DNA of 64,000 nucleotides from Clostridiales bacterium (GTDB taxonomy: Bacteria > Bacillota > Desulfotomaculia > Desulfotomaculales > VENG01). A program made the position numbers and the translations under genes. Below are positions 1 to 64,000 of the stretch, one piece after another. Location of the stretch: the NCBI GenBank assembly GCA_021736985.1, contig JAIPEW010000007.1:1-64000 (forward strand), read 5' to 3'. How positions within the stretch are numbered: the stretch's first letter is position 1; each line of letters begins with the position of its first letter. Under the pieces are notes generated by a model. That model saw only the letters and a list, made by a program, of their open reading frames with translations. It was not told the DNA's origin and did not search any database.

Positions 1-290
1 GTTTCCTCCAGTCCGGCACTCAGTGCGCTTCTTAAAAAATTATTCTATAAGTAGTATATTTTTACTTCTGGCTTTTCTGCATTAGAGATGGGCTGAGTGC
101 CGGACGTATTTTTACTGGGAGCATAGAGTATGTTTTAGAAACCCGCTTAATGATAGTGCATATCAAGTTTTTTACGCCCTTAGCAGCCGGGGTATCGGGA
201 TTTGACGGGCTACGCAGCGCACCCAGACTCCGCTACCTTCCGGAAATCCCCCGGCCCTGGCCATAGTTTTCAGGAAGTTTTCTATTTAAA
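1..290. repeat. Tandem repeat copy 1 (left-truncated by window)
   Basis: First of three head-to-tail copies of a ~271-bp unit. The window starts inside its left internal inverted repeat (the gtttcctcca part). Unlike copies 2 and 3, this copy carries a 95-bp insert at 11-105 in place of a 9-bp stretch (ggagactcc in copy 3). From 106 onward it matches the other copies closely. The ORF spanning copies 2 and 3 is disrupted here, so I do not treat it as a gene. Confidence 0.9.
11..105. mobile_element. 95-bp MITE-like insert with 13-bp terminal inverted repeats
   Basis: The segment starts with gtccggcactcag (11-23) and ends with its exact reverse complement ctgagtgccggac (93-105). The interior is AT-rich and has no ORF. 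It sits inside a repeat copy whose sister copies lack it, so it is a polymorphic block within the array. No target-site duplication is visible. Instead a 9-bp stretch is missing relative to the sister copies, so replacement or imprecise insertion is as likely as simple transposition. Confidence 0.7.
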
Positions 291-561
291 CCCCCACGAG
301 CTTAGAGCTCACAACAGAGGATGAAAACTCTTCTGACAGTTGGGTGGAGGGCCGGTGGTTTCCTCCAGGAGACTTCGTATTTTTACCGGGAGCATAGAGT
401 ATGTTTTAGATACCCGCTCTATGATACTACACAGCAAGTTTTTTACGCCCTTAGCAGCCGGGGTATCGGGATTTGACGGGCTATGCAGCGCACCCAGACT
501 CCGCTACCTTCCGGAAATCCCCCGGCCCTGGCCATAATTTTCAGGGAGTTTTCTGATTAAC
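291..561. repeat. Tandem repeat copy 2
   Basis: Complete unit beginning cccccacgag. In order it holds a cacgagc/gctcac imperfect hairpin, a left arm gggccggtggtttcc, a ~170-nt interior, a right arm ggaaatcccccggccc (inverted relative to the left arm), and a ccatag...gaagttttct tail. It is nearly identical to copy 3 at a 271-bp period. The 65-codon ORF inside is conserved only because the DNA is; it has no convincing ribosome site. Confidence 0.9.
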
Positions 562-830
562 CCCCCACGAGCCTGGGGCTCACAACGGAAAATGAAAACT
601 CTTCTGATAGTTGGGTGGAGGGCCGGTGGTTTCCTCCAGGAGACTCCGTATTTTTACTGGGAGCATAAAGTATGTTTTAGATACCCGCTCAATGATAGTG
701 CATATCAAGTTTTTTACGCCCTTAGTAGCCGGGGTATCGGGATTTGACGGGCTATGCAGCGCACCCAGACTCCGCTACCTTCCGGAAATCCACCGGCCCT
801 GGCCATAGTTTTCAGGAAGTTTTCTATTTA
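562..830. repeat. Tandem repeat copy 3
   Basis: Third unit, with the same order of parts as copy 2. The right arm reads ggaaatccaccggccc and pairs slightly better with the left arm. The array ends about 100 bp before ubiX. Diverged single copies of the same family lie at 26846-26955, 43320-43500 and 52835-52965. Confidence 0.9.
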
Positions 831-934
831 AAGGCATTACGGATAATCTTTTGTATTCAGCAGCTTTTGTTGTTTTTAATCAAGATGTTATAATTCTTTT
901 AAGAACTAAATGAACTTTAACAGGAAGGTTATAT

Positions 935-1495
935 ATGAAAATTCTAATTGGAATTTCAGGAGCCAGCGGGGCTATATACGGAATCAGGCTTCTTCAAGTT
1001 TTACAAGAAGCCGGCCATCACACGGAATTAATTGTAAGCCCCTGGGCAGAAAAGATAATTGCGCAAGAAACTGATTATACTCCGGAAAAAGTTAAAACAC
1101 TTGCCAGTGCAGTTCATGACTATCACGACATGTCTGCTCCCCCGGCAAGCGGTTCCAACAAGCTGGACGCTGCAGCAATTGTACCCTGCAGCATGAAAAC
1201 CCTGGCATCTATTGCCCATGGTTACGTGGACAACCTTATGGGCAGAACTGCAGATGTTATGTTGAAGGAAAGAAAAAAAATTATAATAGTTCCAAGAGAG
1301 ACACCTTTAAATTTAATCCATATAGAGAATATGCGGCATTTACTTTTAGCAGGAGCAGTCTTGCTACCTCCCATGCCGTCTTTTTATCATTACCCGGAAA
1401 ATATTGATGACATTATAAACCACACGGTAGGTAAAATACTGGATGTTTTAAACATCGAACATGAACTTTTCTTACGCTGGAGAGGATTGAATTGA
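935..1495 (+). CDS. ubiX: UbiX-family flavin prenyltransferase
   Basis: Predicted to attach a dimethylallyl group to FMN, making the prenylated flavin used by UbiD-type decarboxylases. At 186 residues it has the usual family length. Visible motifs are the N-terminal Rossmann-type GISGASGAIYGIRLL (6-20), VPCSMKT (83-89), RETPLN (121-126) and PPMPSFY (145-151). The ATG lies behind an aggaagg site. The stop overlaps the TTG start of the next gene by four bases, so the two are translationally coupled. No UbiD decarboxylase is in the window; the partner must be elsewhere. Confidence 0.93.
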   Translation: MKILIGISGASGAIYGIRLLQVLQEAGHHTELIVSPWAEKIIAQETDYTPEKVKTLASAVHDYHDMSAPPASGSNKLDAAAIVPCSMKTLASIAHGYVDNLMGRTADVMLKERKKIIIVPRETPLNLIHIENMRHLLLAGAVLLPPMPSFYHYPENIDDIINHTVGKILDVLNIEHELFLRWRGLN

Positions 1496-1863
1496 GCAGT
1501 TATCAAGTTACCGCAGGTGAGGGCCCGGAAAAATTATACTGTGAAGTAGTTTTTATGGGTGAAGATATAACAATTATGGTACACGGGGGAAAATCTCATA
1601 CAGGAAGTATTGCAGTAGCAGTCCCACGCCCCAGTTTAGACAACCCGGAAGAAATAAGTGCTACCACTTCCGTTTTTAACTTGCCCGGGCACAAAGACGA
1701 ACATATAGCACAACCGCTAGCGCATAATATCTCTTCACATACAGGAAGAGTTGTTACAGTAGCAGCAGGCTTTCATCTCGACAATATAAGCCAGGAACAA
1801 ATAAAAAAAGTGCTGAATAACCTGGATATATTACAAAAAAAAATATACAAGCTCGTTAAATAA
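1492..1863 (+). CDS. LpdD-like prenylated-flavin chaperone / YclD-type small subunit
   Basis: A 123-residue protein resembling the small third component found beside UbiX/UbiD-type hydroxyarylic acid decarboxylases, recently described as a prenyl-FMN chaperone (LpdD/YclD type). It starts with TTG inside the ubiX stop (ttga overlap), which supports joint translation. The sequence is soluble, with a histidine-rich middle (residues ~65-90) and a charged C-terminal helix. The family call rests on recognition of the whole sequence plus context. The catalytic UbiD subunit is missing next door, which is unusual. Confidence 0.7.
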   Translation: MSSYQVTAGEGPEKLYCEVVFMGEDITIMVHGGKSHTGSIAVAVPRPSLDNPEEISATTSVFNLPGHKDEHIAQPLAHNISSHTGRVVTVAAGFHLDNISQEQIKKVLNNLDILQKKIYKLVK

Positions 1864-1900
1864 AAAATTCGTTTACATAAAGTAAACGAATTTTTTATTT
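1863..1900. terminator. Bidirectional intrinsic terminator
   Basis: Perfect stem aaattcgtttac / gtaaacgaattt with A- and T-tracts on both sides, lying between the convergent ubiX-lpdD and yedE-tusA units. Confidence 0.9.
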
Positions 1901-1905
1901 TTGTG

Positions 1906-2121
1906 CTATTTAGAAGCTCTTAAAGTAAATTCCGGGCCCTCTCCTTCTACTTCTACTTTCCAGCCCTTGCTTTCACATAATCTCGTTACATTTTCTTTAG
2001 CAGCCCGGTTATCTACTAAAATTTCCAGAGTCCCACTTTTCATTTTATCTATAACTTTTTTCGTACGCAGCACCGGCTCCGGACAAAGTAACCCTCTAGC
2101 ATCAACTGCTTCGCTCAACAT
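1906..2121 (-). CDS. TusA/SirA-family sulfurtransferase-like protein
   Basis: A 71-residue TusA-fold protein. The conserved CPEP motif places the sulfur-carrying cysteine at residue 13 (RGLLCPEPV). Such proteins relay persulfide sulfur, or in selenium-linked YedF forms possibly selenium. It overlaps the end of the yedE-like gene by 20 bp, a tight coupling seen in many YedE/TusA pairs. It lacks the extra C-terminal DsrE-like domain of full YedF, so I keep the name general. Confidence 0.88.
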   Translation of the reverse strand: MLSEAVDARGLLCPEPVLRTKKVIDKMKSGTLEILVDNRAAKENVTRLCESKGWKVEVEGEGPEFTLRASK

Positions 2122-3196
2122 TTACCCCTCCTTTTCCGGGTACAACCACCCGGGAACCTATATATCCTATACCTAATATAAACAGCAACCCGATTACAGT
2201 CGCCCATTGTCCAGCTATCGGAACACCCTTGGGACTGGCAGCAAGACCAAAGTTATGAGCAAAAGCTGCACCAGCAAGAAAACCCAGCACAGTTACTACG
2301 CAATCAGTATTTCCCTCACCGGCAGCTATCAACTGTCTCAATGGACAACCTCCCAGTAATGTCAAAGAAATTCCTGCAACTGCCATGCCCAGGAAATTCC
2401 ACAAACCATCTGCATGTGCTACCGGCTGGTCAATAAATCCTGGACTAACTGCACCGGTAAACAAATTGCCAATAAAAGCTACAACTAAAAATGAAAAAAA
2501 GCCTATAAGCAAATAAGTATCTCTAAATAAAATAAAATCCCTTATGCCACCTATCATACAAAAACTAGAACGCTGGGCTAAAAAGCCCACTATTAATCCT
2601 GCTGCCAGCGATAGAATAACCGGGGCAAACATAGTACCCGGTCCTTTAGGACTGGCATAAAAAATATTACTGCTAAATAAAACCAATAAAGTAATAATCA
2701 GAGCTAAACCAGGAAAAACATAACCATTAATATTATTCTGTGGATACGCTCTACCCATTGTAAAACCATTACTTAAAAAATACACTCCTATCCATATACC
2801 TACAACTAAACCTATAAGACCTATAACAGCATTCAAATCTCCACCTGCCAAACGCAGCACTGCACGCACCGGGCAGCCCAAAAAGACAAGCATACCAATC
2901 ATTCCTACAAAAGCTAAAAAGAACCTGGTAACAGGACTGGATCCTCCAACTGTTTTATACTGTCTGAAAATTACAGCTGCAGCAAATCCACCTAACACAA
3001 GCCCTAAAATTTCCGGCCTTACATTCTGGACAGGGGCTGCCTGGTGAAAACCCAATCCTCCGCTGATATCCCTTAAAAAACATGCAATACAAAACCCCAT
3101 ATTTGGAGGATTACCGTACTTAACTAACAGTACAGCCAGTACACCGAAAATACCTCCAGTAACACCTACCAGTATTTTTTTACTTTTACTATGCAT
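2102..3196 (-). CDS. YedE-family membrane transporter (sulfur/selenium)
   Basis: A 364-residue polytopic membrane protein of the YeeE/YedE family, predicted to import thiosulfate-like sulfur or selenium species. It shows two related halves, each with a conserved cysteine context: GFCIACFLR and FLGCPVR in the first, SSFCMIGGIRD and LGGCPLRQL in the second. About ten hydrophobic segments are visible. An ATG at 3196 follows a caggagg site. It overlaps the downstream TusA-like gene. The leader holds two terminator-like hairpins (3215-3254 and 3357-3387), so expression may be attenuated. Whether selenium or sulfur is the substrate cannot be told from sequence. Confidence 0.88.
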   Translation of the reverse strand: MHSKSKKILVGVTGGIFGVLAVLLVKYGNPPNMGFCIACFLRDISGGLGFHQAAPVQNVRPEILGLVLGGFAAAVIFRQYKTVGGSSPVTRFFLAFVGMIGMLVFLGCPVRAVLRLAGGDLNAVIGLIGLVVGIWIGVYFLSNGFTMGRAYPQNNINGYVFPGLALIITLLVLFSSNIFYASPKGPGTMFAPVILSLAAGLIVGFLAQRSSFCMIGGIRDFILFRDTYLLIGFFSFLVVAFIGNLFTGAVSPGFIDQPVAHADGLWNFLGMAVAGISLTLLGGCPLRQLIAAGEGNTDCVVTVLGFLAGAAFAHNFGLAASPKGVPIAGQWATVIGLLFILGIGYIGSRVVVPGKGGVNVERSS

Positions 3197-3214
3197 ACAT
3201 CAACCTCCTGGGAA

Positions 3215-3254
3215 AAAATAAAATAGAAAAACGGTCAAAACTAACGCCCGTTTT
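3215..3254 (-). terminator. Terminator-like hairpin just upstream of yedE
   Basis: On the minus strand, AAAACGG pairs with CCGTTTT around a 13-nt loop, followed by a T-rich tract ending only ~10 nt before the yedE ribosome site. An intrinsic terminator this close to a start codon usually means attenuation; no aptamer is recognised. Confidence 0.55.
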
Positions 3255-3356
3255 ATGCCATCTTAATTTTATTCTATGCAGTACATATATTTCCTTTATG
3301 ATAGTTATTTAATATTTTTATGAACACTTGTGTTTATTTAATTTTTTCTTATAACT

Positions 3357-3387
3357 AAAAAAAAATAGGACTTTTAATTGTCCTATT
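3357..3387 (-). terminator. Intrinsic terminator upstream of yedE leader
   Basis: The minus strand reads AATAGGAC-loop-GTCCTATT followed by nine T residues. It lies ~165 bp upstream of yedE and there is no gene just upstream on that strand for it to serve. It may terminate readthrough from the insertion-sequence remnant or form part of a yedE leader. Confidence 0.6.
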
Positions 3388-3514
3388 CCCGTCCAATCTT
3401 TGTATGTCAGCCTGTATACAGCATTTTAATTTATGAAAAAGTAATGAAAATTATTGGTAATTCAAATATATTAAATTAAAACTTGTGTAAATAATAAACC
3501 AAAGGAGGTTTCTA

Positions 3515-3595
3515 TTGAAATTAGACAGGTTTACTAAGGGGTTGTTATTCTCCCTCATTGACGGTAACTTCGGAACCGCCAATGTCGTAGGTTAA
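3515..3595 (+). CDS. Possible 26-residue peptide with strong ribosome site
   Basis: A TTG codon follows aaaggagg at a good distance and opens a 26-codon frame beginning MKLDRFTKGLL. Its last third overlaps the 5' arm of a strong intrinsic terminator. The N-terminus resembles small single-pass membrane proteins of Firmicutes, but the hydrophobic stretch is short. It could be a real small protein, a leader peptide for attenuation, or the stump of a truncated gene. Function unknown. Confidence 0.4.
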   Translation: MKLDRFTKGLLFSLIDGNFGTANVVG

Positions 3596-3632
3596 AACAA
3601 TTATTCGACGTTAATATCGGTTCCTTTTTTTT
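3572..3632 (+). terminator. Intrinsic terminator after the small ORF
   Basis: GGAACCG (3572-3578) pairs with CGGTTCC (3618-3624), an inner AATGTCG/CGACGTT helix extends it, and eight T residues follow. The stem begins inside the 26-codon ORF. Confidence 0.8.
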
Positions 3633-3651
3633 CGCTGCTTTGAGTGCGGTG

Positions 3652-3683
3652 TATCAGGCCTGCTTAAAAAAACAGGCCTGATA
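3652..3683. other. 11-bp perfect hairpin at edge of IS remnant
   Basis: TATCAGGCCTG (3652-3662) and CAGGCCTGATA (3673-3683) form a perfect inverted repeat around an A-rich loop, ~50 bp downstream of the ATPase remnant. It may be that unit's terminator or part of the old element's end. Confidence 0.6.
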
Positions 3684-3733
3684 GCTTGCAAACGTCTAAA
3701 ATTAAAGAATCCCCGAGCAATTGCCGTCTATCC

Positions 3734-4198
3734 TTAATGCCCTTGAAATTCAGTTAAAATCTTTTGTACATGAACGGCATCAACCAGCTTTTCTTTACGC
3801 AGTACTGCATCCAAAAGACAAGCAGTACAGACATTGTTAATTTCACGACTAATTCCCCTGGTATAGGTATAGATTGCATTTACCGCTTCATCGGTAAAAA
3901 CAGGGTGCGTACTGCCAACCATTTCAAGATGGTGCTCAATGTAATCCTTTACCCCTTGTAAATCTAAACTCTCCAGGTGATACCGAACATTCATCCGTTG
4001 GGTAATTGGCTTAAATACACGTAACCGCAGGGTTGCCTGCAATTCAGGTTGTCCAACTAAAAGCAGCGCCAACGGTAATACCGAATCCAGCTGGAAATTA
4101 GTCAAGAAACGAACTTCCTGCAGCATATCACCTTTTAACAAATGTGCTTCGTCAATCACCACCGCCCGCCTTAAATATATGGTTATGACCCGTTCCAT
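3734..4198 (-). pseudogene. ExeA/TniB-like transposition ATPase, 5'-truncated
   Basis: The 154 residues match the C-terminal half of the AAA+ ATPase that partners certain DDE transposases (ExeA/TniB-like). Walker B is clear (VVIDEAHLL, residues 13-21), followed by sensor-like VGQPEL and an arginine-rich C-terminal domain. Walker A and the whole N-terminal half are missing. The start runs straight into the end of the transposase frame, with a 16-bp overlap. This points to an internal deletion that fused the two genes. Almost certainly inactive. Confidence 0.82.
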
Positions 4199-4791
4199 TG
4201 GCTGCGTAACCGGTGAAATTGCTGCACTCTGGCCCCGGCCAGAACTGTATTCACCTCAAATGCTTGCCCGAAAAGAGATATGCAGCCGGTTTTATCCACT
4301 TTACGGGTTTCTTCTAACAAGAACACATCCACCAATTCATGCGGCGGCATTGTTCTAATCGGGTGGTCATCTTTCTGGTAACGGTCTGCCGGTCGCTGCT
4401 TGAAAGTGTTGTGCACTTTTTGGTGATAGGCGACTTCCAGCCAGGCGGTAAAGAACCGGTTCAAATCTGTAAGGTTTTGAATTTTCCCCTGCTGGATAAG
4501 ATCATAAGCCTCGGGTACAAAGCTTAAATCCACAAACCGAAAGAACTTTTCCTGCTTACCACGCCCCTGAGGCCGTCCTGGCCTGGTATGTTTAAGCTGG
4601 GTACCCAGACGCCCGCAAATCCTCTGGAAGTGGTGGGAGGAGTAGATAGAACCGTTATCAACATAGATGACTTCAGGAATGCCAAACTTGAGAATAGCTT
4701 TTTTCAGGCAGTCTTCCAGTCGCGGCACCCGTTCTTCAAAGTAAAATTGTCCGTGTACCACATAACGAGAATAATCATCAATGAATATCAT
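4183..4791 (-). pseudogene. DDE integrase-type transposase, truncated at both ends
   Basis: A 202-residue fragment of an rve/DDE transposase of the type paired with ExeA-like ATPases in Clostridia. It keeps FIDDYSRYVVHG (D5 or D6), YVDNGSIY (D45) and GRGKQEKFF (E near 79), so all three catalytic acids are present. The N-terminal helix-turn-helix and zinc regions are gone; a stop codon precedes the first ATG. The C-terminal barrel ends prematurely where the ATPase remnant begins. The left edge also forms the last codons of the neighbouring secreted-protein gene. Confidence 0.85.
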
Positions 4792-5500
4792 TTACATATT
4801 TAGCAACACGCGCAGGTATACTTGCGTTTTGCTTGAAATCTAAATCATATATTTTATTTGAACTACCACCAACTTCATTGTTGTTTTTTTGCCTTAACAA
4901 ATTTTTTTTCTTCTGGTTAAGTACTTTTTTCAACATATCTGAAGGTATAATAGTTTTTTCCTTCAAACCAATACTTACATCGTTATAGTAAGGTGTATAA
5001 CCAATTACTTTGTCTTTCTTCTTAGCTATTACAAAGGTTTTTCCTGCATATCTTAAAATGTGGTTATCGTTTAAGGGAATCCCTTCTTTTTTAGATTTAT
5101 CATAAATAATTTTACTTAAATGACCACCAATATCAACAACTTGCCAATTACCATCAACGAGAACAACGGTGAAATCAGTTATAACATTTTCACCCACCAT
5201 CACTGGAAAAACATAAAAAGGGTATTTTTTTTCTTGCTCAAGTATGCCTTTACTTGAATCATATTTTTTTACATTTATAGTATAATTTTTTATAGGGTCG
5301 CCTAAATGTGATTTCATTACCTTATCTTGGGAAGAATAATGAAAATCTTCATAATTAGGCTCAATCATTTTTAAGTACGGTTTAAGATTCTCTTTAGCAA
5401 ATATTTTTGCTTGCACATCCGGTGAAACTGCATAACTAACACCGCTAGCTAACAATATGCTTAGCATTAAAAAAATTAATGTTACTAGAAATTTTTTCAA
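4778..5500 (-). CDS. Secreted protein of unknown function, C-terminus altered by IS junction
   Basis: About 240 residues with a clear signal peptide: KKF, then a ~20-residue hydrophobic core ending SGVSYA. I start at the TTG at 5500, which sits ~6 nt after ggaggtg, rather than at the upstream ATG that overlaps that site. The mature part is hydrophilic and lysine-rich, with no recognised domain. The last residues overlap the transposase remnant by 14 bp, so the natural C-terminus may have been replaced by insertion. It follows the protease fragments by ~15 bp; they probably formed one secreted-protein operon. Confidence 0.6.
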   Translation of the reverse strand: MKKFLVTLIFLMLSILLASGVSYAVSPDVQAKIFAKENLKPYLKMIEPNYEDFHYSSQDKVMKSHLGDPIKNYTINVKKYDSSKGILEQEKKYPFYVFPVMVGENVITDFTVVLVDGNWQVVDIGGHLSKIIYDKSKKEGIPLNDNHILRYAGKTFVIAKKKDKVIGYTPYYNDVSIGLKEKTIIPSDMLKKVLNQKKKNLLRQKNNNEVGGSSNKIYDLDFKQNASIPARVAKYVNDIH

Positions 5501-5517
5501 ATAAAGCACCTCCATTT

Positions 5518-6070
5518 TTAGTCACAATCAAATATACTACCATTCCATTCATAATAATTTCCGTCCGAATGAATCCCATCACAATAACTTGAATATACTT
5601 GCCCATGATAATCACCATCCCCAGGATCTATATACAAAACGAAATCTGTACTTGTGTCATAACCTCTAATAACATTTGCATGACTAGCAACAAACCCGCC
5701 ACCATTTTGTAATCTAACCCATATTGGATGATTATGGTCTATTTGCCATTGCACTCCGTTATAAGTTAGTTCTTCATACTTAATTGATGTAATTACATTC
5801 CAGTGATTTAAGGCTTGCCCAGATTCTTCCATGGTAGCACCATCATCTCCACCTGGAATATAGTTTACAATAGTCTGTAAACTATATTCCAGGTGGAGAT
5901 GAGCCTTCGCAAAAATCTATAATAGACTTATCTGCTGAAGCCCAACACCAACCGTCTTTTTCCTGAGAAAATGCAGGAACATCTAAAACATTTCTAGCTG
6001 CTAATGCGTTTGGAACAATTGTTATGTTAAGTAATAATAAAAAAATACCAACGATAAATCCTTTTTTCAC
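5518..6070 (-). pseudogene. Secreted C39/papain-like cysteine peptidase, split by inverted repeat
   Basis: Two frames together make one peptidase. The 5' part (5882-6070) has a signal peptide (MKKGFIVGIFLLLL...NALA) and the catalytic cysteine context KDGWCWASADKSIIDF. The 3' part (5518-5832) has the catalytic histidine context SHANVIRGYDTSTDF and IDPGDG, typical of C39-like peptidases. Between them lies a perfect 25-bp inverted repeat (5844-5901) that brings an in-frame TAG and a frame change. The ribosome site and signal peptide look intact, so a short secreted peptide may still be made, but the enzyme should be dead. Confidence 0.75.
5844..5901. repeat. Perfect 25-bp inverted repeat with 8-nt loop inside the peptidase gene
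   Basis: The arm 5844-5868 (starting catctccacctgg) is the exact reverse complement of 5877-5901, with loop aatagtct. Both arms contain coding sequence, so one arm looks like a templated copy of the other, as in quasi-palindrome (strand-switch) mutations. Confidence 0.92.
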
Positions 6071-6372
6071 GCTTTTTCCCCCTAATAATTTTTAAGGTGC
6101 GCACCTTAAATTAATAGTATCATTCAACTTAAATTTGAACAATAAACATATGACCAAAAAAATCTTTGATTATAGATAATTTTGTCAATTTTATAAATAA
6201 GAAACAGATCTAGAAATCTCCATAAACCAAAAAATTGGTTTCTTCTGCATTTTTACAAACTTTTACAATCATATGGTTGATAAACTTTCTCATCCTGTTC
6301 TGAAACGCCTGGGACCATCACACAGCGGCACCCAATTGTTATACATGTGGTTCAAGTGTCCAAAATTATTCT

Positions 6373-6558
6373 TTAAATTTCCTGCCATCTAGCTAGCAAC
6401 ATTTTAGTCTTGAAATCTTGACTTTCACCGCCAGGCGAACCACCTGTATCAATAACTGACATTTCAACATCATTTCGCTTGTTTACTGCTTCTTTAAAAC
6501 TACTGTAATCAACCGGGTCCTCATTGAATGTATATTTACCGAACTGTAGGTTCTTCAT
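6373..6558 (-). CDS. Small hypothetical protein (61 residues)
   Basis: A 61-residue hydrophilic protein with a good ribosome site (aaaggagaggg) ~7 nt before the ATG. No domain, signal or cysteine motif recognised. A terminator-like hairpin (6578-6602) lies just upstream on the same strand, so it may have its own promoter. It lies in a gene-poor, decayed stretch and could be a leftover of mobile DNA. Confidence 0.4.
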   Translation of the reverse strand: MKNLQFGKYTFNEDPVDYSSFKEAVNKRNDVEMSVIDTGGSPGGESQDFKTKMLLARWQEI

Positions 6559-6577
6559 CAGCCCTCTCCTTTAATAT

Positions 6578-6602
6578 AAAAAACCCCAGGTTCGGCGGGG
6601 AG
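6578..6602 (-). terminator. Intrinsic terminator (minus strand)
   Basis: On the minus strand CCCC-gccgaacct-GGGG is followed by a run of T. It directly follows the stop of the orphan reading-frame remnant at 6611. Confidence 0.55.
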
Positions 6603-6610
6603 TTTGGTGT

Positions 6611-6783
6611 TCAGCCATTGCCAATAACCCCGAAGTAGTGAGTGTACCGAGGCATATAGGGATAATAGTTTTTAAACCAATCATCAACTATGTCTTCCGG
6701 TGTAAAATCTACACCAGAATTGTACTGGGGATTGTGAATTCCTGGTGCTTCATGGCAGCCGTGCGGTAGTAATAGTCGTGCTT
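6611..6783 (-). pseudogene. Reading-frame remnant without start codon
   Basis: An open stretch of ~55 codons on the minus strand has no ATG, GTG or TTG in a sensible place and ends at 6611. Its translation has a protein-like composition (for example DFTPEDIVDDWFKNYYPYM) and is followed by a terminator, so it looks like the 3' end of a lost gene. Family not recognised. Confidence 0.35.
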
Positions 6784-6910
6784 ATGCATGGCCCTATTAC
6801 AATTAGGACAACACATATGAATATTGGGCCGGGATTTTTTATATATAAACTCAAATAATCCTTGCAAGTTCGTCCCAGAGGTAGTATTCTAATCATAAGG
6901 TTTTGCTGAA

Positions 6911-6960
6911 TGCCCTCGGAGTCTCGCGCCAACAAGGATCCGAGGGCATTTTCCTTTTTT
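6911..6960 (+). terminator. Strong intrinsic terminator without an obvious gene
   Basis: TGCCCTCGGA (6911-6920) pairs perfectly with TCCGAGGGCA (6939-6948), then a T-rich tract follows. No plus-strand gene precedes it, so it may end a deleted gene or a small RNA. Confidence 0.65.
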
Positions 6961-7087
6961 AATAAAGAATAGCCTAAATTACCGCCATTGTACAGAAGTA
7001 ATTAGGCTATTGTCGTTGATTTGTATTTAATTTGGCCGTTAGTTAATGGGGTGAATTCCTGGGGTTTTACCGACGTTAAAGTTGGTG

Positions 7088-7372
7088 GTGAACACTAAAG
7101 GGTTTATTGGAAGAGCTATTGCTGGAATTATAATGGTAATATCAAATTACCTACTATTTTTGACAGGTTCTAATAATGTTAGATCTCTGGACTAGTCGTC
7201 AATCTTAATTTATGGCAGCAGACCTAACACAGCTGTAAAAGCTCTTTTAGCTGAAATAGGACACATCTTTTTTGCAGGATTACTGGGCATTATTTTTGTT
7301 TACTTAATTTCGAATTTAATTACAAGCAGCAGCCTTTATATAAAATCCTCAGTTTTTGACTTTTTTAGATAA
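7088..7372 (+). pseudogene. Small membrane-protein ORF interrupted by an in-frame TAG
   Basis: From a GTG at 7088 the frame encodes a hydrophobic helix (IAGIIMVISNYLLFLTG), then meets TAG at 7193. It continues in the same frame through a second hydrophobic segment (IFFAGLLGIIFVYLISNLI) to TAA at 7370. The 94-codon product would be a small two-helix membrane protein. The start has no strong ribosome site. Most simply this is a nonsense-mutated pseudogene; family not recognised. Confidence 0.4.
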
Positions 7373-7404
7373 AGTCACTTTTGGTTCTGCTATTTCAAAT
7401 TTAC

Positions 7405-7427
7405 TCGAGGCTTTAACTTAGCCTCGA
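7405..7427. other. 8-bp perfect hairpin after the interrupted ORF
   Basis: TCGAGGCT / AGCCTCGA around ttaactt, lying 33 bp past the stop of the interrupted ORF. There is no T-run, so it is only a weak terminator candidate. Confidence 0.45.
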
Positions 7428-7639
7428 ACCTGAATTATTTGTTTGTAAAGACAAAAATTACCGAGGATTAATAATTATCAGGCACTAGTGTAATACAGGT
7501 ACCTGAATTATTATAGCTTTTAATTATTAACCGGTTAACTTATAAATTTTTCTAAAATTATTTATACTGAATTTATAATTGCATTGTATCATAATACAAT
7601 AATCACAATTGACTTGCAAAAAACATAGGGGAGGATTTT

Positions 7640-8818
7640 ATGGCCAACAAGAAAAAGTTTGTGATTTTATTTATTTTATTTATGTCTGTTGTATTTGCAT
7701 GCACTGCCTGGGCAGCAGAAGGAGTTATTAACTTGGAACATCCCCTAAACGATGACTTTTACGCTGCAGACAGAAAAGTAAATGTAGATGACTTTTACGC
7801 TACAGGCAGAACAGTAAATGTAAGTGAGAGTATAGGCGGAGATCTAATGGCTACTGCTGAAAGTATAAGCAGTACGGGAACAATAGAAGGAGACATACTT
7901 GCGGCAGGCCGATCAATAGATATCAAAGGCAGCATAGGAGGAGATGTCAGGACTGCTGGACAAATTATAAATTTAGATGCTGATATTAACCGGGCAGTTA
8001 CTGTATTTGGACAGCGAATAAACATTGCTAAAGAAACCAGTATTGGTAAAAACGTTATCTTAGGAGGAAAACAGTTAGAGCTCGCAGGTGATATTGAAGG
8101 TAACGTACGTACATGGGGTGAAACAACCTCTGTTTCTGCTAATATTGGTGGTGACCTGATAGTTGAAGCAAATAAGTTAAAACTGCTTCCGGGAGCGGTT
8201 GTCAACGGCAATATTCAATACAAAGGACCTAATCAACCTGAAATCAGCGAAGAAGCAGAAGTTAAGGGAGAAATTAATTATACGCAGGCCCGAGTTGAAG
8301 AAGAACCAGGCACTCAGCAAGTTATATGGAACAAATTCCTGTCTTTATTTAAGCTCCTGGGCTTAGCATTATTGCTAGCTTTACTGGCAGCACCTTTTTT
8401 GCGGGCAGAGCTAGAAATATTTAGAAATAAGCCGTGGCTGAGCCTGGGCACAGGTTTTAGCTGGCTGCTTCTGGGCCCTGTATTAATATTTTTGCTTGCC
8501 GTAATAATCATTGGGCAAAAGGTTGCCTGGATATTTTCTGTATCTTACGTAGGATTTTTTATCACCGCACTATTTCTTTTTAAACCGCTAGCAGGTACTA
8601 TATTAGGCAAATGGGTTTTAGATAAATGGGGAGGAAGCCGCGAATACTCCCTTGTATGGGCTGTTTTATTAGGAACAACATTATTATGGATTGTAGGACT
8701 TATTCCTGTAGTCGGCTTTTTAGTCACGGCTGTTGGTACAGTATTTATTTTGGGCAGCTGGCTGGTTTTAATAGCCCGTTACGGTCTTTCTTTACCTAAC
8801 AGGAACAAGAACTCCTAA
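7640..8818 (+). CDS. Bactofilin-like (polymer-forming) protein with membrane C-terminus
   Basis: A 392-residue protein with a signal peptide (residues ~1-25). It then has ~170 residues of short repeating beta-strands rich in GGD, SIGG, GDI and AAG motifs, as in bactofilin right-handed beta-helices. The last ~160 residues hold about five hydrophobic helices. Such proteins are predicted to form envelope-anchored polymers, with the beta-helix on the outer face here. The ATG follows ggggagg at ~6 nt. A second gene follows 17 bp later. Confidence 0.75.
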   Translation: MANKKKFVILFILFMSVVFACTAWAAEGVINLEHPLNDDFYAADRKVNVDDFYATGRTVNVSESIGGDLMATAESISSTGTIEGDILAAGRSIDIKGSIGGDVRTAGQIINLDADINRAVTVFGQRINIAKETSIGKNVILGGKQLELAGDIEGNVRTWGETTSVSANIGGDLIVEANKLKLLPGAVVNGNIQYKGPNQPEISEEAEVKGEINYTQARVEEEPGTQQVIWNKFLSLFKLLGLALLLALLAAPFLRAELEIFRNKPWLSLGTGFSWLLLGPVLIFLLAVIIIGQKVAWIFSVSYVGFFITALFLFKPLAGTILGKWVLDKWGGSREYSLVWAVLLGTTLLWIVGLIPVVGFLVTAVGTVFILGSWLVLIARYGLSLPNRNKNS

Positions 8819-8835
8819 CGGAGAAGTAAGGTAAG

Positions 8836-9627
8836 TTGGTAATATGCACCATTCTTGCAAGATATGTTAAGGAGGTTAATAAAATAAAACACCGAAACTG
8901 GCAAATAATGTTTGCCTTATGCTTATTATTTTTATCAGCAGCTTTTTATCTTCTTCATTACTGGATATTTAGAGACGCTCACCATATATTTGTTTTTCTA
9001 GTTGAGGACATTGCTTTCGTTTTTATCGAAGTACTGCTGGTTAGTTTAATCATACATAGAATTATAAGCTACAAAGAAAGGCAATCCCAATTAGAAAAGT
9101 TGAAAATGATTATTGGCGTATTTTTCAGCGAGATGGGAACTAAGTTGCTTTTACACATTTCATCTTTAGATTCTAACCTGGACAAGATGAAAAACGAACT
9201 TATGATAAATTATAAATGGTCTAACCAGCATTTTATTAATGCAAAAAAGGCTATTAAAGAACACAATTACCAGTTAGATTTAAAAAGCGAAGACTTATAC
9301 CAATTAAAAACTTTTATTTTAGAAAAAAGGCATCACTTGATAAGAATTTTAGAAAATCCCATATTGTTGGAACACGAGTGCTTTACAGACCTCCTTCAAG
9401 CAGTATTACACTTAGCAGAAGAACTGGGTGCCAGGGATGAACTCCACAATCTACCAGATACAGACTTTTCTCATCTTGTAAATGACATTGGCAGAATATA
9501 CATCCTACTCACCCTGGAATGGTTAGACTACATGTTCTACCTAAAGGGAAATTACCCCTATATATATGATTTTTCCCTGCGTATAAACCCCTTTGATCAA
9601 AATCATTCACCCGTAATAAAGAAATAA
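8836..9627 (+). CDS. Two-helix membrane protein of unknown function
   Basis: About 250 residues. Two transmembrane helices near the N-terminus (from residue ~28) are followed by a long charged, helical cytoplasmic part with several tryptophans and histidines. No enzyme motif is recognised. The start is uncertain: the TTG at 8836 opens the frame but lacks a clear ribosome site, while taaggagg at ~8868-8875 is followed in frame only by non-standard codons and later by an ATG at 8908. It closely follows the bactofilin-like gene and probably shares its transcript. Confidence 0.6.
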   Translation: MVICTILARYVKEVNKIKHRNWQIMFALCLLFLSAAFYLLHYWIFRDAHHIFVFLVEDIAFVFIEVLLVSLIIHRIISYKERQSQLEKLKMIIGVFFSEMGTKLLLHISSLDSNLDKMKNELMINYKWSNQHFINAKKAIKEHNYQLDLKSEDLYQLKTFILEKRHHLIRILENPILLEHECFTDLLQAVLHLAEELGARDELHNLPDTDFSHLVNDIGRIYILLTLEWLDYMFYLKGNYPYIYDFSLRINPFDQNHSPVIKK

Positions 9628-9628
9628 A

Positions 9629-9661
9629 GCAAAAAGTTGGTGGCTGTCACCAACTTTTTGC
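9629..9661. terminator. Bidirectional terminator with dispersed GTTGGTG stem
   Basis: A perfect 14-bp stem GCAAAAAGTTGGTG / CACCAACTTTTTGC lies between convergent genes. The same stem core recurs at 10648-10678 and 13709-13742. Confidence 0.88.
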
Positions 9662-10537
9662 TTACCCCGAATAATACCTTGCCGGGCCCTTAAATACCTC
9701 TCGTACATGCCAATCAACGAATGAATCTCTTGGTTGATATTCATAACAAACAGGAGCACGTAATTCTTTTCCATGATAACACATTAACCATTCTTCAAAT
9801 CCATTGGTTCCATGCGCCCCTTCAGCTACAAGAATTCTACCTGAATTGGATATAGTAAAAGCGCCCCTGTCAAATAGCTTATGATGCATAGCACATAATG
9901 CAACACCATTCTCTTCCATATCAGGGCCCCCTGCCTGGTGCCACTTGATATGCGCTGCTTCTACTGCAATTAAATTATTCCCCAGCCTAACGTTAAAACC
10001 ACACACTGCACAGCTGTATTCATATGCATGTAAAATTCTTTTTCGGAACTCAGGGTCTCTGAATTTAATAGTTCTCGAATCAAAATCAAGGCCTACTGCG
10101 TGTGAAATATCATCATGAATAGACTCCGGGAAATGGTTGTGCAATACAATATCAGCAACTTCACGTATTAGTGTTTCATTACCCTTTAACAAAGAATATA
10201 CACTTTCTGTAAACCCGCCCGCTACTTGATGAACTAACAACCAATTATCCTTTATCTCATTCTTACTATAAATTGAAGTATTCAGTTCCCATATGCCGTC
10301 TTTAACTAGTCGAACAAAAGGCTGTTCAGGGTGATATGTTCTTCTATTAGGACCAAATTCAATAAGTAAATCCTTTAATGATTGCCTTACCTCTTCATAA
10401 TGTAAAATACGCTTATTTTTATTTTGCAATTGCCCGAGAGCCAATAAAATAAGCAAAGGCTTATGCGGTGCTCTTTGATCTCCCCGTTTCCATATGCTCA
10501 AGTTATTAACTCGTTCTTTCAATTCAAACGAGTCCAC
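9662..10537 (-). CDS. Phosphorothioate-dependent HNH restriction endonuclease (ScoMcrA type)
   Basis: A 291-residue protein with an N-terminal sulfur-binding-domain-like region (RAPHKPLLILLALGQ near 23-37, EFGPNRRTYHPEQPF near 75-90). Its C-terminal HNH nuclease shows SCAVCGF, AAHIKWH, ENGVALCAMHHKLFDRG. Related type IV enzymes cut DNA whose backbone carries phosphorothioate made by Dnd systems. No dnd genes are nearby, so this looks like a stand-alone defence gene against modified DNA. Its stop lies directly against the convergent terminator. The natural target is inferred from family only. Confidence 0.82.
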   Translation of the reverse strand: MDSFELKERVNNLSIWKRGDQRAPHKPLLILLALGQLQNKNKRILHYEEVRQSLKDLLIEFGPNRRTYHPEQPFVRLVKDGIWELNTSIYSKNEIKDNWLLVHQVAGGFTESVYSLLKGNETLIREVADIVLHNHFPESIHDDISHAVGLDFDSRTIKFRDPEFRKRILHAYEYSCAVCGFNVRLGNNLIAVEAAHIKWHQAGGPDMEENGVALCAMHHKLFDRGAFTISNSGRILVAEGAHGTNGFEEWLMCYHGKELRAPVCYEYQPRDSFVDWHVREVFKGPARYYSG

Positions 10538-10647
10538 AAAACCACCTACTAAAAATCAGGTATAAAACTTTATTATTTCACTCCCTTAAATTTCGTCTTC
10601 TTCTTACTTTTCCCTTGACCTAATATTCGACAAAATTTAAGAACATT

Positions 10648-10678
10648 GAAAAAGTTGGTGACAGGAACCAACTTTTTC
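10648..10678. repeat. Dispersed GTTGGTG hairpin, copy 2
   Basis: GAAAAAGTTGGT (10648-10659) and ACCAACTTTTTC (10667-10678) form a 12-bp perfect stem. It lies between the restriction gene's upstream region and the PAS-HD gene, not behind a stop codon, so it is more than a plain terminator. Confidence 0.8.
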
Positions 10679-10746
10679 TTTACAAAATGTAATGAAATAT
10701 TGCAAAATAACTGTAGTAAACTATGTAAGGAGTTGAATATTTTTAA

Positions 10747-11820
10747 ATGGTAGACAACCAGGAACTGCAGGCATACATAAATAACTTATCTGTCTTTGAG
10801 GCAATGGTAAATATAGGGATTATTATTTTTAAAAAAGACATGACAATTCACTATACAAATCCTGCAATTCAAAAAATGTTAGGTTGCACCGCAAATGAGA
10901 TTCATGACTGCAAGTTAGAAGATGTTTTTGTTGATTTTTTCGCTTCTTCTAAAGAAGAATATATCAGTACTTCCCCGACAGTAAAAATAATACAAAATAA
11001 TATTAATTCTATGTATACAGAGAGGGAAGCACAGGACGGGAGAATATTTCAATGTTGTTACTCTCGTATTTTCGATAATAATAGCAACGAAAAAACTGAC
11101 TTTTTCTTATGTACTTTTTCTGAAATTACCAATCAGAAGAAAATAGAACAAGCCCATGAACAAGTAAAAGAAGAACTTGATCAAGCTTTTGCTTTAACTC
11201 TTCCCAATTCAAAAGTAGAAAGAAAATTAAAATCTACACCGGAATACAGAGACAATTATAATCCAGACACTGGAGAAATAATAATAACGGAAGTAATTGA
11301 AGATGGAACGTACCGGCATGTAATAAACGCTTTAAAAATCCTGGCAGATCTAAAGATAAAAGGAGTAACAGATATTATTGGTTTAGATAAAGATTTACTT
11401 GTAAATGTTATAGTCTTTCATGATTTAGGAAAGGTACAGCCAGCACTTAAAGAAGGAGATACAGTTATTCCTTCAGATGTTTTTGAAAATGGCAAATTAC
11501 ATGCTGATAGAAGTGCAATGATAGCTAAAGATTTTTATGGACATAACGATGAAGCAATAACTTTAATAAAGTATCACCATCATCAAGAAAATGAACTGCC
11601 AGCGGAATTCCCACGCAAACTTTTACCCATGTTCAGATTGTTCAAAATAATTGATGGTTTGTCTGCTGCTCTTACACGCAGAGAAGCTTCTGTGAGATTC
11701 GAAGTAAAAGGAGAAAACATTCTAATATTCGAGAAAAATTCACATCAAGATTATAATAAAAACAGGCTAGTTAACTTATTTACTGGCATAGAAAAAGAAC
11801 AAGACAGAAATGGTATATGA
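10747..11820 (+). CDS. PAS domain plus HD-domain phosphohydrolase
   Basis: A 357-residue soluble protein. Residues ~15-130 read as a PAS sensor (IIIFKKDMTIHYTNPAI at its start), then a short coiled linker. Residues ~185-320 form an HD domain with H191 (TYRHV), H225-D226 (VFHDLGK), a HADRSA histidine and KYHHHQE. Such proteins hydrolyse nucleotide signals or other phosphoesters under PAS control; the substrate is unknown. It overlaps the extended upstream frame of the Nudix gene and is probably co-transcribed with it. Confidence 0.75.
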   Translation: MVDNQELQAYINNLSVFEAMVNIGIIIFKKDMTIHYTNPAIQKMLGCTANEIHDCKLEDVFVDFFASSKEEYISTSPTVKIIQNNINSMYTEREAQDGRIFQCCYSRIFDNNSNEKTDFFLCTFSEITNQKKIEQAHEQVKEELDQAFALTLPNSKVERKLKSTPEYRDNYNPDTGEIIITEVIEDGTYRHVINALKILADLKIKGVTDIIGLDKDLLVNVIVFHDLGKVQPALKEGDTVIPSDVFENGKLHADRSAMIAKDFYGHNDEAITLIKYHHHQENELPAEFPRKLLPMFRLFKIIDGLSAALTRREASVRFEVKGENILIFEKNSHQDYNKNRLVNLFTGIEKEQDRNGI

Positions 11821-11869
11821 TGTTATAATCTCTTTAAAACTACCTGCAATAAACAGGAGACACACTCAT

Positions 11870-12256
11870 ATGATCAAGGTTACAGCAGCACTGTTAATTA
11901 AAGAAGATAAAATATTAATTGCCAGGCGTAACAAAAGAGACAAACTAGCTTACAAGTGGGAATTTCCCGGGGGCAAAATAGAAAACGGGGAAACTCCAGA
12001 GGAATGTTTAAAAAGGGAGATGTACGAAGAATTCCAGATAGATATTTCTGTCGGAGAATACTTTGGAGATAGTATATATTCCTACGAACACGTAACCATA
12101 AAACTTTTAGCTTACTGGGCCCGGTGGGACAACGGTAATTTAACGCCGAAAGTTCATGATGAATTTAAGTGGGTCTCCTTAAACAAGTTAAAGTATTTCG
12201 ATTTTGCCCCTGCCGATATACCTTTAATAAAAAAGTTAAGTGAATATCCTATCTAA
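11870..12256 (+). CDS. Nudix hydrolase, MutT/8-oxo-dGTP type
   Basis: 128 residues, predicted to sanitise oxidised or unwanted nucleotides. The Nudix box is nearly complete: GGKIENGETPEECLKREMYE, then EFQI. The usual glycine near its end is replaced by glutamine. I start at the ATG at 11870, behind aggaga, rather than at the upstream in-frame ATG at 11810 that lies inside the PAS-HD gene. The WEFPGG approach to the box is typical of MutT. Confidence 0.88.
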   Translation: MIKVTAALLIKEDKILIARRNKRDKLAYKWEFPGGKIENGETPEECLKREMYEEFQIDISVGEYFGDSIYSYEHVTIKLLAYWARWDNGNLTPKVHDEFKWVSLNKLKYFDFAPADIPLIKKLSEYPI

Positions 12257-12453
12257 ACTTACAATTGCAATTTTTTTGCCCAAAGCTTATGCTTTGGATT
12301 ATTTATATTTAGGATATTTTACTAAAGAAGTATTCCTATCAAACCATAAACCATTTGACTGGTTTAAAAAAATAACAGTCCCGGCAGTAAAACTCATTAT
12401 TATACAGCACCTCAATTTTATATTTTACTAAGAAATTAAAATTACTTATTTTT

Positions 12454-13419
12454 CTACATCGGTACTACGTTTAGCCATCCTTTCATTTTTCCGAATTTCA
12501 GGAGTTTATCAAATATGTTTATCTCAGTTTTTAATAAATCTGTAAAAACACTTTTTAACTTATCATTTCTCACAGTATCAATTACGGCCCTAAAATGCAG
12601 TTCTAATGTTGTCTGTATACCGCTAAAAATCATTCTGTAAATAAATTCATCTTCCAGCATTTCGGGGTCATTACTGATTTTTTGCACTGCAGGTGGTCTT
12701 GCAGGCAGTGGAATATCATATTTTAGTGCAAGATCTTCAAGCATTTTTATTTGTTTTTCTAGAACAGAAAGACCTTCACTTAGTATTAAGTTAAACTCCT
12801 TGTCATGTATTATTTGTTGGTACACCATGGTAAGCTGTATCTGATCATATCTCGTATTTAAATGATCCCATATATGATTAGCTTCACTGGTAGCAAGAGG
12901 TTCTCTTTCAACTGCCGCTGCAGTCTTATAAGAAGGTTCCACATCAACCCAAGCTTTTACTTTGCCGTATTTGTAAAACCGAGTAAAGATACTGGAATGA
13001 GCAAAGAAAAAATTAACAATATTTTTTCTTAAGCTATCATTAGTAGTAGAATTACGATAAGCACGTTCCAATGTAAAAAGTTCAGCTAGAAGATCATTAA
13101 ATATTATTCTAAAAATCATCTTGTCTGTTATATCTTCGATCTGTTCAGTTACTTTTATTTCCCGGGGAGGGCGTCTAGGAGTTTTTACCTTATACTCTTT
13201 TGCTAAGTCTTCAAGAACAGCAACCTGTTTTTTAAATTCGTTCAGATGTAAATTAAAAAGCATTAATAAATCACGGTCATGTATAAAATTTTTATGAAGT
13301 TGATGTGTTTCTATACTATTATATCTTGCTCTCAACAAATTCCATATATTAAATACTTCTATTGAATCAACTTCTTCAACTGCTGTTTTCCGATTCTTGA
13401 AAATTGATATATACGGCAT
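12454..13419 (-). CDS. Duplicated helical-domain protein, DUF3231/coat-like
   Basis: 321 residues built from two homologous ~150-residue halves. Each begins near IW..L..RY, has HD(R/K)...L, then LEDLA.(E/K)Y, PPRPP-like prolines, MIFRIIF / MIFSGI and ends K(V/M)K(A/G)W(V/L)(D/N)V.P. Each half should fold as a four-helix, ferritin-like bundle. This layout matches DUF3231-type proteins of spore-formers, some spore-associated. No metal-binding EXXH pattern is obvious. It is a single gene with a clear ggaggt ribosome site. Confidence 0.6.
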   Translation of the reverse strand: MPYISIFKNRKTAVEEVDSIEVFNIWNLLRARYNSIETHQLHKNFIHDRDLLMLFNLHLNEFKKQVAVLEDLAKEYKVKTPRRPPREIKVTEQIEDITDKMIFRIIFNDLLAELFTLERAYRNSTTNDSLRKNIVNFFFAHSSIFTRFYKYGKVKAWVDVEPSYKTAAAVEREPLATSEANHIWDHLNTRYDQIQLTMVYQQIIHDKEFNLILSEGLSVLEKQIKMLEDLALKYDIPLPARPPAVQKISNDPEMLEDEFIYRMIFSGIQTTLELHFRAVIDTVRNDKLKSVFTDLLKTEINIFDKLLKFGKMKGWLNVVPM

Positions 13420-13435
13420 ATTTTACCTCCTGGTT

Positions 13436-13742
13436 CAGGTAGTTATTGGGCTATAGTTTAAACTATTAGAAAGCAACTTATTACAATATCCCCTAAAATA
13501 GTGTGCCGTAATTGGAAAAAACCCTACAAGACTAATTTAGAAAGAGAAAAAACAGGTTACCGAGAATTACATTGAATACGACATTTGTGCAAAAAGCGTG
13601 ACAAAGAATAAGTATCTTTATTCTGAGCCTGGAGACAACAATGCTGCAGAACACAAAAAAATCTCTTTTATTGAAGAGCCACCATATTTACATGAAAAGA
13701 TTACAGAGGTAAAAAAGTTGGTGCCAGGCACCAACTTTTTAC
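13436..13742. other. Gene-poor stretch with a startless open frame and a hairpin
   Basis: A plus-strand frame open from about 13527 to the stop at 13757-13759 has no start and runs through the GTTGGTG hairpin into the radical SAM gene's 3' end. Its composition is partly protein-like (EYDICAKSVTKNKYLYSEPG), so it may be debris of a lost gene. Otherwise I see nothing here. Confidence 0.35.
13709..13742. repeat. Dispersed GTTGGTG hairpin, copy 3 / terminator
   Basis: AAAAAGTTGGTGCC (13712-13725) and GGCACCAACTTTTT (13727-13740) form a near-perfect palindrome with a GGTGCCAGGCACC core. It lies directly at the 3' end of the radical SAM gene and would also serve as its terminator. Confidence 0.85.
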
Positions 13743-15116
13743 TTACAAACGTTGAATAGTGTAAAGGTACGTTGGGAGTCGGCTTAGACGCTTTATTTGA
13801 TTAAAGTAAAAAAGCATACTCCTAGAAGGCATTGTTGAAAAAAATGGAGAAATATAAATAGTACCCTTATTTTGTGGGTGATCAAGGCCCTCACGAGCTA
13901 ATTGAAAAAAAGTAGAGTAATGTTCAGGGGGTAATTCATCTCCCAAAATAAAATTAGCAGTAATCTCTATATTGTTAAATTCTTGATTAATATACATCAT
14001 CCGCTTAAAACTTTCGATTACTTGTTTTGCAGATATTGGTTTGCCAATATAATCAAGTGTTGCCTGGTCAGCAGACTCTAACCCCAGATTAATATAAGTT
14101 CGGCAACCTATTTTTTCAAGTTGTTGAAAAAATGAATCATTACTAGCTAAAAACGAATCCACACTTCCAAAGAGGTAAAGACTACAGCCATGCATACATG
14201 AGTTACGCAATCCAAACTGCTTAATAGCTTTCTCTGCGTTTTCGATGATAAAATCTTTATTTGAATTAAGAGCGTCATGATCGCCTAAAAAAATAGCATT
14301 GTAATTAAGCAAATTATGTCCGTAAAGTTGTTTTAGTTGCTCTATTTGTTTTTCGACTTCACTTGCCGTCCGGGTTGAAAAGGGGCGATTGTTTTTTACC
14401 TCACAAAAAGCACATTTATAGATGCAGCCCTCGGAGAGCGAAAGAGGAATTACATTATAATCAACGTGCCGAGTATCCGGTGGCAAGACCGAAGGACGTG
14501 AACCTATAATATTAAATAATTTATTAGCTCTATCCTGGAGAATTTGCGGTGTTATTTTTAGTACTTCATTGATAAAACTAGCAAATGGTTCTGGAAAATC
14601 GCATGAAGGTTGCAGTGATGTATTTAAAATATCGTACCAAGAGCTAATCAGATTTTGTACTGATGTTTCATTAAAGGGATCGACTCCTAAAACTGAATTG
14701 GAAATATAAGAAAAGTTCGGTACGTAATATTCTCCTATAGCTTTATATATCTCATTATAAGGACTGGGAATTTTGAAATGAATCGGTTCAGTAAGAAAAT
14801 CCTTCCCAAAACTTTCATAAGTCCCGCTGTAACCACCTGTTGAATAATAAACCCAATCATTACCAGTAGTTCGTTTTAGCCATTCCAGGGAACTCGGCCA
14901 ATTATCCTGTTGCCCCTGCATGCCTACAATCTCATTATTTAAATTAAATTGAAAAACAGCTTCAGGTGTTTCAATTTCTGAGTAACATCCGTATTTGACC
15001 GGATGACGACTCTTTACATATATATCTTCACCTTTTTTGTTTAAAGTAATACGAATTCCGCGTCGAAAGCAGGTGTCTTCTTGTCTATTCATATATTCTT
15101 TCTGCGGCATATTCAT
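13743..15116 (-). CDS. Radical SAM protein of unknown specificity
   Basis: 457 residues. The cluster-binding CxxxCxxC is at 231-238 (GCIYKCAFCEV), preceded by an unusual ~220-residue N-terminal extension without recognised domain. It continues with a TIM-barrel-like region (AIFLGDHDALN, YINLGLESADQATLDYIGKP), the glycine-rich and 'LGLES' style motifs of the elongator-protein/B12-radical SAM branch. The stop is at the hairpin at 13742. Its start lies 20 bp downstream of the M24 gene, so the two form an operon. The substrate is unknown; the pairing suggests a shared small-molecule pathway. Confidence 0.75.
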   Translation of the reverse strand: MNMPQKEYMNRQEDTCFRRGIRITLNKKGEDIYVKSRHPVKYGCYSEIETPEAVFQFNLNNEIVGMQGQQDNWPSSLEWLKRTTGNDWVYYSTGGYSGTYESFGKDFLTEPIHFKIPSPYNEIYKAIGEYYVPNFSYISNSVLGVDPFNETSVQNLISSWYDILNTSLQPSCDFPEPFASFINEVLKITPQILQDRANKLFNIIGSRPSVLPPDTRHVDYNVIPLSLSEGCIYKCAFCEVKNNRPFSTRTASEVEKQIEQLKQLYGHNLLNYNAIFLGDHDALNSNKDFIIENAEKAIKQFGLRNSCMHGCSLYLFGSVDSFLASNDSFFQQLEKIGCRTYINLGLESADQATLDYIGKPISAKQVIESFKRMMYINQEFNNIEITANFILGDELPPEHYSTFFQLAREGLDHPQNKGTIYISPFFSTMPSRSMLFYFNQIKRLSRLPTYLYTIQRL

Positions 15117-15136
15117 TACAATTCTCCTTTGGCTTG

Positions 15137-16396
15137 TTATCGTAGCAGATCTTCTTCATACGGATAATTCGACAAAAGTTCTGTACCGTGTTCAGTAATT
15201 AACAATTGCTCTTCTAGTTTCACACCTTCACGGCCACCATCTTCACCAATATATGATTCCACACAAATCGTCATATTAGGGAGAATAATACCATCATATC
15301 CTGCATCCGGAAAATCTGCATGATGATAGAGATAGGGATATTCTCCGGTCATTCCAACTCCATGGGCAGAGAGATAGTATCGATTGGCATGATATTTATC
15401 AGGTATATTCCATGCTTTGTCAGCATATTCACGAAAGCTCATACCTGGTTTTAAAATATCTATATTGTGTTGTATTTGCTCATAAGCTAACTTATAGATA
15501 GTCTTCTGTTCTTCCGTAGGTTGGTCTGGTCCGGAGTGAAAAGTTCGGGAAAAATCAGTATAGTAACCATGACAACCGACAACATCAGTATCGAATCCAA
15601 TCAACTCATTTTCACCTATTGTCTTGTGAGATGATTCCTGAAACCATGGATTAGTTCTTTCCCCTGAATTCAGCAACCGGGTTTCCACATAATCACCGTT
15701 TAGAGCTATAATCTGCTGGTGAAGAATGGACCACAATTCATTTTCTGTAATTCCCGGTTGAATATTCTCACGCAATGTACCAACTGCTGTCTCAGTTGCT
15801 TGAAGTGAAGCCATCATACATTTAAGCTCTTCATCTGATTTTATACTTCGAGCCATTTCAACCGGTTCTTGCGCATCAACAACTCGAACACCTAGAGCCG
15901 CCAATTCAATAGCAACTCCAGCATTCATCCGCTCCAAACCAACTGTCAACTGACGTTCACCGACAAGTTGGGTAATAGTCGATAATATCTCACGTGCCCA
16001 ATTTTTTTCTCGATCGACAATATGGGGACCAGCAGCTACAAACCCAGCAGTTTTAGCCGGTCGAACTTCATCAATAGTTTCAAATCCATCAGCCAAATGC
16101 ATACACCCGGTAAACTCATACAGAATTGTCTTATGTTCTGTTACTAAAAGGTAGCGAGACGGGGTATTTCGTGCTGAAAAAACTTGCATATTTCGAGTAC
16201 CACTAGTATAACGAATATTCACAGGATCCGAGAGGATAAGAGCTGAAATGTCTCTTTCTTTCATTTCTTTTCGAACCCGCTCTAATCTATATAAGCGAAC
16301 ACTCCGTAAATCTATACCGATATCCTCAGGTGCCTTTTCATTAATATCTACCCCTACTTGACCATCATTTTCAGAATGCCATTCAATTACTGCCAT
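15137..16396 (-). CDS. M24-family metalloenzyme resembling DddP (DMSP lyase-like)
   Basis: 419 residues with a creatinase-like N-terminal domain and a pita-bread M24 domain. Candidate metal ligands D269, D271, D281, H345, E380 and E395 have the same spacing I recall for DddP, the M24-type DMSP lyase. Other DddP-like stretches are DPVNIRYTSGTRNMQ, VETRLLNSGERTNPWFQES and KLEEQLLITEHG. However, the position of the DddP catalytic aspartate six residues after the histidine is G351 here, with E352 next. So lyase activity is doubtful, and it may be a related hydrolase or lyase of a betaine-like compound. It forms an operon with the radical SAM gene. Confidence 0.7.
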   Translation of the reverse strand: MAVIEWHSENDGQVGVDINEKAPEDIGIDLRSVRLYRLERVRKEMKERDISALILSDPVNIRYTSGTRNMQVFSARNTPSRYLLVTEHKTILYEFTGCMHLADGFETIDEVRPAKTAGFVAAGPHIVDREKNWAREILSTITQLVGERQLTVGLERMNAGVAIELAALGVRVVDAQEPVEMARSIKSDEELKCMMASLQATETAVGTLRENIQPGITENELWSILHQQIIALNGDYVETRLLNSGERTNPWFQESSHKTIGENELIGFDTDVVGCHGYYTDFSRTFHSGPDQPTEEQKTIYKLAYEQIQHNIDILKPGMSFREYADKAWNIPDKYHANRYYLSAHGVGMTGEYPYLYHHADFPDAGYDGIILPNMTICVESYIGEDGGREGVKLEEQLLITEHGTELLSNYPYEEDLLR

Positions 16397-16604
16397 TAAC
16401 TACACTCCATTCTATAAAAATAAATAATGCGATCAATCTTAACACTACACTAAAACCTGTTGCAGGTAACTTACATAAAATATTATTTTACTTTTAACTA
16501 ATAATTTTTCTTCTAAAGCAATTAGCCTGCTGCTAGACATGTATTATCTGTTGCTTTAAACTGTATTTAAAAACTTTTGCAATATGAAAAAGAAGAATTT
16601 TTAC

Positions 16605-16651
16605 AATAAAAAAGCCTACCTTCTATATGTAATTGCCAAGCGAAGGCGGGC
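16605..16651 (-). terminator. Terminator of the isochorismatase-like unit
   Basis: Minus strand: GCCCGCCTTC ... GAAGGTAGGC with one mismatch and an 18-nt loop, followed by a T-run. Confidence 0.6.
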
Positions 16652-16669
16652 TTAAAATGTTAAAATTGA

Positions 16670-17343
16670 TTAATCATCTAATAATGCATACATAGATTCA
16701 ACTGTATCAAGCTCATAATCAAAGGTAGCAGGTTTTTTAAATTCCCATACATTGTAATTCTTGCCTTTAACAGTTTTTGCCAGTTCACCAGCATTTAAGA
16801 TTCTGCCACCAAATAACCAGTTTGCCATATCCAAAACCACTACTTTATGCATAGTGTTGGTTAAGCTGCCGCAGGCATCCTTTACCAAGGTGATTCTATA
16901 ATCTCTCCAAATAGCATCCCAAACCGTGGTTTCAAGACATGCCTCGGTCCAAACTCCAAAGATAATAAGATTTTTTCTATACCCATGCTGCTTAACATTA
17001 CATCCAATTTGGAACCATACCATGCCGTAAATTTCTGTTTCCTGAAGACTATATCCCCTTCCTCAGGCGCTATTTCATCACAAAATTCAGTTTCTATCTC
17101 TCCTGCAACACTGTGAATAAGTTTTCCATCACTTTCCCGGGGCTCAAATTTCATAGCGTCAAGTCCCCGGGGATCCAGGTAATGTATGGCATAAATAATG
17201 GGAATACCGGCATCGCGGCAAGATTTAATAGTTGTTTTAGCATATCCCAATACATGGTCCAGATCCTTTACCGGCCATGATTTTCCTCCGGGAATTGACT
17301 TTTGTATATCAATTATAAGTACTGCGGTGTTCCTAGGATCATA
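16670..17343 (-). pseudogene. Isochorismatase-family cysteine hydrolase, frameshifted and startless
   Basis: Two overlapping frames reconstruct one ~220-residue cysteine hydrolase. The N-terminal part reads AVLIIDIQKSIPGGKSW (catalytic Asp region) and KFTAWYGSKLDVML (Lys region). The C-terminal part reads IFGVWTEACLETTVWDA with the nucleophile cysteine. The frames meet at a run of six T (16971-16976; A on the coding strand); one extra base would restore the frame. Upstream, TAA and TAG sit where a start should be, just before YDPRNTAVL. Family members cleave amides such as nicotinamide or N-carbamoyl compounds. It lies downstream of the betaine-binding protein gene, which suggests an osmolyte or amide role. 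Confidence 0.8.
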
Positions 17344-17384
17344 CTATTAGGTCATTATAATTACCTTTAATAATAAATTGATTT

Positions 17385-18326
17385 TTATTTAAACCACTTG
17401 TTAACCACATCTCTATTGTTCTCAATCCACTTTTTAGCCCCTACAACAGGTTTACCTTCCTTTTTAATTGTTGCCATCAAGCTGCCAAGGGTTTGGTCGT
17501 TCATTTTCCAATTTTTAAAGTAGGAAACAACCTGGGGGAACTCCTCGTCAAAATCATTATGTGTGATAAGGTATATATCGTCGGCTTTTCCATAAGCATT
17601 TTGGGGATCTTTAAGATATTTCAAATTATATTTAGCGAAAACCCAGTGGGGATTCCAAAGAGTTACCAGAATAGGATCCTTATTATCTATTGCTGTTTTT
17701 AAAGATGCCACCATACTCGGCCCGGAACTGCTTAACAATTTATAACCCAGGTCATATTCTTTTATACAATCCTCTGTTAACTTCATTAAATTTGCACCGG
17801 CATCAATACCAACGATGGATGTTTTTTTGTTTACAATAAACTTGTCCTTGTTAACATTTAACTCTTTTATGCTATCAACATCCACATACTCGGGAACCAC
17901 AAGGCCCAATTTAGCTTTTTCATACCAAGGACCATACTTATCCAACTTGTCTTTATATCTTTCCCATGATGGCTTATCTGCTTTTGGCAGCCATACCTCA
18001 AGTGAAATATCCAAATCCTGGCTTGCTACGCCTGAATATACTACTGTATTCCCACCGGTAACAACCTTTACATCATAACCCTTTTCTTCTAATAAGATTT
18101 TCCACATATTTGACACAGCTTCATTTTCTGCCCAGTTGTTTGCACCTATGCGAATTGTTTTATCTTTATTTTGTTTGGAAATATCTTTATTTTCATCATT
18201 TCCACTACTACCATTACTACAGCCACATACTGCTAATGATAAAACTAAAACCATCACCATAAAGAACAGTGCTTTTCTCTGAAAAACTTTAATAATTACC
18301 CCTCCTATATTTCTTATACTTAACAC
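17385..18326 (-). CDS. Glycine betaine/choline-type ABC substrate-binding lipoprotein (OpuAC-like)
   Basis: 313 residues with a signal peptide and lipobox-like LAVCGC near residue 35. The mature OpuAC-type domain starts IRIGANNWAENEAVSNMW and contains LEVWLPKADKPSWERY and TLWNPHWVFAKYNLKYL, the tryptophan-rich motifs that form the aromatic cage for quaternary amines. No permease or ATPase gene lies nearby, so the protein must serve a transporter encoded elsewhere. A GbsR-type regulator gene lies upstream. It is paralogous to the binding protein at 23010. Ligand could be glycine betaine, DMSP or a related compound. Confidence 0.85.
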   Translation of the reverse strand: MLSIRNIGGVIIKVFQRKALFFMVMVLVLSLAVCGCSNGSSGNDENKDISKQNKDKTIRIGANNWAENEAVSNMWKILLEEKGYDVKVVTGGNTVVYSGVASQDLDISLEVWLPKADKPSWERYKDKLDKYGPWYEKAKLGLVVPEYVDVDSIKELNVNKDKFIVNKKTSIVGIDAGANLMKLTEDCIKEYDLGYKLLSSSGPSMVASLKTAIDNKDPILVTLWNPHWVFAKYNLKYLKDPQNAYGKADDIYLITHNDFDEEFPQVVSYFKNWKMNDQTLGSLMATIKKEGKPVVGAKKWIENNRDVVNKWFK

Positions 18327-18676
18327 AAAAACAACTTCAAATACCTCCTCTTCGTTTTATCTACATCAAATATTATTTAAAATTATAATAATATAATAGT
18401 ACTAAATATAATTAAATTCAAATATATTTAACTAACCTCAATACTCATACCTGTTATTTGACTTACTATTTTTAATAAATGCTTATATTATTTTATTTTT
18501 AATGCATAATCTAATTATATTTTTTTATATAAACTAAAACATTAAAGCAGTTAATTAGTTATATTTAATTTTAACATTTAACACAAATAAAATAATGCAT
18601 ATAAATAATTTAAACATAAAAGCACACAATAAACATATAAAGCATACAGTTTTTTTTGCATATTCGAAACAAAAAA
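18327..18676. other. AT-rich intergenic region
   Basis: About 350 bp with very high A+T, containing the upstream region of the binding-protein gene and the terminator of the gbsR-like gene. No coding frame or recognised RNA. Confidence 0.6.
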
Positions 18677-18705
18677 CCCCGGAACCTGTAAGGTTAATCC
18701 CGGGG
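18671..18705 (-). terminator. Terminator overlapping the end of gbsR-like gene 1
   Basis: CCCCGG/CCGGGG outer stem with inner AACCT/AGGTT, then six T on the minus strand. The gene's stop codon is inside the stem. Confidence 0.85.
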
Positions 18706-19230
18706 TACAAAATCAAATATCTCTCCGTTCTCAAATACATTTTTCAATTTGTCCAACCATCTAAAATATTTTTTGACCTCAATTAATTTATCAAGATCTT
18801 TTTGGGATTGCTCTATTACCTCCTGCTCTTCACTCTCTAATAATCTCTTATAAATAGGCTCAACTACTTCTATGGCCTGTATACTCATATCTATCTCCCG
18901 GCGCAGAGTATTGCAGAAAAAAGAAGTAAAATTTTTAAAAAAATCAGGGGATGCTTGGTATAAATCCTTTCTATTCCCTTTTTCCCAGACTCTTTCCATC
19001 ATTTTTATGTCCGTCAAATTCCGGGCTCGGGCGCTCATACTGGTTTTACTCATTTCCATGGCTTCAGCCATTTCATCCAAAGTCATAGGATCTTCGTTAA
19101 AGTACATAGTAGCAAACAGTCTTCCCGTAGAAGGGGTTACTCCGTACAAATCCATGGTTTCTCCTATAGCGTTAATTACAATCTGCCGGGCTTTATCTAA
19201 TTCTTGCCTTGTAAAATTACCATTATCCAA
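18694..19230 (-). CDS. GbsR/OpcR-type winged-helix regulator, paralogue 1
   Basis: 178 residues of the GbsR branch of the MarR superfamily, which in Bacillus senses choline or betaine and represses uptake or synthesis genes. Conserved parts are INAIGETMDLYGVTPSTGRL at the N-terminus, the winged helix (MTLDEMAEAMEMSKTSMSAR), and a helical C-terminus. It lies upstream of the first betaine-binding protein on the same strand. A 16-bp palindrome (19376-19391) lies upstream and could be its operator. Paralogue 2 at 24801 is about half identical by eye. Confidence 0.85.
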   Translation of the reverse strand: MDNGNFTRQELDKARQIVINAIGETMDLYGVTPSTGRLFATMYFNEDPMTLDEMAEAMEMSKTSMSARARNLTDIKMMERVWEKGNRKDLYQASPDFFKNFTSFFCNTLRREIDMSIQAIEVVEPIYKRLLESEEQEVIEQSQKDLDKLIEVKKYFRWLDKLKNVFENGEIFDFVPRD

Positions 19231-19375
19231 AGGCGCTACTCCCCCCTTTTACACTTATTATAAGTTGTTTCTTTGCGTTTAACTAAATTTCCTTCATTAT
19301 TATAAAAGCTCATTATTATTTATTCCAATAAACGAAATAAATAATATAAACAGGCGGTGATAATCATCACTAGAA

Positions 19376-19391
19376 TTAGTATATATACTAA
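19376..19391. promoter_or_regulatory. 16-bp palindrome, possible GbsR-type operator
   Basis: TTAGTATATATACTAA is a perfect palindrome ~145 bp upstream of gbsR-like gene 1. It shares the TA-T...A-TA outline of the palindrome before the second binding-protein gene. It also touches the integrase remnant, so the link is tentative. Confidence 0.4.
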
Positions 19392-19399
19392 AGTTACAT

Positions 19400-19645
19400 G
19401 GAGAACTTGAAAACAAGCATAAATTCAAGGGACTGCGCTTCCATGACCTTCGCCATACTCATGCTACAATCCTACTGGCCCAGGGAGTGCACCCTAAAAT
19501 TGTTCAGGAAAGGTTGGGGCACGAGAGCATAACTATAACTATGGACACATATTCCCATATACTTCCCGGACTGCAGGAAGAAGCCATGAAAAAATTTGAC
19601 GAGGCATTTAGCGTTAAAAATTCAAAGCAGAACAATCCTGTATAA
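19400..19645 (+). pseudogene. Tyrosine recombinase (phage/ICE integrase) 3' remnant
   Basis: About 80 codons encode the C-terminal catalytic end of a tyrosine integrase: GLRFHDLRHTHATILLAQG (Arg and His of the RHR set), RLGHESITITMDTYSH (His and the tyrosine nucleophile), then the stop. The rest of the gene is gone. It ends ~100 bp from the 3' end of a tRNA-Leu gene, the typical position of an integrase next to its attachment site. This marks an old integrated element. Confidence 0.88.
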
Positions 19646-19742
19646 TACAGTATTAATAATTATGGCAACGGTTTGGCAACGGTAAGCAAAAATGACCACC
19701 TGATGGTAGTCATTGTAAACTGCTAAAGCCTTGATATTCCTG

Positions 19743-19826
19743 TGGTGCGGGCGGTGGGATTTGAACCCACACGGGATATCCCACTAGATCCTAAGTCTAG
19801 CGCGTCTGCCTTTCCGCCACGCCCGC
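19743..19826 (-). tRNA. tRNA-Leu (anticodon TAG)
   Basis: Acceptor stem gcgggcg/cgcccgc, anticodon loop cttagga in a ctaga/tctag stem, long variable arm, T-loop gttcaaat, and an encoded 3' CCA. The integrase remnant is on its 3' side. Confidence 0.95.
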
Positions 19827-20080
19827 ATTAATTTTTTAAATAAACTGTATAGCTTATAGTAGCATAATTAGGTTACACCGTCAATATCCAGTCAATTCTT
19901 CTTTATCTTACACAAGAAAATTGGCATTATTTTACATTATGAGATAATTCACTATCTATCTACATTATTTATATTGATTTGATTATAAAAAACGACACGT
20001 ATTTTATGTACTATACCTTATAATATGTTGAGATTATGAAAAATATTACATATTTTCCTGAGGAGGGGGAGTGGTATAAA

Positions 20081-20923
20081 ATGACCGCGCAAAGGCAGCA
20101 AAAGATTAAGAATATTTGGGTGCTATTAAATTTAATGCCAATAATATACATCCTTGCCATTTTTGCATATATATTTTTTGCAAGTAAAAATTATATCTTA
20201 CCTGGTTACAATATACAATTAATGATTAGTACACTAGTTTTTATCAGTTTACTAATTATAATACAAAATATGTTTATGTATTATAAATTAAAAGGCATTA
20301 TAAAATTAGAAAAAGAAGATACCGAAGCTAAAATAAACCATGATTTATGTGAAAAAAATTTGCGTTTATTAAGATGCCAGAGGCACGATTTTATGAATCA
20401 TTTACAAGTTATCCTAGGTTATTTGCAAGTAAAAAGAACAATTAAAGCAATTGATTACATTAAGAATATTAATACCAACTTTGAAGAAATCAGGACAATA
20501 AATAATTTAAGCATGCCCGAGATATCAGTATTATTAATCAATAAAAGGCATGAAGCTGAAAAATACAATATAAAATTCAACTACAATCTAAAGTCAGATT
20601 TATCCAATACACAAGTAAAAGAACACGACATTGTAAAAATTCTTTCTAACCTTATAGATAGCACCATATATGAAATAAAAAATAATAATATACCTTATAA
20701 AAAAATTCATATATTAATCGAAAAATCTTCAGATAAATTATTTATGGAAGTATCAAATAATGATGTCATCATTGATAGACCACTTAAACAAGTCAGCCAG
20801 ACTAAATCCTTATTAACATACAATTTGCATAATATAATAAAATTGGTAGAAGACAAATATAAGGGGAAAATAGAAATTAAAAGCAAGAAAAATCTTGGAA
20901 CTATGTTTAGGATTGCGATTTAA
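20081..20923 (+). CDS. Membrane sensor histidine kinase, Spo0B/DcuS-like
   Basis: 280 residues: two transmembrane helices (~12-34 and ~46-66), then a dimerisation domain with RHDFMNHLQVILGYLQ, the Spo0B-type phosphorylation motif (H102), and a C-terminal ATPase-like domain with KILSNLIDSTIYE as a degenerate N-box. The glycine boxes are weak, so it may act as a phosphotransferase. I start at the ATG at 20081 behind gaggaggggg rather than the ATG at 20036, which has no ribosome site. No response regulator is adjacent. Confidence 0.78.
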   Translation: MTAQRQQKIKNIWVLLNLMPIIYILAIFAYIFFASKNYILPGYNIQLMISTLVFISLLIIIQNMFMYYKLKGIIKLEKEDTEAKINHDLCEKNLRLLRCQRHDFMNHLQVILGYLQVKRTIKAIDYIKNINTNFEEIRTINNLSMPEISVLLINKRHEAEKYNIKFNYNLKSDLSNTQVKEHDIVKILSNLIDSTIYEIKNNNIPYKKIHILIEKSSDKLFMEVSNNDVIIDRPLKQVSQTKSLLTYNLHNIIKLVEDKYKGKIEIKSKKNLGTMFRIAI

Positions 20924-20963
20924 AATAAAAACTTGATTCTGAAAGATACATAAAACTTCGTAT

Positions 20964-21011
20964 AAGTCATAAAAAAACCGGCTTTTTCCTAAGCCGGTTT
21001 TTTTATGACTT
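20964..21011. terminator. Bidirectional terminator, 48-bp near-perfect palindrome
   Basis: aagtcataaaaaaaccggctt pairs with aagccggtttttttatgactt, between the convergent kinase and Fe-S protein genes. Confidence 0.92.
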
Positions 21012-21013
21012 AT

Positions 21014-22243
21014 TTATTTATCAAATACAAGAGCGTTACTTACTAAGTGATGTATATGTTTTATTTCTACACCCAATTTATAATGCTTATTTATATCACT
21101 TAACTGGTCAAAACAATTGTGGCAGGGGCTAGCAACAATCTTGGCCCCGGTTTCTTTAATCTGATCGGCCTTTAACTTGCCCTTGGCCATACGGTAAGGT
21201 TGTATATCGCTGCCCATGGACAACAGGCCACCGCCTCCACCACAGCAGATATTCCATTTCCCGTTGGGCCACATTTCACGGAAATCAGCACAAGCGTTAT
21301 TCAAGCATATCCTGGGCTCTTCTTCAATTCCTTCTTTACGTACTGCGTTACATGGATCATGCAGGGTTACCGGATCTGGATTATTACTCGGGTCTACTTT
21401 TATAATACCTTTTTGAATCCAATAAGCCTCCATTTGTGGAAGCCAGTATACAGGATAATTACCGTCTGTCTTAGGATCCAACCAAACTTTACGTCCCCAA
21501 CTCTGAGCACGCATAGCATGACCACATTCTGTAACTACTACATACTTGGGTTTTAACCTTTGAACCTCTTCTGAGATTCTCTTAAGCATCGTAGCAGAGT
21601 CCTGATCATCCCCGTTAAACAATCCATAGTGAGTAGCATCCCACCAGTTACTGGGACTGGTCCAACTTGCACCCGCAGCATGCATAATCATGGCAATACT
21701 TTGTATATCCAATGGATAGTATTTTATTTCCCGCGGGTCCCAGAGAAACATGATATCAGCGCCTTCTTCATCAATAGGAATTCTAAGGCTGGTATCATCA
21801 ATTTCCATTTGGGTTTCTTCTTCCATCCACTCCAGAGTATCCAGATAATCTTCCTTGCTTACTTCCATCTGGTTACCGGTATTTACCTGGGAATCAACTA
21901 TATCCTGAAGAAAACCCGGAGCCCTGAGTCCGAAATTACCCCGGATAGTACGTACTAACCCGGCAATATCAACATTCATGGGACACTGCATAGTACAACG
22001 ACCGCACTGGGTACATGCCCAGATAAACCAGTCATTTAACACTTCTTCCTTCATACCCAGCATAACTTTACGAATAAGTTTACGCGGGTCAGCATTATCG
22101 TGTACACCGTTAAAAGGACACCCTGCCGTGCACATACCACAGGTAAGACAATTATACAAATCCGACGGGTCATTCTCCGTGGCAAACGCGTTAATAACTT
22201 CATCCCTAAAATTAGGATCTAATTTTTTAGCTTCTATTGTCAC
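21014..22243 (-). CDS. HdrD/DsrK/TmcB-like iron-sulfur electron-transfer protein
   Basis: 409 residues. Two [4Fe-4S] motifs lie near the N-terminus: CLTCGMCTAGCP (~32-43) and CTQCGRCTMQCP (~76-87). The C-terminal half has a cysteine-rich CCG-type site: DPCNAVR, NICCGGGGGLLSM and SPCHNCFDQL. The first CCG repeat seems degenerate (VVTECGHAMRAQ). Such proteins pass electrons to disulfide-type acceptors in methanogens, sulfate reducers and acetogens. No cytochrome or HdrABC partner is adjacent, so it is an orphan subunit. A GGGGGG ribosome site precedes the start. Confidence 0.82.
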   Translation of the reverse strand: MTIEAKKLDPNFRDEVINAFATENDPSDLYNCLTCGMCTAGCPFNGVHDNADPRKLIRKVMLGMKEEVLNDWFIWACTQCGRCTMQCPMNVDIAGLVRTIRGNFGLRAPGFLQDIVDSQVNTGNQMEVSKEDYLDTLEWMEEETQMEIDDTSLRIPIDEEGADIMFLWDPREIKYYPLDIQSIAMIMHAAGASWTSPSNWWDATHYGLFNGDDQDSATMLKRISEEVQRLKPKYVVVTECGHAMRAQSWGRKVWLDPKTDGNYPVYWLPQMEAYWIQKGIIKVDPSNNPDPVTLHDPCNAVRKEGIEEEPRICLNNACADFREMWPNGKWNICCGGGGGLLSMGSDIQPYRMAKGKLKADQIKETGAKIVASPCHNCFDQLSDINKHYKLGVEIKHIHHLVSNALVFDK

Positions 22244-22435
22244 TTTTGTCCCCCCCTCTTGGTTTCATACTTATATATATATGAGCTTTATATCTTTATT
22301 CTGCTTATAATTTTAAATTCCTACCTGGAATATAAAGAATTTTTAAAAAAAGTTGTAAAATTTAAATATTTCACACTCATAAACAAAACAAGGATCTCGG
22401 CGCTCAAAAACACCGTGACCCTTGTTACATAATAG

Positions 22436-22511
22436 TGGTGAGCCATCCAGGGCTCGAACCTGGGACACCCTGATTAAAAGTCAGGTGCTCTGCCAACTGA
22501 GCTAATGGCTC
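22436..22511 (-). tRNA. tRNA-Lys (anticodon TTT)
   Basis: Seven-base acceptor stem gagccat, anticodon loop cttttaa in a cctga/tcagg stem, T-arm gttcgag, 3' CCA encoded. 76 nt. Confidence 0.96.
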
Positions 22512-22577
22512 TTATATTAATCTAAACACGTAGATCTTTTTATTAAAAAAACAAGACTAAGTCAACATAATTAAAAC

Positions 22578-22652
22578 TGGCTGGGGCGGCAGGGTTCGAA
22601 CCTGCGCATGCCAGGACCAAAACCTGGTGCCTTACCACTTGGCTACGCCCCA
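22578..22652 (-). tRNA. tRNA-Gln (anticodon TTG)
   Basis: Acceptor tggggcg, anticodon loop ttttggt in a ccagg/cctgg stem, T-loop gttcgaa, discriminator G, encoded CCA. 75 nt. Confidence 0.96.
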
Positions 22653-22663
22653 TTTGTACTTAC

Positions 22664-22741
<78 letters not shown>

Positions 22742-22962
22742 ATATTAATTATGCAGGTCAAAACCTGTATTAAGTATACTATCAAATTATTTAACCTGTG
22801 TCAAGAAAAAAACAGGCTGCGTAATTTTAGATTATCCAACCCCAAAAAGGTTTAAAAAATACACATATTTATATACTTTCACGTTAAACCTTGATAATAA
22901 TTTAATTTAATTCGATTTTTAATATTTGTCTAGCGCATATATAACGTGTTAGATTCTAAATA

Positions 22963-22978
22963 TACTGCATATGCAGTA
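22963..22978. promoter_or_regulatory. 16-bp palindromic operator candidate for GbsR-type regulator
   Basis: TACTGCATATGCAGTA is a perfect palindrome ~30 bp before the start of the binding-protein gene at 23010. The first ten bases (tactgcatat) recur at 25379-25388 upstream of gbsR-like gene 2. This suggests one regulator acting on both, including itself. Confidence 0.6.
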
Positions 22979-23009
22979 CGAACTTTATAATTATTAAGGA
23001 GGTTGTAAT

Positions 23010-23906
23010 TTGTTACAAAAAAAAGGTAAACTATTAGTTTTTATGTTAACTACATTATTCGCTGTAAGTTTTCTTATAAGCGGGTGTGCAGGTAATCAGC
23101 AATCCAGTAAAGACACCCCTGAAAAGAAAAAAGAGCTTCATATAGGCACGGTGGAATGGGCTTCTGCTATTGCAGCTTCAAACGTGGCAAAAGAAGTCCT
23201 GGAAAATAAGATGGGATACGAAAATATTAAGCTTACATCACTTCAAAATGGAGCCCTCTGGACCGCGGTAGCTGAAGGTGATGTAGACGCAGAAGTTTGT
23301 GCATGGCTGCCGAAAACAGATAAAAAATATTACGATCAATACAAGGATAATGTGAACGACCTGGGCCCCAACCTAGAAAACGCAAAAATAGGTTTAACCG
23401 TACCGGGTTATGTAGACATCAATAACATAGACGAGCTTAATCAACACAAAGAAAAATTTAAAGGAGAAATAATAGGCATTGACCCCGGCGCAGGAGAAAT
23501 GCTTATCACTGAAGACGTTATAGATCAATACGGCCTTGACTTCAAGCTTATTGAAGGCAGCGGATCTACCATGACAGCAGCACTGTCAAGGGCAATTAAA
23601 AATAAAGAATGGGTAGTCGTTACTGGTTGGACTCCACACTGGAAATTTGTAAAATGGGACCTTAAATTCCTGGAAGATCCCCAAAATCTATACGGCAATG
23701 CAGAAACTATTCACACGCTGGCCCGCCATGGATTAAAAGATGATATGCCCACAGCATACAAGTTCTTAGACAATTTCAAGTGGACACCAAACCAAAACGC
23801 ACAGGTAATGTATAAAATACAAAAAGGTATGAAACCTGAAAAAGCTGCCCAGGAATGGATAAATGACCATACCGACATAGTAAATCAATGGATTCCGGAG
23901 GAATAA
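23010..23906 (+). CDS. Glycine betaine/choline-type ABC substrate-binding lipoprotein, paralogue 2
   Basis: 298 residues with signal peptide and lipobox ISGC (Cys ~26). OpuAC-type features are TVEWASAIAASNV, EVCAWLPKTDKKYYDQY and VVTGWTPHWKFVKWDLKFL, giving the tryptophans of the quaternary-amine cage. TTG start 7 nt after aaggaggt. A nitrilase-like gene follows 6 bp after the stop, so the two are co-translated. As with paralogue 1, no permease or ATPase is nearby. The palindrome at 22963 should control it. Confidence 0.87.
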   Translation: MLQKKGKLLVFMLTTLFAVSFLISGCAGNQQSSKDTPEKKKELHIGTVEWASAIAASNVAKEVLENKMGYENIKLTSLQNGALWTAVAEGDVDAEVCAWLPKTDKKYYDQYKDNVNDLGPNLENAKIGLTVPGYVDINNIDELNQHKEKFKGEIIGIDPGAGEMLITEDVIDQYGLDFKLIEGSGSTMTAALSRAIKNKEWVVVTGWTPHWKFVKWDLKFLEDPQNLYGNAETIHTLARHGLKDDMPTAYKFLDNFKWTPNQNAQVMYKIQKGMKPEKAAQEWINDHTDIVNQWIPEE

Positions 23907-23912
23907 ATAAAT

Positions 23913-24767
23913 ATGCACAGCTTTTTGAATTTAGCTATAATACAAATGCCGTTAAGCCCAAAAGTCAAAGAGAATATACAATACCTGGAACAGAAAATAG
24001 ACAAGCTTTTTATAGACAGGCGCCGTCCTGATCTTATAGTAGGAGTAGAATTTGGTATTGCTCCCCGGAGTCCAGAACCTGCCGGTGGAGAAATAATAAA
24101 TAAGCTGGCCAGTATTGCATCCAAATATAATATATACTTCATACCTGGAACCATGAAATTAGATGATGGAAAAGGTGGTTTTTATAACGCAGCACCTATA
24201 TTTAACCCGCGGGGGAAATTGATAGATACGTATGCTAAAATGGTTCCGTGGGACAGCCAGCTAGAAGAAGGGACTATCCCGGGAGAAAAATATTCTGTTT
24301 TTGAAATACCGGAAAAAGACACTCGTGTTGGAGTGCAAATATGTTTTGACGCTGATTTTCCTGAAATATCCAGAACTCAAACACTTTTAGGTGCCGAAAT
24401 ACTTATCCAACTTTCCATGGACCCGGACAGCATTCCCCTGTATTATAATACAGTAAAAAATGCACGCGCTATAGAAAATCAAGCTTATTATGTTTATACT
24501 AATGGGGTTGGAGACTATGATAACATGCACCTGCGGGGCCATTCTTCAGTATTTAGTCCCGAAGGAAAAACTTTATACGAAGCCGGAGAAAATCCAACTT
24601 CTCCAATAATAACATTAAACTTAGATGAAGTAAGAACATGCAGGAAACACGGCAGCTGGCACCAAGTACGCACGCTAAAAAACCTTTATAAATACCGGCC
24701 TAAACAACCATATGCAGGCTGCGAAGAAGAAAGTCCATTATTCAAACAATACTTTAGAACTGAATAA
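23913..24767 (+). CDS. Carbon-nitrogen hydrolase (nitrilase/aliphatic amidase superfamily)
   Basis: 284 residues with the full Glu-Lys-Cys triad: VGVEFGI (E ~46), YAKMVPWDS (K ~107) and VQICFDADFPE (C ~142). Members cleave amides or nitriles to acids and ammonia. The closest feel is formamidase or aliphatic amidase. The tight link to a betaine-type binding protein suggests the transported substrate is an amide or quaternary amine derivative, for example a carnitine- or betaine-amide; this is inference. It ends at a bidirectional terminator. Confidence 0.83.
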   Translation: MHSFLNLAIIQMPLSPKVKENIQYLEQKIDKLFIDRRRPDLIVGVEFGIAPRSPEPAGGEIINKLASIASKYNIYFIPGTMKLDDGKGGFYNAAPIFNPRGKLIDTYAKMVPWDSQLEEGTIPGEKYSVFEIPEKDTRVGVQICFDADFPEISRTQTLLGAEILIQLSMDPDSIPLYYNTVKNARAIENQAYYVYTNGVGDYDNMHLRGHSSVFSPEGKTLYEAGENPTSPIITLNLDEVRTCRKHGSWHQVRTLKNLYKYRPKQPYAGCEEESPLFKQYFRTE

Positions 24768-24770
24768 CTT

Positions 24771-24802
24771 AAAATCCTGGAATAAAGATTCCAGGATTTT
24801 TT
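24771..24802. terminator. Bidirectional intrinsic terminator
   Basis: AAAATCCTGGAA / TTCCAGGATTTT, a 12-bp perfect stem between the convergent nitrilase and gbsR-like genes. Confidence 0.92.
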
Positions 24803-25346
24803 ATTCCAGGGGAACATACTTAAAAATTTCCCCGCTTTCAAAAAAATCAATTATTTTATCCAGCCAACAAAAATATTTCCTGGCTTCGTTTAATTTTTCC
24901 CAATCACCACGGGCCTGTTCTTTAATATCCTTATTCTCACTCTCCATAAGCTCTTTATATACTGGCTCTACCTCTTTTATGGCCTGCATACTTAAATCTC
25001 GCTCCCGGCGCCAGCTTCTACAAAAAAAATAAATAAAATTATCTGTAAAATCCTGGCGGGCACGGTATAGATCTTTGCGGCTCCCCTTTTGCCACACTTT
25101 TTCTACCATCTTTATATCCAGCAAAGCCCGGGCCGTAGTACTCATCCTGGTCTTGCTCATTCCCATGTAGCGAGCCATCTCATCTAAAGACATGGGCTCT
25201 TCATAAAAATACATAGTAGCAAAAAGCCTTCCCGTAGAAGGGGTTACCCCATAAAGATCCATTGTCTCTCCTATTGCATTAATAACAGTCTCCCGAACCC
25301 CGTTCAACTTATCCTGGTGAAAAATACTACCTTCTTTTTCTTCCAA
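24801..25346 (-). CDS. GbsR/OpcR-type winged-helix regulator, paralogue 2
   Basis: 181 residues, paralogous to 18694-19230 over the whole length. It shares VINAIGETMDLYGVTPSTGR and a winged helix (MSLDEMARYMGMSKTRMSTT). Probably a repressor responding to a quaternary amine, acting on the binding-protein/nitrilase unit that converges on it. A half-palindrome (tactgcatat) in its own upstream region suggests autoregulation. Confidence 0.86.
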   Translation of the reverse strand: MEEKEGSIFHQDKLNGVRETVINAIGETMDLYGVTPSTGRLFATMYFYEEPMSLDEMARYMGMSKTRMSTTARALLDIKMVEKVWQKGSRKDLYRARQDFTDNFIYFFCRSWRRERDLSMQAIKEVEPVYKELMESENKDIKEQARGDWEKLNEARKYFCWLDKIIDFFESGEIFKYVPLE

Positions 25347-25538
25347 AAAATACTACCCCTTTCAGCGCATAAAAAATATACTGCATATACTACATATTTT
25401 AACCCATTAACTTAAAATAAAAAATAGTCTTAAACAAACAATAAGACTGTATAAAATAAATATTTTAAAAATATATTAACAAAAGTACTTTCTGTTATAT
25501 ACATTATAAACAAACACTTAAAAAGGAGTAGATTTTGA

Positions 25539-26207
25539 ATGGATTATAGTAAACGTCCCATAGCTCCCGGAACTCATCAACTGCCTCCTCTACCGTACCT
25601 GTACAATGCCCTGGAACCTGTTATCAGCAGCAGCACCCTGCAAATTCACCATGACCGTCACCATAAATCTTATGTAGATGGGCTTAATAAAGCTGAAACA
25701 GCACTGGTTCAAGCAAGACAGCAAAATAATTTTTCTTTTATTAAATACTGGGAAAGAGAGCTAGCTTTTAACGGTTCCGGGCACATACTACACTGTATCT
25801 ACTGGACCATAATGACAGCAAAAAGTCCAGGTTCCCCCGGACCGGAAACTACTCGCTGCATAAACAATTATTTTGGCAGCTACAATGCATTCCAGGAACA
25901 ATTTATATCTGCAGCTATAAAGATAGAAGGCTCCGGGTGGGCAGTACTTATCTGGCAACCAGCATGGGGAAGATTAGAAATATTAACAGCTGAAAAGCAC
26001 CAGGATTTAACCCAGTGGGGAGGCATTCCCATACTCGTACTCGACGTCTGGGAACATGCTTATTACCTGGACTATCAAAACAGGCGCAATGAATATGTTA
26101 AATCATGGATACAGTTAATAAATTGGTATGAAGTTGAAAATCGCCTTCGAGCAGCTCAGCAGGGACAACTGCCACTTATTTCCATGTCATACGAGATGCC
26201 CGTGTAA
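25539..26207 (+). CDS. Fe/Mn superoxide dismutase
   Basis: 222 residues of the iron/manganese family. Metal ligands: H in QIHHDRHHKSYVDGLN (first), H in GHILHCIYW (second), and DVWEHAYYLDYQNRRNEYV (Asp and His). The N-terminus PPLPYLYNALEPVIS is typical. It detoxifies superoxide, here for an anaerobe or its spores. The short C-terminal tail differs from most homologues. It is monocistronic and starts with ATG behind aaaggag. Metal choice (Fe or Mn) cannot be told. Confidence 0.92.
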   Translation: MDYSKRPIAPGTHQLPPLPYLYNALEPVISSSTLQIHHDRHHKSYVDGLNKAETALVQARQQNNFSFIKYWERELAFNGSGHILHCIYWTIMTAKSPGSPGPETTRCINNYFGSYNAFQEQFISAAIKIEGSGWAVLIWQPAWGRLEILTAEKHQDLTQWGGIPILVLDVWEHAYYLDYQNRRNEYVKSWIQLINWYEVENRLRAAQQGQLPLISMSYEMPV

Positions 26208-26242
26208 GAACAAAAAATGTTGGCCTGTAAGGTTAACAGGCA

Positions 26243-26425
26243 TTATCCTTCTTCTACCAGGTTATCAACCTGTACTTCTTGTACACTTCCTATACCATGG
26301 AGCGGCTTGACTACAGCAGTTTCATTATCAGATATCAAGCTTTCAATCCAGACAGGCCGTTCTTGATAAAATACTTCAATATTTTTATCAGAATTTATTA
26401 TTTGCTGTGCCCTTTCAAATTTCAT
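26243..26425 (-). CDS. sspH: H-type small acid-soluble spore protein
   Basis: 60 residues, the usual length of SspH. The sequence KFERAQQIINSDKNIEVFY, PVWIESL and ETAVVKPL follows the family. I choose the ATG at 26425, nine bases after aaggag, rather than the TTG at 26431. SspH is made in the forespore, so this gene is direct evidence of an endospore-former. Its 3' end converges on the superoxide dismutase gene. Confidence 0.88.
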   Translation of the reverse strand: MKFERAQQIINSDKNIEVFYQERPVWIESLISDNETAVVKPLHGIGSVQEVQVDNLVEEG

Positions 26426-26599
26426 TATCAATAACTCCTTTTAAATTATTTCTTATATTATTTTCCCGGGCTCTTAATAATAAACATTCAATTTTATTTT
26501 TAAAAGTTCAGCAGCTAAAAAATGTTATATTAATAATACATTTATTTACACGTCTTTTTAATTTTATACCGGACAAACTAAAGCCGGGAGGTGTATGAA

Positions 26600-26803
26600 A
26601 TGTTTCAAAAATCATATGCAAAATATCCTAAACACCCTTATGTCATAACTACCGGTCCTTTTTGTTCTCAGTTTGTTTTTGAAGGTGCACACCCTGATGA
26701 AATTGGCCATGAAAACTCGGTATGGTGTGATAATTGCGAAAAGATGTATAAAGAAGCAAGGTCAGATAAATCAATAAATGAAAACACAGTAAAACCTGAA
26801 TAG
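26600..26803 (+). CDS. Small cysteine-containing protein (67 residues)
   Basis: A 67-residue soluble protein with GPFCSQF in the middle and VWCDNCEKMY further on. The three cysteines, including a CxxC knuckle, could bind a metal or form a thiol site. The ATG at 26600 follows gggaggtg at ~7 nt and a strong terminator follows, so it is a real single gene. Family not recognised. Confidence 0.65.
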   Translation: MFQKSYAKYPKHPYVITTGPFCSQFVFEGAHPDEIGHENSVWCDNCEKMYKEARSDKSINENTVKPE

Positions 26804-26807
26804 AATA

Positions 26808-26834
26808 TAAAGCCCGGGATTTTTCCCGGGCTTT
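26808..26834 (+). terminator. Intrinsic terminator
   Basis: AAAGCCCGGGA / TCCCGGGCTTT with flanking A and T residues, directly after the small cysteine protein gene. Confidence 0.9.
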
Positions 26835-26845
26835 ATATTAAAAAT

Positions 26846-26955
26846 TTTCAATTAAACTTCCATGAGCTTCTTACTCACAACGGAGTGGCCCTTTCAATTT
26901 GTAGATTGTTATCTGCGTTTAAGACCATAGCCTTTTAGGAAGTTTTCTTATTAAA
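26846..26955. repeat. Internally deleted copy of the dispersed repeat family
   Basis: Starts with catgagcttcttactcacaac (the family's cacgagc...gctcacaac hairpin), then jumps from 'cggag' to 'tggccctttcaatttgtag' and on to ccatag...gaagttttct. The tail matches the minus-strand copy at 52835-52965. It lies against the stop of the LUD gene, in the position of a terminator region. Confidence 0.8.
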
Positions 26956-26956
26956 T

Positions 26957-27604
26957 TTACAGCCCCATATCTTCATTGACAACCAGCACGTGAAAATCTG
27001 TCTGCCAGGGCCTGCGGTCAATAATTGTTGTTACGCGGCAGATACGGTTAGGAGAATTGCATTCCTGGCAAAAACCTGTCTTAGAACAGGGCGTTTCAAT
27101 ACCCAACCGTTTTGCATTTGGAGGTGCTGCATTTCTTTTTATCCTTTTTATAGCCTCGTGCTTATCGTAAACCAACTTATTGCGCCCTGCTACTATAATT
27201 ACCTTCCTGGGCCCGAAAAACATAGAAGCAACCCGGTTACCGTTTGCATCAATATTTACCAAGGAACCATCAATAGTAAGAGCGTTAGTTCCTGCAAGAA
27301 ACAAGTCGCTGGTTAGCTCGCGGCGCATTGTAGCTAATTTTTCTTCCGGTGATAAGTTAGGCTTGCCGTGATTAAGCAGTTCTTTACCTTTTTCCCCGAG
27401 TTTATCCTCTACTCCAAGACTTGCTATCGAAGCAGAACCGCCAAACCCCACGCTTTTAGCTTCTTCTGCTTGTCCAATAATGTATTCAAATGCATCTTTC
27501 TTAGTAGGACAATAAACTGCTGTAAAATTATTTTTCTCTAATGCCTCTACTGTTTTTTTACATTTTTGCTCATAACTCCAATTAACTAGTTCATTAGTAT
27601 TCAT
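26957..27604 (-). CDS. LUD-domain (LutC/YkgG-like) protein
   Basis: 215 residues of the LUD (DUF162) family, linked to lactate or thiol-linked oxidation in LutABC. Typical regions are VGFGGSASI, FLAGTNALTIDGSLVNIDANGNRVA and VIIVAGRNKLV. A C-terminal cysteine set (TPCSKTGFCQECNSPNRIC) resembles that of stand-alone LUD proteins in anaerobes. LutA and LutB are absent. ATG behind gggggatg. Physiological role unknown. Confidence 0.85.
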   Translation of the reverse strand: MNTNELVNWSYEQKCKKTVEALEKNNFTAVYCPTKKDAFEYIIGQAEEAKSVGFGGSASIASLGVEDKLGEKGKELLNHGKPNLSPEEKLATMRRELTSDLFLAGTNALTIDGSLVNIDANGNRVASMFFGPRKVIIVAGRNKLVYDKHEAIKRIKRNAAPPNAKRLGIETPCSKTGFCQECNSPNRICRVTTIIDRRPWQTDFHVLVVNEDMGL

Positions 27605-27659
27605 ATGTTTTACATCCCCCTTTTTGCTAATATAACCATAAATGATGTAAGAAACATTG

Positions 27660-28063
27660 TCAAAGCGTTCTTGCCTCTAACTCTAACAACATTTTTTCCA
27701 TTCTGTTCCTGCGCCAACCCCCCCCCTGAAGAACCATCACTTTTTATTACCCGGTGGCAAGGTACCAGGTACAGCGCACAATTTGCATTCAGCGCATTCC
27801 CTACGGCTCTGCATGCCCCGGCAGTTCCACACATCTTTGCTACCTGCTTGTAAGAGACGGTTTTACCATAAGGAATCTCCTTTACAGCTTTTAAAACCCG
27901 GGCCCGGTGAATATATATCTATTTCCTTAAAAACTTTTCCCGTACGCTTTTGCAGCTCTTCAAGGACAGCAATAAAACTCCTGCAGGGTATTGTAACTGC
28001 AAAAACTCCTAATTCAGACCAGGCACACCCTACATACCCATAGTGATCTCTACCCCCAGGCAT
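27660..28063 (-). pseudogene. ogt: Methylated-DNA-protein cysteine methyltransferase (Ogt), two frameshifts
   Basis: Three frames join to a normal Ogt. The 5' part runs from the ATG at 28063 (DHYGYVGCAWSELGVFAV). After a shift near gggcccgggtttt (~27885-27905) comes VKEIPYGKTVSYKQVAK, ARAVGNA-like CRAVGNA and the active site LVPCHRVIKSDGSSGGG. A second shift in a run of nine C (27718-27726) would restore WRRNRMEKMLLELEARTL and a stop at 27660. As written, repair of O6-methylguanine would be lost. Both lesions sit in or next to homopolymers, so sequencing error or slip-strand variation should be excluded before calling it dead. Confidence 0.85.
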
Positions 28064-28068
28064 TTATA

Positions 28069-28959
28069 TTATTCACTTTCAACAACATTTCCTCCCGAGG
28101 AAACCGTAAAGATAATTAGCCCGAGTATAGTAATACCTGCCCCGGCAACCTGCAAAAAGGTTGGCACCTGGTGAAAAATAAAATATGCCAGGATCGTAGC
28201 TCCTACAGGCTCTCCTAAAATACCTACCGATATTATTGCAGCCTTAACATAACGCAGCGCCCAGTTAAGTACCGTATGACCGGCTATAGTAGGCAAGACT
28301 GCCAGAATACCCAGGTATATCCAGGTAAGCTTAGAATACCCTCCCAGGGGTAAATCCAATACAAAAACCCATGCCAACAATACCAGCACAGACATACCGT
28401 AAACCATAAGCGTATAATGAATTAGTGGCAAGCGTGCTCTCAGCCCCCTACCTATCAATACATAACCTGATATCATTGCAGCACCTGTAAACGCCAGTAT
28501 ATCCCCGTAAACAGCATCTCCCCCGGCATGTAAATCACTTACTCCTATTAAAACACATCCTAAAATAGCCAGTCCTGCCCCCAAAAAACTTTGGAAAGTT
28601 ATTTTCTCCTTGAAAAAAAGATACCCACCGCCTATCACAAACACAGGCTGCATAGTTACCAACACCGTAGAGCTGGTTACCGAGGTGTAGTCAAGAGAAG
28701 CAATCCAGGCTGTAAAGTGAAGCGCCAGCATAATTCCGGCAAGACAAGCCATTATGATATCTTTTTTTCTAAAACTGCTGCATCCCTGCCTCCCTTTAAT
28801 AAACATAAAGGGCATTAATATTAAGACAGTAAATCCCAGCCGGTAAAAAGCAATAATAACTGGTGCAGCCTGGGCTAGCTTGGTAAATATAGCTGAAGTA
28901 GAAATAGCCATAACACCCAAAAATACTGCCAGGTAAGGATTTATAACTAGTTTATGCAT
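28069..28959 (-). CDS. EamA-family (DMT) transporter
   Basis: 296 residues with ten hydrophobic helices in two five-helix halves, each an EamA repeat (AISTSAIFTKLAQAAPVIIAF early; GYVLIGRGLRARLP and LPTIAGHTVLNWALRYV late). Such carriers export amino acids or other metabolites; the substrate cannot be predicted. Its stop lies five bases before the ogt start, so the two formed an operon. Confidence 0.88.
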   Translation of the reverse strand: MHKLVINPYLAVFLGVMAISTSAIFTKLAQAAPVIIAFYRLGFTVLILMPFMFIKGRQGCSSFRKKDIIMACLAGIMLALHFTAWIASLDYTSVTSSTVLVTMQPVFVIGGGYLFFKEKITFQSFLGAGLAILGCVLIGVSDLHAGGDAVYGDILAFTGAAMISGYVLIGRGLRARLPLIHYTLMVYGMSVLVLLAWVFVLDLPLGGYSKLTWIYLGILAVLPTIAGHTVLNWALRYVKAAIISVGILGEPVGATILAYFIFHQVPTFLQVAGAGITILGLIIFTVSSGGNVVESE

Positions 28960-29102
28960 TTACTGTTTAACTCCTGTAACTAAAAATAAACTTCTTTAAT
29001 AACTTATCATTTAGAAAAGTTAAAGTACATAAAAATTATTTGAAATATAAGAACACTGGCAGGTCTCCTTGAATATACAATCATCCTTAGAAATACAAAG
29101 AA

Positions 29103-29130
29103 AAGACGGCTATAAAGCCGCCCTTTCTCA
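29103..29130 (-). terminator. Probable terminator of the oxidoreductase/acyl-CoA synthetase operon
   Basis: Minus strand: GGCGGCTTTATAGCCGTC hairpin followed by ttttctttg. It lies ~125 bp past the last gene of the long operon. A second plus-oriented hairpin with eight T (29221-29260) lies between it and the gene. Confidence 0.5.
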
Positions 29131-29255
29131 TTAACCCTTGTTTCTCAAAAAGTCTAAAAATTCATTGTCTTTTCATAATCAGCTTGATATACTAACATTA
29201 ACTATATAATTCTAATTTTTCAGCCGGCTTTATTATATTTTTTAGCCGGTTTTTT

Positions 29256-29921
29256 TTAGCTGCATTTTATTAATCCATCTACGGCAAGCACACTTTTACC
29301 TTTTTCATATACAAACAATGGATTAATATCTAGCTCTTCAATGTGAGGGTAACGCTCAACAATCTCGGAAAGCTTTACCAGGACATTTGCAAGTTCATCA
29401 ATGTCTGATTCCTTACTGCCCCTTACACCTTCTAAAACTTTAAAACCCTTTAATTCTCTGATCATTTTCACAGCCTCAGTTTTATCAACAGGTACAAGCC
29501 TTAATGCAACATCTTTTAGCACTTCAACAAATATCCCCCCCAGCCCGCAAAGTATAACATGTCCAAATTGTGAATCTTTTTTTATACCTGCAATAACCTC
29601 ATTACCTTTTTCAGCCATTTTTTGCAGCAATATACCTCGAATTTCAATGTTATCACCCTGGTTCTGAGCATTTTGCATAATATTTTCCCAGGACTTTTCC
29701 AAATCATTATCGCTTGCAACATTAAGCACAACGCATCCAGCATCAGTTTTATGCAATATATCCGGGGAAACAATTTTCATTACCAGCGGGTACCCTAATT
29801 TAGCTGCTTCTGCTTTAGCCTGTTCTTTATTCTCACATGAACTGTACTCAGATACTTTAATATCTTTTTCTTCTAAGATTTTATATACTTCTGTTTCTGT
29901 TAAATATTTCTGATCGCTCAA
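29256..29921 (-). CDS. ADP-forming acyl-CoA synthetase, beta (ATP-grasp) subunit
   Basis: 221 residues of an ATP-grasp domain: GYPLVMKIVSPDILHKTDAG (the histidine of the second phospho-transfer), LCGLGGIFVEVLKDVALRLVP and ELDINPLFV. With the alpha subunit next door it converts acyl-CoA, ADP and phosphate to free acid, CoA and ATP. This is substrate-level phosphorylation. It is last in the operon, 16 bp after the alpha gene. Acyl specificity is unknown. Confidence 0.9.
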   Translation of the reverse strand: MSDQKYLTETEVYKILEEKDIKVSEYSSCENKEQAKAEAAKLGYPLVMKIVSPDILHKTDAGCVVLNVASDNDLEKSWENIMQNAQNQGDNIEIRGILLQKMAEKGNEVIAGIKKDSQFGHVILCGLGGIFVEVLKDVALRLVPVDKTEAVKMIRELKGFKVLEGVRGSKESDIDELANVLVKLSEIVERYPHIEELDINPLFVYEKGKSVLAVDGLIKCS

Positions 29922-29937
29922 TATTATGCCCCCTTTC

Positions 29938-31374
29938 CTACTTGTTTAACTTTTTGAACTCAGAATACCTGATTAAATTCGCAGCAGCCTTTACTGCTCT
30001 ATCAGGTGTCTCAAAAGTTGGAATACCTGCTTCTTCTACAATTGTTCGAGCCTTATCAACCACATTTCCTGACATGATTACTACAAAAAGTGGTTTATTT
30101 TTATTATCATTACAAAGCTTAACTATCTCATCTCCCAGCTCATCCTGGGGTATAAAAGGAGTTAGAACCGAGATTAAAAAGCCCCCTTCTACTTCGGGCC
30201 CGTTAAACAAAATCCGTATCCCTTCAACATGCTGCTCAACATTGGCCGAAGCACTTATATCATTATAGCCTTCCGGGCTGCACACATTAGCCATCGGGGG
30301 TAAAAGTTCTTTCAATTTCTTCTTGGTCTCTTCACTGATCATTGGAGTCTCAAAAATATTTTCATTGCTCATAGTATCCATGCAAAAAATTCCGGGTCCT
30401 CCAGCCTGGCTTGTAAGAAAAAACTTGTTACCCTGGGGAAGCGATAACTGATCAAAAGCTCTTAGAGTATCAATCATCTCATCAATTGAATTTACCCTGA
30501 TAATACCGTACTGGCGAAACGCACTATCGTATATCTTGTCCTCTCCTGCCAGAGACCCGGTATGAGAACTTGCTGCTGTTGCTCCTTTTTCAGAGCGGCC
30601 GACCTTCAGTACTACAATGGGTTTTTTAGACGCTATACACCCCATAGTATCAATAAGTTTTCGTCCTTCGGGGTATCCTTCCATATACATTCCTATCACT
30701 CTAGTTGATTCATCATCCTCAAAATGTTCCAGCAGCTCTATAAAATCGACATCAGACATATTGCCAATCGAAACAAACTTGTTAAATTTCATTGGTGACA
30801 ATAATGAAGCGCCTCGCATTAATACCGATGCAGCCAGTGCCCCGCTCTGTGATATAAAGCTTATCCCACCGGCAATACCACGATTTTCCTCCGGTGTCAG
30901 GGTCTCAACAAAAGTGGTATCTACTCTTTTTTCATTGTCAACTACACCAATACAGTTAGGACCTATAACTCGTATATTATATTTTTTTGCAGTATCAGTT
31001 AACACTTTTTGCCTGTGTTTTCCTTCCGGCGTATCTAATTCTGCATAACCTGCTGCGGCACATACTATGGCTTTAATATCTCCCTTTTCCTGCATTCTTT
31101 TTTCTAAATCCTGCATTACCGGTTCTATCACGCTTGAAGGGGTGATTAGTATCAACATTTCTATACTATCTTCTATTTCGCTTAGAGTATTATAAGCCGG
31201 CAAACCAAGTATATTATCTTCTTTACGGTTAATTGGAAATATTTTTTTAGGATATTTAATCTTTAATAAATTGTTAGTTATTACATAACCAGCTTTCAAA
31301 GGATTATTCGAGGCACCCATTACAGCTATATTGTGAGGATCAAAAAAGCTGGTAAGAGAACTATTGTTCATCAT
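29938..31374 (-). CDS. ADP-forming acyl-CoA synthetase, alpha (CoA-binding/ligase) subunit
   Basis: About 478 residues: CoA-binding Rossmann domain (FFDPHNIAVMGASNNPLKAG), then two ligase domains. The phospho-histidine loop is ASSHTGSLAGEDKIYDSAFR. I start at the ATG at 31374 behind gggagg instead of 31392. The start overlaps the stop of the preceding oxidoreductase beta gene. Alpha and beta as separate genes is the arrangement of archaeal and some bacterial ACD enzymes, used to harvest ATP from acyl-CoA made by 2-oxoacid oxidoreductases, as the two clusters upstream suggest. Confidence 0.9.
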   Translation of the reverse strand: MMNNSSLTSFFDPHNIAVMGASNNPLKAGYVITNNLLKIKYPKKIFPINRKEDNILGLPAYNTLSEIEDSIEMLILITPSSVIEPVMQDLEKRMQEKGDIKAIVCAAAGYAELDTPEGKHRQKVLTDTAKKYNIRVIGPNCIGVVDNEKRVDTTFVETLTPEENRGIAGGISFISQSGALAASVLMRGASLLSPMKFNKFVSIGNMSDVDFIELLEHFEDDESTRVIGMYMEGYPEGRKLIDTMGCIASKKPIVVLKVGRSEKGATAASSHTGSLAGEDKIYDSAFRQYGIIRVNSIDEMIDTLRAFDQLSLPQGNKFFLTSQAGGPGIFCMDTMSNENIFETPMISEETKKKLKELLPPMANVCSPEGYNDISASANVEQHVEGIRILFNGPEVEGGFLISVLTPFIPQDELGDEIVKLCNDNKNKPLFVVIMSGNVVDKARTIVEEAGIPTFETPDRAVKAAANLIRYSEFKKLNK

Positions 31375-32287
31375 TTCGGCCTCCCTCAACACATGACATT
31401 TTTAGCTTATTCCATTTTTTATCTACATAATTTTGAATTTCTTCAATATCATCTTTTGATAAATGAGAAAACTTTTTAATTTTATTAATATATTGTTCAA
31501 CTGGCTTAGGTTTTTTAATATCTACTGTAAGTTTAAAATCACCATTTACTACTTCGTACAAAGGAAAGAACCTTGTCTGTACTGACAGCCTGCTGACCTC
31601 TATACTTTCATTAGGCTTAATCCCCCAGCCTGTCAAGCAGGGATTCAAAACATGAATATATGCTAATCCTTCTTTAACTTCCATGGCTTTTTTAACTTTA
31701 TTAACCAGGTCGGGTATATACGCTGGAGAAGCAGTTGCCATGTACGGAATATCATGCATTGCCATGATCATTGGAAAATCTTTTTTATGTTGTTTCTTTC
31801 CGCCCACTTTTTCTTTGCTTACTGGTGTAGTAGAGGTCCAAGCACCCCTGGTCGTAGAAGCACTTCTTTGATAACCAGTATTCATATACCCCTCATTGTC
31901 GTAGCAAATATAAATAATATTATCATTTCTTTCAGCGGCACCTGATAAACTCTGAAACCCGCAGTCAACAGAAGCACCGTCTCCTGCAAAAGCAACAACA
32001 TTTATGTCTCTACCTATCTTTTTATAATAAGCCTTTATACCCGCAAGCATAGAAGCTGTATTATCAAGCAAAGGGAAGAATACAGGAACATTTGCACCGG
32101 ATTTTTTATTCCAGCCCACTACTCCTACACCGCCCATGCAGCCAGGTGGAATAGCAATTATAGTATTTGGTCCCAGTACACGCATAACCGTTCTCAACGT
32201 TAATTCAACATTGCAGCCAACACATGCAGATATACCAGGGGAAATTAATTCTTTATTGTTAGATAGAGTTTCTATTGTTTCTCTCAA
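31361..32287 (-). CDS. 2-oxoacid:ferredoxin oxidoreductase, beta subunit (set 2)
   Basis: About 308 residues with the TPP-binding region FAGDGASVDCGFQSLSGA and CYDNEGYMNTGYQRSAST. The cluster cysteines CVGCNVEL are near the N-terminus. I start at the TTG at 32287, eight bases after ggagg. It ends 14 bp inside the next gene. Set 2 is the second copy of a four-subunit enzyme that decarboxylates a 2-oxoacid to acyl-CoA and reduces ferredoxin. It differs from set 1 in the residues around the TPP pocket, consistent with another substrate. Confidence 0.92.
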   Translation of the reverse strand: MRETIETLSNNKELISPGISACVGCNVELTLRTVMRVLGPNTIIAIPPGCMGGVGVVGWNKKSGANVPVFFPLLDNTASMLAGIKAYYKKIGRDINVVAFAGDGASVDCGFQSLSGAAERNDNIIYICYDNEGYMNTGYQRSASTTRGAWTSTTPVSKEKVGGKKQHKKDFPMIMAMHDIPYMATASPAYIPDLVNKVKKAMEVKEGLAYIHVLNPCLTGWGIKPNESIEVSRLSVQTRFFPLYEVVNGDFKLTVDIKKPKPVEQYINKIKKFSHLSKDDIEEIQNYVDKKWNKLKMSCVEGGRNDEQ

Positions 32288-32301
32288 TTTCTTCACCTCC
32301 C

Positions 32302-33477
32302 TTAGTTTTTTAACCAGACAGTTTGTGGATTATTTTCATTTTGATAAGCCTCATGTATCTTTACTATTGCATCCTCAAAATGTTCAATTGTTATATCTTC
32401 TCCGCCGAGTCCGCCGATAAACGGTACAGAAGGCATATAGCACTTGCTGTCATATAAAGCTGACTTTACTTCCTGGTATATAATTCCTGTGTCCCAGCCG
32501 AAAGAAACATTTCTATCAACTACACCAAAAGCTTTTTTACCAGATATAATTTCCATAACTTTTTGTTTTGGGAAAGGTCTTAATGCCCTTATTTTTAGAA
32601 GCCCGACCTTCAACCCCTCGTTCCTTTTGTGATCAACAGCTTCTCTGCAGGCTCCGGTCATAGACCCCATGGTTACTATCACATAATCTGCATCATCACA
32701 CTTGTAATTCTCAACCAGGCCGCCGTAACTTCTACCGGTAATGCCTTCATATAAAGAATCTACTTCTTCTATTAATTTAAGTGCTTCTTGTTGAGCTTTT
32801 AAATGTTTTTCACGGTACTCCATCAATAAATATCCACTTGTTAACGGATCAACAGCCATGGGTTTTTCAGAATCTAAGATAATATGCTCGGGATTGTATT
32901 CAGGCAAAAACCTGTCAATGTCCTGCTTGTCTGGGATTTCTACTTTTTCTGTCATGTGCGTCAAATAAAAACCATCAAAACATACATTTATAGGCAGTAA
33001 AACTTTTTTATCTTCAGCTATTCTGTATGCCTGAATTATTGTATCAAGTATCTCCTGGTTATCTTCCACGTATATCTGCAACCAGCCGGCATCTCTAACT
33101 GACAGTGAGTCCTGGGGCCCCCCCCAAACAGTTTGAGGTGAAATCATTTCCCTGTTTGTAACTGCCATGACTACCGGCAATCTCAGTGTTGAGGCCCTGA
33201 AATATGGCTCGTACATTAACGAAAGCCCCTGTGATGCAGTAGCTGTAAAAGTTCTTCCTCCTGACAAAGATGCACCTGTAAGCACACTCATAGCAGAATG
33301 TTCGGATTCAACTTCACTCATATAACTATCTATATCATTATTAATTACAAACTGCGTTAAATACTCAACAATTGAACTTTGAGGTGTAATAGGATATGCT
33401 GCAATCACATCAGGTTCTACCAGCGAGACAGCAACTGCAGCTGCTTTATTACCATTTATAACGTCAGTTTTTGGCAT
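32302..33477 (-). CDS. 2-oxoacid:ferredoxin oxidoreductase, alpha subunit (set 2)
   Basis: 391 residues with the alpha-subunit signature YPITPQSSIVEYLTQF, SGGRTFTATASQGLSLMYEP and DGFYLTH. It forms the catalytic core with beta. The operon order gamma-delta-alpha-beta matches pyruvate/ketoisovalerate:ferredoxin oxidoreductases. It overlaps the delta gene by 14 bp. Similarity to the set 1 alpha is high over the whole length. Confidence 0.92.
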   Translation of the reverse strand: MPKTDVINGNKAAAVAVSLVEPDVIAAYPITPQSSIVEYLTQFVINNDIDSYMSEVESEHSAMSVLTGASLSGGRTFTATASQGLSLMYEPYFRASTLRLPVVMAVTNREMISPQTVWGGPQDSLSVRDAGWLQIYVEDNQEILDTIIQAYRIAEDKKVLLPINVCFDGFYLTHMTEKVEIPDKQDIDRFLPEYNPEHIILDSEKPMAVDPLTSGYLLMEYREKHLKAQQEALKLIEEVDSLYEGITGRSYGGLVENYKCDDADYVIVTMGSMTGACREAVDHKRNEGLKVGLLKIRALRPFPKQKVMEIISGKKAFGVVDRNVSFGWDTGIIYQEVKSALYDSKCYMPSVPFIGGLGGEDITIEHFEDAIVKIHEAYQNENNPQTVWLKN

Positions 33478-33754
33478 AGCTACTACTCCCTTTTTCTACC
33501 ATTTTTATAGCACCAGACTTGCATTCTCTTGCACAAATACCGCAACCTTTACAGTAATCGTAATTTATCTCATAATAATCATCTTTCTTTTCTATACAAA
33601 AAACAGGGCAGTACAGAAAGCATAAACCGCATTTTTTACATTTTTCCTGGTCCAAAACAGGCTCATTAATTCTCCAATCACCTGTATTAATAGAATATAT
33701 ACCTTCACCTACTGACGTAATATATTCTTTTTCTTTACTTTCCATCATTTTCAC
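33464..33754 (-). CDS. 2-oxoacid:ferredoxin oxidoreductase, delta (2[4Fe-4S]) subunit (set 2)
   Basis: 96 residues with two ferredoxin motifs, CKKCGLCFLYCPVFC and CKGCGICARECKSGA. In the second motif the usual proline after the fourth cysteine is replaced by lysine. It passes electrons from the catalytic core to ferredoxin. Overlaps both neighbours (20 bp with gamma, 14 bp with alpha), which ensures balanced translation. Confidence 0.92.
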   Translation of the reverse strand: MKMMESKEKEYITSVGEGIYSINTGDWRINEPVLDQEKCKKCGLCFLYCPVFCIEKKDDYYEINYDYCKGCGICARECKSGAIKMVEKGSSSYAKN

Positions 33755-34292
33755 CTACCTCGTGCACTTCACATAATTCATAACCCTTTTCTGCTGCAGC
33801 CATATTTTTCTCGCCCCAGAGTTGCCCGGCGCGCTCACATACATATTTCAAATCTACCCAGTTAGTAGCCCTAACAAAAGCACCCAGCATAATAGTATTG
33901 GGAATCGGTCTACCAATAAACTCTAAAGACAGTGATGTAGCATCTAATATACCAACTTTAGTTATTTCTTCAGGTATATCAAGTTCATTTAAACTTTTAT
34001 TAGTGTTCATAACCATTATTGTATTATCACGTATACCCTCGAAAATATTTACTGCTTTTTGAATAGTCTCGTCCATAACAATTAAGCAATTGGGATGGTA
34101 TACCTGGTTTTTGGGCCTGATGGGTTTATCGTCTAATCTAACAAATGAAGTTACCGGAGCACCTTGCCTTTCAAAACCAAAAAACGGGATTGAATTACCG
34201 TAATTAGCACCTTTCACAGAAGCATATACCAGTACTTCACCTGCTTTAACGGTACCCATCCCTCCCCGTCCGTGCAATCTTATCTCTCTCAT
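33735..34292 (-). CDS. 2-oxoacid:ferredoxin oxidoreductase, gamma subunit (set 2)
   Basis: 185 residues starting REIRLHGRGGMGTVKAGEVL, the gamma signature, with PFFGFERQGAPVTSFVRLDD and the C-terminal NTIMLGAFVRATNWVDL. Second four-subunit set begins here, ~50 bp after the beta gene of set 1. The gamma subunit binds and positions CoA. Confidence 0.92.
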   Translation of the reverse strand: MREIRLHGRGGMGTVKAGEVLVYASVKGANYGNSIPFFGFERQGAPVTSFVRLDDKPIRPKNQVYHPNCLIVMDETIQKAVNIFEGIRDNTIMVMNTNKSLNELDIPEEITKVGILDATSLSLEFIGRPIPNTIMLGAFVRATNWVDLKYVCERAGQLWGEKNMAAAEKGYELCEVHEVGENDGK

Positions 34293-34343
34293 TTTTTCAG
34301 CTCCTTAAGTCTGCACTTCTAAAATAATTATTTATTAAGTTAA

Positions 34344-35249
34344 TTAATTTATATTTTCTCCTGCTAAATTTACGAGATTATTGTATTTTTCATCAACATG
34401 AGCCTGTATTTCTTCTATATCTTTTTCATCGAGATGCTTGAATTTCTTGGATAATTTTAAGAAATTAGAAACTGGCTCAGGGTTAGCTACTTTCTTTAAC
34501 TTAAAACTATTATTTTCATATTCATACAGCGGGAAAAAATTTGTTTTTACTGCTTTTCTAGCTACTTCAATAGATAAATCAGAATTAAATCTCCATCCAG
34601 TTGGACAGGGACTGCAAACATGTAAATAACTTAATCCTTCTTTTACACTCATTGCTTTTTTAAGCTTACTAACAAAATCTTTCATGTAAGCCGGATTTAA
34701 TGTAGCAACATATGCAGCATTATGCATGGCCATAATCATTGGCATATCTTTTTTATGCTGAGCTTTTCCTTTAATTAAAGATCCTACGGGAGTTGTACTG
34801 GTATGTGAACCTTTTGTTGTAGTCCCACTCCTCTGGAATCCGGTATTCATATACCCCTCGTTGTCGTAGCAGATATATATAATGTTATGGCCTCGTTCAG
34901 CAGCACCTGATAACGATTGAAAACCACAATCTGCAGTTGCGCCGTCTCCTGCAATAGCAACAACTTGTACATCCTCATCTAAATAATCATATAATTCTTT
35001 AACTCCTGCTAAAAATGATGCTGTGTTATCCAATAAAGTAATATGAACAGGAATTTTCAAGCCGTTATCATAATTCCAACCGACAACACCTGCACCTGCA
35101 AGACATCCCGGGGGTATAGCAACAACCGTGTTTTTCCCAAGCACTCTTAAAGCAGTCCTAAGGCACAATTCTGCCCCGCAACCTTGACATGCAGAGATTC
35201 CAGGAGATACCAGGTCTTCTTGCTCCATCAATATATCACGATACTTCAT
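34344..35249 (-). CDS. 2-oxoacid:ferredoxin oxidoreductase, beta subunit (set 1)
   Basis: 301 residues: cluster ligands CQGCGAEL, TPP site IAGDGATADCGFQSLSGA and CYDNEGYMNTGFQRSGTT. I start at the ATG at 35249 behind ggggga, which overlaps the alpha gene by 14 bp. The upstream in-frame ATG at 35303 lies deep inside alpha. Closely related to the set 2 beta subunit, indicating tandem duplication of the whole enzyme. Confidence 0.92.
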   Translation of the reverse strand: MKYRDILMEQEDLVSPGISACQGCGAELCLRTALRVLGKNTVVAIPPGCLAGAGVVGWNYDNGLKIPVHITLLDNTASFLAGVKELYDYLDEDVQVVAIAGDGATADCGFQSLSGAAERGHNIIYICYDNEGYMNTGFQRSGTTTKGSHTSTTPVGSLIKGKAQHKKDMPMIMAMHNAAYVATLNPAYMKDFVSKLKKAMSVKEGLSYLHVCSPCPTGWRFNSDLSIEVARKAVKTNFFPLYEYENNSFKLKKVANPEPVSNFLKLSKKFKHLDEKDIEEIQAHVDEKYNNLVNLAGENIN

Positions 35250-36432
35250 GTAACTCTCCCCCTTTTTTAAACCAGATACATTTATGATATTTCTTGTAGT
35301 CACTGGTCTTTTGTAAAAGATCTATACAATTTGTAAAATGATTAAGTGTAATATCTGCTCCACCCAGTCCTCCTATAACAGGAACCAATGATATGTCATC
35401 ACACCTGTTCAATGCCGCTTTAACTTCAACAAATAATGTACCTGTGTTCCATCCAAAACAAACATTTCTATCTACCACTGCCACGGCTTTTTTACCTTTT
35501 AATACTTCATTTACTTTAGTTTCAGGGAATGGTCTCATAGCTCTTATCTTTAATAACCCTGCTTTTATGCCCTGTTCTCTCTTTATATTAACTGCTTCTT
35601 TAGCTGTACCGGTCATAGACCCCATAGTAACTAAAACTATATCTGCATCATCACAAAGATATTCCTGTACTGCACCACCATAATATCTTCCAAAGCTATT
35701 TCCAAAATCATTATCAACATCATCTATAACTTCCAGGGCTTTATGTGCTGCTTTCAAATGATCTTCTCTATATTCCATCAATATATCCCCGGGAGTTAAA
35801 GGATCAACTGCCATTGGTTCAGAAGGGTTAAACTTCACATGCTGCGGGTTATATCCAGGCAAAAATTGATCTACTTTTTCCTGGGGCGGCACTTCTACTC
35901 TTTCCATGAGATGAGATAAGAAAAAGCCATCATAAATAATATTTATAGGTAATAATACTTTTTGATTTTCAGCAACTTTATAGCCCTGAATAATCATATC
36001 TAAAATCTCTTGATTATCTTCTACGTACATTTGCAGCCAGCCGGCATCTCGAACCGAAATTGAGTCTTGCTGGCTTCCCCATACTGTTTCCGGAGATGTC
36101 ATTTCCCGCCCGGCTATAGCCATAACCATTGGCAATCTTAAGGTTGACATGCGGAAATAAGGTTCGTACATCAAGGCCAATCCTTGAGCTGAAGTAGCAG
36201 TAAATGTTCTTGCTCCGCTCACAGCTGCTCCTTGAACTACACTCATAGCAGAATGTTCAGACTCTACCTCGACCATTTTAGAATTTAATTCACCGTTAGC
36301 AATCATACCGGCTAAATTTTCTACCACAGAAGATTGTGGTGTGATAGGATAAGCTGCAATAACTTGAGGTTTTGCCAGGGCAGCACCGATTGCTGCTGCA
36401 GTATTTCCAGTTGTTGCCATAACTTTACTCAT
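35236..36432 (-). CDS. 2-oxoacid:ferredoxin oxidoreductase, alpha subunit (set 1)
   Basis: 398 residues with YPITPQSSVVENLAGM, SGARTFTATSAQGLALMYEP, DGFFLSH and the conserved RVEVPPQEKVDQFLPGYNP region. It begins one base after the delta gene. Together with gamma, delta and beta it completes a four-subunit enzyme. The acyl specificity (branched, aromatic or pyruvate) cannot be read from sequence by eye. Confidence 0.92.
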   Translation of the reverse strand: MSKVMATTGNTAAAIGAALAKPQVIAAYPITPQSSVVENLAGMIANGELNSKMVEVESEHSAMSVVQGAAVSGARTFTATSAQGLALMYEPYFRMSTLRLPMVMAIAGREMTSPETVWGSQQDSISVRDAGWLQMYVEDNQEILDMIIQGYKVAENQKVLLPINIIYDGFFLSHLMERVEVPPQEKVDQFLPGYNPQHVKFNPSEPMAVDPLTPGDILMEYREDHLKAAHKALEVIDDVDNDFGNSFGRYYGGAVQEYLCDDADIVLVTMGSMTGTAKEAVNIKREQGIKAGLLKIRAMRPFPETKVNEVLKGKKAVAVVDRNVCFGWNTGTLFVEVKAALNRCDDISLVPVIGGLGGADITLNHFTNCIDLLQKTSDYKKYHKCIWFKKGGELHEVS

Positions 36433-36699
36433 TTACTTGCTGCCTCCTTCCAGAACCATATCTATAGCATTTTTAGGGCATTCCTGGGCACAAATACCGC
36501 ATCCCTTGCAATATTTTAAATCAATATAGAACTCTTCATCTTTTTTATATACTGAATTTACTGGACAATAATCATAACAAAATCCACAGTTAATACATTT
36601 TTCCTTATCTATAACCGGGTAAAAATTACGCCAGCTTGCAGTATCAATTACATACATACCTTCTTTGCCAATTGGACAAATATGCTGTTTTTCTGCCAA
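36433..36699 (-). CDS. 2-oxoacid:ferredoxin oxidoreductase, delta (2[4Fe-4S]) subunit (set 1)
   Basis: 88 residues with both ferredoxin motifs intact: CINCGFCYDYCPVN and CKGCGICAQECPKNA. It follows the gamma gene by 12 bp and abuts alpha. Electron outlet of the complex to ferredoxin. Confidence 0.93.
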   Translation of the reverse strand: MAEKQHICPIGKEGMYVIDTASWRNFYPVIDKEKCINCGFCYDYCPVNSVYKKDEEFYIDLKYCKGCGICAQECPKNAIDMVLEGGSK

Positions 36700-36711
36700 T
36701 CCATTTCCCTC

Positions 36712-37263
36712 CTAGCATTCGTAAATTTTAACTTCTTCGTATGCTTTTTGAGCAGCCCGGGCGTTTTCTTCTCCAAACTGCTTCAAAATATTGTTTTCCA
36801 CAGTTGATTTATCGACCCAGGATGTGACACTAACAAATGCACCCAACATTGTAGTATTTGGTATTCCTTTACCTATAACATTTAACGCTGTTTCAGTAGC
36901 ATCTATTATGCCTATTTTCATGCCGATATTTTGAGCACTTTCAGGTAAGTTTAACTCTTCTACTGATTTTCTGCTGTTTATTACTACATAGCTGTTGTTT
37001 CTCAAGCCCTCAAAAACATCAATCTGATCCAGCAAACTATCATCCATGATAACCAGGCAATCAGGCTCGTACACCTGTGACTTAATATCAATTGACTGGC
37101 TGTCAATTCTTGCAAAACCATAAACAGGTGAACCTTTTCTTTCTACACCAAAAAAGGGAATAAAATGAGCGTATTCACCAGTTTCAATAACGCTTTTTAC
37201 TAGTATCTGGGCAGATTTAACTACGCCTTGCCCTCCCCTGCCGTGAAATCTTATTTCTTTCAC
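36712..37263 (-). CDS. 2-oxoacid:ferredoxin oxidoreductase, gamma subunit (set 1)
   Basis: 183 residues with EIRFHGRGGQGVVKSAQILV at the start, FFGVERKGSPVYGFARID in the middle and NTTMLGAFVSVTSWVDK near the end. First gene of the set 1 enzyme, 33 bp after the TRAP permease gene, so transport and oxidation are on one transcript. Confidence 0.92.
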   Translation of the reverse strand: MKEIRFHGRGGQGVVKSAQILVKSVIETGEYAHFIPFFGVERKGSPVYGFARIDSQSIDIKSQVYEPDCLVIMDDSLLDQIDVFEGLRNNSYVVINSRKSVEELNLPESAQNIGMKIGIIDATETALNVIGKGIPNTTMLGAFVSVTSWVDKSTVENNILKQFGEENARAAQKAYEEVKIYEC

Positions 37264-37296
37264 TGTTTTCAGCTCCTTTGTATGTTCAAATATTAT

Positions 37297-38586
37297 TTAT
37301 ACAACATTTGGCATTAATAATTCGGGCAGCCAAAGAGTTAAAGAAGGGATATAGGTGGTTAGTAATAATATTACTAACAATGCTATTAAGAATGGAATTG
37401 CGTTTACACTTACATCTTCGACTTTTGTATCACTGATCATAGCACCCGTATAAAGGCACACTCCCAGTGGAGGTGTCAAATTACCAATACCCAGGTTCAA
37501 AATCATCATTATGCCAAAATGAATGGGACTCAGCCCCAATTGCTGCGCAACAGGTATTAATACAGGTGTGCATATAATCAATAAAGCAGCGGTTTCCATG
37601 AAAAAGCCTGCAAATAAAAGAGCTATATTTATTATTAAAAGAATTACAAATGTATTAGAAGATATACCCAATAGAATATTCAATATTGTTTGAGGTACCT
37701 GTTCTGCTGCTACAATCCAGCCAAAAATCGCTGCATTAGCTATAATAAACATAATTAACACCGAGGTCATGGTACCTTCTAAAATAGTCTTTATTAACTC
37801 CTTAAAACTCATTTCCCTGTATATAAACACGGAAACTAGTGCACCATAAACCACCGCGATAACAGCAGCTTCAGTTGGAGTAAATATTCCAGCCAATATA
37901 CCGCCTATCATAATTACAGGAGTTCCCAGTGCCCAAAACGCATCTTTAAAAGTCACTAAAAATTCTTTCCATGTATAAGAGACTTTTTTACCGGAATAAC
38001 CTCTTTTCTTAGCAACTAAATAGCATACTACTAGGAGGCTCAATGCCATTAAAATACCTATGGGGATCCCGGCTACAAAAAGAGCGCCTATTGATGTGCT
38101 GGAAATAGCTCCATATATAACCATGGACAAACTGGGCGGTATTATAACTCCCATTATACCTCCTGCAGCCGCAACACTGGCTGCATAAGACTTGTCATAT
38201 CCCCTTTGATTCATTTCCGGTACCATAATTCCACCAACTGCTGCCGTAGTAGCAACGTTTGATCCTGATATAGCTGAAAAAAACATTGCGGAAAGTATGG
38301 TAACCATGCTTAAGCCGCCGGTTAATCTTGCAATTAATATTTCACATAAACTTACTAATCTTTTAGCTAAACCGCCTTTGCTCATAACAGAACCGGCAAT
38401 TATAAACGCAGGGATTGCTGCTAAAATAATTGAATCTGTTTGAGTAAACATTCTCTGAGCAACAGCAATTATTGGTATTCCTTCATAAATAACGCAAATT
38501 ACTGATGCAAGCCCAACTGATACTGCGATAGGTACTCCTAAAAGCATAAATACTATTAAGGTGCCAAATAACAACAAAACTGTCAT
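37297..38586 (-). CDS. TRAP transporter large permease (DctM-like)
   Basis: 429 residues, twelve or more hydrophobic helices. It shows the large-subunit pattern GVPIAVSVGLASV, AIPAFIIAGSVMSKGG, GSNVATTAAVGGIMVPEM and NLTPPLGVCLYTGAMI. Sodium-driven import of organic acids together with the DctQ and DctP proteins encoded upstream. It begins two bases after the DctQ gene stop. Confidence 0.93.
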   Translation of the reverse strand: MTVLLLFGTLIVFMLLGVPIAVSVGLASVICVIYEGIPIIAVAQRMFTQTDSIILAAIPAFIIAGSVMSKGGLAKRLVSLCEILIARLTGGLSMVTILSAMFFSAISGSNVATTAAVGGIMVPEMNQRGYDKSYAASVAAAGGIMGVIIPPSLSMVIYGAISSTSIGALFVAGIPIGILMALSLLVVCYLVAKKRGYSGKKVSYTWKEFLVTFKDAFWALGTPVIMIGGILAGIFTPTEAAVIAVVYGALVSVFIYREMSFKELIKTILEGTMTSVLIMFIIANAAIFGWIVAAEQVPQTILNILLGISSNTFVILLIINIALLFAGFFMETAALLIICTPVLIPVAQQLGLSPIHFGIMMILNLGIGNLTPPLGVCLYTGAMISDTKVEDVSVNAIPFLIALLVILLLTTYIPSLTLWLPELLMPNVV

Positions 38587-38588
38587 TT

Positions 38589-39095
38589 TTAATTCCCCTC
38601 TAAATTATTATTTTTAGAGATGATTTCTTTTATGATGTAAGCTATATCGTTAATCAGATTTAAGAATATAACCAGCGCAGAAACCGGCACTGCTGCATAA
38701 AACCAGGCCATAGACATGGGAATAGCAGAAGATATCTGTGGGATTACAAGCTTCACTGTTTTTATGCCGGATACAAACACAACTATAATTAAAGTCATGA
38801 AACATAATCTGCTTAATAAAATAAATATATTTTTTGTTCTAGCAGGGAACCTGTCGCGAACAAATGTTAATGCAATATGACTCCTGGATTTTACAGCAAC
38901 AGCCGCCCCTAGAAAAGAGGTCCAAACCAGCATGTACCTGGCTAAACCATCGGCCCAGGATAAAGCAAAATCAAATACATATCTAAGAATGACCTGTACT
39001 GTCATTGATACTATTAAGACTATAATAAAAGTAGTTACCAGGACTTTGCATACTTGATTGATCTTGTCAGTAACCTTGTTTAACGTACTTAACAT
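38589..39095 (-). CDS. TRAP transporter small permease (DctQ-like)
   Basis: 168 residues with four transmembrane helices and the family signature LRYVFDFALSWADGLARYMLVW (shown in part: RYVFDFALSWADGL). Lies between the PanE-like gene and the large permease. Confidence 0.92.
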   Translation of the reverse strand: MLSTLNKVTDKINQVCKVLVTTFIIVLIVSMTVQVILRYVFDFALSWADGLARYMLVWTSFLGAAVAVKSRSHIALTFVRDRFPARTKNIFILLSRLCFMTLIIVVFVSGIKTVKLVIPQISSAIPMSMAWFYAAVPVSALVIFLNLINDIAYIIKEIISKNNNLEGN

Positions 39096-39112
39096 AGTTA
39101 AGTCCTCCTACT

Positions 39113-40048
39113 TTAAAACAATTGATAAGAATAAGTATTTTCCATTACCTTAATAAGGTTCAGTAATACTGTATTTACAGGTACTGGAATATTGTGCTTT
39201 TTTGCTTCCCTTACAATTGCCCCGTTAATCATTTCAATTTCGGTTTTCCTCTTATTCTTAAAATCAAATACCATTGAGGGATAATGACCATAATTTTCAT
39301 AAGCTACTTTTTTTAGATGCTCAAATGATGTTTCATAATCCATTTCTATACCCTTAGCATTGGCGACATCGACAATCTCTTTTGTAACAGAACTCAGTAA
39401 AAATTCCGAACCTTCCTGGTCTGCAAAATGACCGCAATTAAGCCTGGTAATAGCAGTAATAGTATTCAACGAGCAATTGACAATTAGTTTATTCCATATA
39501 TCTCTTTCTACTTCATAAGAAATATTAAGGTTAATACCTGCTTTTTGGAAAGTGTCCACGATATTTAAGATTTCATCATTCACTTCAGCTTTAAGGGGTT
39601 TAACCGGCGTATTACCTTTAGTTGTGCAAGTAAATTCAATATGGCCGGGCCCTTTTAAATCACATGACAAGGTAGTCATACCAAAAAGTATTTTTTCTTC
39701 ATCTACAAATCTTGAAATAACATCTGTATTTCCTATACCGTTTTGTACCGTCAAAATATAAGTATTATCGTTAATCATCGGTGCAGCATTCTTTAATGCA
39801 ATCTCAGTATGCAGTCCTTTAACAAAAACAATTATTAAATCTACATAACCGGCCTTTTCCGGGGTATCTGTAGCATTAACTTTAATAACCTCTTCTTTGT
39901 CCCCTGTATCTACCATTAAACCATTTTCATTTATTTTTTCTATATGTTCTTTCCAAACATCAATAAGCCAAACCTCTTCACCTGATTTAGACAACAGCCC
40001 GCCAAAAAGACTTCCCATTGATCCTGCGCCTATAACTCCAATTTTCAT
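39113..40048 (-). CDS. PanE/ApbA-family 2-oxoacid/2-hydroxyacid dehydrogenase
   Basis: 311 residues of the ketopantoate reductase family: nucleotide motif IGAGSMGSLFGGLLSKSG at the N-terminus, VQNGIGN, DIWNKLIVNCSLN with the catalytic lysine, and an EIEMINGAIVREAKK helix. Being inside a TRAP/oxidoreductase operon argues against pantothenate synthesis. Some members are D-2-hydroxyacid dehydrogenases (for example mandelate type). I infer interconversion of an imported 2-hydroxyacid and the 2-oxoacid fed to the downstream oxidoreductases. Confidence 0.85.
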   Translation of the reverse strand: MKIGVIGAGSMGSLFGGLLSKSGEEVWLIDVWKEHIEKINENGLMVDTGDKEEVIKVNATDTPEKAGYVDLIIVFVKGLHTEIALKNAAPMINDNTYILTVQNGIGNTDVISRFVDEEKILFGMTTLSCDLKGPGHIEFTCTTKGNTPVKPLKAEVNDEILNIVDTFQKAGINLNISYEVERDIWNKLIVNCSLNTITAITRLNCGHFADQEGSEFLLSSVTKEIVDVANAKGIEMDYETSFEHLKKVAYENYGHYPSMVFDFKNKRKTEIEMINGAIVREAKKHNIPVPVNTVLLNLIKVMENTYSYQLF

Positions 40049-40079
40049 ATCTACCCTTCCCTCTTTTATATATTGATGT

Positions 40080-40119
40080 TGTAATTGTGAGGTTTATAAT
40101 TATAAACCTCACAATTACA
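40080..40119. promoter_or_regulatory. Perfect 40-bp palindrome between dctP and panE-like genes
   Basis: Bases 40080-40099 (tgtaattgtgaggtttataa) are the exact reverse complement of 40100-40119. In RNA this is a 20-bp hairpin just after the binding-protein gene. Such hairpins often protect or terminate part of the message, giving more binding protein than permease. Confidence 0.9.
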
Positions 40120-40129
40120 GAAATATATA

Positions 40130-41140
40130 TTATTGAAGATCTAAAATACCATTAACCCATTTTTCTCCGTGTTCTTCAGAAAATTCCTTATACAGCGGAG
40201 AAACTTTTTCCTGAAATGGCTCTTTATTTACTTCTGTTACTTTCATTCCGTATTCATTTTCTAATTTTTCTCTAAGAACTTTCTCATCTTTTTGTACATT
40301 TTTCATTTCGTCATAAGTAGCTTCTTCACCAACCTCTTGTATAATTTGCTTATATTCATCTGGCAATTTATTAAGAGTTATTTTGCTTCCCAATAAGTTA
40401 GTGAAACTGAATGTATGTCCTGTTAAAGACAAGTATTCCTGTACTTCATATACTTTTTGAGAATTTATAACTGTCAGAGGATTTTCTTGTCCATCAATAG
40501 TACCTTGCTGCAAAGAAGTATAAACTTCACCCCAGGACATTGGTACTGCAGATGCTCCAAGGGTATTAAAAGTCTTAATGTATACCGGACTCTGCATAAC
40601 CCTGATTTTCAGTCCTTCTATATCTGCCGGAGTTTTTACAGGCTTAACAGAATTAGTTAAATTTCTGAAGCCTTGAGATAAAAAGCCTAAATGTTCTAAA
40701 TTCCTTGAATCCAATTTAGAAGCTAAATCTTCAGCAATTTCTGAATTTCTAAATTCAAAACCTTGATCCCAGCTGCTAAATATGAAAGGAAGGTCCAGTA
40801 CGCCTATTTCAGGAACAAATTGAGCCAGCGGGCCATTTGTTACAAAAGCCAGATCAACTGTGCCTGCTTGAAGTCCTTCAATTAAATCCCTATCATTTCC
40901 CAACTGCCCGCCGTAGTATATTTCCACTTTCACCTTGCCATCTGTACGTTCTTCAACTTTTTTCTTGAAATCTTCTGAAGCTGCTTGCCATGGATGAGTT
41001 TGTGAAGCCTGGTGAGCTATCTTTAAAGTATACACTTTATCCTTGGATGCATCACCAGATTTATCACCATTACCTCCACACCCAACTGCACAAACGCTAA
41101 CCGCCAACAGAACCACAAGAGCGATAAATAATTTTTTCAT
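40130..41140 (-). CDS. TRAP transporter solute-binding lipoprotein (DctP family)
   Basis: 336 residues: signal peptide with lipobox AVGC (Cys 21), then a DctP domain with LKIAHQASQTHPWQAASEDF, AGTVDLAFVTNGPLAQFVPE, LGFLSQGFRNLTNSVKP and the ligand-carboxylate arginine region IEGLKIRVMQSPVYIKTF. First gene of the operon, divergent from the Lrp-type regulator across ~590 bp. It captures an organic acid, by context a 2-hydroxy- or 2-oxoacid. Confidence 0.93.
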   Translation of the reverse strand: MKKLFIALVVLLAVSVCAVGCGGNGDKSGDASKDKVYTLKIAHQASQTHPWQAASEDFKKKVEERTDGKVKVEIYYGGQLGNDRDLIEGLQAGTVDLAFVTNGPLAQFVPEIGVLDLPFIFSSWDQGFEFRNSEIAEDLASKLDSRNLEHLGFLSQGFRNLTNSVKPVKTPADIEGLKIRVMQSPVYIKTFNTLGASAVPMSWGEVYTSLQQGTIDGQENPLTVINSQKVYEVQEYLSLTGHTFSFTNLLGSKITLNKLPDEYKQIIQEVGEEATYDEMKNVQKDEKVLREKLENEYGMKVTEVNKEPFQEKVSPLYKEFSEEHGEKWVNGILDLQ

Positions 41141-41727
41141 ATTTTCCCTCCATCCCCTTTATAGTTTTTAAAACCCAACCCCTGAGACGACTTTGTCAAA
41201 AACTACAATTACATTAAATAAACTAGATATCACCTCCATTAGAAATTAAACTCTTTTTAACAATTTAAATACAATCTCACATATCATTGAACAGTTTTTT
41301 ATTTTTATAGTAATACATTCGTAATAATCTAAACTTTAACCTCTTTACATCTAATGTTTTTTGCGTAATATTGCATGCAGGTTGCATTTTTTCCAAGTTC
41401 AAATTTCTCAAATGTTTTTGTTTTTTAAAAAATCACAAAATTGATAACATTGAGAGCATTGTTTATTCTTTATATTTGTTATATAAATAGCACTTTCAGT
41501 TGTAAACCGTCATATTATGTTATATTTTGTTTTAAAAAGAATATTATGTTATTGGTGATAATACAAAAAAGATTACTTTACCTGATTGATAACATTTTAC
41601 TAATATCTTTTTTTTGCTATAATAAGATATAGATAAGTAGACAATCAATTATGGCAATATTTTGTTTTTTACATTTATCGAATTTGTTTGTATATTAAAC
41701 CACGACAAAAAAACGGAGGTATATATT
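41141..41727. promoter_or_regulatory. Divergent control region between dctP and lrp-like genes
   Basis: A very AT-rich 590-bp region without a gene. It must hold the promoters for both directions, probably with Lrp-type sites, but I find no strict palindrome. A plus-strand open frame here (41441-41632) lacks a ribosome site. Confidence 0.5.
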
Positions 41728-42225
41728 TTGAGTGATGTTAAAGACATGTACCCCAAAATAGAAGATGTAGATCAGAATATAATGGATGATATAGATATAA
41801 AAATACTAAACTTGCTATCTTTTAATGGAAGAATGAGTTATGCAGAAATATCACGACATGTTAACATTTCCAGGATGGCTGTAAGAGACAGGGTAATAAA
41901 CCTGGAGGAAAAAGGGATAATTCAGAAGTTTTCCGTATTAGTAGACGCTCGTAAAATTGGCTATAATGTTTCTGTTTTTCTATTGATTAAGGTAAAACCC
42001 AAATTACTTGAAAGAGTTGCTCAAATAGTTTCTAAACTTCCCAATATAGTTGTTGTCTATTCTTCTACAGGATTAAATGCTTTACACGTACATGGTTTCG
42101 TGGAAGATACTGTTGCTCTGGAGCAATTTATACAAAATGAAATATATTCAATAGAAGGTGTAATTGAAGTAGAATCAAACTTATTGTTAAAAAGATATAA
42201 AAGTGAAAGAATGATTTTAATATAA
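41728..42225 (+). CDS. Lrp/AsnC-family transcriptional regulator
   Basis: 165 residues from the TTG at 41728, eight bases after ggaggt. The upstream ATG at 41662 has no ribosome site. The helix-turn-helix (DIDIKILNLLSFNGRMSYAE, HVNISRMAVRDRVINLEEKG) is followed by a RAM ligand domain. Divergent from the TRAP-oxidoreductase operon and so very likely its regulator, sensing an amino or oxo acid. Ends at a strong convergent terminator. Confidence 0.9.
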   Translation: MSDVKDMYPKIEDVDQNIMDDIDIKILNLLSFNGRMSYAEISRHVNISRMAVRDRVINLEEKGIIQKFSVLVDARKIGYNVSVFLLIKVKPKLLERVAQIVSKLPNIVVVYSSTGLNALHVHGFVEDTVALEQFIQNEIYSIEGVIEVESNLLLKRYKSERMILI

Positions 42226-42240
42226 ACTAGTATAAAAAAC

Positions 42241-42279
42241 AAAAAAATAAGCTGGGAAGTTCACCAGCTTATTTTTTAA
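42241..42279. terminator. Bidirectional terminator
   Basis: AAAAATAAGCTGG / CCAGCTTATTTTTT between lrp-like and cysK genes. Confidence 0.92.
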
Positions 42280-42311
42280 TTAAATAGATATTTAATTTTA
42301 TCTAAAATACA

Positions 42312-43226
42312 TTACTTAAATAATGAAGCAGAAAGATACCTTTCACCTGTATCAGTAAATATTACTGCTGCCAGCTTGCCTTTATTTTCTTCTCTAGTTG
42401 CTATTTTTAATGCAGCCCACATTGCTGCACCTGAAGAAATACCCACTAAAATACCTTCTTCCCGGGCCAGTTTGCGGGAAGTTTCTGCTGCATCATCACC
42501 CTTAACCGGTATAATTTCATCAAGGATTGTCCTATCCAAAATTTCTGGAACAAAACCAGCACCTATACCTTGAATTGAATGCGGGCCCGCCTCACCCCCT
42601 GAAAGTACTGCAGACTCTGCAGGTTCAACTCCTATTACTTGCACTGAAGATTTTTTTTCTTTTAAATAACTGCCTGTTCCGGTAATTGTACCACCGGTAC
42701 CGATTCCACAAACAATTATATCCACTTCTCCCCCGGTTTCTTCCCAAATTTCGGGCCCGGTAGTCTCCCTGTGCGCGCGGGGATTGGATGGATTAGTAAA
42801 TTGCCCGGGAATAAAAGAACCGGGAATCTCCGCGGCAATTTCTTCTGCTTTTTCTACTGCCCCTTTTACCCCCTCACCTGCAGGAGTCAATACAATCTCG
42901 GCCCCGTAAGCTTTTAAAAGCTGCTGCCTTTCTTTGCTCATGTTTTCTGGAATAGTAATTATACAGCGGTATCCCCGGACTGTGCAAACCATGGCAAGCC
43001 CGATCCCTGTGTTTCCACTTGTAGGCTCAATTACTGTGCCGCCCGGTTTTAATTTTCCGCTGTTTTCTGCTTCTTCTACCATTGCCAGTGCAGCACGGTC
43101 TTTTGTACTTCCACAGGGATTAAAAAATTCTAATTTAGCTGCAATATTTCCCGGTAAATCCCTTGTTATTTTGTTTAATTTTAAAAGGGGAGTACTCCCA
43201 ATTGTATCTGTCAAGTTATAATACAA
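42312..43226 (-). CDS. cysK: Cysteine synthase (O-acetylserine sulfhydrylase)
   Basis: 304 residues of a fold-type II PLP enzyme. The PLP lysine is in NPCGSTKDRAAL (a T where many have V), with the substrate loop PTSGNTGIGLA and the phosphate loop CGIGTGGTITGTG. SSGAAMWA closes the active site. It makes L-cysteine from O-acetylserine and sulfide. TTG start behind ggtga. It is monocistronic, with a TATAAT-like -10 upstream. No serine acetyltransferase gene is nearby. Confidence 0.92.
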   Translation of the reverse strand: MYYNLTDTIGSTPLLKLNKITRDLPGNIAAKLEFFNPCGSTKDRAALAMVEEAENSGKLKPGGTVIEPTSGNTGIGLAMVCTVRGYRCIITIPENMSKERQQLLKAYGAEIVLTPAGEGVKGAVEKAEEIAAEIPGSFIPGQFTNPSNPRAHRETTGPEIWEETGGEVDIIVCGIGTGGTITGTGSYLKEKKSSVQVIGVEPAESAVLSGGEAGPHSIQGIGAGFVPEILDRTILDEIIPVKGDDAAETSRKLAREEGILVGISSGAAMWAALKIATREENKGKLAAVIFTDTGERYLSASLFK

Positions 43227-43319
43227 ATAATATCACCAGCCTTAAAATATTTAAATTTTACCTTAAAAATATAGATACAGCAATATTATACCATTAGCTG
43301 CCTTTTTAAGGCGAACCCC

Positions 43320-43500
43320 CCCAACTTCTTGCCCGGCCGGTTGCCAGAAAAGTTATGAGCAAAAAGCTCGTGGGCATTTAATTTGAAAACTCTGGTTTAA
43401 AACGCAAAAACACTAACTTAGGAGGGGCAGAGGTTTTCCGGGAAATCTCCCGACAGAAAACACCGGCCTCACCAACAACCTGGAAAGCTTTTATGTTTTC
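43320..43500 (-). repeat. Diverged copy of the dispersed repeat family
   Basis: On the minus strand it reads GGCCGGTGTTTTC, a 17-nt interior, GAAAACCTCTGCCCC, then ccagagttttc and the cccacgagctttttgctcataac hairpin. Parts and order match the tandem array at 1-830, but the interior is far shorter. It lies between cysK and the molybdate transporter terminator. Confidence 0.75.
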
Positions 43501-43527
43501 TTGTAGATAAAAAAGATTATAATAAAA

Positions 43528-43562
43528 GCCCGTATCCCTGCTTGTAAGCAGAAGATACGGGC
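43528..43562 (-). terminator. Terminator of the molybdate/tungstate transporter operon
   Basis: Minus strand: GCCCGTATC ... GGATACGGGC then TTTTATT, 11 bp past the modC-like stop. Confidence 0.88.
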
Positions 43563-43572
43563 CCGTAAAAAT

Positions 43573-44622
43573 TTACACTGCGCATTTCTCTATTAAATGA
43601 ACTGAAGAACTCTTAAAGCCAACCCATAAATTATCACCAACTGAAATAGACATTTCATGTACAGCCTGTGAATTTAAGCTGCATATTAAGGGAACTCCTA
43701 TATCAATAATTAACTTATAAATAACTCCATGGTTTATAACATCTAACACTTTTCCTTCAAATTTATTTTGAAATTTACCGTCAATCAGGTCCTTAGAAAC
43801 AACAACCTCTTCAGGGCGGACAACAACTTTAACCTTCCCTTTACTCCTAGCAGAAGCAAGCAAACTCACACCTTCAGCCAGGCTTACTTCATCTTCGTTT
43901 ACATGTCCTTCAAAAATGTTTTCTATACCTACAAACTTCGCTACAAAATCTGTTTGCGGCCTGTAGAATATCTCCTCCGGCGTACCTACCTGTATGAGTT
44001 TTCCATCATACATCACACCTATACGGTCTGCCAGATACATTGCCTCATTAAAATCATGAGTTACATGAACTGTTGTTGTCTTTAATGTCTGGTGTATTTT
44101 TTTTAATTCCTGCTGAAATTTTTCTTTTGAGCGCGGGTCCAGGGCACTTAACGGTTCGTCCAGCAAAAGAATTTTTGGTGAGACAATTAAAGCCCTTGCC
44201 AGTGCAGTTCTCTGCTGCTCCCCACCACTCAGCGTACTCGGGTAACGGTTTAGCAATTGTTCAATACCTAGCAATTGAATCATTTGCTCAAGCTTGCTTT
44301 GAATCTCATTTACAGGAATTTTTTTTATCTTAGCCCCGAAAACTATATTTTCCTTAACCGTTAAATGTGGAAAAAGAGCATAGTCCTGATAAACAAAGCC
44401 TATTTCCCTGTGCTCTGGATATAGAGAAAGCAAATTATGGTCTTTAAATAAAATTCTCCCCTGTTCCGGGTAATACATGCCTGCAATTGTCTCTAAAACA
44501 ACTGTTTTGCCAGTACCCGTAGGGCCTAAAATTACAAAGTATTCTCCGTTATTAATCTCTAAACTTAAATTTTTTAATTGAAAATCACCAAGCTGTTTAT
44601 ATACTTTCTCCATCTTCAGCAA
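43573..44622 (-). CDS. Molybdate/tungstate ABC transporter ATPase (ModC/WtpC-like)
   Basis: 349 residues: Walker A LGPTGTGKT (~34-42), Q-loop YQDYALFPHLTV, signature LSGGEQQRTALARAL, Walker B ILLLDEPLSALD, then a C-terminal TOBE-type oxyanion domain. TTG start nine bases after aggagg. With the ModB-type permease and two ModA-type binding proteins it completes the importer. Context with moeA, mogA, fdhD and Moco riboswitches supports molybdate or tungstate as substrate. Confidence 0.9.
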   Translation of the reverse strand: MLKMEKVYKQLGDFQLKNLSLEINNGEYFVILGPTGTGKTVVLETIAGMYYPEQGRILFKDHNLLSLYPEHREIGFVYQDYALFPHLTVKENIVFGAKIKKIPVNEIQSKLEQMIQLLGIEQLLNRYPSTLSGGEQQRTALARALIVSPKILLLDEPLSALDPRSKEKFQQELKKIHQTLKTTTVHVTHDFNEAMYLADRIGVMYDGKLIQVGTPEEIFYRPQTDFVAKFVGIENIFEGHVNEDEVSLAEGVSLLASARSKGKVKVVVRPEEVVVSKDLIDGKFQNKFEGKVLDVINHGVIYKLIIDIGVPLICSLNSQAVHEMSISVGDNLWVGFKSSSVHLIEKCAV

Positions 44623-44652
44623 AGCTGAAAACCTCCTCTAGAAATACCCGTA

Positions 44653-45471
44653 TCAATAAACTGGTTTAAAACCATGTTTTTTATAAATTTTTTCTCCTTC
44701 TTCATTAGTGACAAAATCAACAAATTTCTTTGCAAGCTCTTTTTTATCAGACCCCGAAACTACACAGGCAGGAATTGTCTTTATTTTATTTTTTTCTTTA
44801 TCAATATTTACAAAGTTAACTTTTTTAACCCCTGCAACATTCTCTCTCCAGACAATTGATGCATCAGCTTGTTTCATCGTTAGATATACAACCAGTTCAT
44901 TTACAGTAGGACTTTCTGCAATTACATTTTTACTAACTTCTTTCTGAATATTGTTTTCTTTGAGAATTTTTTGAGCTAATTTCCCAACAGCACATGCTGA
45001 TTCATCACCTAAAACGATTTTTACTCCATCTTTGGCCAGGTCTTCCAGGCTGTCTATGTTTGCAGGATTTCCCTCAGAAACTCCTATTACTGGAATATGA
45101 TAGGCTACATCTTTGCCGTATTCTACTAAGTCCTTATCAACTGCTTCCTGGTAATAATATTTTGCCCCGGAGACATAAACATCACCTTCTCCGCTTATTT
45201 CAAGCTGGCTCAGGTTTTGTGCTGATCCTGCATATGAATAATCTATTCTAACTCCGTACTTTTCTTCAAACAATTTTCCTATATCATCCATCGGTTTTCT
45301 CAATCCTGCACCACTGTAAACATGCAGAGATTCTTTTACTTCATTCTTACTTTGATCACTTTTCTCTTCAGCATTGTCACTTGAATTATTACTGCCAGCA
45401 CCACAACCTGCCAGTATTATACAAATTGCTGCTATCAGGGAAATTAGAATAAATAACCTTTTACCAAACAT
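44653..45471 (-). CDS. ModA-type molybdate/tungstate-binding lipoprotein, paralogue 2
   Basis: 272 residues; lipobox LAGC, then a hydrophilic linker and a type II periplasmic-binding fold: SLHVYSGAGLRKPMDDIGKL, DYSYAGSAQ-like RIDYSYAGSAQNL, GDVYVSGAKYYY, GDESACAVGKLAQKIL and VYLTMKQADASIVWREN. Paralogous to 46333-47142, with the permease gene between them. Two binding proteins for one permease may separate molybdate from tungstate. Confidence 0.88.
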   Translation of the reverse strand: MFGKRLFILISLIAAICIILAGCGAGSNNSSDNAEEKSDQSKNEVKESLHVYSGAGLRKPMDDIGKLFEEKYGVRIDYSYAGSAQNLSQLEISGEGDVYVSGAKYYYQEAVDKDLVEYGKDVAYHIPVIGVSEGNPANIDSLEDLAKDGVKIVLGDESACAVGKLAQKILKENNIQKEVSKNVIAESPTVNELVVYLTMKQADASIVWRENVAGVKKVNFVNIDKEKNKIKTIPACVVSGSDKKELAKKFVDFVTNEEGEKIYKKHGFKPVY

Positions 45472-45495
45472 TACAACACCTTCTTAATTTATAAA

Positions 45496-46308
45496 CTATA
45501 TCCCGGTACGTGAATGCTCCGTACCTCCTCCGAAATACTGAAAAACAAACAGAGATACCAGGGATATGATTATTAATATAGTTGCTGACGCCATGGCAAG
45601 TTCAAGATCACCTGTAGACATATTTAAAAATAACGATATTGGAAGAGTTTCAGTTCTCATCCGGGTAGCACCTGCCAGCATAAGGGCAGCACCAAATTCT
45701 CCGATAGCACGGGCCCAGGTTATAATTATTCCTGCCACCAGCCCGTTTTTAGCCAGCGGAAGCGTGACTTTAAAAAAAGACTGAACTTTATTGCATCCCA
45801 GGGTACGGGCAACAAACTCAAGCCTCGGATCAATGTTTTCTATAGTTGTTTTCAGGACTCTCAACATATATGGTACATTCACAAAAAATTGGGCCAAAAT
45901 AATCCCGTTTATTGTAAAGACAAAATCCAGTCCAATGCCTGATAAGAAATTACCAAAACAAGAATTTCCGAAGAGAATCAATAATGCAACCCCTGCCACA
46001 ATAGGCGGCAGAGCCATGGGAATTTCCAGGATAGAATTTACCAATTTTTGACCCGGAAAACTTAAACGCGCCATTCCATACGCAATAGGAAGAGACAAAA
46101 TTATACATAATAATGTGGAGACTACAGAAGTATAAAGGCTTAGTTTTATAGCAAATTGGATTTCTTTAATCTGGATACTGGTAGCAAAACTAGGTATCCC
46201 TTTTATTAATACCATGGAAATAGTACCAACAATAAACGCTGTAAGCAGCGCTATACAAACAGAAACAACTGCAGTAAAAACTGCATTCATGCTGTTATTA
46301 TTCTTCAT
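45496..46308 (-). CDS. Molybdate/tungstate ABC transporter permease (ModB/WtpB-like)
   Basis: 270 residues with six transmembrane helices and the EAA-type loop EFVARTLGCNKVQSFFKVTLP followed by ARAIGEFGAALMLAG, a molybdate/sulfate permease signature. The last residues diverge, which is usual. It lies between the two binding-protein genes in a single transcriptional direction. Confidence 0.9.
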   Translation of the reverse strand: MKNNNSMNAVFTAVVSVCIALLTAFIVGTISMVLIKGIPSFATSIQIKEIQFAIKLSLYTSVVSTLLCIILSLPIAYGMARLSFPGQKLVNSILEIPMALPPIVAGVALLILFGNSCFGNFLSGIGLDFVFTINGIILAQFFVNVPYMLRVLKTTIENIDPRLEFVARTLGCNKVQSFFKVTLPLAKNGLVAGIIITWARAIGEFGAALMLAGATRMRTETLPISLFLNMSTGDLELAMASATILIIISLVSLFVFQYFGGGTEHSRTGI

Positions 46309-46332
46309 ATCCCGGCAACACTTCCTTTATAT

Positions 46333-47142
46333 CTATTGAACTGGTTTAAAGCCGTGTTTTTCGTAAATCTGTTTTCCTTCTTTAGATGCTACAAAATCAA
46401 CAAACTTTCTGGCCATTTCCTTATTATCAGATTTTACAGCCGCACATGCTGGAATAGTTTTAATCTTATTCTTTTCTTCAGCTATCTCTACAATTTCCAC
46501 ATCTTCCACGTTTGCAATATTATCTTCCCATACCAGTGAAGCTTCTCCCTGCTTCATGGTCAAATATACAACCAGTTCATTTACAGTTGCAGCCTTGGCA
46601 ACAACATTTTTAGCAACATCTTCCTGTATATTATTATCCTTTAGTATTTTCTGGGCTAACCTACCTATAGCACATGCAGATTCATCCCCCAGAACTACTT
46701 TTACTCCATCTTTTGTTAGGTCTTCTAAACTCTGAATACCTGCCGGGTTACCCTCGGGCACTCCTATTACAGGTATATGGTAAGCAACGTTTTTCTCATA
46801 ATCAACAAGCCCGTCTTCCTTAGCTTTTTCAAAATAATATTTTGCACCAGGCACATATACATCACCCTTGCTGCTCAGTTTCAGCTGGTTCAAGCACTGG
46901 GCAGAACCGGCATAAGAAAATTCGATTTTCACCCCGTACTTCTCTTCAAAAAGTGCTCCTATATCATCCATCGGTTTTCTGAGCCCGGCTCCGCTGAATA
47001 CATGCAGTGATTTAACTTCACCCTGCCCCTGTTCTTTATCGCTGCTTCCTGAATCTTCGCTGCCGCTTGTACCACACCCGGTCAAAATTAAAAGACTTGA
47101 TAGCATAATCACCAATAAAACTACAACTCTTTTTCTTAACAT
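46333..47142 (-). CDS. ModA-type molybdate/tungstate-binding lipoprotein, paralogue 1
   Basis: 269 residues: signal peptide and lipobox LTGC, serine/glycine linker, then SLHVFSGAGLRKPMDDIGAL, FSYAGSAQCLNQL, GDESACAIGRLAQKIL and the C-terminal motif YEKHGFKPV. Over the whole length it resembles paralogue 2. The oxyanion pocket residues (SGAG, SYAGS) are the same in both, so specificity is not decided by eye. Confidence 0.88.
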   Translation of the reverse strand: MLRKRVVVLLVIMLSSLLILTGCGTSGSEDSGSSDKEQGQGEVKSLHVFSGAGLRKPMDDIGALFEEKYGVKIEFSYAGSAQCLNQLKLSSKGDVYVPGAKYYFEKAKEDGLVDYEKNVAYHIPVIGVPEGNPAGIQSLEDLTKDGVKVVLGDESACAIGRLAQKILKDNNIQEDVAKNVVAKAATVNELVVYLTMKQGEASLVWEDNIANVEDVEIVEIAEEKNKIKTIPACAAVKSDNKEMARKFVDFVASKEGKQIYEKHGFKPVQ

Positions 47143-47222
47143 TAATATGACCCCTTTCCTACTAACTAACTAATAATAAAAAAGCATGTTAACCCGGCAG
47201 ACCGGTATTTTTAAGGGCTTCT

Positions 47223-47241
47223 CCGGGGCACTTAGCCCCGG
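47223..47241. other. GC-rich hairpin between DUF364 and modA genes
   Basis: CCGGGGC-acttagcc-type stem: ccggggc (47223-47229) pairs with gccccgg (47235-47241). On the minus-strand message it has no T-run, so it looks like a processing or stability hairpin within the operon. Confidence 0.45.
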
Positions 47242-47353
47242 CTTTATTTTCTGTTGAATCAACATCACAAATCCCGTAAATTAACCGGTCATAGAAAACA
47301 TAAAAACAAACCGGGAATAACTGGTTAATCAAGTTATCATGCTTTACCTAAAC

Positions 47354-48133
47354 TTAATGACCGCAATAGCAATATTGCCTGCAGCCGGTAAAAAAAGCAA
47401 TGCCAGACACTGTAACACCGTAAAAAACTACCGGCTTATCTTTAATCAAGGAGCGATATGTATTATTTACCATAGTACTTCCAGTAGCAAAAATAATATT
47501 GCTCCACTTAATAGCTTCTTCAGTGTTATCAGCGTGTTCAATTATAACACCATATTTTCTGCGCCCCAGGTTATCAGGATCAAGGTCTGTAACCCGGATA
47601 GAATAATTGCGGGCAAGATAATCAACCATGGCAGGCTGTAAACCTACAAAAGCAATACGTGGATCAGGACAAATATCAACTACGTACTTCACCAGGTTAC
47701 GTGCACATACTTCGGGTTCTTCATCCTTGCAGTGTACTGAACAATCTACCCATCCTAAGTGCCTTAATACAGCATTAATACAAGCGATAAATATTGCCCG
47801 TTCAAAATTATCTTTTAGTTCTAACCCTAATACGTCTCTAATTGTACCGTTAAAATCTCCCGGCATATCAGTAAATGCCTGCCCGATTGAATTAAGAAAA
47901 CGGGCTTCAATCATTACTTCTCTTCCTTTAACCAGGGGAAAATCTTTTCTTTCTGGATTACCAATAGATTCCTGCGGTGCAAGAGTGCGCGCTGAAATTA
48001 TATGTACCTCACGATCCAACAGCCCGTATTCGTCTGCAATTTGTTGAAGTGCTTCCTGCAAATTTTCATAGCTTAAATCTTCAAGCTTGATACTGCGATA
48101 ATATTTCTGTCCGTTACCAGGTATAAGTAACAC
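47354..48133 (-). CDS. DUF364-type (Rossmann-like, heavy-metal chelation-like) protein
   Basis: 259 residues. The C-terminal half shows a Rossmann-like DUF364 fold (RIAFVGLQPAMVDYLARNY, VTDLDPDNLG, IIFATGSTMVNNTYR, FYGVTVSG). The N-terminal half has the companion DUF4213-type region. Such proteins often lie beside molybdate or tungstate transport genes and are suspected to handle metal or metal-cofactor. The GTG start directly follows aaggag, so the exact start is uncertain. First gene after the two tandem riboswitches. Confidence 0.75.
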   Translation of the reverse strand: MLLIPGNGQKYYRSIKLEDLSYENLQEALQQIADEYGLLDREVHIISARTLAPQESIGNPERKDFPLVKGREVMIEARFLNSIGQAFTDMPGDFNGTIRDVLGLELKDNFERAIFIACINAVLRHLGWVDCSVHCKDEEPEVCARNLVKYVVDICPDPRIAFVGLQPAMVDYLARNYSIRVTDLDPDNLGRRKYGVIIEHADNTEEAIKWSNIIFATGSTMVNNTYRSLIKDKPVVFYGVTVSGIAFFTGCRQYCYCGH

Positions 48134-48244
48134 TCCTTTCTTATTTAACTTATAAACTCTTTTGTTTCAGGACTACCGACCCTCATCCGTTTACCTAAAA
48201 TTTTCATTCTCCGTTGTGGATCACAACCCCATAGGCATCTAATT

Positions 48245-48269
48245 AAAAAAACCGGAGTTTTAACTCCGG
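48245..48269 (-). terminator. Terminator of proximal Moco-type riboswitch
   Basis: CCGGAGTT/AACTCCGG stem followed by seven T on the minus strand, ~45 bp past the proximal aptamer. Confidence 0.9.
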
Positions 48270-48312
48270 CAGAAAAAAGCAACGGCTATACCGCTAACAG
48301 CAAGTAAAGCCT

Positions 48313-48404
48313 GCTCCTTTCCAACCGGGAGGCATAAAGGTTTCCCCGTATACCCTATCGTTCACGTACCATACTTAACAAGCTTAGGCAGCATGAATCG
48401 GAGC
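48313..48404 (-). ncRNA. Moco/Tuco-type riboswitch aptamer, proximal copy
   Basis: P1 GCTCC / GGAGC encloses the conserved blocks TGCCTAAG, GGGAAACC, ATGCCTCCCGGTTGGAAAGG. This follows the layout I know for the molybdenum/tungsten cofactor RNA motif. The compact interior suggests the form with fewer stems. A terminator follows, then the DUF364 and molybdate-transport genes. High cofactor should turn them off. Confidence 0.85.
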
Positions 48405-48429
48405 AAAATATTTTGTTTTACATAACAAT

Positions 48430-48473
48430 AAAAAAAACCGGGGCTACATGGCAAAAGCACGTAGGGCCTCCGG
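48430..48473 (-). terminator. Terminator of distal Moco-type riboswitch
   Basis: CCGGAGGCCCTACGTG ... CATGTAGCCCCGG hairpin followed by eight T on the minus strand, between the two aptamers. Confidence 0.88.
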
Positions 48474-48493
48474 TTTTCTGCCGGGATATTCCT

Positions 48494-48611
48494 ACTCCTT
48501 TCCACCACGGGGGGCAAGCCAGTTTCCCGACCGCCGTTTGCCAGGTTTTATAACACCCGGCGCGGCTGAACACCATAGATATTGTTTCCTTAGGCAGTAT
48601 CAGCTCGGAGC
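48494..48611 (-). ncRNA. Moco/Tuco-type riboswitch aptamer, distal copy
   Basis: P1 GCTCC / GGAGT, then CTGCCTAAGG, a GC-rich arm (GCCGGGT...ACCTGGC), GGGAAACTGG and GCCCCCCGTGGTGGAAAGGAG. Same consensus order as the proximal copy but with a longer inner arm. It has its own terminator at 48430-48473, so two complete riboswitches act in series. Confidence 0.85.
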
Positions 48612-48718
48612 GCATATTTTAATTTTGTAAAATTTAGCTTCTATAAAACTTATTAAATTCCTTTAAAAAGCACCAACTTTTTTCTTTCCACATATCCTGT
48701 AAAAAAGGAGGGAGTATT

Positions 48719-49039
48719 TTGCAGCTTTATTTATTTGGCTCCGTTGCCAGAAATACTCATAATACGGATAGTGATATTGATATTATTGCCTTTAATGCTT
48801 ATGGTATGCCTTTCAGGCAATTTGCAAAAAAACTCAGTAAGCATGCACTTGAAGCCGGGGGAAAACTGGATTTATTTGTGCCAGGCTTTAATAGGCTTAA
48901 TGCTGTATATGATCCCGGCAGGGTAATTTTTTTATCTTCCAAGAACTGGCCAAAAATAAAAAAAGAAATGAAACCGATTAAACTAGATGATTTAATTACA
49001 ATGCTGGAAAAAAAACAACAAAGTATAAATCATGCTTAA
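48719..49039 (+). CDS. Minimal nucleotidyltransferase-domain protein (MNT-like)
   Basis: 106 residues with the polymerase-beta-like motif GSVARNTHNTDSDIDIIAF (G9-S10 and D19, D21). Family members include antitoxin-like MntA of HEPN/MNT pairs. No HEPN toxin gene is adjacent, so role is unknown. TTG start 6 nt after aggaggg. The ORF is complete and followed by a strong terminator. Confidence 0.75.
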   Translation: MQLYLFGSVARNTHNTDSDIDIIAFNAYGMPFRQFAKKLSKHALEAGGKLDLFVPGFNRLNAVYDPGRVIFLSSKNWPKIKKEMKPIKLDDLITMLEKKQQSINHA

Positions 49040-49111
49040 AAGATTAGATTCCTTTATTTTCAGCTTTTTACGTACCGGCGTGTATCATCTTATAATCACA
49101 GCTGGTTTTTA

Positions 49112-49150
49112 CTAAAAAAAACCCCTGTTTTAGAAACAGGGGTTTTTTTA
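49112..49150. terminator. Bidirectional terminator
   Basis: AAAAAACCCCTGTTT / AAACAGGGGTTTTTTT between the nucleotidyltransferase gene and groEL. Confidence 0.94.
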
Positions 49151-49157
49151 GTACTTT

Positions 49158-50840
<1,683 letters not shown>

Positions 50841-50850
50841 TTATTTATTA

Positions 50851-51138
50851 TTAACCTTGAACAACGCCTAAGATATCTAACTCGCGCAGAATCAAGTAGT
50901 CTTCGTCATTAATTTTCACTTCATTACCAGCATATTTAGAGAATAAAATTTTATCCCCTTCGTTTAAGTCAATAGTTGCACGCTGCCCGTTATCCAGCAA
51001 CCTCCCAGGACCTACTGCTACAACCTCGGCCTCTTGCGGCTTTTCCTGGGCTGTATCCGGCAGTACGATTCCACCCCGGGTTTTTTCTTCCTTTTGTATA
51101 GGCTTAGCCACTACCCTATCAGATAAAGGTCTTATCAA
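50851..51138 (-). CDS. groES: Co-chaperonin GroES
   Basis: 95 residues with [12 protein letters not shown] at the start, the mobile loop [19 protein letters not shown] and the end domain [20 protein letters not shown]. Caps the GroEL chamber. Transcribed from a promoter controlled by HrcA at the CIRCE site upstream. Confidence 0.98.
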
Positions 51139-51174
51139 TTAATACCCCTCCTTTGTATTGTTAGTTCGTTATTG

Positions 51175-51201
51175 TTAGCACTCACTTAGATCGAGTGCTA
51201 A
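51175..51201. promoter_or_regulatory. CIRCE operator (HrcA site)
   Basis: TTAGCACTC-N9-GAGTGCTAA, a perfect CIRCE, 37 bp before groES. Marks heat-shock regulation by HrcA. Confidence 0.97.
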
Positions 51202-51391
51202 CATCTAGGTAATATAATATAGAAGGAAATAATTAAAAGCAAACAATTTCATGTCTAAAATTTGGCCATTTAACACAAATAAATCTCCTGTACTTCCAAT
51301 TATTCCTTCTATAGCATTATTAAACCCTTTAATACTCTAACAATATTTTTCCAAATTAATTTGTATTTTATACTATCATTACCATTTTTTT

Positions 51392-51880
51392 TTAACGTGC
51401 GCAATCGCCTCCCCTTCCTAACAATAATTCCATGCCATGAGGCAAGGCTTGCATAATAACTTCCAAACATTCTTGTACCCCTTTGGGACTTCCAGGGAGG
51501 TTTATTATCAATGTTTGGTGCCTTATACCCGACACTGCCCGGCTAAGCATAGCCCGGGGAGTTATTTTTAAGCTTTCTGCGCGCATAACCTCGGGCAATC
51601 CAGGCACTTCTCTCTCAATTATTGTCTTTGTAGCTTCAGGAGTATTATCTCTTGGTGCCATTCCTGTACCCCCGGTTGTAAACACCAGGTTCAGTTTTTC
51701 CTGGTCACTAAATTGAATCAAGGTTTCTTTTATAATAGAAAAGTCATCAGGTATAACTTGATAATTAACTACTTCCCAACCTTCGCTTTCCACTATTTCG
51801 CGGATTACCCGGGCGCTTTTGTCTTCCCGTTCCCCCCGGGCCCCCTTATCGCTAGTAGTAATTATACCAACTTTATACAT
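51392..51880 (-). CDS. Molybdopterin adenylyltransferase (MogA/MoaB family)
   Basis: 162 residues: YKVGIITTSDKGARGEREDK at the start, FTTGGTGMAPRDNTPEAT (substrate-binding loop) and INLPGSPKGVQECL. It adenylates molybdopterin before metal insertion by MoeA. It is transcribed alone, divergent from fdhD; the rest of the metal-insertion genes follow on the opposite side of fdhD. Confidence 0.9.
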   Translation of the reverse strand: MYKVGIITTSDKGARGEREDKSARVIREIVESEGWEVVNYQVIPDDFSIIKETLIQFSDQEKLNLVFTTGGTGMAPRDNTPEATKTIIEREVPGLPEVMRAESLKITPRAMLSRAVSGIRHQTLIINLPGSPKGVQECLEVIMQALPHGMELLLGRGGDCAR

Positions 51881-52044
51881 ATAATAACCTCCATTAACTT
51901 ATTACAGTACGCACATAAAAGATACTATCTCTAATATTACAAAAAATAAACGGCATTACAAGAATAATATAGATATTTATTTAAAATTTTCTTGAACATG
52001 GTTATAATCTAATATAAATCCAAAGATACCTGGAGGTAGGACAA

Positions 52045-52782
52045 GTGAATATACCACCCCGGCAAACACAACAAAAAAATATTATAAAAATAAAAAATAC
52101 CGGCCGCTATGAAGTTGATGACACTGTTATAACTGAAAAAACTTATAATTTGCACGTAAACAACCATAAAGTAACAACATTTACCTGTTCTCCTACCTAC
52201 ATGGAAGAACTGGTTGCAGGTTTTTTATGTAATGAAAAATTTATTTCTAAAACAGAAGAAATAACTGAACTTCAAATCAACCACAACAGGGGAGAAATTA
52301 GAGTAACGATTGCAAACCAGCAGCAGTTAAGAAAAAATTCCTGTCTTCAACAAGAAAATACTCTTCCTGAAAACATGGATTTATACATAAAAATACAGGA
52401 ACTGCAGTCCCTGGGAGAAAAGTTTCAAAACATGGCTAAGCTTTTCCAGAAAACAGGCGGAGCACACGGGGCGGCTCTTTGCTCCTCGGAAAAAATAATT
52501 GTTTTTTACGAGGATGTAAGCCGCCACAATACACTGGACAAGATTTACGGGCACTGTCTAATAAATAACATTTCCCGGCACAACAAGTTTATAATATTTA
52601 CAGGAAGAATATCATCAACAATTTTGCAGAAGACTGCCCGAATGAGTATCCCATTAATAGCTTCTCCGTCTGCGCCTACCAGCCTGGCATTAGATTTAGC
52701 CGGGCAACTTGGAATCACTGTAGCAGGGTTCATGAGAGGTACACGCATAAATATATATACATACCCCGAAAGATTAATATGA
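52045..52782 (+). CDS. fdhD: Formate dehydrogenase accessory sulfurtransferase FdhD
   Basis: 245 residues. Typical motifs are YMEELVAGFLCNE, KTGGAHGAALC, EDVSRHNTLDKIYG and PSAPTSLALDLAGQLGITVAGFMRG. FdhD moves sulfur from IscS-type desulfurase to the Mo/W cofactor of formate dehydrogenase. The canonical CxxC loop seems reduced to one cysteine (NSCLQQ). GTG start behind ggaggtagg. The presence of fdhD argues for a Mo/W formate dehydrogenase elsewhere in the genome. Confidence 0.9.
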   Translation: MNIPPRQTQQKNIIKIKNTGRYEVDDTVITEKTYNLHVNNHKVTTFTCSPTYMEELVAGFLCNEKFISKTEEITELQINHNRGEIRVTIANQQQLRKNSCLQQENTLPENMDLYIKIQELQSLGEKFQNMAKLFQKTGGAHGAALCSSEKIIVFYEDVSRHNTLDKIYGHCLINNISRHNKFIIFTGRISSTILQKTARMSIPLIASPSAPTSLALDLAGQLGITVAGFMRGTRINIYTYPERLI

Positions 52783-52834
52783 TTAAACAAATATTTATAA
52801 TTTATTTTCATTATTGGTTTAGCAAAGTGGTTAA

Positions 52835-52965
52835 ATCGAAAACGCCCTAAAAAGCTATGGTCTTAAACACAGGTAACAATCTGCAAATTGAAAGGGCCAG
52901 TGGATTTCCAGAAGGCAACGGAGTATTCTGAAGGAAACCACCGGCCCGGCAGAAAAAAGCTTAAC
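52835..52965 (-). repeat. Copy of the dispersed repeat family, short-interior form
   Basis: Minus strand: GGGCCGGTGGTTTCC, ~23-nt interior, GGAAATCCACTGGCCC, tttcaatttgcagattgtt, accatag and ggcgttttc. The arms form a strong hairpin. It lies just past the stop of the MoeA-PBP gene, where a terminator is expected. Confidence 0.82.
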
Positions 52966-54886
52966 TCGAACTCCACATTATTTTGCCGCAATCTCTTAAA
53001 TCATACCCGCCCATTCCTTCTACTGCTTTTTGAAATTCGGGCATCTGAATTACTTCTATCAACCTTTGAATATAAGGTGTATTATAAAAGTCGGCAGGTA
53101 TACACAGGTCATATCGCTCTTCTACCACAGGTATGAAATCCAAATCCAGCGCCTTAGCTGCGGCCAATATACCCATTCCTGCATCAGCAGTACTAGATGC
53201 TACTGCCGCCGCTACAGTCATGTGAGTGTATTCCTCTCTTTCATACCCCTGTACAGCAGCAGGATCAATATTGTTCTCCTTCAACTTATAATCAAAAAGA
53301 ACCCTGGTGCCTGCCCCTCTTTGCCTGTTAATATAGCTTATATCCTCCCTGGATAAATCTTTAACTCCTTGTATCTTTTTAGGGTTACCCCTGGCAACAA
53401 TAAAACCCTGCTGTCTGTAAACAAGGTTAACCAGTACAATTTCATCGTCTGGAATAATTTTTTTTATATAAGAAACATTGTAATCGCCAGTCTCTTCGTC
53501 CAAAAGATGAGTACCCCCCAGGTGAGCCTCTTTTCTCTTTAGCGCGTTAAGCCCTCCCAGGCTGCCCACGTGCGCAGAAGAAAGCGTAGCTTCCGGGTAT
53601 CTTTGCCGAAGGTAATTAGCAAGTACATCCAGCGCCATATCATGGCTGCCTATCGCTACCGTAGTTTCCTGTACCTCTTCCAACGGCCGCATCAATTCCA
53701 CTTCTATAGTATCTCCGGAGTTATATCCTTCTGAAAGCCTGGGGATTCTCAGCATACCGTCAGCACGCACCATAGAAGTAATTATCCCCGCGCCTCGTGC
53801 AATAGGAGTAGCAATAAATTTCTCCCCAACTTTGCCCATTTTTACACGAACAAATTCTTCTGTTCCCATGGAAGATACTATTTTTCTAGAAGCTTTCACT
53901 TGCTGCTTTACAGGTTCCGGGCAATAAGAAGCTAATTTATTGTAAATCACGGGCTTTACAAACAAGTTAGTATCTAAAAATGCAGAAACAGGATAGCCGG
54001 GAATACCCATTACAGGTTTCCCGTATATTTCTCCCAGCACTACCGGTTTACCAGGTTTTATTGCTACCCCGTGGGTAAGTACCGTTCCCATCTCTTCTAT
54101 TAATTGTGCAGTGTAATCTTCACGCCCGGCAGAAGAACCTGCATTTATAAGTACTATATCTGAATCTTCCAGGGCCCGTTCAAGCATACTTTTTATCGAT
54201 TCATATTTATCAGCTGTAATTTTCCACCTCACCGGTTCTGCTCCCCACTGCTGCAGCATATTCCCCAGCACCCTGGTATTATATTCCACTATACTGCCTG
54301 CACCAAGCTCCTGTCCGGGCTGCACCAGCTCAGTACCTGTTGGTAAAAGCCCTACCCTGGGCCTGGGATGCACTTGAATTTCAGTCACGCCCCCGGCTAA
54401 AATTGCTCCAATATCCACCGGGCGAAGCCGGTGATTAGCCGGCAGAATCATTTCAGTTGTCACCAGATCTTCTCCAATTACACGCACATGCTGCCAGGGT
54501 ACCGCCGGAGCAATAATTTCCAGCGTTTTTTCCCCGGTAAATTGCACGTCTTCGATCATAATTACCGCGTCACAGCCTTCGGGAAGCGGATCGCCAGTGT
54601 CAACTTCTTTAACATCATCTCCCATTTGCAGCTCTTCAGGATCTGCATCGGAAGCACCGAAAGTATTTGAAGATTTTACAGCAATCCCGTCCATGGATGC
54701 AGCATTATAATGTGGGGAAGACACTCTTGCATATATTGGAGCTGCAGTTACTCTGCCCAGAGCATTTTCAGCCAGAATTGTTTCAGTTTTTCCGGGAGTT
54801 AAAACTCCTTTCTGCTGCAAGTAATATATGTAATTTTGTAATGCTTCCTCCAGGGGCTGCTCGTTTAAATAAACATCTCTTTTCAT
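52961..54886 (-). CDS. MoeA-type molybdopterin molybdotransferase fused to PBP-like domain
   Basis: 641 residues. The first ~400 form a full MoeA: SPHYNAASMDGIAVKS, DPLPEGCDAVIMIEDVQ, LPTGTELVQPGQEL, INAGSSAGREDYTA and GIPGYPVSAFLDTN. The last ~230 form a periplasmic-binding-protein-like (LysR substrate) domain (GSHDMALDVLANYLRQRY, SSAHVGSLGGLNALK, GAGTRVLFDYKL). The fusion is common in anaerobes and is thought to sense or hold an oxyanion or cofactor. 37 bp after the second moeA. Two MoeAs may serve Mo and W separately. Confidence 0.9.
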   Translation of the reverse strand: MKRDVYLNEQPLEEALQNYIYYLQQKGVLTPGKTETILAENALGRVTAAPIYARVSSPHYNAASMDGIAVKSSNTFGASDADPEELQMGDDVKEVDTGDPLPEGCDAVIMIEDVQFTGEKTLEIIAPAVPWQHVRVIGEDLVTTEMILPANHRLRPVDIGAILAGGVTEIQVHPRPRVGLLPTGTELVQPGQELGAGSIVEYNTRVLGNMLQQWGAEPVRWKITADKYESIKSMLERALEDSDIVLINAGSSAGREDYTAQLIEEMGTVLTHGVAIKPGKPVVLGEIYGKPVMGIPGYPVSAFLDTNLFVKPVIYNKLASYCPEPVKQQVKASRKIVSSMGTEEFVRVKMGKVGEKFIATPIARGAGIITSMVRADGMLRIPRLSEGYNSGDTIEVELMRPLEEVQETTVAIGSHDMALDVLANYLRQRYPEATLSSAHVGSLGGLNALKRKEAHLGGTHLLDEETGDYNVSYIKKIIPDDEIVLVNLVYRQQGFIVARGNPKKIQGVKDLSREDISYINRQRGAGTRVLFDYKLKENNIDPAAVQGYEREEYTHMTVAAAVASSTADAGMGILAAAKALDLDFIPVVEERYDLCIPADFYNTPYIQRLIEVIQMPEFQKAVEGMGGYDLRDCGKIMWSSS

Positions 54887-54923
54887 AAAAGCACTCCTTT
54901 ACTACCTACCCGGTAACAGTTAA

Positions 54924-56153
54924 TTAAAACAGCTTCACTGCTGCGCGTTCTCCCTTTTCTAAACCTTCTTTGCCTGCAGGGATTTTGGCCAGACCGCTGG
55001 CTTTAACCATTGTATTTATTAACGCAGACTTTCGCAGCACCGGTTCAGCCAGGATATTATCATTATCCCTTTTTAAAATAACTCGTATATAATCTTCCCT
55101 GCCGGGCGAGGAACGAATGTTGCGGGTTATCTCAGCCTGTACAGGAAATTCCAGCGGTTCACTGCAATACTCCCCCCGGCGAACCAGCGGTTCAACCATC
55201 AGCTGAAAAACAACCATTGCCGAAACCGGGTGCCCGGGCAATCCAAATACCGGCTTGTTATTAATCACTGCTCCCACAGTAGGTTTTCCTGGTTTAATAG
55301 ATATACCGTGAAACAAAATTCCCGGAGAACCCAGTTCCTCTATTACTTTTGATGCTATATCACGTGTACCTACGGAACTTCCCCCGGAAAGCAGCACCAT
55401 ATCACATTCTTGTAAGGCTTTTTCCATCAAACCTTTCAATTCGCTAAAATTATCCCCGGCAATTCCATAAAGAACTGGTTCTCCTCCACATGCAAGCACC
55501 TGGCCGTACAATGTATACGAATTAACATCCCTCATCTGCCCCGGCCCGGGGATTTCTTCTGTTTGTATAATCTCATCACCTGTAGAAATAATTCCTACCC
55601 GGGCATACAGCTTTACCTCAACTTCAAATACCCCTACAGCCGAAAGTAATCCCAGGTCCTGGGGACGTATAATATGCCCGGAAGGCAATATCTGATCACC
55701 TTTTGCTGCATCTTCTCCACAACTGATCATATTTTCTCCCGGGCCCACAGGACGTGTAATACCTATCGTTTTATCATCCAGGATTTCTGTATGCTCCAGC
55801 ATCACAACTGCATCAGCCCCCGGGGGGAGCATACCACCTGTAGGTATTTTGCAAGCCTGTCCGGGCTTTAGCTCATCAGCAGCATTTTTCCCCATAAAAA
55901 CTTCCCCGGATACATTTACATATGCCGGCAAGCTTTCTGATGCGCCAAATGTATCCCTTGATTTTACCGCAAAACCATCCATGGTAGAACGATCAAAACC
56001 GGGCACATTTTCTTCAGCCCACACATCAACTGCCAGGCATTTTCCCAGGGAATTTTTTAAAGAAACTTTCACTGCTAATCTTTTTCCCTGCAAACTTGCA
56101 TCAATTAATTCCCTTGCATTATTAACAGTACTCGCTTGAAAAAGTTCTGTCAT
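54924..56153 (-). CDS. moeA: MoeA-type molybdopterin molybdotransferase
   Basis: 409 residues: NVPGFDRSTMDGFAVKS, GMLPPGADAVVMLEHTE, IISTGDEIIQ, LSGGSSVGTRDI and GLPGHPVSAMVVFQL. It inserts molybdate or tungstate into adenylated molybdopterin. It starts ~21 bp after the 58-residue gene behind ggagg. Regulated with it by the riboswitch at 56503-56648. Confidence 0.94.
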   Translation of the reverse strand: MTELFQASTVNNARELIDASLQGKRLAVKVSLKNSLGKCLAVDVWAEENVPGFDRSTMDGFAVKSRDTFGASESLPAYVNVSGEVFMGKNAADELKPGQACKIPTGGMLPPGADAVVMLEHTEILDDKTIGITRPVGPGENMISCGEDAAKGDQILPSGHIIRPQDLGLLSAVGVFEVEVKLYARVGIISTGDEIIQTEEIPGPGQMRDVNSYTLYGQVLACGGEPVLYGIAGDNFSELKGLMEKALQECDMVLLSGGSSVGTRDIASKVIEELGSPGILFHGISIKPGKPTVGAVINNKPVFGLPGHPVSAMVVFQLMVEPLVRRGEYCSEPLEFPVQAEITRNIRSSPGREDYIRVILKRDNDNILAEPVLRKSALINTMVKASGLAKIPAGKEGLEKGERAAVKLF

Positions 56154-56174
56154 GTCTACTCCTCCAGTATAATT

Positions 56175-56351
56175 CTAAAAACATCCTAACTCACAACTGT
56201 GAATTTTTAAACCGAGTTCATCGCATAATTTGCCCACTTCATTCATTGGCATACCCAACTCTTCAGCTGCCTTACGGGCAGAAGTACAACTAATCTTACC
56301 ATTAACGGATACTTCCTTTAGCTTTTGCTTAAATTTTTCCCTATCTGTCAA
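56175..56351 (-). CDS. Conserved-type 58-residue cysteine protein in moeA operon
   Basis: From the TTG at 56351 (ribosome site ggtgggg) the frame gives 58 residues: a charged N-terminus, SCTSARKAAEELGMPMNEVG, KLCDELGLKI and the end HSCELGCF. Four cysteines and a helix-turn-helix-like core. I recall similar small proteins beside moeA in Moorella/Desulfotomaculum types. It could bind a metal or deliver sulfur or molybdate; no function is established. It is too short for many automatic calls because of the TTG start. Confidence 0.75.
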   Translation of the reverse strand: MTDREKFKQKLKEVSVNGKISCTSARKAAEELGMPMNEVGKLCDELGLKIHSCELGCF

Positions 56352-56454
56352 TTCAACCCCACCTTTCTCTCAAATTATATTACAAGTTAAATGGCTACGA
56401 GCTTTTATTCATAACACAGCATAAAAATTATGTTTGCGTTATCCTGCTTTAAAA

Positions 56455-56480
56455 TAAAAAAACACCCTGAAAAGGGCGCA
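56455..56480 (-). terminator. Terminator of the moeA-operon riboswitch
   Basis: Minus strand: cgCCCTttttcAGGGtg followed by seven T. Short stem but in the right place, after the aptamer and before the 58-codon gene. Confidence 0.65.
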
Positions 56481-56502
56481 CGCAATATCTCAATCATTTT
56501 GA

Positions 56503-56648
56503 GTACTCCTTTCCAGTACGGGAGGCATGCCGGTTTCCCTTTTTAATTGCTAAAGTAAAGCAAAGGCATACCCTCAAGCTGGCAAACAGCTTTCGTTCAG
56601 CAGCCATAGCTATGGAAAAAACAGCCTTAGGCATACTAAATCGGAGAC
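56503..56648 (-). ncRNA. Moco/Tuco-type riboswitch aptamer of the moeA operon
   Basis: P1 GTCTCC / GGAGTAC encloses ATGCCTAAGGCTG, an inner helical region, GGGAAACCGGCATGCCTCCCG and ACTGGAAAGGAG. This is the same consensus as the two aptamers at 48313-48611, with longer inner arms. It stands before the 58-residue gene and both moeA genes, giving feedback by the finished cofactor. Confidence 0.87.
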
Positions 56649-56714
56649 CTTATATTTTATTATATAAACTATAATTAATTACTAAATATGATTTTCCTGC
56701 ATAACAGTAAAAAT

Positions 56715-57767
56715 TTATTCTTGCGGGAGCAGTACTCTTAGTGTAGTTCCTTTATTTAATTGGCTTTCTACTTTTAAGGTTCCACCGTGATTTTCGATAA
56801 TTTTCTTACTTATAAACATTCCCAGTCCCGTACTGTTCTCTTTTGTAGTATAAAAAGGGTCAAATATATTTTCTATAGTTTTTTTATCCATACCTGGTCC
56901 TGTATCTTTAATTATAATTTCAACATTTTCATCTTGCTCATCCCATGAAGTTTCTATTATGATATCTCCAGTTGAAGAAAAAGCTTCAAATGCATTTCTA
57001 ATAAAATTCAAAAGTACTTGTTTAAGCTGGTCCCTGTCAGCATAAATATCAGAAATATCTTGCCCTTCCTTTATGTAAATATTTACATTTCTTGAAGACG
57101 CCTCACTCTCCACCAGCATTAATACATCCTTGATTAACTTGTTCACGCAGCAACCATCGCGCCTGGAATAACCGGGTCTGGCCAGGTATAGAAATTCAGA
57201 TATTAACCTCTCAACATGCTTTAATTCATCAAACATAATATGCAGGTGCTCTTCCCGGCTAGTTCCTTGTAAATCTTTTTGCAGCAGCTGTAAAAAACCA
57301 CTTATAGTCGCAAGCGCATTTTTTATTTCATGCACAGTACTGGCAGCTAATTGACCTAATATAGCCAGTTTCTCTGCTTTTATTACGGCATTCTCTAATT
57401 CAATTTGTTTCTTGGCCGGCAATAAAACAGCAACTGCACCACTGAGCTGATTTTTTTCTACCAGTACAGGATATGTATTAACTATATAATCATTAGAAAT
57501 AAGTCCAGGAAAAACATCACGGGTTTTTAATTCACAATATTCTTCACATGTATAAAGAGTTTTTAGAAGTTTGTTTTGTTCCAGGCAAACACCTTTTAAT
57601 AAATCTCCAAAATAACACCCCAAGGTTTCTTTTTCATTAATGCCACTTAAATCAGAAAACAACCGATTAAACAATCTTACTCGACCATCTCTGTCAATAA
57701 ATAATAAACCTACTGGCAGAATATTTATTATAGTATCCAAATAACTTCCTGGGGTTTCTATTAACAT
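56715..57767 (-). CDS. PAS-containing soluble sensor histidine kinase
   Basis: 350 residues: PAS domain (~12-118; INILPVGLLFIDRDGRVRLF), HisKA with phospho-histidine H146 in ASTVHEIKNALATISGFLQL, and an ATPase domain with N-box LLNFIRNAFEAFS, DTGPGMD and STGLGMFISKKIIENHGG. No transmembrane helix, so it senses something inside the cell. It is the last gene of the KaiC-V4R operon. No response regulator is encoded in the window. Confidence 0.9.
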   Translation of the reverse strand: MLIETPGSYLDTIINILPVGLLFIDRDGRVRLFNRLFSDLSGINEKETLGCYFGDLLKGVCLEQNKLLKTLYTCEEYCELKTRDVFPGLISNDYIVNTYPVLVEKNQLSGAVAVLLPAKKQIELENAVIKAEKLAILGQLAASTVHEIKNALATISGFLQLLQKDLQGTSREEHLHIMFDELKHVERLISEFLYLARPGYSRRDGCCVNKLIKDVLMLVESEASSRNVNIYIKEGQDISDIYADRDQLKQVLLNFIRNAFEAFSSTGDIIIETSWDEQDENVEIIIKDTGPGMDKKTIENIFDPFYTTKENSTGLGMFISKKIIENHGGTLKVESQLNKGTTLRVLLPQE

Positions 57768-57802
57768 AAATACCTCCTACGTCAATACACACGGGTTATC
57801 AA

Positions 57803-58078
57803 TCAAGACCTTTCGTAAGTTTGAAAATATTTGTTTATTAAATTCCCGTTGCTCAGCTTATAGACAGTCATATCTTTACTGCCGCTTTTTTCTAATATAC
57901 CGAGCGCACTTAAGGCATTTAATGCCCCTTCTACCAGGTGTCGGGGACGGTATAATCGAAGGGCCAGGCCGGATGATGTATCCCGCGTATGCGGGTTAGC
58001 CTGAAAAAAGGCTAGCAGCTCTATACGTACAACGCTTTGTTGTATGCTGTCATTTTTTTCATTTACACCATTTTTCAT
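57803..58078 (-). CDS. Small winged-helix-like protein in KaiC operon
   Basis: 91 residues with a helical pattern like a winged helix: SVVRIELLAFFQANPHTRDT, LRLYRPRHLVEGALNALSAL, ILEKSGSKDMTVYKLS. May be a small transcription factor or protein-interaction module. It overlaps the V4R gene by 4 bp (ATGA), so it is translated with it. No close family recognised. Confidence 0.65.
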   Translation of the reverse strand: MKNGVNEKNDSIQQSVVRIELLAFFQANPHTRDTSSGLALRLYRPRHLVEGALNALSALGILEKSGSKDMTVYKLSNGNLINKYFQTYERS

Positions 58079-59085
58079 TTACTATCCCCCTTCTTCTCAT
58101 AACGGGGAACGGGGATAGCGATAAATTCACAGTAATTTCCTTGTACTGATTGACAGTGCAACTCCTCACATATAGTTTCCCTGTCAAGTAAAACACCCAG
58201 GTAAGCAGCAAAAATCCCCCTCAGCAAATCGCATATTACCTGGGGACTGCGATAAAGGTGACCGTACTCTTCCGCCGCTGCTACCTGGAAAGAATCATAG
58301 CAATGTATTTCTGCCCTGCCGCTAAGTTCATCAAAAGATATTAATTCCGGCCTGCCCATACCCTGGTACTCTATCTCACGCAGCAAAAACTGCAAGCATT
58401 CTTTATTATCATCATACATTTCTCTGGCCTTGCGAGCCAAATAAACTCCCGAACGGTAACCTGCATCATATAAAACATGTTTTAAAGCATGAGGTGCATG
58501 CTCATTTATCGATGTTAACAATGAAATATAAGTTTCTTGCGTAAGAAGAATTGCCCTTCTACCGGCAATCTTTAACTCATGACCTTCCCGGGTAACTATA
58601 TCTTCCCTGGGGCAGGATGAATAAAACAACTTGCCCTCGCAAATACCATTTTCCCAGTCAACATAAATCTGTGGAGTATATTCTTTAACAAGCACCTGGC
58701 GCAGCACTGCTTGAAAAGCAGCAAGGCGAATACAAGAAAAAGGCAGTCCTTCTTCTAAAACCTCCAGGCAATACTGGCGATACACACAACTCCTGTTGTC
58801 CACACGCACTATAACCCCGTCTTCTGTTCCTTCCAGGTAGTAATCATTAGCATCTATAAAACCCTTATCATCCAATAAATCCAGGTAAGCCCGGCAAATA
58901 TTTTCTGGTTTTTGAGAACTATTTTCTAATTCACTGCCGTAATCATCAAGTATACACTGCGATACGCCAAACATAAGCTGCTCCAACCAGTGCTGGCCGC
59001 TAAATGGAAGCTGTTCCATTGTCCTGCACATGCTTTTATACATGTAATTAACCATCTTACGGTATATGATTTTGCTATCTGTCAT
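58075..59085 (-). CDS. V4R-domain (4-vinyl reductase-like) sensor protein
   Basis: 336 residues. The C-terminal half is a V4R ligand-binding fold: DAGYRSGVYLARKAREMYDD, YDSFQVAAAEEYGH and the closing cysteine pattern CEELHCQSVQGNYCEFIAIP. The N-terminal half has no domain that I recognise. V4R domains bind small hydrophobic or tetrapyrrole-related ligands and are common in regulators. Overlaps both neighbours by 4 bp. Confidence 0.75.
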   Translation of the reverse strand: MTDSKIIYRKMVNYMYKSMCRTMEQLPFSGQHWLEQLMFGVSQCILDDYGSELENSSQKPENICRAYLDLLDDKGFIDANDYYLEGTEDGVIVRVDNRSCVYRQYCLEVLEEGLPFSCIRLAAFQAVLRQVLVKEYTPQIYVDWENGICEGKLFYSSCPREDIVTREGHELKIAGRRAILLTQETYISLLTSINEHAPHALKHVLYDAGYRSGVYLARKAREMYDDNKECLQFLLREIEYQGMGRPELISFDELSGRAEIHCYDSFQVAAAEEYGHLYRSPQVICDLLRGIFAAYLGVLLDRETICEELHCQSVQGNYCEFIAIPVPRYEKKGDSK

Positions 59086-59801
59086 TCTCCCACCCCCATC
59101 CGGGCAGTTAATAAAATCCCATATACAGGATTAATATCAAACATGTACCGCGAAGATACAAATTGCTGACTTTTTACTTTACCTATCTGCATAAATCGTG
59201 TACCATTATATTTTCCCCTGCCAAAATTCATTTTTAGTATAAAGTTGTAAAGGTGTCCGGTTACTGTCATGATCCTGGGCTCTAATACCCCATTTACAAA
59301 TATATCCATAACCAATACCCCGTTTCTCCGCAAATATTTTAACCGGGTACGGTGAAATTCCAAGACATCTGCAGTATCTACCATGGTAAATAAAGTACTC
59401 AGGCTGTCCACAACCAGCCTGATACTGTGCCCTTTAAAATTCCGAATAACTTCTGTTTCCAGGGCAAAATATTTGTCCAGCTGGCGCTGGTCACTGAGAG
59501 AATATTTTTCGCTGCTGCCGCTTTCTTCATAAGCATCTATAAAAACCAGTCTGTTTTTTTCTTCATAAACAGGTACACCAATTTTAAAGTTTAATAAATG
59601 CTGGCGCATTACTGACGGGGGTTCATCACAGGCAACATAAATACAGGTATCCCCACATCGCAGCCCTTCTTTTATAAATTCTCCCGCAAGTACGGTTTTA
59701 CCTACCCCGGAATCACCCTCTACCATTATTTGAGAACCGTAGGAAAAACCTTTATCCAAATTCTTATCTAAACCTTCTACTCCAAAAAATGCTCTACGCA
59801 A
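59082..59801 (-). CDS. KaiC/RadA-superfamily ATPase, single domain
   Basis: 239 residues of one RecA-like KaiC domain: VEGLDKNLDKGFSYGSQIMV, Walker A GDSGVGKT (29-36), ACDEPPSVM and Walker B IRLVVDSLSTLF. The C-terminal part lacks the usual 'E-E' pair after Walker A (DEPP instead). Five bases after the double-domain KaiC gene. Likely forms a regulatory ring that handles ATP as a signal or recruits the V4R partner. Confidence 0.82.
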   Translation of the reverse strand: MRRAFFGVEGLDKNLDKGFSYGSQIMVEGDSGVGKTVLAGEFIKEGLRCGDTCIYVACDEPPSVMRQHLLNFKIGVPVYEEKNRLVFIDAYEESGSSEKYSLSDQRQLDKYFALETEVIRNFKGHSIRLVVDSLSTLFTMVDTADVLEFHRTRLKYLRRNGVLVMDIFVNGVLEPRIMTVTGHLYNFILKMNFGRGKYNGTRFMQIGKVKSQQFVSSRYMFDINPVYGILLTARMGVGE

Positions 59802-59806
59802 TTAAA

Positions 59807-61192
59807 TCAACCTCCTACCCGGGGAAAAACTTGTAAACCTGAATTATTTATTTCTAGTAAATGGTTGCCCATGATATGGTCTACCCCGCGAAGTTTATAA
59901 ACTTCTAATTGCCTTTCCCGGCGCTTTTGTACTAAGGTTGATTTGAGCAGTATGGTCCCTTGGACTATGGAGTGTATTATTTCTATCCTACCGTTATCAG
60001 CAGTGTTCCAATCCGGGCTTATTAATAAAGTAGTACAATTAAGTTTGTTTAAGTAATTAACCAGGTAATAAAATTTTTCATGTAAGAGAGCAGCATTGTC
60101 TATGCGGGTTAGAAAACCATAAATAGAGTCCAAAACAAGCCGGCAAGCCCCAAAATTCGTTACTTGCTCGGACAACCAGATAATAGTTTCATTAATTTCC
60201 ATGTCGGAAAGAGGCTGGTACATTATCTTAACCATACCTTTTTCCTCCAGTTCCTTGAGTTCCCAGTTAAAACGACTGGCACATAACATTAACTGTGACA
60301 GGGGCTCTTCGAGGGATAAAAATATACCTTTTTCTCCATAATCACGGGCCCCACTAACCAGGTATTGGAGGCCCATCACCGTTTTCCCAGTTCCAGAACT
60401 ACCGGCCACAGCCATGGTTATACCCCGGGGAAGTCCTCCCTGCGTCAAGTAATCCAAACCGGGAATTCCAGTATGCACTAATTCATTTTCCTGTTCTACC
60501 CTACTGCATACATTCATCGCCTTTACCGGAGAAAATACTTTAACCCCTTCTTCTAAAATACGAAAAGAATGCTCACCGGCAACATGGTCCTGCCCCCTGG
60601 TTTTAGTTATTTCCAACACGCGATGCCTGTGCAGACCCGGCATTTCTTTATTCTTCAGGCGGATAACCGCATCAACTATGTATTCCTCAAAAGCATAACA
60701 CGCTTCTTCCTTGCTTTCCTGTTCCTTCACTAAAAGAGTTGTAAGACCAAGGCGCCGCAGCCCGTTACAAAAACTGTATACTGTTTTGCGTATAGATTGA
60801 TTGTCATTCGAAATATTCCGAAAATGACTGATACTGTCAATTAAGACTCGTTTTGCCCCTACCTCTTCCACTACTTGTTCAATTAAATTAGTTTCTGTAT
60901 CTGCAAGCACTTCCGGTGAAGTACATATAATACGCAGCTTATTTTCCATTTCCAACTTCCGCATGTCCCAGCCAAAATTGAGGGCATCCCTGTACATTGA
61001 TTCTGGAAATTCTTCAAAAGTAACTATTACTCCGGGCTCGTTAAAATCAATAATCCCCCGGCACACATATTCTATGCCGAAAGTAGTCTTTCCAGCGCCG
61101 GGAACACCTTCCATAAGAATCGAATTGCCCCTTAATATACCGCCGTACACCAGTTCATCAAAACCGCTTATTCCTGTAACTACCTTATCCAA
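59807..61192 (-). CDS. KaiC-like ATPase with two RecA domains
   Basis: About 461 residues in two KaiC domains. The first has Walker A GVPGAGKTT (~28-36), TFEEFPESMY and Walker B VLIDSISHF. The second has GSSGTGKTV (~258-266), LSLEEPLSQLM and LVLDSIYGFL. Both keep the paired glutamates used for hydrolysis. I start at the TTG at 61192 behind a long aaaggggg rather than the ATG at 61219 upstream of it. The S/T autophosphorylation motif of cyanobacterial KaiC is not evident. First gene of a five-gene operon. Confidence 0.83.
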   Translation of the reverse strand: MDKVVTGISGFDELVYGGILRGNSILMEGVPGAGKTTFGIEYVCRGIIDFNEPGVIVTFEEFPESMYRDALNFGWDMRKLEMENKLRIICTSPEVLADTETNLIEQVVEEVGAKRVLIDSISHFRNISNDNQSIRKTVYSFCNGLRRLGLTTLLVKEQESKEEACYAFEEYIVDAVIRLKNKEMPGLHRHRVLEITKTRGQDHVAGEHSFRILEEGVKVFSPVKAMNVCSRVEQENELVHTGIPGLDYLTQGGLPRGITMAVAGSSGTGKTVMGLQYLVSGARDYGEKGIFLSLEEPLSQLMLCASRFNWELKELEEKGMVKIMYQPLSDMEINETIIWLSEQVTNFGACRLVLDSIYGFLTRIDNAALLHEKFYYLVNYLNKLNCTTLLISPDWNTADNGRIEIIHSIVQGTILLKSTLVQKRRERQLEVYKLRGVDHIMGNHLLEINNSGLQVFPRVGG

Positions 61193-61444
61193 GTACCCCC
61201 CCCCTTTTTTTATAAACATTTGTAAGCTTTTTATTCTTATATCTTTTCAGTATGAAAAATACTTACATTTATTTTAAATCTATTGTTATTTTTCATATTT
61301 TAACACGTAAAGTTAATCCATAACAGTATTTTTATGTAAAAAAGGATAAATACCCTTAAAATTTTTTAATATTAAAACTCTTTACTTGATGCTTTTTGTG
61401 TTATTTAATATTAATAAGAAAAACAAAGTAAGGAGACTGAAAAT

Positions 61445-62944
61445 ATGCGCTACCTGAGCACCAGGGGTAAACACTACTGCTCTACATCAGCAGAGGCTAT
61501 AAAGATTGGAATTGCCCCGGACGGGGGGCTTTTTGTACCCGAAAACCCGGAACTAATTACACTGGAGCAACTGCAAAAGATAAGTTCATTATCTTTTAAC
61601 GACCAGGCGGCTTTTATACTGCAGCACTTTTTATCTGATTATACGGCTGAAGAAATTCGCAGCTGCGTTGACAAAGCCTACAACACACATGCATTTGATA
61701 CGCCAGAAATTACACCGCTTAAAAATATTTCCCCGGGGCTTTTTTCTCTGGAATTATGGCACGGTCCTACCTGTGCCTTTAAAGACATGGCACTCCAAAT
61801 ACTGCCGCATCTGTTGACCGGGGCTGCCGAAAAAACACAAGAAAGTGATGAAATAGTTATATTAGTAGCTACTTCAGGGGATACCGGCAAAGCTGCTTTA
61901 GAAGGATTTAAAAACGTTCCTGGCACCAGTATTATAGTTTTTTTCCCAGATAAAGGCATAAGCGAAATACAAAAAATGCAAATGGTAACTCAAGAGGGGA
62001 ACAACGTACACGTAATTGCTGTAGAAGGTAATTTCGATGATACACAGAGCGGGGTTAAAGCTATATTTGCAGATAATGAAACAAATATAGCACTAAATCA
62101 ATCCGGATACCGCTTTTCCTCCGCTAACTCTATAAATTGGGGCAGGCTAGTACCGCAGATAGTTTATTACTTTACTGCTTACACAACCCTGCTTAATAGA
62201 AAAGAGATCACACCGGGTGAAAAAATAAACTTTACAGTACCCACGGGCAATTTTGGCAATATACTGGCAGGCTACTACGCCCAAAAAATGGGCTTGCCTG
62301 TGAACAAATTAATATGTGCGGCAAATGAAAACAACGTTCTTACTGAATTTATCCGAACCGGAATGTATGACCGCAACCGAAAATTCCGAAAAACCCTGTC
62401 ACCTTCAATGGACATACTTATCTCCAGCAACTTGGAACGCCTTCTTTACGAAGCTACCAGCGGTAATACAGGGAAAATAAACCATTGGATGGATGAATTG
62501 AAAATAAAGGGGTATTATGAAGTTGATCCAGATACACGTAATTTTATAGATAACATATTCTGGTCTGAATATGCCAACGACCAAGAAACCATAAAAACAA
62601 TAAAGCAAACATATGACCAGTACAATTATCTTATGGATACTCATACTGCCGTAGGTAAAAATGTTTATGAAAAATACTTGATGGGCACGGGCGACAGTAC
62701 AAAAACAGTACTGGTATCTACTGCCAGTCCATTTAAATTCAATACCAGCGTAGCCCGGGCCATATTCAGCGAGACCGAGTTTTCCGGCAAGAGTGAGTTT
62801 GAGCTGTTAACATTGTTATCACAAACTACTGGTATGCCGATACCCCAAGGACTCAGTGATTTGGATAAAAAAAGTGTACTACATACGAACAGCATAGATA
62901 AAGAAAATATGCAGCAAGCAGTAAAACAAGCTTTAAAATTATAG
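61445..62944 (+). CDS. thrC: Threonine synthase
   Basis: 499 residues of the longer, fungal/enterobacterial-type ThrC. PLP lysine in LWHGPTCAFKDMALQILP (K ~115), ATSGDTGKAALEGF (phosphate loop), FPDKGISEIQKMQM and PTGNFGNILAGYYA. It makes threonine from O-phosphohomoserine. ATG after aaggaga. No other threonine gene is nearby. Ends ~110 bp before a strong bidirectional hairpin. Confidence 0.94.
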   Translation: MRYLSTRGKHYCSTSAEAIKIGIAPDGGLFVPENPELITLEQLQKISSLSFNDQAAFILQHFLSDYTAEEIRSCVDKAYNTHAFDTPEITPLKNISPGLFSLELWHGPTCAFKDMALQILPHLLTGAAEKTQESDEIVILVATSGDTGKAALEGFKNVPGTSIIVFFPDKGISEIQKMQMVTQEGNNVHVIAVEGNFDDTQSGVKAIFADNETNIALNQSGYRFSSANSINWGRLVPQIVYYFTAYTTLLNRKEITPGEKINFTVPTGNFGNILAGYYAQKMGLPVNKLICAANENNVLTEFIRTGMYDRNRKFRKTLSPSMDILISSNLERLLYEATSGNTGKINHWMDELKIKGYYEVDPDTRNFIDNIFWSEYANDQETIKTIKQTYDQYNYLMDTHTAVGKNVYEKYLMGTGDSTKTVLVSTASPFKFNTSVARAIFSETEFSGKSEFELLTLLSQTTGMPIPQGLSDLDKKSVLHTNSIDKENMQQAVKQALKL

Positions 62945-63055
62945 CTCAATAAAAAGAGAGCCTGTATTTTTCAAGGCCACTGAAAAGTTACACTTTTTCA
63001 TGGCAAGAAACCATTTATACAAAATTATGTAGACTCCCTGCACACACAAATATTA

Positions 63056-63115
63056 AAAAGGAACACGAGATATTTTCTTGAATTTGAAAATATCTCGTGT
63101 TCCTTTTCTCTTTTT
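63056..63115. terminator. 22-bp bidirectional hairpin terminator
   Basis: aaaaggaacacgagatattttc pairs perfectly with the reverse-complement arm at 63086-63107, then T-rich sequence follows. Lies between thrC and the convergent FlhG-like gene. Confidence 0.9.
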
Positions 63116-63258
63116 TTTATGTTTTTATTCAGTATTCTCCTTAAATTGGCGGTGAATATTGTTAATATACCGAGTTCATGGGCTAACGTAAATTTTTTCT
63201 CCGGCACCTTAAAATTTCTACTCCGAATATTTATATTTGTATTTAAAACTTGCTTATT

Positions 63259-64000
63259 TTACTTTAGACGCTTCAAAAATTCTTTCAACCCTGAGGATTT
63301 TTTCTTTTTAGTTTTATCCTCAATACCTATCAACCTTTTAGCAATATTTTTTACCCGGCGAGAATATTCAGCCCCGGGAGAAGATTCAATAATTGGCGAT
63401 TTTTTTTTAATGGAACGGCCAACCAGCGGAGTTTCCGGCAACCAATCCAGCCATAACGGCTCTATCCCTAAAAAATCCCGTGCAGCATGCTTGAACTTAT
63501 CAGCGCATTGCCTGGCTTCATTTGCAGACTCACAGCTGTTTATAATAAAGTTTACGTTTAAATTATGGTTTCTACGAGACAGTACTTTTAACAGAGCATA
63601 GCCGTCCATTAACGTATGCGGCTCGGGGTTAGTCAGCAGGATAATTTCATCTACGGCCTCCAGGAATTTAAGTACAGGCTCTGACATTCCCGCACCCGTA
63701 TCTAATATTAAAATGTCGCAGATGTCTTCCAATTTATCTAAACCTGCAATTATTCTATTAAATTGCAGAGCATTTAGCTCTGTCAAAGAAGCAATACCGC
63801 TGAAACCGGGTAATACATTAATTCCCCCGGGGCCCTTCTTTAATATTTCCGGAAGAGTACATTTTCCATCTATTACATCTGCAATATTGTAGTCACTGTA
63901 TAAGCCCAGCAGTACTTCTACGTTAGCCATACCTATATCTGCATCCAACAAGACGACGCGCTGCTGAAATTGACTCAGGGCAAGACTTAAATTTATGCAA
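63259..64000 (-). CDS. FlhG/MinD-type ParA ATPase (5' end outside window)
   Basis: At least 246 codons; the frame stays open to 64000 and the Walker A region lies beyond the window. Visible are VVLLDADIGMANVEVLLG (Walker A', partly outside), DILILDTGAGMSEPVL (Walker B) and TNPEPHTLMDGYALLK, as in FlhG (YlxH), which sets flagellar number or position. The C-terminal tail is rich in lysine. FlhG in Firmicutes usually follows flhF and flagellar genes, so a motility operon probably lies to the right of the window. Confidence 0.88.
   Translation of the reverse strand, partial: CINLSLALSQFQQRVVLLDADIGMANVEVLLGLYSDYNIADVIDGKCTLPEILKKGPGGINVLPGFSGIASLTELNALQFNRIIAGLDKLEDICDILILDTGAGMSEPVLKFLEAVDEIILLTNPEPHTLMDGYALLKVLSRRNHNLNVNFIINSCESANEARQCADKFKHAARDFLGIEPLWLDWLPETPLVGRSIKKKSPIIESSPGAEYSRRVKNIAKRLIGIEDKTKKKKSSGLKEFLKRLK

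What the first reader, a model, noticed from the sequence alone, without database searches (positions are those of the whole stretch)
1..830. A dispersed repeat family with a constant frame and hypervariable middle
The tandem units (1-830) and single copies at 26846-26955, 43320-43500 and 52835-52965 share the same order: cacgagc...gctcac hairpin, GGGCCGGTGG-type inverted arms, ccatag...gaagttttc tail. The middle between the arms is ~170 nt in the array but ~17-23 nt elsewhere, and one copy has an internal deletion. Several copies lie right after stop codons. This resembles an unnamed repeat that could act as a transcript end or a recombination site.
Basis: partly seen in the sequence, partly recalled or inferred. 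Interest (0 to 1): 0.7.

Follow-up and report, generated by a model that had tools for sequence, protein, structure and literature searches.

The report
RNA-guided IS110 miniature transposon repeats
The repeats are stripped-down copies of a jumping gene of the RNA-guided IS110 family, which appears to have filled this bacterium's intergenic DNA with well over a hundred short, gene-less elements whose ends stay constant while their middles are swapped.

Summary
The repeats are real and far more numerous than reported: about 150 copies of the 5' module genome-wide (149 hits, search saturated; 191 pattern matches vs 19 control). The constant frame is not a transcript end. [quoted passage not shown] A complete LE-transposase-RE copy lies in the same genome (C4), fragments of others in C29, C39 and C46. 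The same LE lies beside IS110 genes in other genera (16 of 30 loci). The non-coding RNA between LE and transposase carries a stretch identical to each element's own target/LE junction (0 of 20,000 permutations reach the observed match). A second stretch matches the RE (16 of 20,000, anchored; unanchored test failed). Target preference (T-tract then RATTAA, n=82) equals the RE in the same register, which explains the tandem array. The copies are therefore MITE-like, non-autonomous IS110 elements, probably moved in trans by IS110 recombinase plus bridge RNA. Interiors are mosaics of swapped, sometimes inverted modules. I found no IS110-derived MITE in seven paper searches. Transposition itself is inferred, not shown.

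The parts
1..289 (+). 3' part of a copy cut by the contig start; module I interior, with a 95-nt hairpin module at 11-105; RE AGTTTTCTATTTAA at 276-289
   Evidence: R2 hit 204-291 E 9e-30
286..560 (+). complete copy 2 of the array, TTAA to TTAA (shared with neighbours); LE head 286-331, RE 547-560 (AGTTTTCTGATTAA)
   Evidence: R1 hit 287-357 E 3.5e-27, R2 hit 475-561 E 8.5e-30
557..831 (+). complete copy 3 of the array; LE head 557-602, RE 818-831 (AGTTTTCTATTTAA)
   Evidence: R1 hit 558-628 E 5.9e-25, R2 hit 746-832 E 2e-30
26852..26954 (+). single copy with internal deletion: LE head 26852-26886 joined to RE-side sequence, RE ending TTAA at 26951-26954
   Evidence: R1 E 3.7e-7, R2 E 1.4e-4
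43337..43381 (-). LE fragment (TTAA 43378-43381) whose outer edge abuts the RE of a second fragment
   Evidence: R1 hit 43350-43380 E 9.8e-6
43378..43500 (-). RE-side fragment ending AGAGTTTTCAAATTAA (tandem junction with the LE at 43337-43381); outer limit uncertain
48174..48246 (-).
   Evidence: R1 E 4.9e-8; riboswitch
52831..52964 (-). RE-side copy lacking the LE head; RE GCGTTTTCGATTTAA; outer limit uncertain
   Evidence: R2 hit 52830-52926 E 3.8e-13
56387..56432 (+). degenerate LE module
   Evidence: R1 E 1.5e-4

Best explanation
The repeats are non-autonomous (MITE-like) derivatives of an IS110-family insertion sequence. Each complete copy has an IS110 left end (TTAA-AC-N-CCCACGAGC-loop-GCTCACAAC-N-GAG-N-ATGAAAA, about 46 nt) and right end (AGTTTTC-NN-ATTAA). 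In place of the bridge RNA and transposase genes there is an exchangeable, mostly hairpin-forming interior. Inferred mechanism: IS110 recombinase and bridge RNA from the few full-length copies act in trans. The RNA's donor guide (UUGAUUAA in one copy, UUAUUU.. in another) reads the RE, its target guide (UUGAUUAAAC) reads RATTAA sites after a T-tract, and recombination within the shared TAA inserts the element. Because an inserted RE is itself a good target, copies stack head-to-tail into arrays. SHOWN by sequence: shared ends, copy number, target logo, guide matches, LE conservation across genera. INFERRED: trans-mobilisation, circular intermediate, exact core, origin of interior swaps.
For: Full-length LE-IS110-RE in C4 (Pfam PF01548 E 8e-26; NCBIfam 'IS110 family RNA-guided transposase' 204.8 bits, cut-off 140). 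IS110 left end after an LE in C29 and right ends before RE in C39 and C46, whose flanks diverge directly after TTTAAA. LE next to IS110 genes in other genera. In the single-contig genome G025 the only R1 hit lies upstream of its only E<=1e-60 IS110 gene, with an IS630 insertion between. ncRNA stretch identical to the element's own target/LE junction: 13 of 16 elements with 7-9 nt at the homologous place, sum 125 vs 89.3 permuted, 0/20,000; antisense control 1,044/20,000. RE/guide match anchored on TTTTC, 10 elements: 63 vs 51.7, 16/20,000. The two commonest RE heptamers, TATTTAA (16) and TGATTAA (14) of the 56 tail-hit REs listed, correspond to the donor guides of the two IS110 copies (sequences). 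Target logo in RE register (n=82 isolated; 27 more abut an RE). IS621 works with a 22-bp donor when bridge RNA is supplied separately (PMC11208160, passages).
Against: The unanchored search for a guide/RE match was not significant (15,747 of 20,000 permutations). Two of 16 elements (L246, L250) show no target-guide match, and in L252 the best match is not at the homologous place. The T-tract preference lies outside the guide. The C4 transposase is interrupted by a -1 frame change at an A9 run, so activity is uncertain. No empty site or circular form was seen. No close relative carries the family (112 other genomes of the class have at most 8 pattern matches). The interiors have no shown relation to IS110 coding DNA.
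Confidence: 0.86

Rival explanations
1. The head-tail repeats are independent REP-like elements, and IS110 merely inserts into the loop between head and tail, as IS1111 inserts into QMITE2 of Coxiella.
For: IS110-family elements can target palindromic repeats; QMITE2 is such a target of IS1111 (PMC5896051 passages). Minimal ~65-nt two-hairpin elements without IS110 exist in G047, G048 and G052.
Against: The ncRNA guide matches the junction OUTSIDE the head, not one inside the frame. A head occurs beside IS110 in a genome with no other head at E<=0.001 (G025). IS110-b copies are identical out to TTTAAA and then diverge. Two G049 copies share an identical head with different upstream DNA.
Confidence: 0.07
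2. Another enzyme moves anything bounded by head and tail, for example an IS200/IS605-type or RAYT Y1 transposase cutting at TTAA.
For: TTAA at both ends, a subterminal hairpin, head-to-tail copies; 12 Y1_Tnp matches in the genome.
Against: No head or tail near the 10 Y1 loci scanned (best E 0.29). The association across genera is with IS110 genes.
Confidence: 0.04
3. The repeats act mainly as transcription terminators or mRNA 3'-end structures.
For: Hairpin-forming sequence; intergenic location; some copies lie next to terminators.
Against: No gene-end bias; an array unit folds only at z -1.6; the ends are IS110 ends shared across genera.
Confidence: 0.03

Closest known systems
IS110-family insertion sequences with bridge RNA / seekRNA (IS621 and relatives)
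   Same: DEDD/Transposase_20 recombinase, ncRNA in the left end upstream of tnp, sense guides in the order target then donor, no long terminal inverted repeats (family facts from PMC11208160 and PMC11187229 passages).
   Different: Most copies lack recombinase and bridge RNA; ~46-nt LE with conserved hairpin and ATGAAAA; T-tract preference outside the guide; high copy number; swapped interiors.
Bacterial MITEs (QMITE1/2; Correia and RUP named from recall)
   Same: Short, gene-less, high-copy intergenic elements sharing ends with an autonomous IS.
   Different: No terminal inverted repeats or ordinary target duplication seen; parent is an RNA-guided recombinase. In the MITE review PMC10969869 the term IS110 does not occur, and IS1111 occurs only as inserting into a MITE.
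IS1111 group
   Same: Related DEDD recombinases.
   Different: IS1111 has subterminal inverted repeats of 11-13 bp and a downstream ncRNA (PMC11187229 passages); here the ncRNA is upstream and no such pair was seen by eye.
REP/BIME with RAYT; IS200/IS605 PATEs (from recall)
   Same: Hairpins, intergenic, repeated.
   Different: No Y1 gene is flanked by these modules.

Membership tests
IS110 family (IS110 group) | Recombinase with DEDD RuvC-like and Transposase_20 domains between the ends | tested here: met
   PF01548 and PF02371, NF033542 above cut-off, for the C4 copy; absent in the short copies
IS110 family (IS110 group) | Structured ncRNA in the long left end, upstream of tnp | tested here: met
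   L149:133-296 folds at z -2.75; conserved frame with two variable windows in 5 genera (hand-trimmed ncRNAs)
IS110 family (IS110 group) | ncRNA guide matching the target | tested here: met
   0 of 20,000 permutations, 16 elements
IS110 family (IS110 group) | ncRNA guide matching the donor (RE) | tested here: inconclusive
   Anchored 16/20,000, unanchored not significant
IS110 family (IS110 group) | Short core shared by target and donor, no ordinary target duplication | tested here: inconclusive
   Flanks share TTAA; core inferred within TAA
IS110 family (IS110 group) | Circular intermediate with promoter formed at the RE-LE junction | not testable with these tools
   No reads or circles; a TATAAT-like box in the LE was seen by eye only
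MITE-like non-autonomous element | Short, non-coding, many copies | tested here: met
MITE-like non-autonomous element | Ends shared with an autonomous element in the same genome | tested here: met
MITE-like non-autonomous element | Terminal inverted repeats (literal meaning of the name) | tested here: not met
   Only an internal GAAAACTC/GAGTTTTC pairing; hence 'MITE-like'
MITE-like non-autonomous element | Mobilisation in trans by the parental enzyme | not testable with these tools
   Inference; IS621 precedent with separate bridge RNA (PMC11208160)
IS200/IS605 PATE or RAYT-REP | Same ends flank a Y1 transposase gene | tested here: not met

The most novel reading that the evidence does not exclude
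This is an RNA-guided cassette system. Bridge-RNA recombinase, reading identical RE-like sites in neighbouring copies, stacks elements into arrays and swaps or inverts their interiors, so that a constant RNA-readable frame carries changing cargo, a bridge-RNA analogue of an integron. The frame has carried several kinds of interior (six recognised modules in 19 combinations), including three copies with module III inverted and one with module II inverted, and IS110 itself.
Probability: 0.2. Interest if true: 0.88.

Novelty: new variant of a known kind. Interest (0 to 1): 0.66.

Why it matters
Bridge-RNA (IS110) recombinases are being developed as genome-writing tools, but what they read naturally is known from few systems. 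Here one genome holds roughly 150 natural donors and targets apparently read by two closely related bridge RNAs that differ in the donor guide. That makes guide tolerance, the need for the LE hairpin/ATGAAAA signal, and trans use of bridge RNA directly testable. It also suggests that an RNA-guided transposon can be parasitised by gene-less derivatives, and gives a simple reason (RE = ideal target) why such elements form arrays that break assemblies.

Tried and rejected
Rejected: a named Rfam RNA (window at gathering score: only tRNAs and Moco riboswitches; L149 at E<=5: five weak hits, all below gathering score). A Y1/IS605/RAYT driver. IS110 as a mere passenger in REP-like targets. Gene-end/terminator role. 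The RNAalifold structure used for R1 was not the LE hairpin, so R1 is essentially a sequence model. The unanchored donor-guide test failed; the anchored version was run after it and uses the TTTTC motif I had noticed by eye, so it is partly post hoc. MAFFT misaligned several LE stems (A3), so no pair counts were made on it; stems were tested against shuffles instead (mean 5.75 vs 3.64 bp; of 16, L246, L242, L241, L266 and L244 are not below p 0.05). DNA folds of two minimal elements were weak (z -0.65 and -1.93). Rows dropped: heads with model start >3 or score <25, 34 of 153 heads at stretch edges, 6 of 16 elements without a usable RE region. Papers: searches (seven of ten allowed); passages seen in PMC11208160 (plus its section 12), PMC11187229, PMC11208158, PMC5896051, PMC10969869, PMC11578231, PMC9769881, PMC3718332, PMC12859917; no paper read whole. 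bioRxiv and most subscription papers are outside the library.

Full report
What is in the window. The array at 1-831 is two complete 271-nt units plus the 3' part of a third, cut by the contig start; the window is G000:C23:1-64000 of a 2.84-Mb, 65-contig genome. Units join at TTAA (286-289, 557-560, 828-831). Further pieces lie at 26852-26954, 43337-43500, 48174-48246, 52831-52964 and 56387-56432. Several contigs end inside copies (one search places), so the array probably continues elsewhere.

How many copies. The 5' module model R1 scored 149 hits from 150 scored candidates; the 3' model R2 111 of 150. An 18-nt pattern of the 5' module with up to 2 mismatches occurs 191 times against 19 for the reversed control. 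In 112 fetched stretches (481,635 nt) nhmmer finds 168 heads, 153 at E<=1e-3, and 99 tails, 93 at E<=1e-3. In the class, 7 of 113 genomes including this one have an R1 hit at E<=0.001; with a stricter pattern this genome has 133 matches vs 1 control, and the other 112 genomes at most 8. The amplification is special to this genome among those searched. The host is a Desulfotomaculum-like Peptococcaceae member, judged from one protein whose best named relatives are 61-71% identical.

Anatomy. Complete copies read TTAA-ACNCCC-ACGAGC-loop-GCTCACAAC-NGAGNATGAAAACTC ... interior ... GAGTTTTCNNATTAA. The 5' stem shows compensatory change: 10 cells changed on both sides, 0 of 500 shuffles; cells paired 86.0% vs 83.1% shuffled. 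Interiors are mosaics. Of 153 heads, 15 were cut short, 97 carry at least one of six recognised modules in 19 combinations, and 41 carry none of them; module III is inverted in 3 and module II in 1. The 95-nt hairpin at window 11-105 is one such module and occurs in several contexts.

What the ends are. C4:115,667 onward contains head, about 200 nt of non-coding DNA, an IS110-family transposase and the tail, then another head at the contig end (Pfam; NCBIfam). A second IS110 copy begins after a head in C29, and IS110 right ends in C39 and C46 run to AGAGTTTTCTATTTAAA and diverge directly after it. In other genera the head lies upstream of IS110 genes: G049 (two copies with identical heads and different upstream DNA), G025 (with an IS630 between), G061, G009, G033, G060, G052, G008, G023 and others. 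Of 30 IS110 loci examined (L241-L270), 15 carry the LE motif by my regular expression; L243 has its LE in L044, making 16; 14 do not. Two G009 copies diverge directly after TTTTCGTGTTAAAT. In the single-contig genome G025 the only R1 hit is this left end.

The guide evidence. Published IS110 bridge RNAs have a target loop followed by a donor loop; [quoted passage not shown] In 16 elements I compared the 14 nt around the left junction (11 in G009, cut by the contig edge) with the element's own ncRNA. Thirteen have a 7-9 nt identical stretch at the homologous place. The summed score is 125 against a permuted mean of 89.3, with 0 of 20,000 permutations reaching it; the junction's left part alone also gives 0 of 20,000; the antisense control gives 1,044 of 20,000. 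L246 and L250 fail, and L252's best match is elsewhere. Related elements are not independent, so the permutation count overstates the evidence somewhat, but the matches differ between genera (for example TGATTAAAC, ACTAAAC, AAGAAAAAC, TGCTAACC, AAGTAGAC). For the donor side, a search over whole downstream regions was not significant, whereas one anchored on TTTTC gave 63 vs 51.7, 16 of 20,000, 10 elements. Within this genome the two IS110 copies differ in donor guide (UUGAUUAA; UUAUUU, the latter cut by the contig end) and in RE (TGATTAA; TATTTAA), assuming that the C29 left end and the C39/C46 right ends belong to the same copy type. These are the two commonest RE types of the short copies (14 and 16; next TTATTAA 8 and GAATTAA 7). 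No guide for the latter two was found.

Target. Left flanks of 82 isolated heads show T at -9 to -6 (55-72%), R at -3 (78%), A at -2 (79%) and then TTAA; this equals the RE (TTTTC NN ATTAA) in the same register. The guide UUGAUUAA explains positions -5 to +2, including R and Y by wobble (my inference), but not the T-tract. Among sites with ATTAA, 25 of 50 have at least 4 T in -9..-4 against 99 of 595 background intergenic ATTAA sites (Fisher p 2.7e-7). Twenty-seven further heads follow a GTTTTC within 15 nt, that is, an RE: the RE is itself a good target, which explains arrays.

Context. Five of 153 heads lie in ORFs of at least 100 aa, though 77% of the fetched DNA is ORF; there is no bias to gene ends. 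The transcript-end idea is not supported.

Mechanism, with status. Shown: shared ends, target preference, guide identity, LE conservation. From the literature: IS621 recombines a 22-bp donor when its bridge RNA is expressed separately (PMC11208160 passages). Inferred: the short copies are excised and inserted in trans by the IS110 recombinase; the core lies within TAA; interiors change by recombination between copies. The recombinase of the C4 copy needs a -1 frame change at an A9 run; the same change occurs at A8 runs in G061, G009 and G033, so it may be programmed rather than decay.

Novelty. MITEs of many IS families are known (recall), and IS1111 is known to insert INTO a MITE (PMC5896051 passages), but I found no IS110-derived non-autonomous family in the papers listed by searches, nor in the passages seen; that library lacks preprints and many journals. 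I therefore call it a new variant of a known kind.

Noticed in passing
L149 near 1270-1290, L244, L245/L270, L246 (G000, G061, G009, G033): IS110 transposases in four genera change frame by -1 at an A8-A9 run directly after the ESAG motif, with the conserved C-terminus open in the new frame; G025 lacks the run and is in one frame. Suggests programmed frameshifting or slippage.
   Followed up: partly
16 of 30 IS110 loci, L241-L270 plus L044: A conserved left-end signal, CCAT/CCAC + variable stem-loop + CAC..ATGAAAA, marks a broad IS110 subgroup; stem sequences differ between genera but usually stay paired.
   Followed up: partly
L183, L184, L188 (G052, G048, G047): Minimal ~65-nt elements: LE hairpin joined directly to a second short hairpin (GAAAAYAGC..TATTTTC), ending ATTAA or ATGAA, in other genera.
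   Followed up: no
window 48174-48415 and 48479-48622 (-): Two tandem Moco riboswitches (a third at 56490-56658); an LE fragment lies between the terminator-like hairpin after one of them and the downstream gene.
   Followed up: no
L140, L141, L143, L144 (G000): Four RAYT-like Y1 proteins of about 257-284 aa without head/tail repeats nearby; plus IS200 and TnpB-like remnants (TnpB named by eye).
   Followed up: no
G086 and G090: Several near-identical CTCTCCATAAAGNATGAAAA matches, possibly another IS110 left-end family with a few short copies.
   Followed up: no
L044:235-1368 with L243 (G025): An IS630 element (NF033545, 233 bits) sits inside the bridge-RNA region of the G025 IS110, which should disable its guide RNA.
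   Followed up: partly
window 7751-7822 and 49186-49221: Short tandem repeats (36-nt unit x2; 9-nt unit x4), both within listed ORFs.
   Followed up: no

Follow-up and report, generated by a model that had tools for sequence, protein, structure and literature searches.

Two described enzymes share the M24 fold with the protein reported here: creatinase, which is metal-free and acts on a small N-methylated zwitterion, and the ectoine hydrolase DoeA/EutD, which serves compatible-solute catabolism through C-N hydrolysis. A third is DddP (model NF043017; PDB 4RZY, 4B28), which two papers rank first in abundance among marine DMSP-lyase genes (PMC10686828; PMC13360808). According to a review, the two catalytic histidines of M24 enzymes are replaced in DddP by Asp and Phe, the metals are held by a six-ligand set, and the sulfur of DMSP is bound by a Trp and a Tyr (PMC5395565). 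The RdDddP paper favours Asp377 as the base and gives Tyr366 as an alternate (PMC4108388).

We analysed a 64,000-nucleotide stretch of DNA (hereafter the window) that encodes a 419-amino-acid M24 protein with Pfam Creatinase_N and Peptidase_M24 domains (positions 15137-16396, minus strand, as are the other window genes described here). The first-pass annotation of this DNA had placed an M24 gene, a radical SAM gene and a betaine-type binding protein together, and open reading frames and Pfam matches locate all three as it described: the radical SAM gene (13743-15116) lies 20 bp downstream of the M24 gene in the same orientation, and ProX1, an OpuAC-type (choline/betaine) substrate-binding lipoprotein, is encoded at 17385-18326. 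The GbsR regulator it had proposed was also recovered, since 18694-19230 matches the CudC model NF047500 at 202.9 bits, below the cut-off of 218. Between the M24 gene and the ProX1 gene lies one that had been called a broken amidohydrolase; it is indeed broken, being split over two frames with a 5' end lacking a visible in-frame ATG start, and is reassigned to the isochorismatase family (pseudogene 16679-17340, with two isochorismatase Pfam pieces at 16670-17250). Promoter and terminator matches were no commoner than in shuffled sequences, GC and GC3 gave no sign of a foreign origin for the M24/radical SAM pair, and the tRNA-Leu 3' end was not found a second time within the window.

The M24 protein resembles DddP in its fold, its six-ligand dimetal site, its active-site tyrosine and the Phe that stands for the first peptidase histidine, at about 30% identity. 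In a 92-row alignment, D269, D271, D281, H345, E380 and E395 correspond to DddP D295, D297, D307, H371, E406 and E421, and Y340 and G351 to Y366 and D377; the offset is a constant 26 throughout, so the ligand spacing is identical to that of DddP, as had been claimed from the sequence. Both columns of the M24-peptidase catalytic histidines are occupied by other residues (Phe252 and Gly351), whereas an M24 paralogue in the same genome (L024) has His at both. An AlphaFold model built from 20 sequences (pLDDT 77.1, with the loop carrying F73 and R76 under 50) matched DddP best (Z 37.5), ahead of Xaa-Pro dipeptidase (32.3), creatinase (29.9) and DoeA (29.7); DoeA, at about 24% identity, also differs in its active-site columns, and creatinase differs in that the window protein has the full set of metal ligands. 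Scored against NF043017, the window protein reached 294.7 bits, below the curated cut-off of 600, and its relatives in S. meliloti, genome G263, Paraburkholderia and R. leguminosarum reached 288-362 bits; an annotated DddP (L062) and a protein of the DddP clade (L112), used as controls, scored 853 and 903 bits. We therefore rejected identity with DddP itself, given 295 bits against 600, the change of Asp377 to Gly351 and a position in a separate clade. From its sequence, we conclude that the window protein is a predicted DddP-type metalloprotein but not DddP.

Maximum-likelihood analysis placed the protein inside that separate clade of 33 members (support 100/98), drawn from Proteobacteria, Actinomycetota, two Bacillota and one spirochaete, and true DddP formed a five-row subclade deep among rows with Asp at the Asp377 column. 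Matches covering fewer than 300 query residues and duplicates were dropped before alignment, and a decayed copy at locus L022 is therefore absent. The first-pass annotation had named a place among ordinary Xaa-Pro dipeptidases as a result that would count against its reading; the protein did not group with the tree's outgroup, a single prolidase-like row on a long branch. The Asp377 column holds Gly in the 33 clade members and in one further protein (L099), Asp in 52 rows and other states in 6; the glycine noted earlier at the position of the lyase's catalytic Asp is thus fixed in the clade. Within the clade (L099 excluded from these counts), all six metal ligands and Tyr340 are kept in 33/33 rows, and with the Asp-side rows included, all 85 sequences have this tyrosine (Tyr366 of DddP). 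Three columns switch together: R76, Y/F236 and G351 each occur in 33/33 clade rows, against His in 49/52, Trp in 51/52 and Asp in 52/52 Asp-side rows, respectively, which relative to DddP amounts to H98 to Arg, W262 to Tyr/Phe and Asp377 to Gly. Y279 is present in 32/33 clade rows and F282 in 32/33, with one X. L099 lies outside the clade and likewise has R, Y and G at these positions, which suggests that the three columns change as one unit, if its placement is right. A fourth column, which we take to be W95, the Trp that binds the sulfur of DMSP, holds Phe or Tyr in 33/33 clade rows. With the Phe retained, the Asp lost and Phe or Tyr in place of W95, the clade has neither the complete peptidase machinery nor the complete machinery of the known lyase. 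On this phylogeny and these residues, the clade is best described as an uncharacterised branch adjoining the DddP family; a literature search covering sources other than subscription papers and preprints found no published account of the clade, of its pSymA cluster or of the M24/radical SAM pair.

The surroundings of clade members point to quaternary amines. In 9 of 24 genomes (the window's, G263 and the genomes of 22 loci, one of them decayed), M24 has an OpuAC gene at a distance of 10 kb or less, where OpuAC counts and genome sizes predict 0.60 (P 1.6e-8); with only one Paraburkholderia and one Nocardiopsis counted, the figures are 6 of 21 against 0.52 (P 1.7e-5). MttB, the only other family for which a null expectation was computed, shows a modest excess within the same distance (3/28 genomes where 0.51 would be expected, P 0.015). 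Of the 33 loci, 19 have within 10 kb a gene from one or more of the families OpuAC, MttB, FAD/GcvT or Sox-like, GMC, isochorismatase and hydantoinase, the GMC genes being choline-dehydrogenase-like; two more (L013 and L056) have an OpuAC-type gene near M24 that was detected by other means, and the remaining 12 have none of the families sought, although in two of them (L012 and L106) the flanks, less than 1.6 kb on each side, are too short for a judgement. In L004 and L006, M24 stands beside MttB (28-33 bp) and FAD/GcvT genes, and FAD/GcvT or sarcosine-oxidase-like genes recur in L015 and Shinella. On plasmids of S. meliloti and Shinella the genes are arranged as MttB, GlxA-type regulator, M24, isochorismatase, betaine-binding ABC transporter, mandelate-racemase-like and Ldh-family genes, the isochorismatase relative adjoining M24 being intact in Sinorhizobium and Shinella; a third Sinorhizobium has the same cluster with an MttB gene that is unannotated yet was detected in the neighbour search. 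OpuAC within 10 kb was seen at one of 26 Asp-side loci, that of R. leguminosarum, where Rieske and hydroxyproline epimerase genes also occur; this rate is not directly comparable with that of the clade because the Asp-side flanks are mostly 3 kb. The quaternary-amine setting proposed from the window alone is thus backed by OpuAC, MttB and FAD/GcvT neighbours in several phyla. Hydantoinase A/B genes also lie near M24 in L136 and L020, and leave the substrate unfixed.

A tree was built from 39 OpuAC proteins that matched the two ProX proteins of the window by BLAST (E 1e-4), with duplicates dropped. In it, the M24-linked ProX of the window, G263, a Sediminispirochaeta MAG and three Paraburkholderia form one clade (100/96) that spans six genomes and three phyla and includes only two unlinked paralogues, from the window's genome and G263. 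The M24-linked OpuAC proteins of L013 and L056 fall outside this clade, and those of Nocardiopsis, Sinorhizobium and Shinella are absent from the tree.

The radical SAM protein carries the PF04055 domain and the CxxxCxxC cluster motif. Models of B12-binding radical SAM enzymes (HpnR, PhpK) scored 19-20 bits against cut-offs of 600-650, and a sequence search for a relative of solved structure gave none (best E 0.22). An AlphaFold model was discarded (pLDDT 38.7, two input sequences, one of them a fragment). The pair occurs in four genomes from two phyla: the window's; G263, where the genes overlap, at most by 20 bp, to an extent set by the choice of start codon; L001, where the gap is 3 bp and the contig end cuts the gene; and L022, where the copy has decayed and M24 pieces are followed immediately by radical SAM residues 327-431. 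Co-occurrence in the nearest relatives, on which the first-pass annotation had staked its link between the two genes, is therefore present. The association is real but narrow. Clade M24 genes were found in 1/296 spirochaetes, 1/63 genomes of the class of G263 and 1/113 of the window's own class. Of 398 Bacillota genomes, 101 have some radical SAM match, mostly generic and at 20-40% identity; a close orthologue is present in only two, adjoining M24 in both. The 296 spirochaetes gave eight matches at E 1e-12, including G398, which has M24; three are relatives at 41-44% identity with no M24 in stretches of 18-19 kb, and four further matches are at 24-30%. The pair perhaps stems from one origin spread by transfer. 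The data divide on whether the radical SAM gene was carried along with M24 by transfer as an unrelated passenger, a reading compatible with our main interpretation of the M24 enzyme: the protein is absent at E 1e-8 from 26 other clade-carrier genomes (the 27th searched, that of L022, has the remnant), and relatives occur alone in the three spirochaetes, but the gap of at most 20 bp in the window and L001, the near-overlap in G263 and the shared order speak against it, as does the retention of the pair at 77% (radical SAM) and 85% (M24) likeness between the two Bacillota, with the same order in a spirochaete. We consider a passenger role a substantial possibility, somewhat short of an even chance.

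We infer that the host is anaerobic, given its MttB/corrinoid and ferredoxin-oxidoreductase genes. Three MttB-family genes are present, in one of which a stop interrupts the match, and the region around one MttB gene encodes B12-binding, pterin-binding, RACo and BCCT proteins, which we take to be parts of a corrinoid system for quaternary-amine demethylation. Most carriers of the M24 clade belong to largely aerobic groups. The anaerobic route suggested earlier would accordingly suit the window and its nearest kin; it does not extend to most clade carriers, which have other neighbours and no such radical SAM gene.

Our preferred reading, to which we give an even chance, is that the M24 protein is a dinuclear-metal enzyme that breaks down a betaine-type compound imported via the OpuAC-type binding protein; by betaine-type we mean a quaternary ammonium or N-methylated zwitterionic compound, the candidate substrate class. 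ProX would import the compound, Arg76 and the metals would hold its carboxylate, and, given the loss of the DddP base Asp, a metal-bound hydroxide would attack a C-N (amide, carbamoyl or amidine) bond. On chemical grounds, hydrolysis is probably the reaction rather than elimination. The released methylated amine or betaine would then pass to demethylation: in other carriers through MttB/FAD-GcvT-type enzymes, here possibly through the MttB/corrinoid genes of the host. The isochorismatase may supply a neighbouring amide-cleaving step, intact in rhizobia and lost in the window strain. The least certain part concerns the radical SAM protein of the window, of G263 and of the Sediminispirochaeta MAG, which might catalyse an additional step of the breakdown, perhaps a step for which aerobes use O2-dependent or flavin enzymes.

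The enzyme might instead be a lyase that acts on a sulfonium or ammonium betaine by a beta-elimination like that of DddP, with Tyr340 taking over the role of base from the missing Asp. The shared fold and six-ligand site would suit such a reaction, and so would the invariance of Tyr366/Tyr340, an alternate base according to the RdDddP paper; the same paper, however, favours Asp377 (PMC4108388). The N-demethylation and isochorismatase genes among the neighbours also speak against elimination, and so does the Phe or Tyr found throughout the clade at the column of the sulfur-binding Trp, taken to be W95. We regard this reading as rather unlikely.

The neighbours can also be read as those of a metal-dependent, creatinase-like enzyme that would yield sarcosine or a related N-methylglycine from a creatine- or hydantoin-type compound, isochorismatase and hydantoinase providing the companion reactions. 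Creatinase belongs to the M24 fold, the FAD/GcvT or sarcosine-oxidase-like genes of L004, L006, L015 and Shinella would fit its product, and hydantoinase A/B genes stand both near M24 in two loci and beside the close paralogue of ProX1 in the window's own genome. The hydantoinase neighbours nevertheless have no null expectation behind them, OpuAC and MttB neighbours indicate quaternary amines, and creatinase structures match less well (Z 30 versus 37.5), so that we judge this account improbable. An ordinary Xaa-Pro dipeptidase or aminopeptidase, as the M24 Pfam domain and the public annotation of relatives as 'Xaa-Pro peptidase family protein' would have it, is disfavoured to the point of being very hard to sustain: the catalytic histidine columns hold Phe and Gly, an extra DddP-type Asp ligand is present, and both phylogeny and fold put the protein with DddP.

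A wider form of the preferred, betaine-degrading reading can be advanced, though we regard it as rather unlikely: the Gly/Arg clade would be a new type of di-metal enzyme, found in at least four phyla, that hydrolyses (or, as a lyase, cleaves) a betaine-type compound, joined in some Bacillota and spirochaetes by a radical SAM enzyme in a two-enzyme operon, where the latter would perform the next or preceding O2-free step of an undescribed anaerobic route feeding MttB-type demethylation. Around DddP there is in any case a wide family with many proteins far below the DddP cut-off and one clade without the proposed catalytic base, and loose searches could count such proteins as DMSP lyases. The clade offers a concrete candidate enzyme of betaine catabolism in a genetically tractable host: the M24 protein of Sinorhizobium pSymA (CP140933.1, U8C41_03825) belongs to the same clade, with the same active-site set and 45% identity to that of the window, and, in a 17 kb region with no annotated radical SAM gene, its neighbours are an isochorismatase, MttB and a betaine ABC transporter.

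A genome-set search revealed DddP-like M24 proteins in 53 of 289 alphaproteobacterial genomes, some of which encode 4 to 6 such proteins each (6 in genome G898). Of those alphaproteobacterial proteins that were included in a phylogenetic tree, most fall outside the DMSP lyase subclade that represents true DddP, and literature searches found no description of this majority.

Within the window, we identified a further cassette (23010–25346) similar in make-up to the M24 locus: it encodes the binding protein ProX2 and a carbon-nitrogen hydrolase and, on the strand opposite to these two, a lookalike of the CudC/GbsR-type regulator recognised by eye. The presence of this second, similar cassette suggests that betaine-type modules are repeated. 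Elsewhere in the same genome, hydantoinase A and B genes adjoin a paralogue of the M24-linked ProX (locus L182, 8049–12704).

The stretch encoding M24, radical SAM and ProX may be an old island. A putative tyrosine recombinase, recognised by eye and present only as a C-terminal remnant (about 19430–19645, plus strand), adjoins a tRNA-Leu gene (19743–19826); scanning the window for a duplicated end of this tRNA gene revealed none. The window also contains two consecutive MoeA-family genes (52961–56153), one of which carries a PBP-like domain at its C-terminal end.

Follow-up and report, generated by a model that had tools for sequence, protein, structure and literature searches.

The window analysed here, a stretch of 64,000 nucleotides from a Clostridiales bacterium, carries an island of 14 genes that is probably a single operon through which the cell gains energy from a D-2-hydroxy monocarboxylic acid taken up from outside. 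We propose that a TRAP importer would take up the acid, that a PanE-type enzyme would convert it with NAD+ into the 2-oxo acid and NADH, that one or both of two 2-oxoacid oxidoreductases (OFORs) would use CoA and ferredoxin to decarboxylate that 2-oxo acid, giving acyl-CoA, CO2 and reduced ferredoxin, and that an ADP-forming acyl-CoA synthetase (ACD) would release the free acid with the gain of one ATP; a divergently encoded Lrp-type regulator may sense the acid or an intermediate. 2-Hydroxy acids are reduced end products excreted by other anaerobes. If true, the scheme would give these otherwise excreted acids a direct energy-yielding route, in which substrate-level phosphorylation yields one ATP per acid and the oxidation steps, without a respiratory acceptor, supply NADH and low-potential ferredoxin.

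Gene layout and control region

The 14 open reading frames are intact, all lie on the minus strand from 41140 to 29256, and all 14 products score above the Pfam gathering threshold. Neighbouring genes in the ORF list are never more than 81 bases apart: from dctP to the ACD beta gene, the gaps are 81, 17, 2, 33, 12 and 0 bases, an overlap, 51 bases, two overlaps, 5 bases, an overlap and 16 bases. Divergent from this run is an Lrp/AsnC-type regulator (41728..42225, plus strand; Pfam HTH_AsnC-type and AsnC_trans_reg), whose longest reading frame opens at 41662, although a GGAGG followed by TTG, resembling a ribosome-binding site, makes 41728 the likelier start. The control region between the two (41141..41727) is AT-rich with imperfect inverted repeats, and just one reading frame of at least 60 residues (41441-41632) falls fully within it. 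Directly behind the last gene stands a terminator-like hairpin (29098..29129, minus strand) of 14 pairs with a loop of 4 and a T-rich tail, while the remaining minus-strand terminator-like matches between 41140 and 29256 are all intragenic and of 5-6 pairs. Since match counts over the scanned region are at chance (9 terminator-like against 9.0 expected; 50 promoter-like against 52.6), it is solely the position and length of the 14-pair hairpin that argue for termination here. The layout thus bears out the earlier note's description of a one-directional island under a divergent Lrp-type gene, and we infer that the 14 genes are transcribed as a single unit. An empty-site comparison with the family-mate genome G001 gave no obvious counterpart, the best match to the transporter ATPase neighbouring the island being at 38%.

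Importer and PanE-type dehydrogenase

The substrate-binding lipoprotein DctP (40130..41140, minus strand; Pfam DctP, 303 bits), the small membrane subunit DctQ (38589..39095, minus strand; 98 bits) and the large membrane subunit DctM (37297..38586, minus strand; 376 bits) are encoded together, each above its Pfam gathering score, as in a TRAP transporter. The AlphaFold model of DctP (pLDDT 90) has 4nq8 as its nearest solved structure (Z 43.0, 41% identity), whereas the sialate binders in the structure list stand at about 32% identity and a Z of about 39, and reach up to rank 5 in Foldseek's own ranking. A preference for sialate or ectoine, which the earlier note regarded as fatal to its proposal, is not what this nearest relative suggests, as it binds neither. 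4nq8, 4pak and 4xeq, which rank high among the matches of DctP by both structure and sequence, are taken here, by their ligands, as members of the pantoate/erythronate group of TRAP binding proteins. R159, R180 and N220 are invariant in 15 of 15 aligned rows and, together with W203 and D83, match carboxylate- or hydroxyl-binding positions described in PMC11668362 for pantoate/erythronate-binding relatives, by a constant offset of 7 set in the present analysis. By eye, the motifs near the invariant Arg common to PanB-linked DctPs are absent from this protein, and in the DctP tree it groups with L062, L063 and L117 (84/98, with a long-branch warning).

The predicted NAD-type D-2-hydroxyacid dehydrogenase of the PanE/KPR family (39113..40048, minus strand) is encoded between dctP and dctQ and has both family domains (Pfam ApbA and ApbA_C) as well as N103, K187 and E270, which we take to be the catalytic residues and which are conserved in 37 of 37 rows. 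Its closest solved structures are 2ew2, 8wl1/3/4 and 3wfi, and it has Asp30 at the NAD position, as in 3wfi; this signature is the one pointer to an enzyme that would oxidise a D-2-hydroxy acid with NAD+. Fold family, NAD-type Asp and the Asn/Lys/Glu set are common to KPR-type D-2-hydroxyacid and D-mandelate dehydrogenases (3wfi, 2ew2, both labelled 2-dehydropantoate 2-reductase in the PDB), and the predicted enzyme of the window is set apart by its link to an importer and OFORs. Wada et al. reportedly placed D-mandelate dehydrogenases among the KPR-type D-2-HADHs in 2008.

In the tree of PanE proteins, built from 37 of 42 listed places together with their surroundings (the five lowest, G313, G114 C144, G135, G220 and G446 C8, being left out), the window's protein belongs to an eight-row clade with support 98/99. 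A gene counted as a neighbour if it gave a BLAST match above 60 bits and lay no further than 9 kb away on the same strand, and on some short contigs (L104, 3 kb) a missing neighbour proves little. PanB is nearby in 0 of the 8 clade rows and an OFOR in 6, against 23 and 2 of the other 29; because the rows are related, the Fisher p values (0.0003 for OFOR and 0.00008 for PanB; if the sister genomes G258 and G332 are taken as one, 0.001 and 0.0002) serve as a guide only. The NAD-position Asp is present in the six OFOR-linked clade rows and absent from the two without an OFOR, namely L113 and L124, which sit on long branches with neither PanB nor OFOR nearby. The 23 PanB-adjacent enzymes outside the clade look pantoate-linked. 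Should the proposal hold, it would also suggest a genomic rule for recognising catabolic enzymes among the many proteins annotated as 2-dehydropantoate 2-reductase: membership of this PanE clade, the NAD Asp, an OFOR neighbour and no PanB. For both the PanE and the OFOR alpha scans, at most 4 or 5 candidates per genome were scored, so that paralogues can be missed. A scan of genome contigs turned up a single, distantly related contig, from a Spirochaete, that has PanE and DctPQM but gave no OFOR match on its 5.5 kb, and a plasmid search with PanE returned two Mesorhizobium records only, at 35%.

These data bear on pantoate utilisation, an improbable reading in which the importer would bring in pantoate, PanE would form ketopantoate, and an OFOR would yield hydroxypivaloyl-CoA or act on 2-oxoisovalerate from a PanB encoded elsewhere. 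The DctP-related structures do include pantoate/erythronate binders (PMC11668362), and PanB-PanE-TRAP clusters are common, one lying on contig C30 of the same genome together with a VOR-type OFOR. However, no PanB adjoins PanE among the island's 14 genes, the tree places the window's PanE apart from the PanB-linked group, and the genome already has the C30 PanB-PanE-TRAP-VOR cluster. Pantothenate biosynthesis was also considered as the reason for PanE: PanC is encoded elsewhere in the genome and the 1.5 kb around it contain no PanB, which leaves both biosynthesis and utilisation as possible roles of the C30 PanB.

Another rival reading turns on the direction of the PanE step. Characterised relatives of the enzyme are mainly reductases, and this favours a dismutation that we consider unlikely, in which OFOR and ACD would convert part of an imported or amino-acid-derived 2-oxo acid into the acid with a gain of ATP, and part would be reduced by PanE with NADH to an excreted D-2-hydroxy acid, in a Stickland-like redox balance. 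Known members of the CstA family carry pyruvate; the PanE clade includes G133, whose cluster has a CstA transporter, so import of a 2-oxo acid is possible. Against dismutation, panE sits inside the TRAP genes, with dctP before it and dctQ after it, no aminotransferase is among the 14 island genes by Pfam (one could lie elsewhere), and DctP has an acidic residue of the kind described in PMC11668362 as bonding the ligand hydroxyl.

Oxidoreductases, ATP step and candidate substrates

Both OFORs, all on the minus strand, are full four-subunit sets, as the earlier note had stated: a gamma subunit, a delta with two [4Fe-4S] clusters, an alpha with the TPP-pyrimidine and core II domains, and a TPP beta. 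OFOR1 consists of gamma (36712..37263; Pfam POR; NCBIfam pyruvate oxidoreductase gamma models 192 and 191 bits, PadE 149), delta (36433..36699; Pfam Fer4, two stretches), alpha (35236..36432; POR_N and PFOR_II; best NCBIfam model PadG, 457 bits) and beta (34344..35249; TPP_enzyme_C; best model PadI, 382 bits, followed by VOR beta, 323 bits), the last with a reading frame that opens at 35303 and a likely ATG start at 35249, an internal M in the translation. OFOR2 comprises gamma (33735..34292; Pfam POR; best model PadE, 188 bits), delta (33464..33754; 2x[4Fe-4S], Pfam Fer4), alpha (32302..33477; POR_N and PFOR_II; PadG, 485 bits) and beta (31361..32296; TPP_enzyme_C; PadI, 375 bits). None of the alphas or betas reaches the phenylglyoxylate dehydrogenase cut-offs of PadG and PadI (700 bits), nor do the alphas reach those of the pyruvate:ferredoxin oxidoreductase model PorA_Arch (440 and 458 bits; cut-off 550) or VorB NF005507 (129 and 119; cut-off 399; controls L101 and L122, 592 and 567); an archaeal VOR model gives 344 and 329 bits. 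Oxalate oxidoreductase, the second-best PDB match, was set aside (alpha model 284 and 279 bits against a cut-off of 500), and the window's OFOR keeps PIT where the oxalate enzyme has PIR.

The two sets are 46, 53, 59 and 61% identical in gamma, delta, alpha and beta. Their alphas lie within one nine-row clade (100/100), where OFOR1 and its relatives from G276, G300, G348, G449 and G479 make up a clade of six rows (97/96) and OFOR2 groups with G066 and G219 (97/88); in the alpha tree as a whole a single row stands for the sister genomes L062 and L063, and L142 was scored with NCBIfam outside the tree. With relatives from other genomes in each of these separate supported subclades, a recent tandem duplication was rejected; the same finding strengthens the suggestion that the doubled oxidoreductase reflects two substrates or a division of labour. 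Within the OFOR group, the phenylglyoxylate dehydrogenase model beats the next by 18-66 bits in all 5 alphas scored and by 48-87 bits in all 7 betas scored, whereas in POR-like sequences outside the group it falls 122-158 bits (5 alphas) and 91-140 bits (4 betas) below the best. The motif R-E-M-[TI]-S follows the active-site Arg in 9 of 9 clade alphas and 0 of 31 others.

The exact substrate lies beyond the reach of sequence, and an aryl-type acid is our best guess. Taken by itself, the leading candidate, put forward tentatively, is an arylglycolate, a mandelate-type acid going to a benzoate-type acid; in that case the two OFORs might each act on one of two related 2-oxo acids, which could differ in their substituents. 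The aryl pointers are the PadG and PadI best scores, the R-E-M-[TI]-S motif, the VdcC-type UbiD of L062 and the D-mandelate dehydrogenases among KPR-type enzymes; counting against an aryl reading are PadG and PadI scores well under the cut-offs and an OFOR1 gamma nearer the pyruvate models. Ptb-Buk is typical of short branched acyl-CoAs, and sister clusters end in it. Aliphatic or branched-chain D-2-hydroxy acids (2-hydroxyisovalerate, 2-hydroxyisocaproate) are accordingly a possible, if doubtful, answer to the substrate question, one that overlaps with our preferred mechanism and leaves it unchanged. A pantoate-like DctP pocket would fit them, G133 uses a VorB-family OFOR over cut-off, and VOR beta is the second-best model for OFOR1 beta; however, the alphas score far lower with VorB and archaeal VOR than with PadG, and Ptb-Buk homologues (HpdJ/HpdK) also serve arylacetates (PMC13285125). 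The preference of the alphas for PadG and PorA over VOR models likewise speaks against pantoate. Since DctP, PanE and ACD are soluble, the substrate question should be simple to approach.

The ACD alpha (29938..31392, minus strand; CoA_binding_2 and Succ_CoA_lig) and beta (29256..29921, minus strand; ATP-grasp_5, 245 bits) have the same domain set as the NDP-forming acyl-CoA synthetases 2csu and 4xyl, which the alpha matches at 7e-98 and 5e-68. It is set apart from that type by falling under the acetate-CoA ligase cut-off (TIGR02717, 403 against 567 bits). A search for complete aromatic-ring degradation, made with the ring hydrolase TIGR03200, gave no match over cut-off in the genome (43 bits), and a benzoate-type product would for this reason probably have to be excreted. 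Nor does the genome seem to encode a VdcC-type decarboxylase, its single UbiD homologue being 31% identical to that of L062.

Recurrence and comparison with known systems

At E 1e-95, an OFOR alpha was found in 27 of 398 genomes, its own included, and surroundings were viewed in 18 of the other 26 plus two further genomes. Five further genomes of the phylum also combine PanE, an OFOR and an ATP step: G258 and G332, of one genus (TRAP and a fused ACD), G284 (TRAP and Buk-Ptb), G449 (Buk and Ptb, with no TRAP seen) and G133 (a VOR-type OFOR, CstA and Ptb-Buk). As importer (TRAP or CstA), OFOR (POR-type or VOR-type) and ATP step (split ACD, fused ACD or Ptb-Buk) all vary, the components are exchanged while the reaction order is kept. 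The logic put forward in the earlier note, from import through oxidation and decarboxylation to acyl-CoA and ATP, is strengthened by this co-occurrence. In G370 (L064), an Lrp 49% identical over 142 aligned residues precedes an OFOR-ACDalpha-ACDbeta run. Some OFOR1 relatives have no PanE in the stretch covered and adjoin IclR regulators; their further neighbours are an amino-acid permease in L053, Ptb together with an amino-acid-type binding protein in L050, and Buk in L142. This suggests that 2-oxo acids from amino acids are used too and lends some weight to dismutation. The plasmid search with OFOR2 alpha returned Acetoanaerobium noterae (56%) and three weaker records.

A more specific form of our proposal is a fermentation devoted to imported D-2-hydroxy acids of the mandelate (arylglycolate) type, via arylglyoxylate and, in a ferredoxin-linked step, aroyl-CoA to a benzoate-type acid and ATP. 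The two arylglyoxylate oxidoreductases would differ in specificity and, in G258 and G332, a hydroxyarylic acid decarboxylase would finish the line to a phenol; we regard this as a speculative possibility. A UbiD enzyme over the VdcC (hydroxyarylic acid decarboxylase) cut-off adjoins the single-OFOR version in L062. Because the VdcC-linked clusters use an OFOR of a different clade (best models POR for alpha, VOR for beta), this aryl hint is not directly transferable.

The earlier note knew of no described pathway with this gene set. That view stands for the hydroxy-acid front end and the full gene set, for which no description was found in the open-licence literature searched, but not for the OFOR-to-ATP half, which is an already described module (PMC13285125). 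There, HpdDEFG-HpdJ-HpdK of Clostridium scatologenes form the oxidative branch of tyrosine fermentation, in which, as in the island, a four-subunit OFOR gives acyl-CoA and reduced ferredoxin, followed by ATP formation through Ptb/Buk-type enzymes or, alternatively, an ADP-forming ligase; the island has its OFORs with ACD in one run. A known branch of the Stickland reaction pairs an OFOR with a kinase or ligase (PMC13285125), and this also suits dismutation. Returning to our preferred reading, the Hpd branch differs in starting from an amino acid via arylpyruvate, the sections of PMC13285125 covered here naming neither a TRAP importer nor a PanE enzyme, and its HpdE is VOR-like (cluster 3), whereas the window's OFORs are PadG/PorA-like. 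By NCBIfam model, the two alphas, the two betas and OFOR2 gamma are all closest to the phenylglyoxylate dehydrogenase PadEFGHI of Aromatoleum and Thauera, and all stay below cut-off. PadEFGHI has an extra subunit that handles NADH; by Pfam, no such gene is among the island's 14. Finally, the product of PadEFGHI feeds benzoyl-CoA degradation (PMC5109826), whereas the island's ACD would release the acid.

Gene organization and recurrence of the island

All 14 genes proposed in the earlier note were found, intact and on a single strand, between 41140 and 29256 (- strand). In the direction of transcription they are dctP, a panE-like gene, dctQ, dctM, the gamma, delta, alpha and beta genes of a four-subunit 2-oxoacid:ferredoxin oxidoreductase (OFOR1), the same four of a second copy (OFOR2), and the alpha and beta genes of an ADP-forming acyl-CoA synthetase (ACD), each assigned by Pfam above a gathering score. 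No gap exceeds 81 bases, several adjacent genes overlap, and a terminator-like hairpin with 14 pairs and a T-rich tail (29129-29098, - strand) marks the end of the run. The 2.84 Mb genome holds seven POR-gamma (pyruvate-type oxidoreductase gamma) loci, two of them in the island.

Past the hairpin, on the same strand, lie an EamA transporter (28069-28959), which might conceivably export the product acid, and a LUD-domain protein (26957-27604). On the other side, adjoining the island at 43573-47142, is an ABC transporter in which one permease sits between two mutually similar TupA-like binding proteins, plus an ATPase, the one component covered by the Pfam scan; its substrate is presumably tungstate or molybdate. 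By eye, we also noted a UbiX-like flavin prenyltransferase ORF (935-1495) and two ORFs (3734-4791) resembling insertion-element fragments, of a transposase (integrase core) and of an AAA helper. UbiD was matched once in the genome, on a different contig (C58) from the UbiX-like ORF.

An AT-rich spacer of ~590 bases separates dctP from a divergent Lrp/AsnC gene, for which a TTG at 41728 is the likelier start. Since an Lrp 49% identical to this one precedes an OFOR-ACDalpha-ACDbeta run in another genome (G370, locus L064), a role of Lrp as pathway regulator is favored. Equivalent places elsewhere are occupied by LysR (L062 by Pfam, L117 by BLAST) or IclR (L050, L053 and L054 by Pfam, L142 by BLAST).

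The OFOR alpha subunit was searched for in three sets: 60 relatives, 113 class-level genomes and 398 from the phylum, taken to be Bacillota. Searches with the PanE-type protein covered 398 phylum genomes and 22 of the order of G258, and two small searches of 8 genomes were added. The surroundings of most matches were inspected over 3 to 20 kb each, neighbors being called by Pfam and NCBIfam for key genes and by BLAST for the remainder. Few genomes have an OFOR alpha of 55% identity or more: six others of the phylum set and one of the class set. The co-occurrence analysis suggested in the earlier note did bring out PanE, OFOR and an ATP-making module together in five genomes: G332 and G258, of one genus, have contiguous DctPQM, PanE, one OFOR, a fused ACD and a UbiD gene; within the same order, G284 has contiguous OFOR, PanE, TRAP, Buk and Ptb; G449 has a run of OFOR, Buk, PanE and Ptb; and G133 has PanE, the closest to the window's (49%), followed by CstA, a VOR-type (2-oxoisovalerate-type) OFOR, Ptb and Buk. 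Thus the importer, the kind of OFOR and the enzymes that make ATP vary, whereas the steps of oxidizing the hydroxy acid, forming an acyl-CoA and recovering ATP remain together; it is mainly this constancy that leads us to regard the island as a pathway and not a coincidence. A further genome, G125, has OFOR, a fused ACD and UbiD immediately next to one another, followed by a DASS-type transporter (L067, C1:284001-304000, at 8651-16974); its 20 kb gave no match for PanE or TRAP, which suggests that a different importer feeds this related module.

Importer, dehydrogenase and direction

For the predicted DctP model (pLDDT 90) the top structural match is 4nq8 (Z 43.0, 41% identity), and further EFI-series TRAP proteins come next; by Z, sialate binders stand lower (~39), although one has rank 5 in Foldseek's own order. 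According to the IseP paper, structures related to IseP, several of which are among these matches, bound mostly pantoate or erythronate, ligands that were mostly co-purified; the contacts come from two Arg and one Asn, from an aromatic lid and from an acidic residue bonding the ligand hydroxyl (PMC11668362). With a constant offset of 7, the equivalent DctP positions are R180, R159, N220, W203 and D83. R159, R180 and N220 are invariant across 15 DctPs; the lid position is Ala in those of L062 and L063 (sister genomes) and L117. This pattern is compatible with a 2-hydroxy monocarboxylate without singling out one acid.

In the PanE tree (37 rows), the window's protein falls in an 8-row clade (98/99) with PanB nearby in 0/8 and OFOR in 6/8, while the remaining 29 rows have PanB in 23, several of these alongside FolD and formate-THF ligase, and OFOR in 2. 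The tree appears to part two uses, the PanB side looking like pantoate metabolism. An NAD-type Asp30 is present in every OFOR-linked row of the window's clade and absent from its two OFOR-less rows; as this Asp is also common among PanB-side rows, it marks NAD use, not the clade. The closest solved structures are of the KPR fold (2ew2, 8wl1, 8wl3, 8wl4 and 3wfi), all labeled 2-dehydropantoate 2-reductase in the PDB; 3wfi we take to be a D-mandelate/D-2-hydroxyacid dehydrogenase, and a 2008 paper reportedly based its definition of the family on ketopantoate reductases together with D-mandelate dehydrogenases.

Pantoate itself is a very unlikely substrate in our estimate; clusters with PanB do occur elsewhere. 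The window's own genome carries PanB, PanE, an IclR-like gene, DctPQM, a sigma-54 activator, VOR-type OFOR alpha-beta-gamma and an AIRC-domain gene (L122, contig C30:22001-42000, at 7926-18906). This cluster and the PanB-PanE-TRAP(-FolD-FTHFS) clusters of the phylum suggest pantoate breakdown via a reversed ketopantoate hydroxymethyltransferase, in which C1 units would leave as formate and ATP. In G257, PanE, PanB, two butyrate-kinase-like genes, a Ptb-like gene and a VOR-type OFOR form a single run (L116, C61:47001-60000, at 3626-11022; PanB called by Pfam and the other genes by BLAST) that looks like a putative route from pantoate to isobutyrate with ATP.

For the island, we propose that an imported D-2-hydroxy acid would be broken down, a direction argued for by TRAP import, the NAD-type dehydrogenase and the ADP-forming synthetase. 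Dismutation, with the PanE-type enzyme acting as a reductase, is a serious rival that we consider unlikely.

Two OFOR lineages and the candidate acid

In the alpha tree (40 rows), OFOR1 and OFOR2 lie inside one nine-row clade (100/100), OFOR2 grouping with G066 and G219 (97/88) and OFOR1 with G276, G300, G348, G449 and G479 (97/96). These separate subclades and an identity of 46-61% by subunit indicate that two old lineages have been retained next to each other. Alphas of this group scored with NCBIfam (both window copies, L052, L055 and L142, an Acetoanaerobium alpha 64% identical to OFOR1 and absent from the tree) gave PadG, the phenylglyoxylate dehydrogenase alpha model, as best by 18-66 bits, whereas for POR-like alphas outside it (L062, L117, L067, L060, L065) an archaeal pyruvate synthase model was best and PadG 122-158 bits lower. 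Likewise, the beta model PadI comes out ahead by 48-87 bits for the two window betas and for L020, L052, L053, L055 and L142, and falls 91-140 bits short of the best for L062, L117, L060 and L065. The gammas are discordant, OFOR2 being nearest PadE (188 bits) and OFOR1 nearest pyruvate models (192 vs 149 for PadE); none of the OFOR subunits scored reached a Pad model cut-off. The invariant active-site Arg is followed by E-M-[T or I]-S in each of the nine clade alphas; the variable residue is T throughout the OFOR1 subclade (6/6) and I in that of OFOR2 (3/3), and E occupies the first position in 0/31 others. Farther along, a D and then an H, each in 29/31 others and both in 27/31, are missing in 9/9 clade alphas. 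The altered loop and the T/I difference would be consistent with a substrate other than pyruvate and with two distinct specificities.

An arylglycolate is our tentative candidate, hinted at by the PadG/PadI affinity of the OFORs, by the family link of the PanE-type protein to D-mandelate dehydrogenases, and by a VdcC-type hydroxyarylic acid decarboxylase that ends the G332 cluster (757 bits, cut-off 650); in G125 a UbiD gene sits directly behind OFOR-ACD. However, the VdcC/UbiD-bearing clusters employ another OFOR clade, sister clusters terminate in Ptb-Buk, OFOR1-type enzymes elsewhere stand beside amino-acid transporters or kinases, and this genome has no TIGR03200 ring hydrolase over cut-off. 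The pyruvate-like score of the OFOR1 gamma also speaks against an aryl acid but leaves the substrate estimate as it is, since this one subunit never served as a basis for it. Branched or other aliphatic D-2-hydroxy acids are rated only slightly lower than an arylglycolate, both estimates being below even odds. These substrate estimates, including that for pantoate, overlap the separate question of direction.

Relation to known fermentation branches

The earlier note knew of no described pathway with this gene set. That does not hold for the OFOR-to-ATP half: one paper describes OFOR followed by Ptb/Buk or an ADP-forming ligase for tyrosine fermentation, notes it as widespread in Firmicutes, and groups PadG together with PFOR and VOR as a single mixed cluster (PMC13285125). 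It stands for the junction with TRAP and PanE, since no description of that module joined to them was found in the open-licence literature searched, and we therefore count the island as a new variant of something known: a proposed oxidative fermentation branch given a hydroxy-acid front end.

Follow-up and report, generated by a model that had tools for sequence, protein, structure and literature searches.

Regulski et al. (2008; PMC2408646) tied the presence of a P3 stem in Moco/Wco (Tuco) riboswitches (Rfam RF01055) to sensing of the molybdenum cofactor (Moco), and its absence to sensing of the tungsten cofactor (Wco). Presence or absence of P3 is so far the sole handle on how such an RNA might discriminate between the two cofactors, and that founding paper assigned the P3-less class to Wco without a demonstration of direct binding. 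Same-ligand tandems have been published, namely, a triplet in Syntrophomonas wolfei (PMC2408646) and 13 doublets and 2 triplets of Moco riboswitches along with tandems of Wco riboswitches (PMC9481103); both papers explain them as sharper, "digital" switches for a single ligand. Here we describe a leader that joins a P3-bearing to a P3-less aptamer, found on the minus strand of a 64,000-nucleotide stretch of DNA from a Clostridiales bacterium (the window).

Anatomy and predicted switching of the leader

A cmscan search against RF01055 at its gathering threshold (family cut-off, 36 bits) gave two full-length matches (model positions 1 to 135 in each), the upstream copy at 45.4 bits (E = 1.2e-7) and the downstream copy at 61.8 bits (E = 1.9e-12). 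Read 5' to 3', the minus strand carries the upstream aptamer, terminator 1 (ACCGGAGGCCCUACGUG...CAUGUAGCCCCGGU followed by T8), the downstream aptamer, terminator 2 (GCCGGAGUUAAAACUCCGGU followed by T7), and then the DUF364 gene, which starts at 48133 (Table 1). A sequence-only reading of this DNA had proposed two complete Moco-type riboswitches in series, each with its own intrinsic terminator and with differing inner arms; all of these features were found, the strand (minus) being our addition, and the difference in the inner arm is a 7-bp P3 stem that is present in the upstream copy and absent from the downstream copy. That reading had named a covariance-model scan as the check, and failure of the model or loss of core bases in one copy as the grounds for rejection: both copies pass the model, but the second ground applies in part, since two core positions of the upstream copy differ from the family. 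Both aptamers keep CUCCGA, the CCUAAG...UAUGG tetraloop receptor, the GAAA tetraloop, and UGGAAAGGAG, but in our comparison with RF01055 the canonical AGGG/CCUCCC at the base of P4 is missing from the upstream copy, where ACGG/CCCCCC stands instead. Because 9 other P3-bearing and 5 P3-less RNAs have the same ACGG/CCCCCC core, we call the upstream copy a variant rather than a typical RF01055 member.

Table 1. Coordinates of the leader, its operon, and related features in the window
Feature	Position	Strand	Remarks
Upstream (5') aptamer, RF01055, P3-bearing ACGG/CCCCCC variant	48479..48622	-	Core 48614-48492
CUCCG of upstream P1	48606..48610	-	Predicted antiterminator; possible partner, CGGAG 48472-48468 (terminator 1)
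P3 hairpin of upstream aptamer	48540..48561	-	GCCGGGU...ACCUGGC; 7 pairs
ACGG replacing family AGGG (5' base of P4), upstream aptamer	48534..48537	-	
CCCCCC replacing family CCUCCC (3' base of P4), upstream aptamer	48509..48514	-	
Intrinsic terminator 1, after upstream aptamer	48430..48474	-	ACCGGAGGCC...GCCCCGGU then T8; hairpin 48474-48438; sequence and fold
Downstream aptamer, RF01055, P3-less (Wco/Tuco type of Regulski et al.)	48296..48415	-	61.8 bits
GCUCCG of downstream P1	48399..48404	-	Predicted antiterminator; possible partner, CGGAGU 48268-48263 (terminator 2)
Intrinsic terminator 2, after downstream aptamer	48245..48270	-	GCCGGAGUUAAAACUCCGGU then T7; hairpin 48270-48251
DUF364 protein (putative heavy-metal chelation), first operon gene	47354..48133	-	PF04016, 42.1 bits
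ModA-type substrate-binding protein 1	46333..47142	-	TIGR01256, 81.1 bits (cut-off 62.5)
ModB-type permease	45496..46308	-	TIGR01581 and TIGR02141, above cut-off
ModA-type substrate-binding protein 2	44653..45471	-	TIGR01256, 98.3 bits; 64.6% identity to protein 1
WtpC/ModC-like ATPase	43573..44622	-	NF040840, 427.5 bits, just below cut-off 440
Canonical P3+ Moco aptamer ahead of moeA, separate from the tandem	56490..56658	-	RF01055, 49.3 bits
IKI..CxLGCF small protein	56175..56351	-	Other loci: L102, L104, L106, L107, L109, L116, L120, L124, L143, L144, L149, L150, L153, L156, L162, L165, L172, L173, L178, L184, L186, L194, L199

The 5' strand of P1 (CUCCG) has two alternative partners in both units, the 3' side of P1 or CGGAG in the 5' arm of the terminator. 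When the transcript ends before the terminator 3' arm, the computed fold that holds the terminator arm has −54.4 kcal/mol in the upstream unit, versus −49.6 for the aptamer fold, and such folds have −54.4 to −57.7 kcal/mol in the downstream unit, versus −41.7. This folding model predicts an OFF switch in both units. In the unbound state, the terminator 5' arm would be held by the 5' side of the aptamer and RNA polymerase would read on; with ligand, P1 would close, the terminator arm would be freed, and transcription would stop. Once completed, both terminators are included in the minimum-energy fold of the full-length RNA, which makes the OFF model a kinetic one. In the same genome, the wtpA leader and both units have terminators that start with CCGGAG, which is complementary to the aptamer CUCCG; a general GGAG in the 5' arm of terminators behind Moco RNAs was not found (4 of 64; shuffle mean, 1.4), and we therefore argue for the CUCCG/CGGAG switch helix in this genome alone.

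With two predicted OFF units in series, expression would require both to be unbound, and the operon, encoding the DUF364 protein, two ModA-type binding proteins, a ModB-type permease, and a WtpC-like ATPase, would be made only in that state. Such an arrangement should give a steeper response if the units bind the same ligand and a NOR gate if the ligands differ. The two-step gate before a metal-transport operon envisaged from the sequence alone agrees with what we found, as two aptamer-terminator units, both predicted to be OFF, precede an operon for a Mo/W-type transporter.

DUF364/DUF4213 "heavy-metal chelation" proteins are the first genes behind Moco-family riboswitches in the window, in Desulfoscipio (L050, 1501-2268), and at a few control loci, which suggests that they have a role in Mo/W handling. 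On the opposite strand beside the leader lies a short MntA-like nucleotidyltransferase ORF (48719-49039, plus strand), which may be a fragment because its family match is confined to the first ∼24 residues.

Two further RF01055-type RNAs lie elsewhere in the genome, at C57:92887-93004 (65.2 bits) and C40:80317-80437 (33.4 bits, sub-threshold). The latter (L005, 1501-1621, in G000) keeps P4 and GGAAAGGAG and has lost CUCCGA and CCUAAG; it is possibly a divergent or decaying copy. A P3-less RNA in the same genome precedes a clear WtpA (429 bits; cut-off, 355). Directly between a Moco-family riboswitch and moeA or moaA, 24 of 105 RNA loci, with P3+ and P3-less RNAs alike, encode a small protein of ∼58 to 80 amino acids ending in IKI..CxLGCF; the two members that we tested had no Pfam or NCBIfam match, and the protein appears to be a so far undescribed component of Mo/W-cofactor metabolism.

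The ACGG/CCCCCC subtype and its gene context

We searched for relatives of the upstream copy in three ways: with the Rfam model in related genomes, with a second model made from three RNAs of this kind, and with a pattern requiring both core changes; the two wider variant scans overlap in genomes and are centered within the phylum. Nine further RNAs in 8 other genomes combine ACGG/CCCCCC with P3, and 5 RNAs have ACGG/CCCCCC without P3; some of these RNAs entered the tallies through a pattern that demands both core changes together, which biases the correlation of the two changes, while gene context lies outside the selection. Reversed-pattern controls for the two-change pattern gave zero in all genomes listed. 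In G001, the sole same-family relative searched, both of the RF01055 matches (n = 2) belong to the variant subtype. Across the 10 P3-bearing variant RNAs, the upstream copy included, 96.4% of cells pair and the covariation score is 0.644, versus 0.226 for shuffles and ≤0.141 for slid partners; the alignment was fitted to the structure, so the absolute values are inflated, but the margin over the controls is large. Changes on both sides occur at all seven pairs of P3. Under the variant model, which was built partly from it, the upstream aptamer scores 143 bits.

The lower RF01055 score of the upstream aptamer and its two departures at strongly conserved core positions could signify a decaying duplicate, with regulation left to the downstream unit alone. 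We consider this very improbable: 9 other RNAs in 8 genomes show the same departures together with covarying helices, and the terminator and switch helix of the upstream unit are intact. Because both departures are conserved in relatives, they do not mark the copy as dead, and we rejected the idea of a degenerate aptamer on this evidence. Judged from these related sequences, the subtype to which the upstream copy belongs is a maintained one.

The first gene is TupA- or TupB-like at 7 of the 9 P3-bearing variant loci outside the window (G001 twice, G348, G174, G531, G524, and G532); of the other two loci, the one in G335 has a methyltransferase accompanied by a binding protein, and the one in G091 has an FN3 protein. 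None of the 9 has a Moco biosynthesis gene in first position, versus 19 of the 46 canonical P3+ RNAs (MoeA, n = 17; MoaA, n = 2) in a control set from across the phylum. Tup-like first genes follow 12 of those 46 canonical P3+ RNAs and 5 of the 31 canonical P3-less RNAs in the corresponding control set. The Tup-like context of the variants thus differs from that of canonical P3+ (P = 0.005) and P3-less (P = 0.001) RNAs by Fisher's test, although common ancestry among the variant loci makes the association weaker than these P values suggest. The TupA-like proteins score 185 to 241 bits, under the NCBIfam cut-off of 400, so their tungstate specificity is assigned by family only. A check at the genome level was uninformative, since AFOR_N, a tungsten-enzyme domain, was positive in 77 of 78 genomes.

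With Tup-like genes behind 12 of the 46 canonical P3+ RNAs, P3 is here a poor predictor of "molybdenum," and in view of these 12 and of the 7 variant loci out of 9, we dropped the presence of P3 as sufficient proof of Moco sensing at this locus. The canonical P3+ RNAs that lie directly before TupA-/TupB-like genes, against the published rule that P3+ RNAs accompany Moco genes alone, are L111, L114, L122, L127, L145, L146, L148, L155, L169, L174, L176, and L177. Two others (L151, 1452-2516; L157, 1465-2481) are followed by SsuA/NMT1-like binding proteins with a downstream ABC ATPase, a possible Mo/W-regulated importer. ACGG/CCCCCC RNAs also occur before large FN3- or SLH-domain surface proteins (L094, 838-957; L140, 1450-1547; L129, 1496-1593), which is unexpected for a cofactor riboswitch.

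A third ligand, such as another metal-pterin or a nucleotide form of the cofactor, might be recognized by the ACGG/CCCCCC subtype, in which case the gate would not simply combine Moco and Wco. The recurrence of the two correlated core changes in P3-bearing and P3-less RNAs fits such a ligand, as do the few subtype members whose downstream gene is not a Mo/W gene but an FN3, SLH, FecCD-linked, or methyltransferase gene. We think it improbable, however, because most P3-bearing members precede ordinary Tup-like importers and because no structure puts the ACGG/CCCCCC bases in contact with ligand.

Other tandems and the probable ligands of the two units

Our survey of close pairs (gap, ≤300 nt) drew on ∼100 relatives and a global pattern scan, the latter strict (13 loci) and hence an undercount. 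Of 47 close pairs, 46 are P3-less/P3-less; the sole mixed pair is the leader at 48245-48622, no other mixed tandem being found among the remaining 46. An apparent mixed tandem in G040 was ruled out, since its P3 is a long P2 loop, and three rows of the pair table that were scored as "P3+" (two for L042, one for L203) contain P4 sequence that the aligner had placed in P3 columns. P3-less aptamers also occur as triplets in series (L212, G008:C1:656534-657045; L233, G091:C56:7124-7759; L042, 2014-2562). Moco-family tandems in this bacterial order are far commoner than published counts suggest.

The orthologous operon of Desulfoscipio geothermicus (L048/L050) likewise has a tandem Moco-family leader before genes for DUF364, a substrate-binding protein (SBP), ModB, and WtpC, with proteins 60 to 73% identical to those in the window. 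It differs in that its two aptamers are P3-less with a canonical core, and in that its one SBP gene matches both SBPs of the window. As this tandem is P3-less twice, two different aptamer types are not a requirement of the serial arrangement; the altered upstream copy seems to be peculiar to the lineage studied here.

On balance we lean, at slightly better than even confidence, toward two serial OFF switches that both report sufficiency of the tungsten cofactor, or of a closely related W-pterin, through two aptamer subtypes; a same-ligand W sensor of this kind would give a steeper or two-threshold shut-off of oxyanion import. For the downstream unit, the P3 rule and the P3-less copy before the clear WtpA in the same genome both support Wco. 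The pointers for the upstream unit conflict, as the P3 rule indicates Moco and the gene context of its own subtype indicates tungsten; we weighed subtype context above the P3 rule because, across the larger sample, Tup-like and Moco contexts are not told apart by P3. The published same-ligand tandems of this family, the twice P3-less tandem of D. geothermicus, and the Tup-like genes at 7 of 9 variant loci all favor tungsten for both units. Against it stand the published P3 rule, which would make the upstream copy Moco sensing, and the importer, which is ModA-type here and need not be tungsten specific.

Those last two points also speak for a heterotypic NOR gate in which the upstream, P3+ unit reads Moco and the downstream, P3-less unit reads Wco, either of which would shut the operon. 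Regulski et al. tie P3 to Moco and its absence to the tungsten cofactor (PMC2408646), the same genome has a canonical P3+ RNA before moeA and a P3-less RNA before wtpA, a ModA-type importer does not discriminate Mo from W, and the leader is the sole mixed pair of 47. We nevertheless judge this gate unlikely. The upstream copy belongs to a subtype with mostly Tup-like and no Moco biosynthesis genes behind it, P3 does not separate the metals among the canonical P3+ loci, and the orthologous tandem does without P3; in addition, a dual importer closed by either metal would leave the cell starved of the other. The sequence-only reading had suggested from the inner arm that one copy could read the Mo cofactor and the other the W cofactor. 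Given the variant core, the covarying P3, and the gene context of the subtype and of the canonical P3+ RNAs, the P3 rule does not justify "upstream = Mo, downstream = W," and we did not retain that assignment.

Setting the preferred all-tungsten reading aside, one broader proposal strikes us as possible, if somewhat doubtful: the ACGG/CCCCCC P3-bearing RNAs may form an unrecognized subtype with a ligand preference of its own (Wco despite P3, Moco, or another Mo/W-pterin form), joined here to a P3-less Wco-type aptamer as the first known two-ligand NOR gate of the Moco family. A covarying, P3-bearing subtype that lies mostly before tungstate-type importers and carries two correlated core changes calls the P3 rule into question and names bases to mutate, and the presence of both subtypes on one transcript makes this leader a ready-made system for comparing them directly.

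Comparison with published riboswitches

Both copies share with the RF01055 aptamers of PMC2408646 the helices P1, P2, and P4, the GAAA tetraloop and its CCUAAG/UAUGG receptor, and UGGAAAGGAG; the upstream copy differs in joining P3 to the ACGG/CCCCCC core, a combination absent from the main text of that paper. More generally, we found no description of an ACGG/CCCCCC subtype in the main texts of PMC2408646 and PMC9481103. The leader resembles the published Moco and Wco tandems in its serial aptamers with separate terminators, but those have one aptamer type per series, whereas types are mixed here. The logic-gate table of PMC9481103 includes no Moco/Wco pair; a parallel is the SAM-I/AdoCbl tandem of metE (reviewed in PMC9481103), likewise two OFF units in series that make a NOR gate if the ligands differ, with the distinction that its ligands are proven to be different, a difference that is hypothetical for the present leader. 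The tandem is confirmed as a known kind of architecture; what is new is the aptamer variant and the rare combination in which it occurs.
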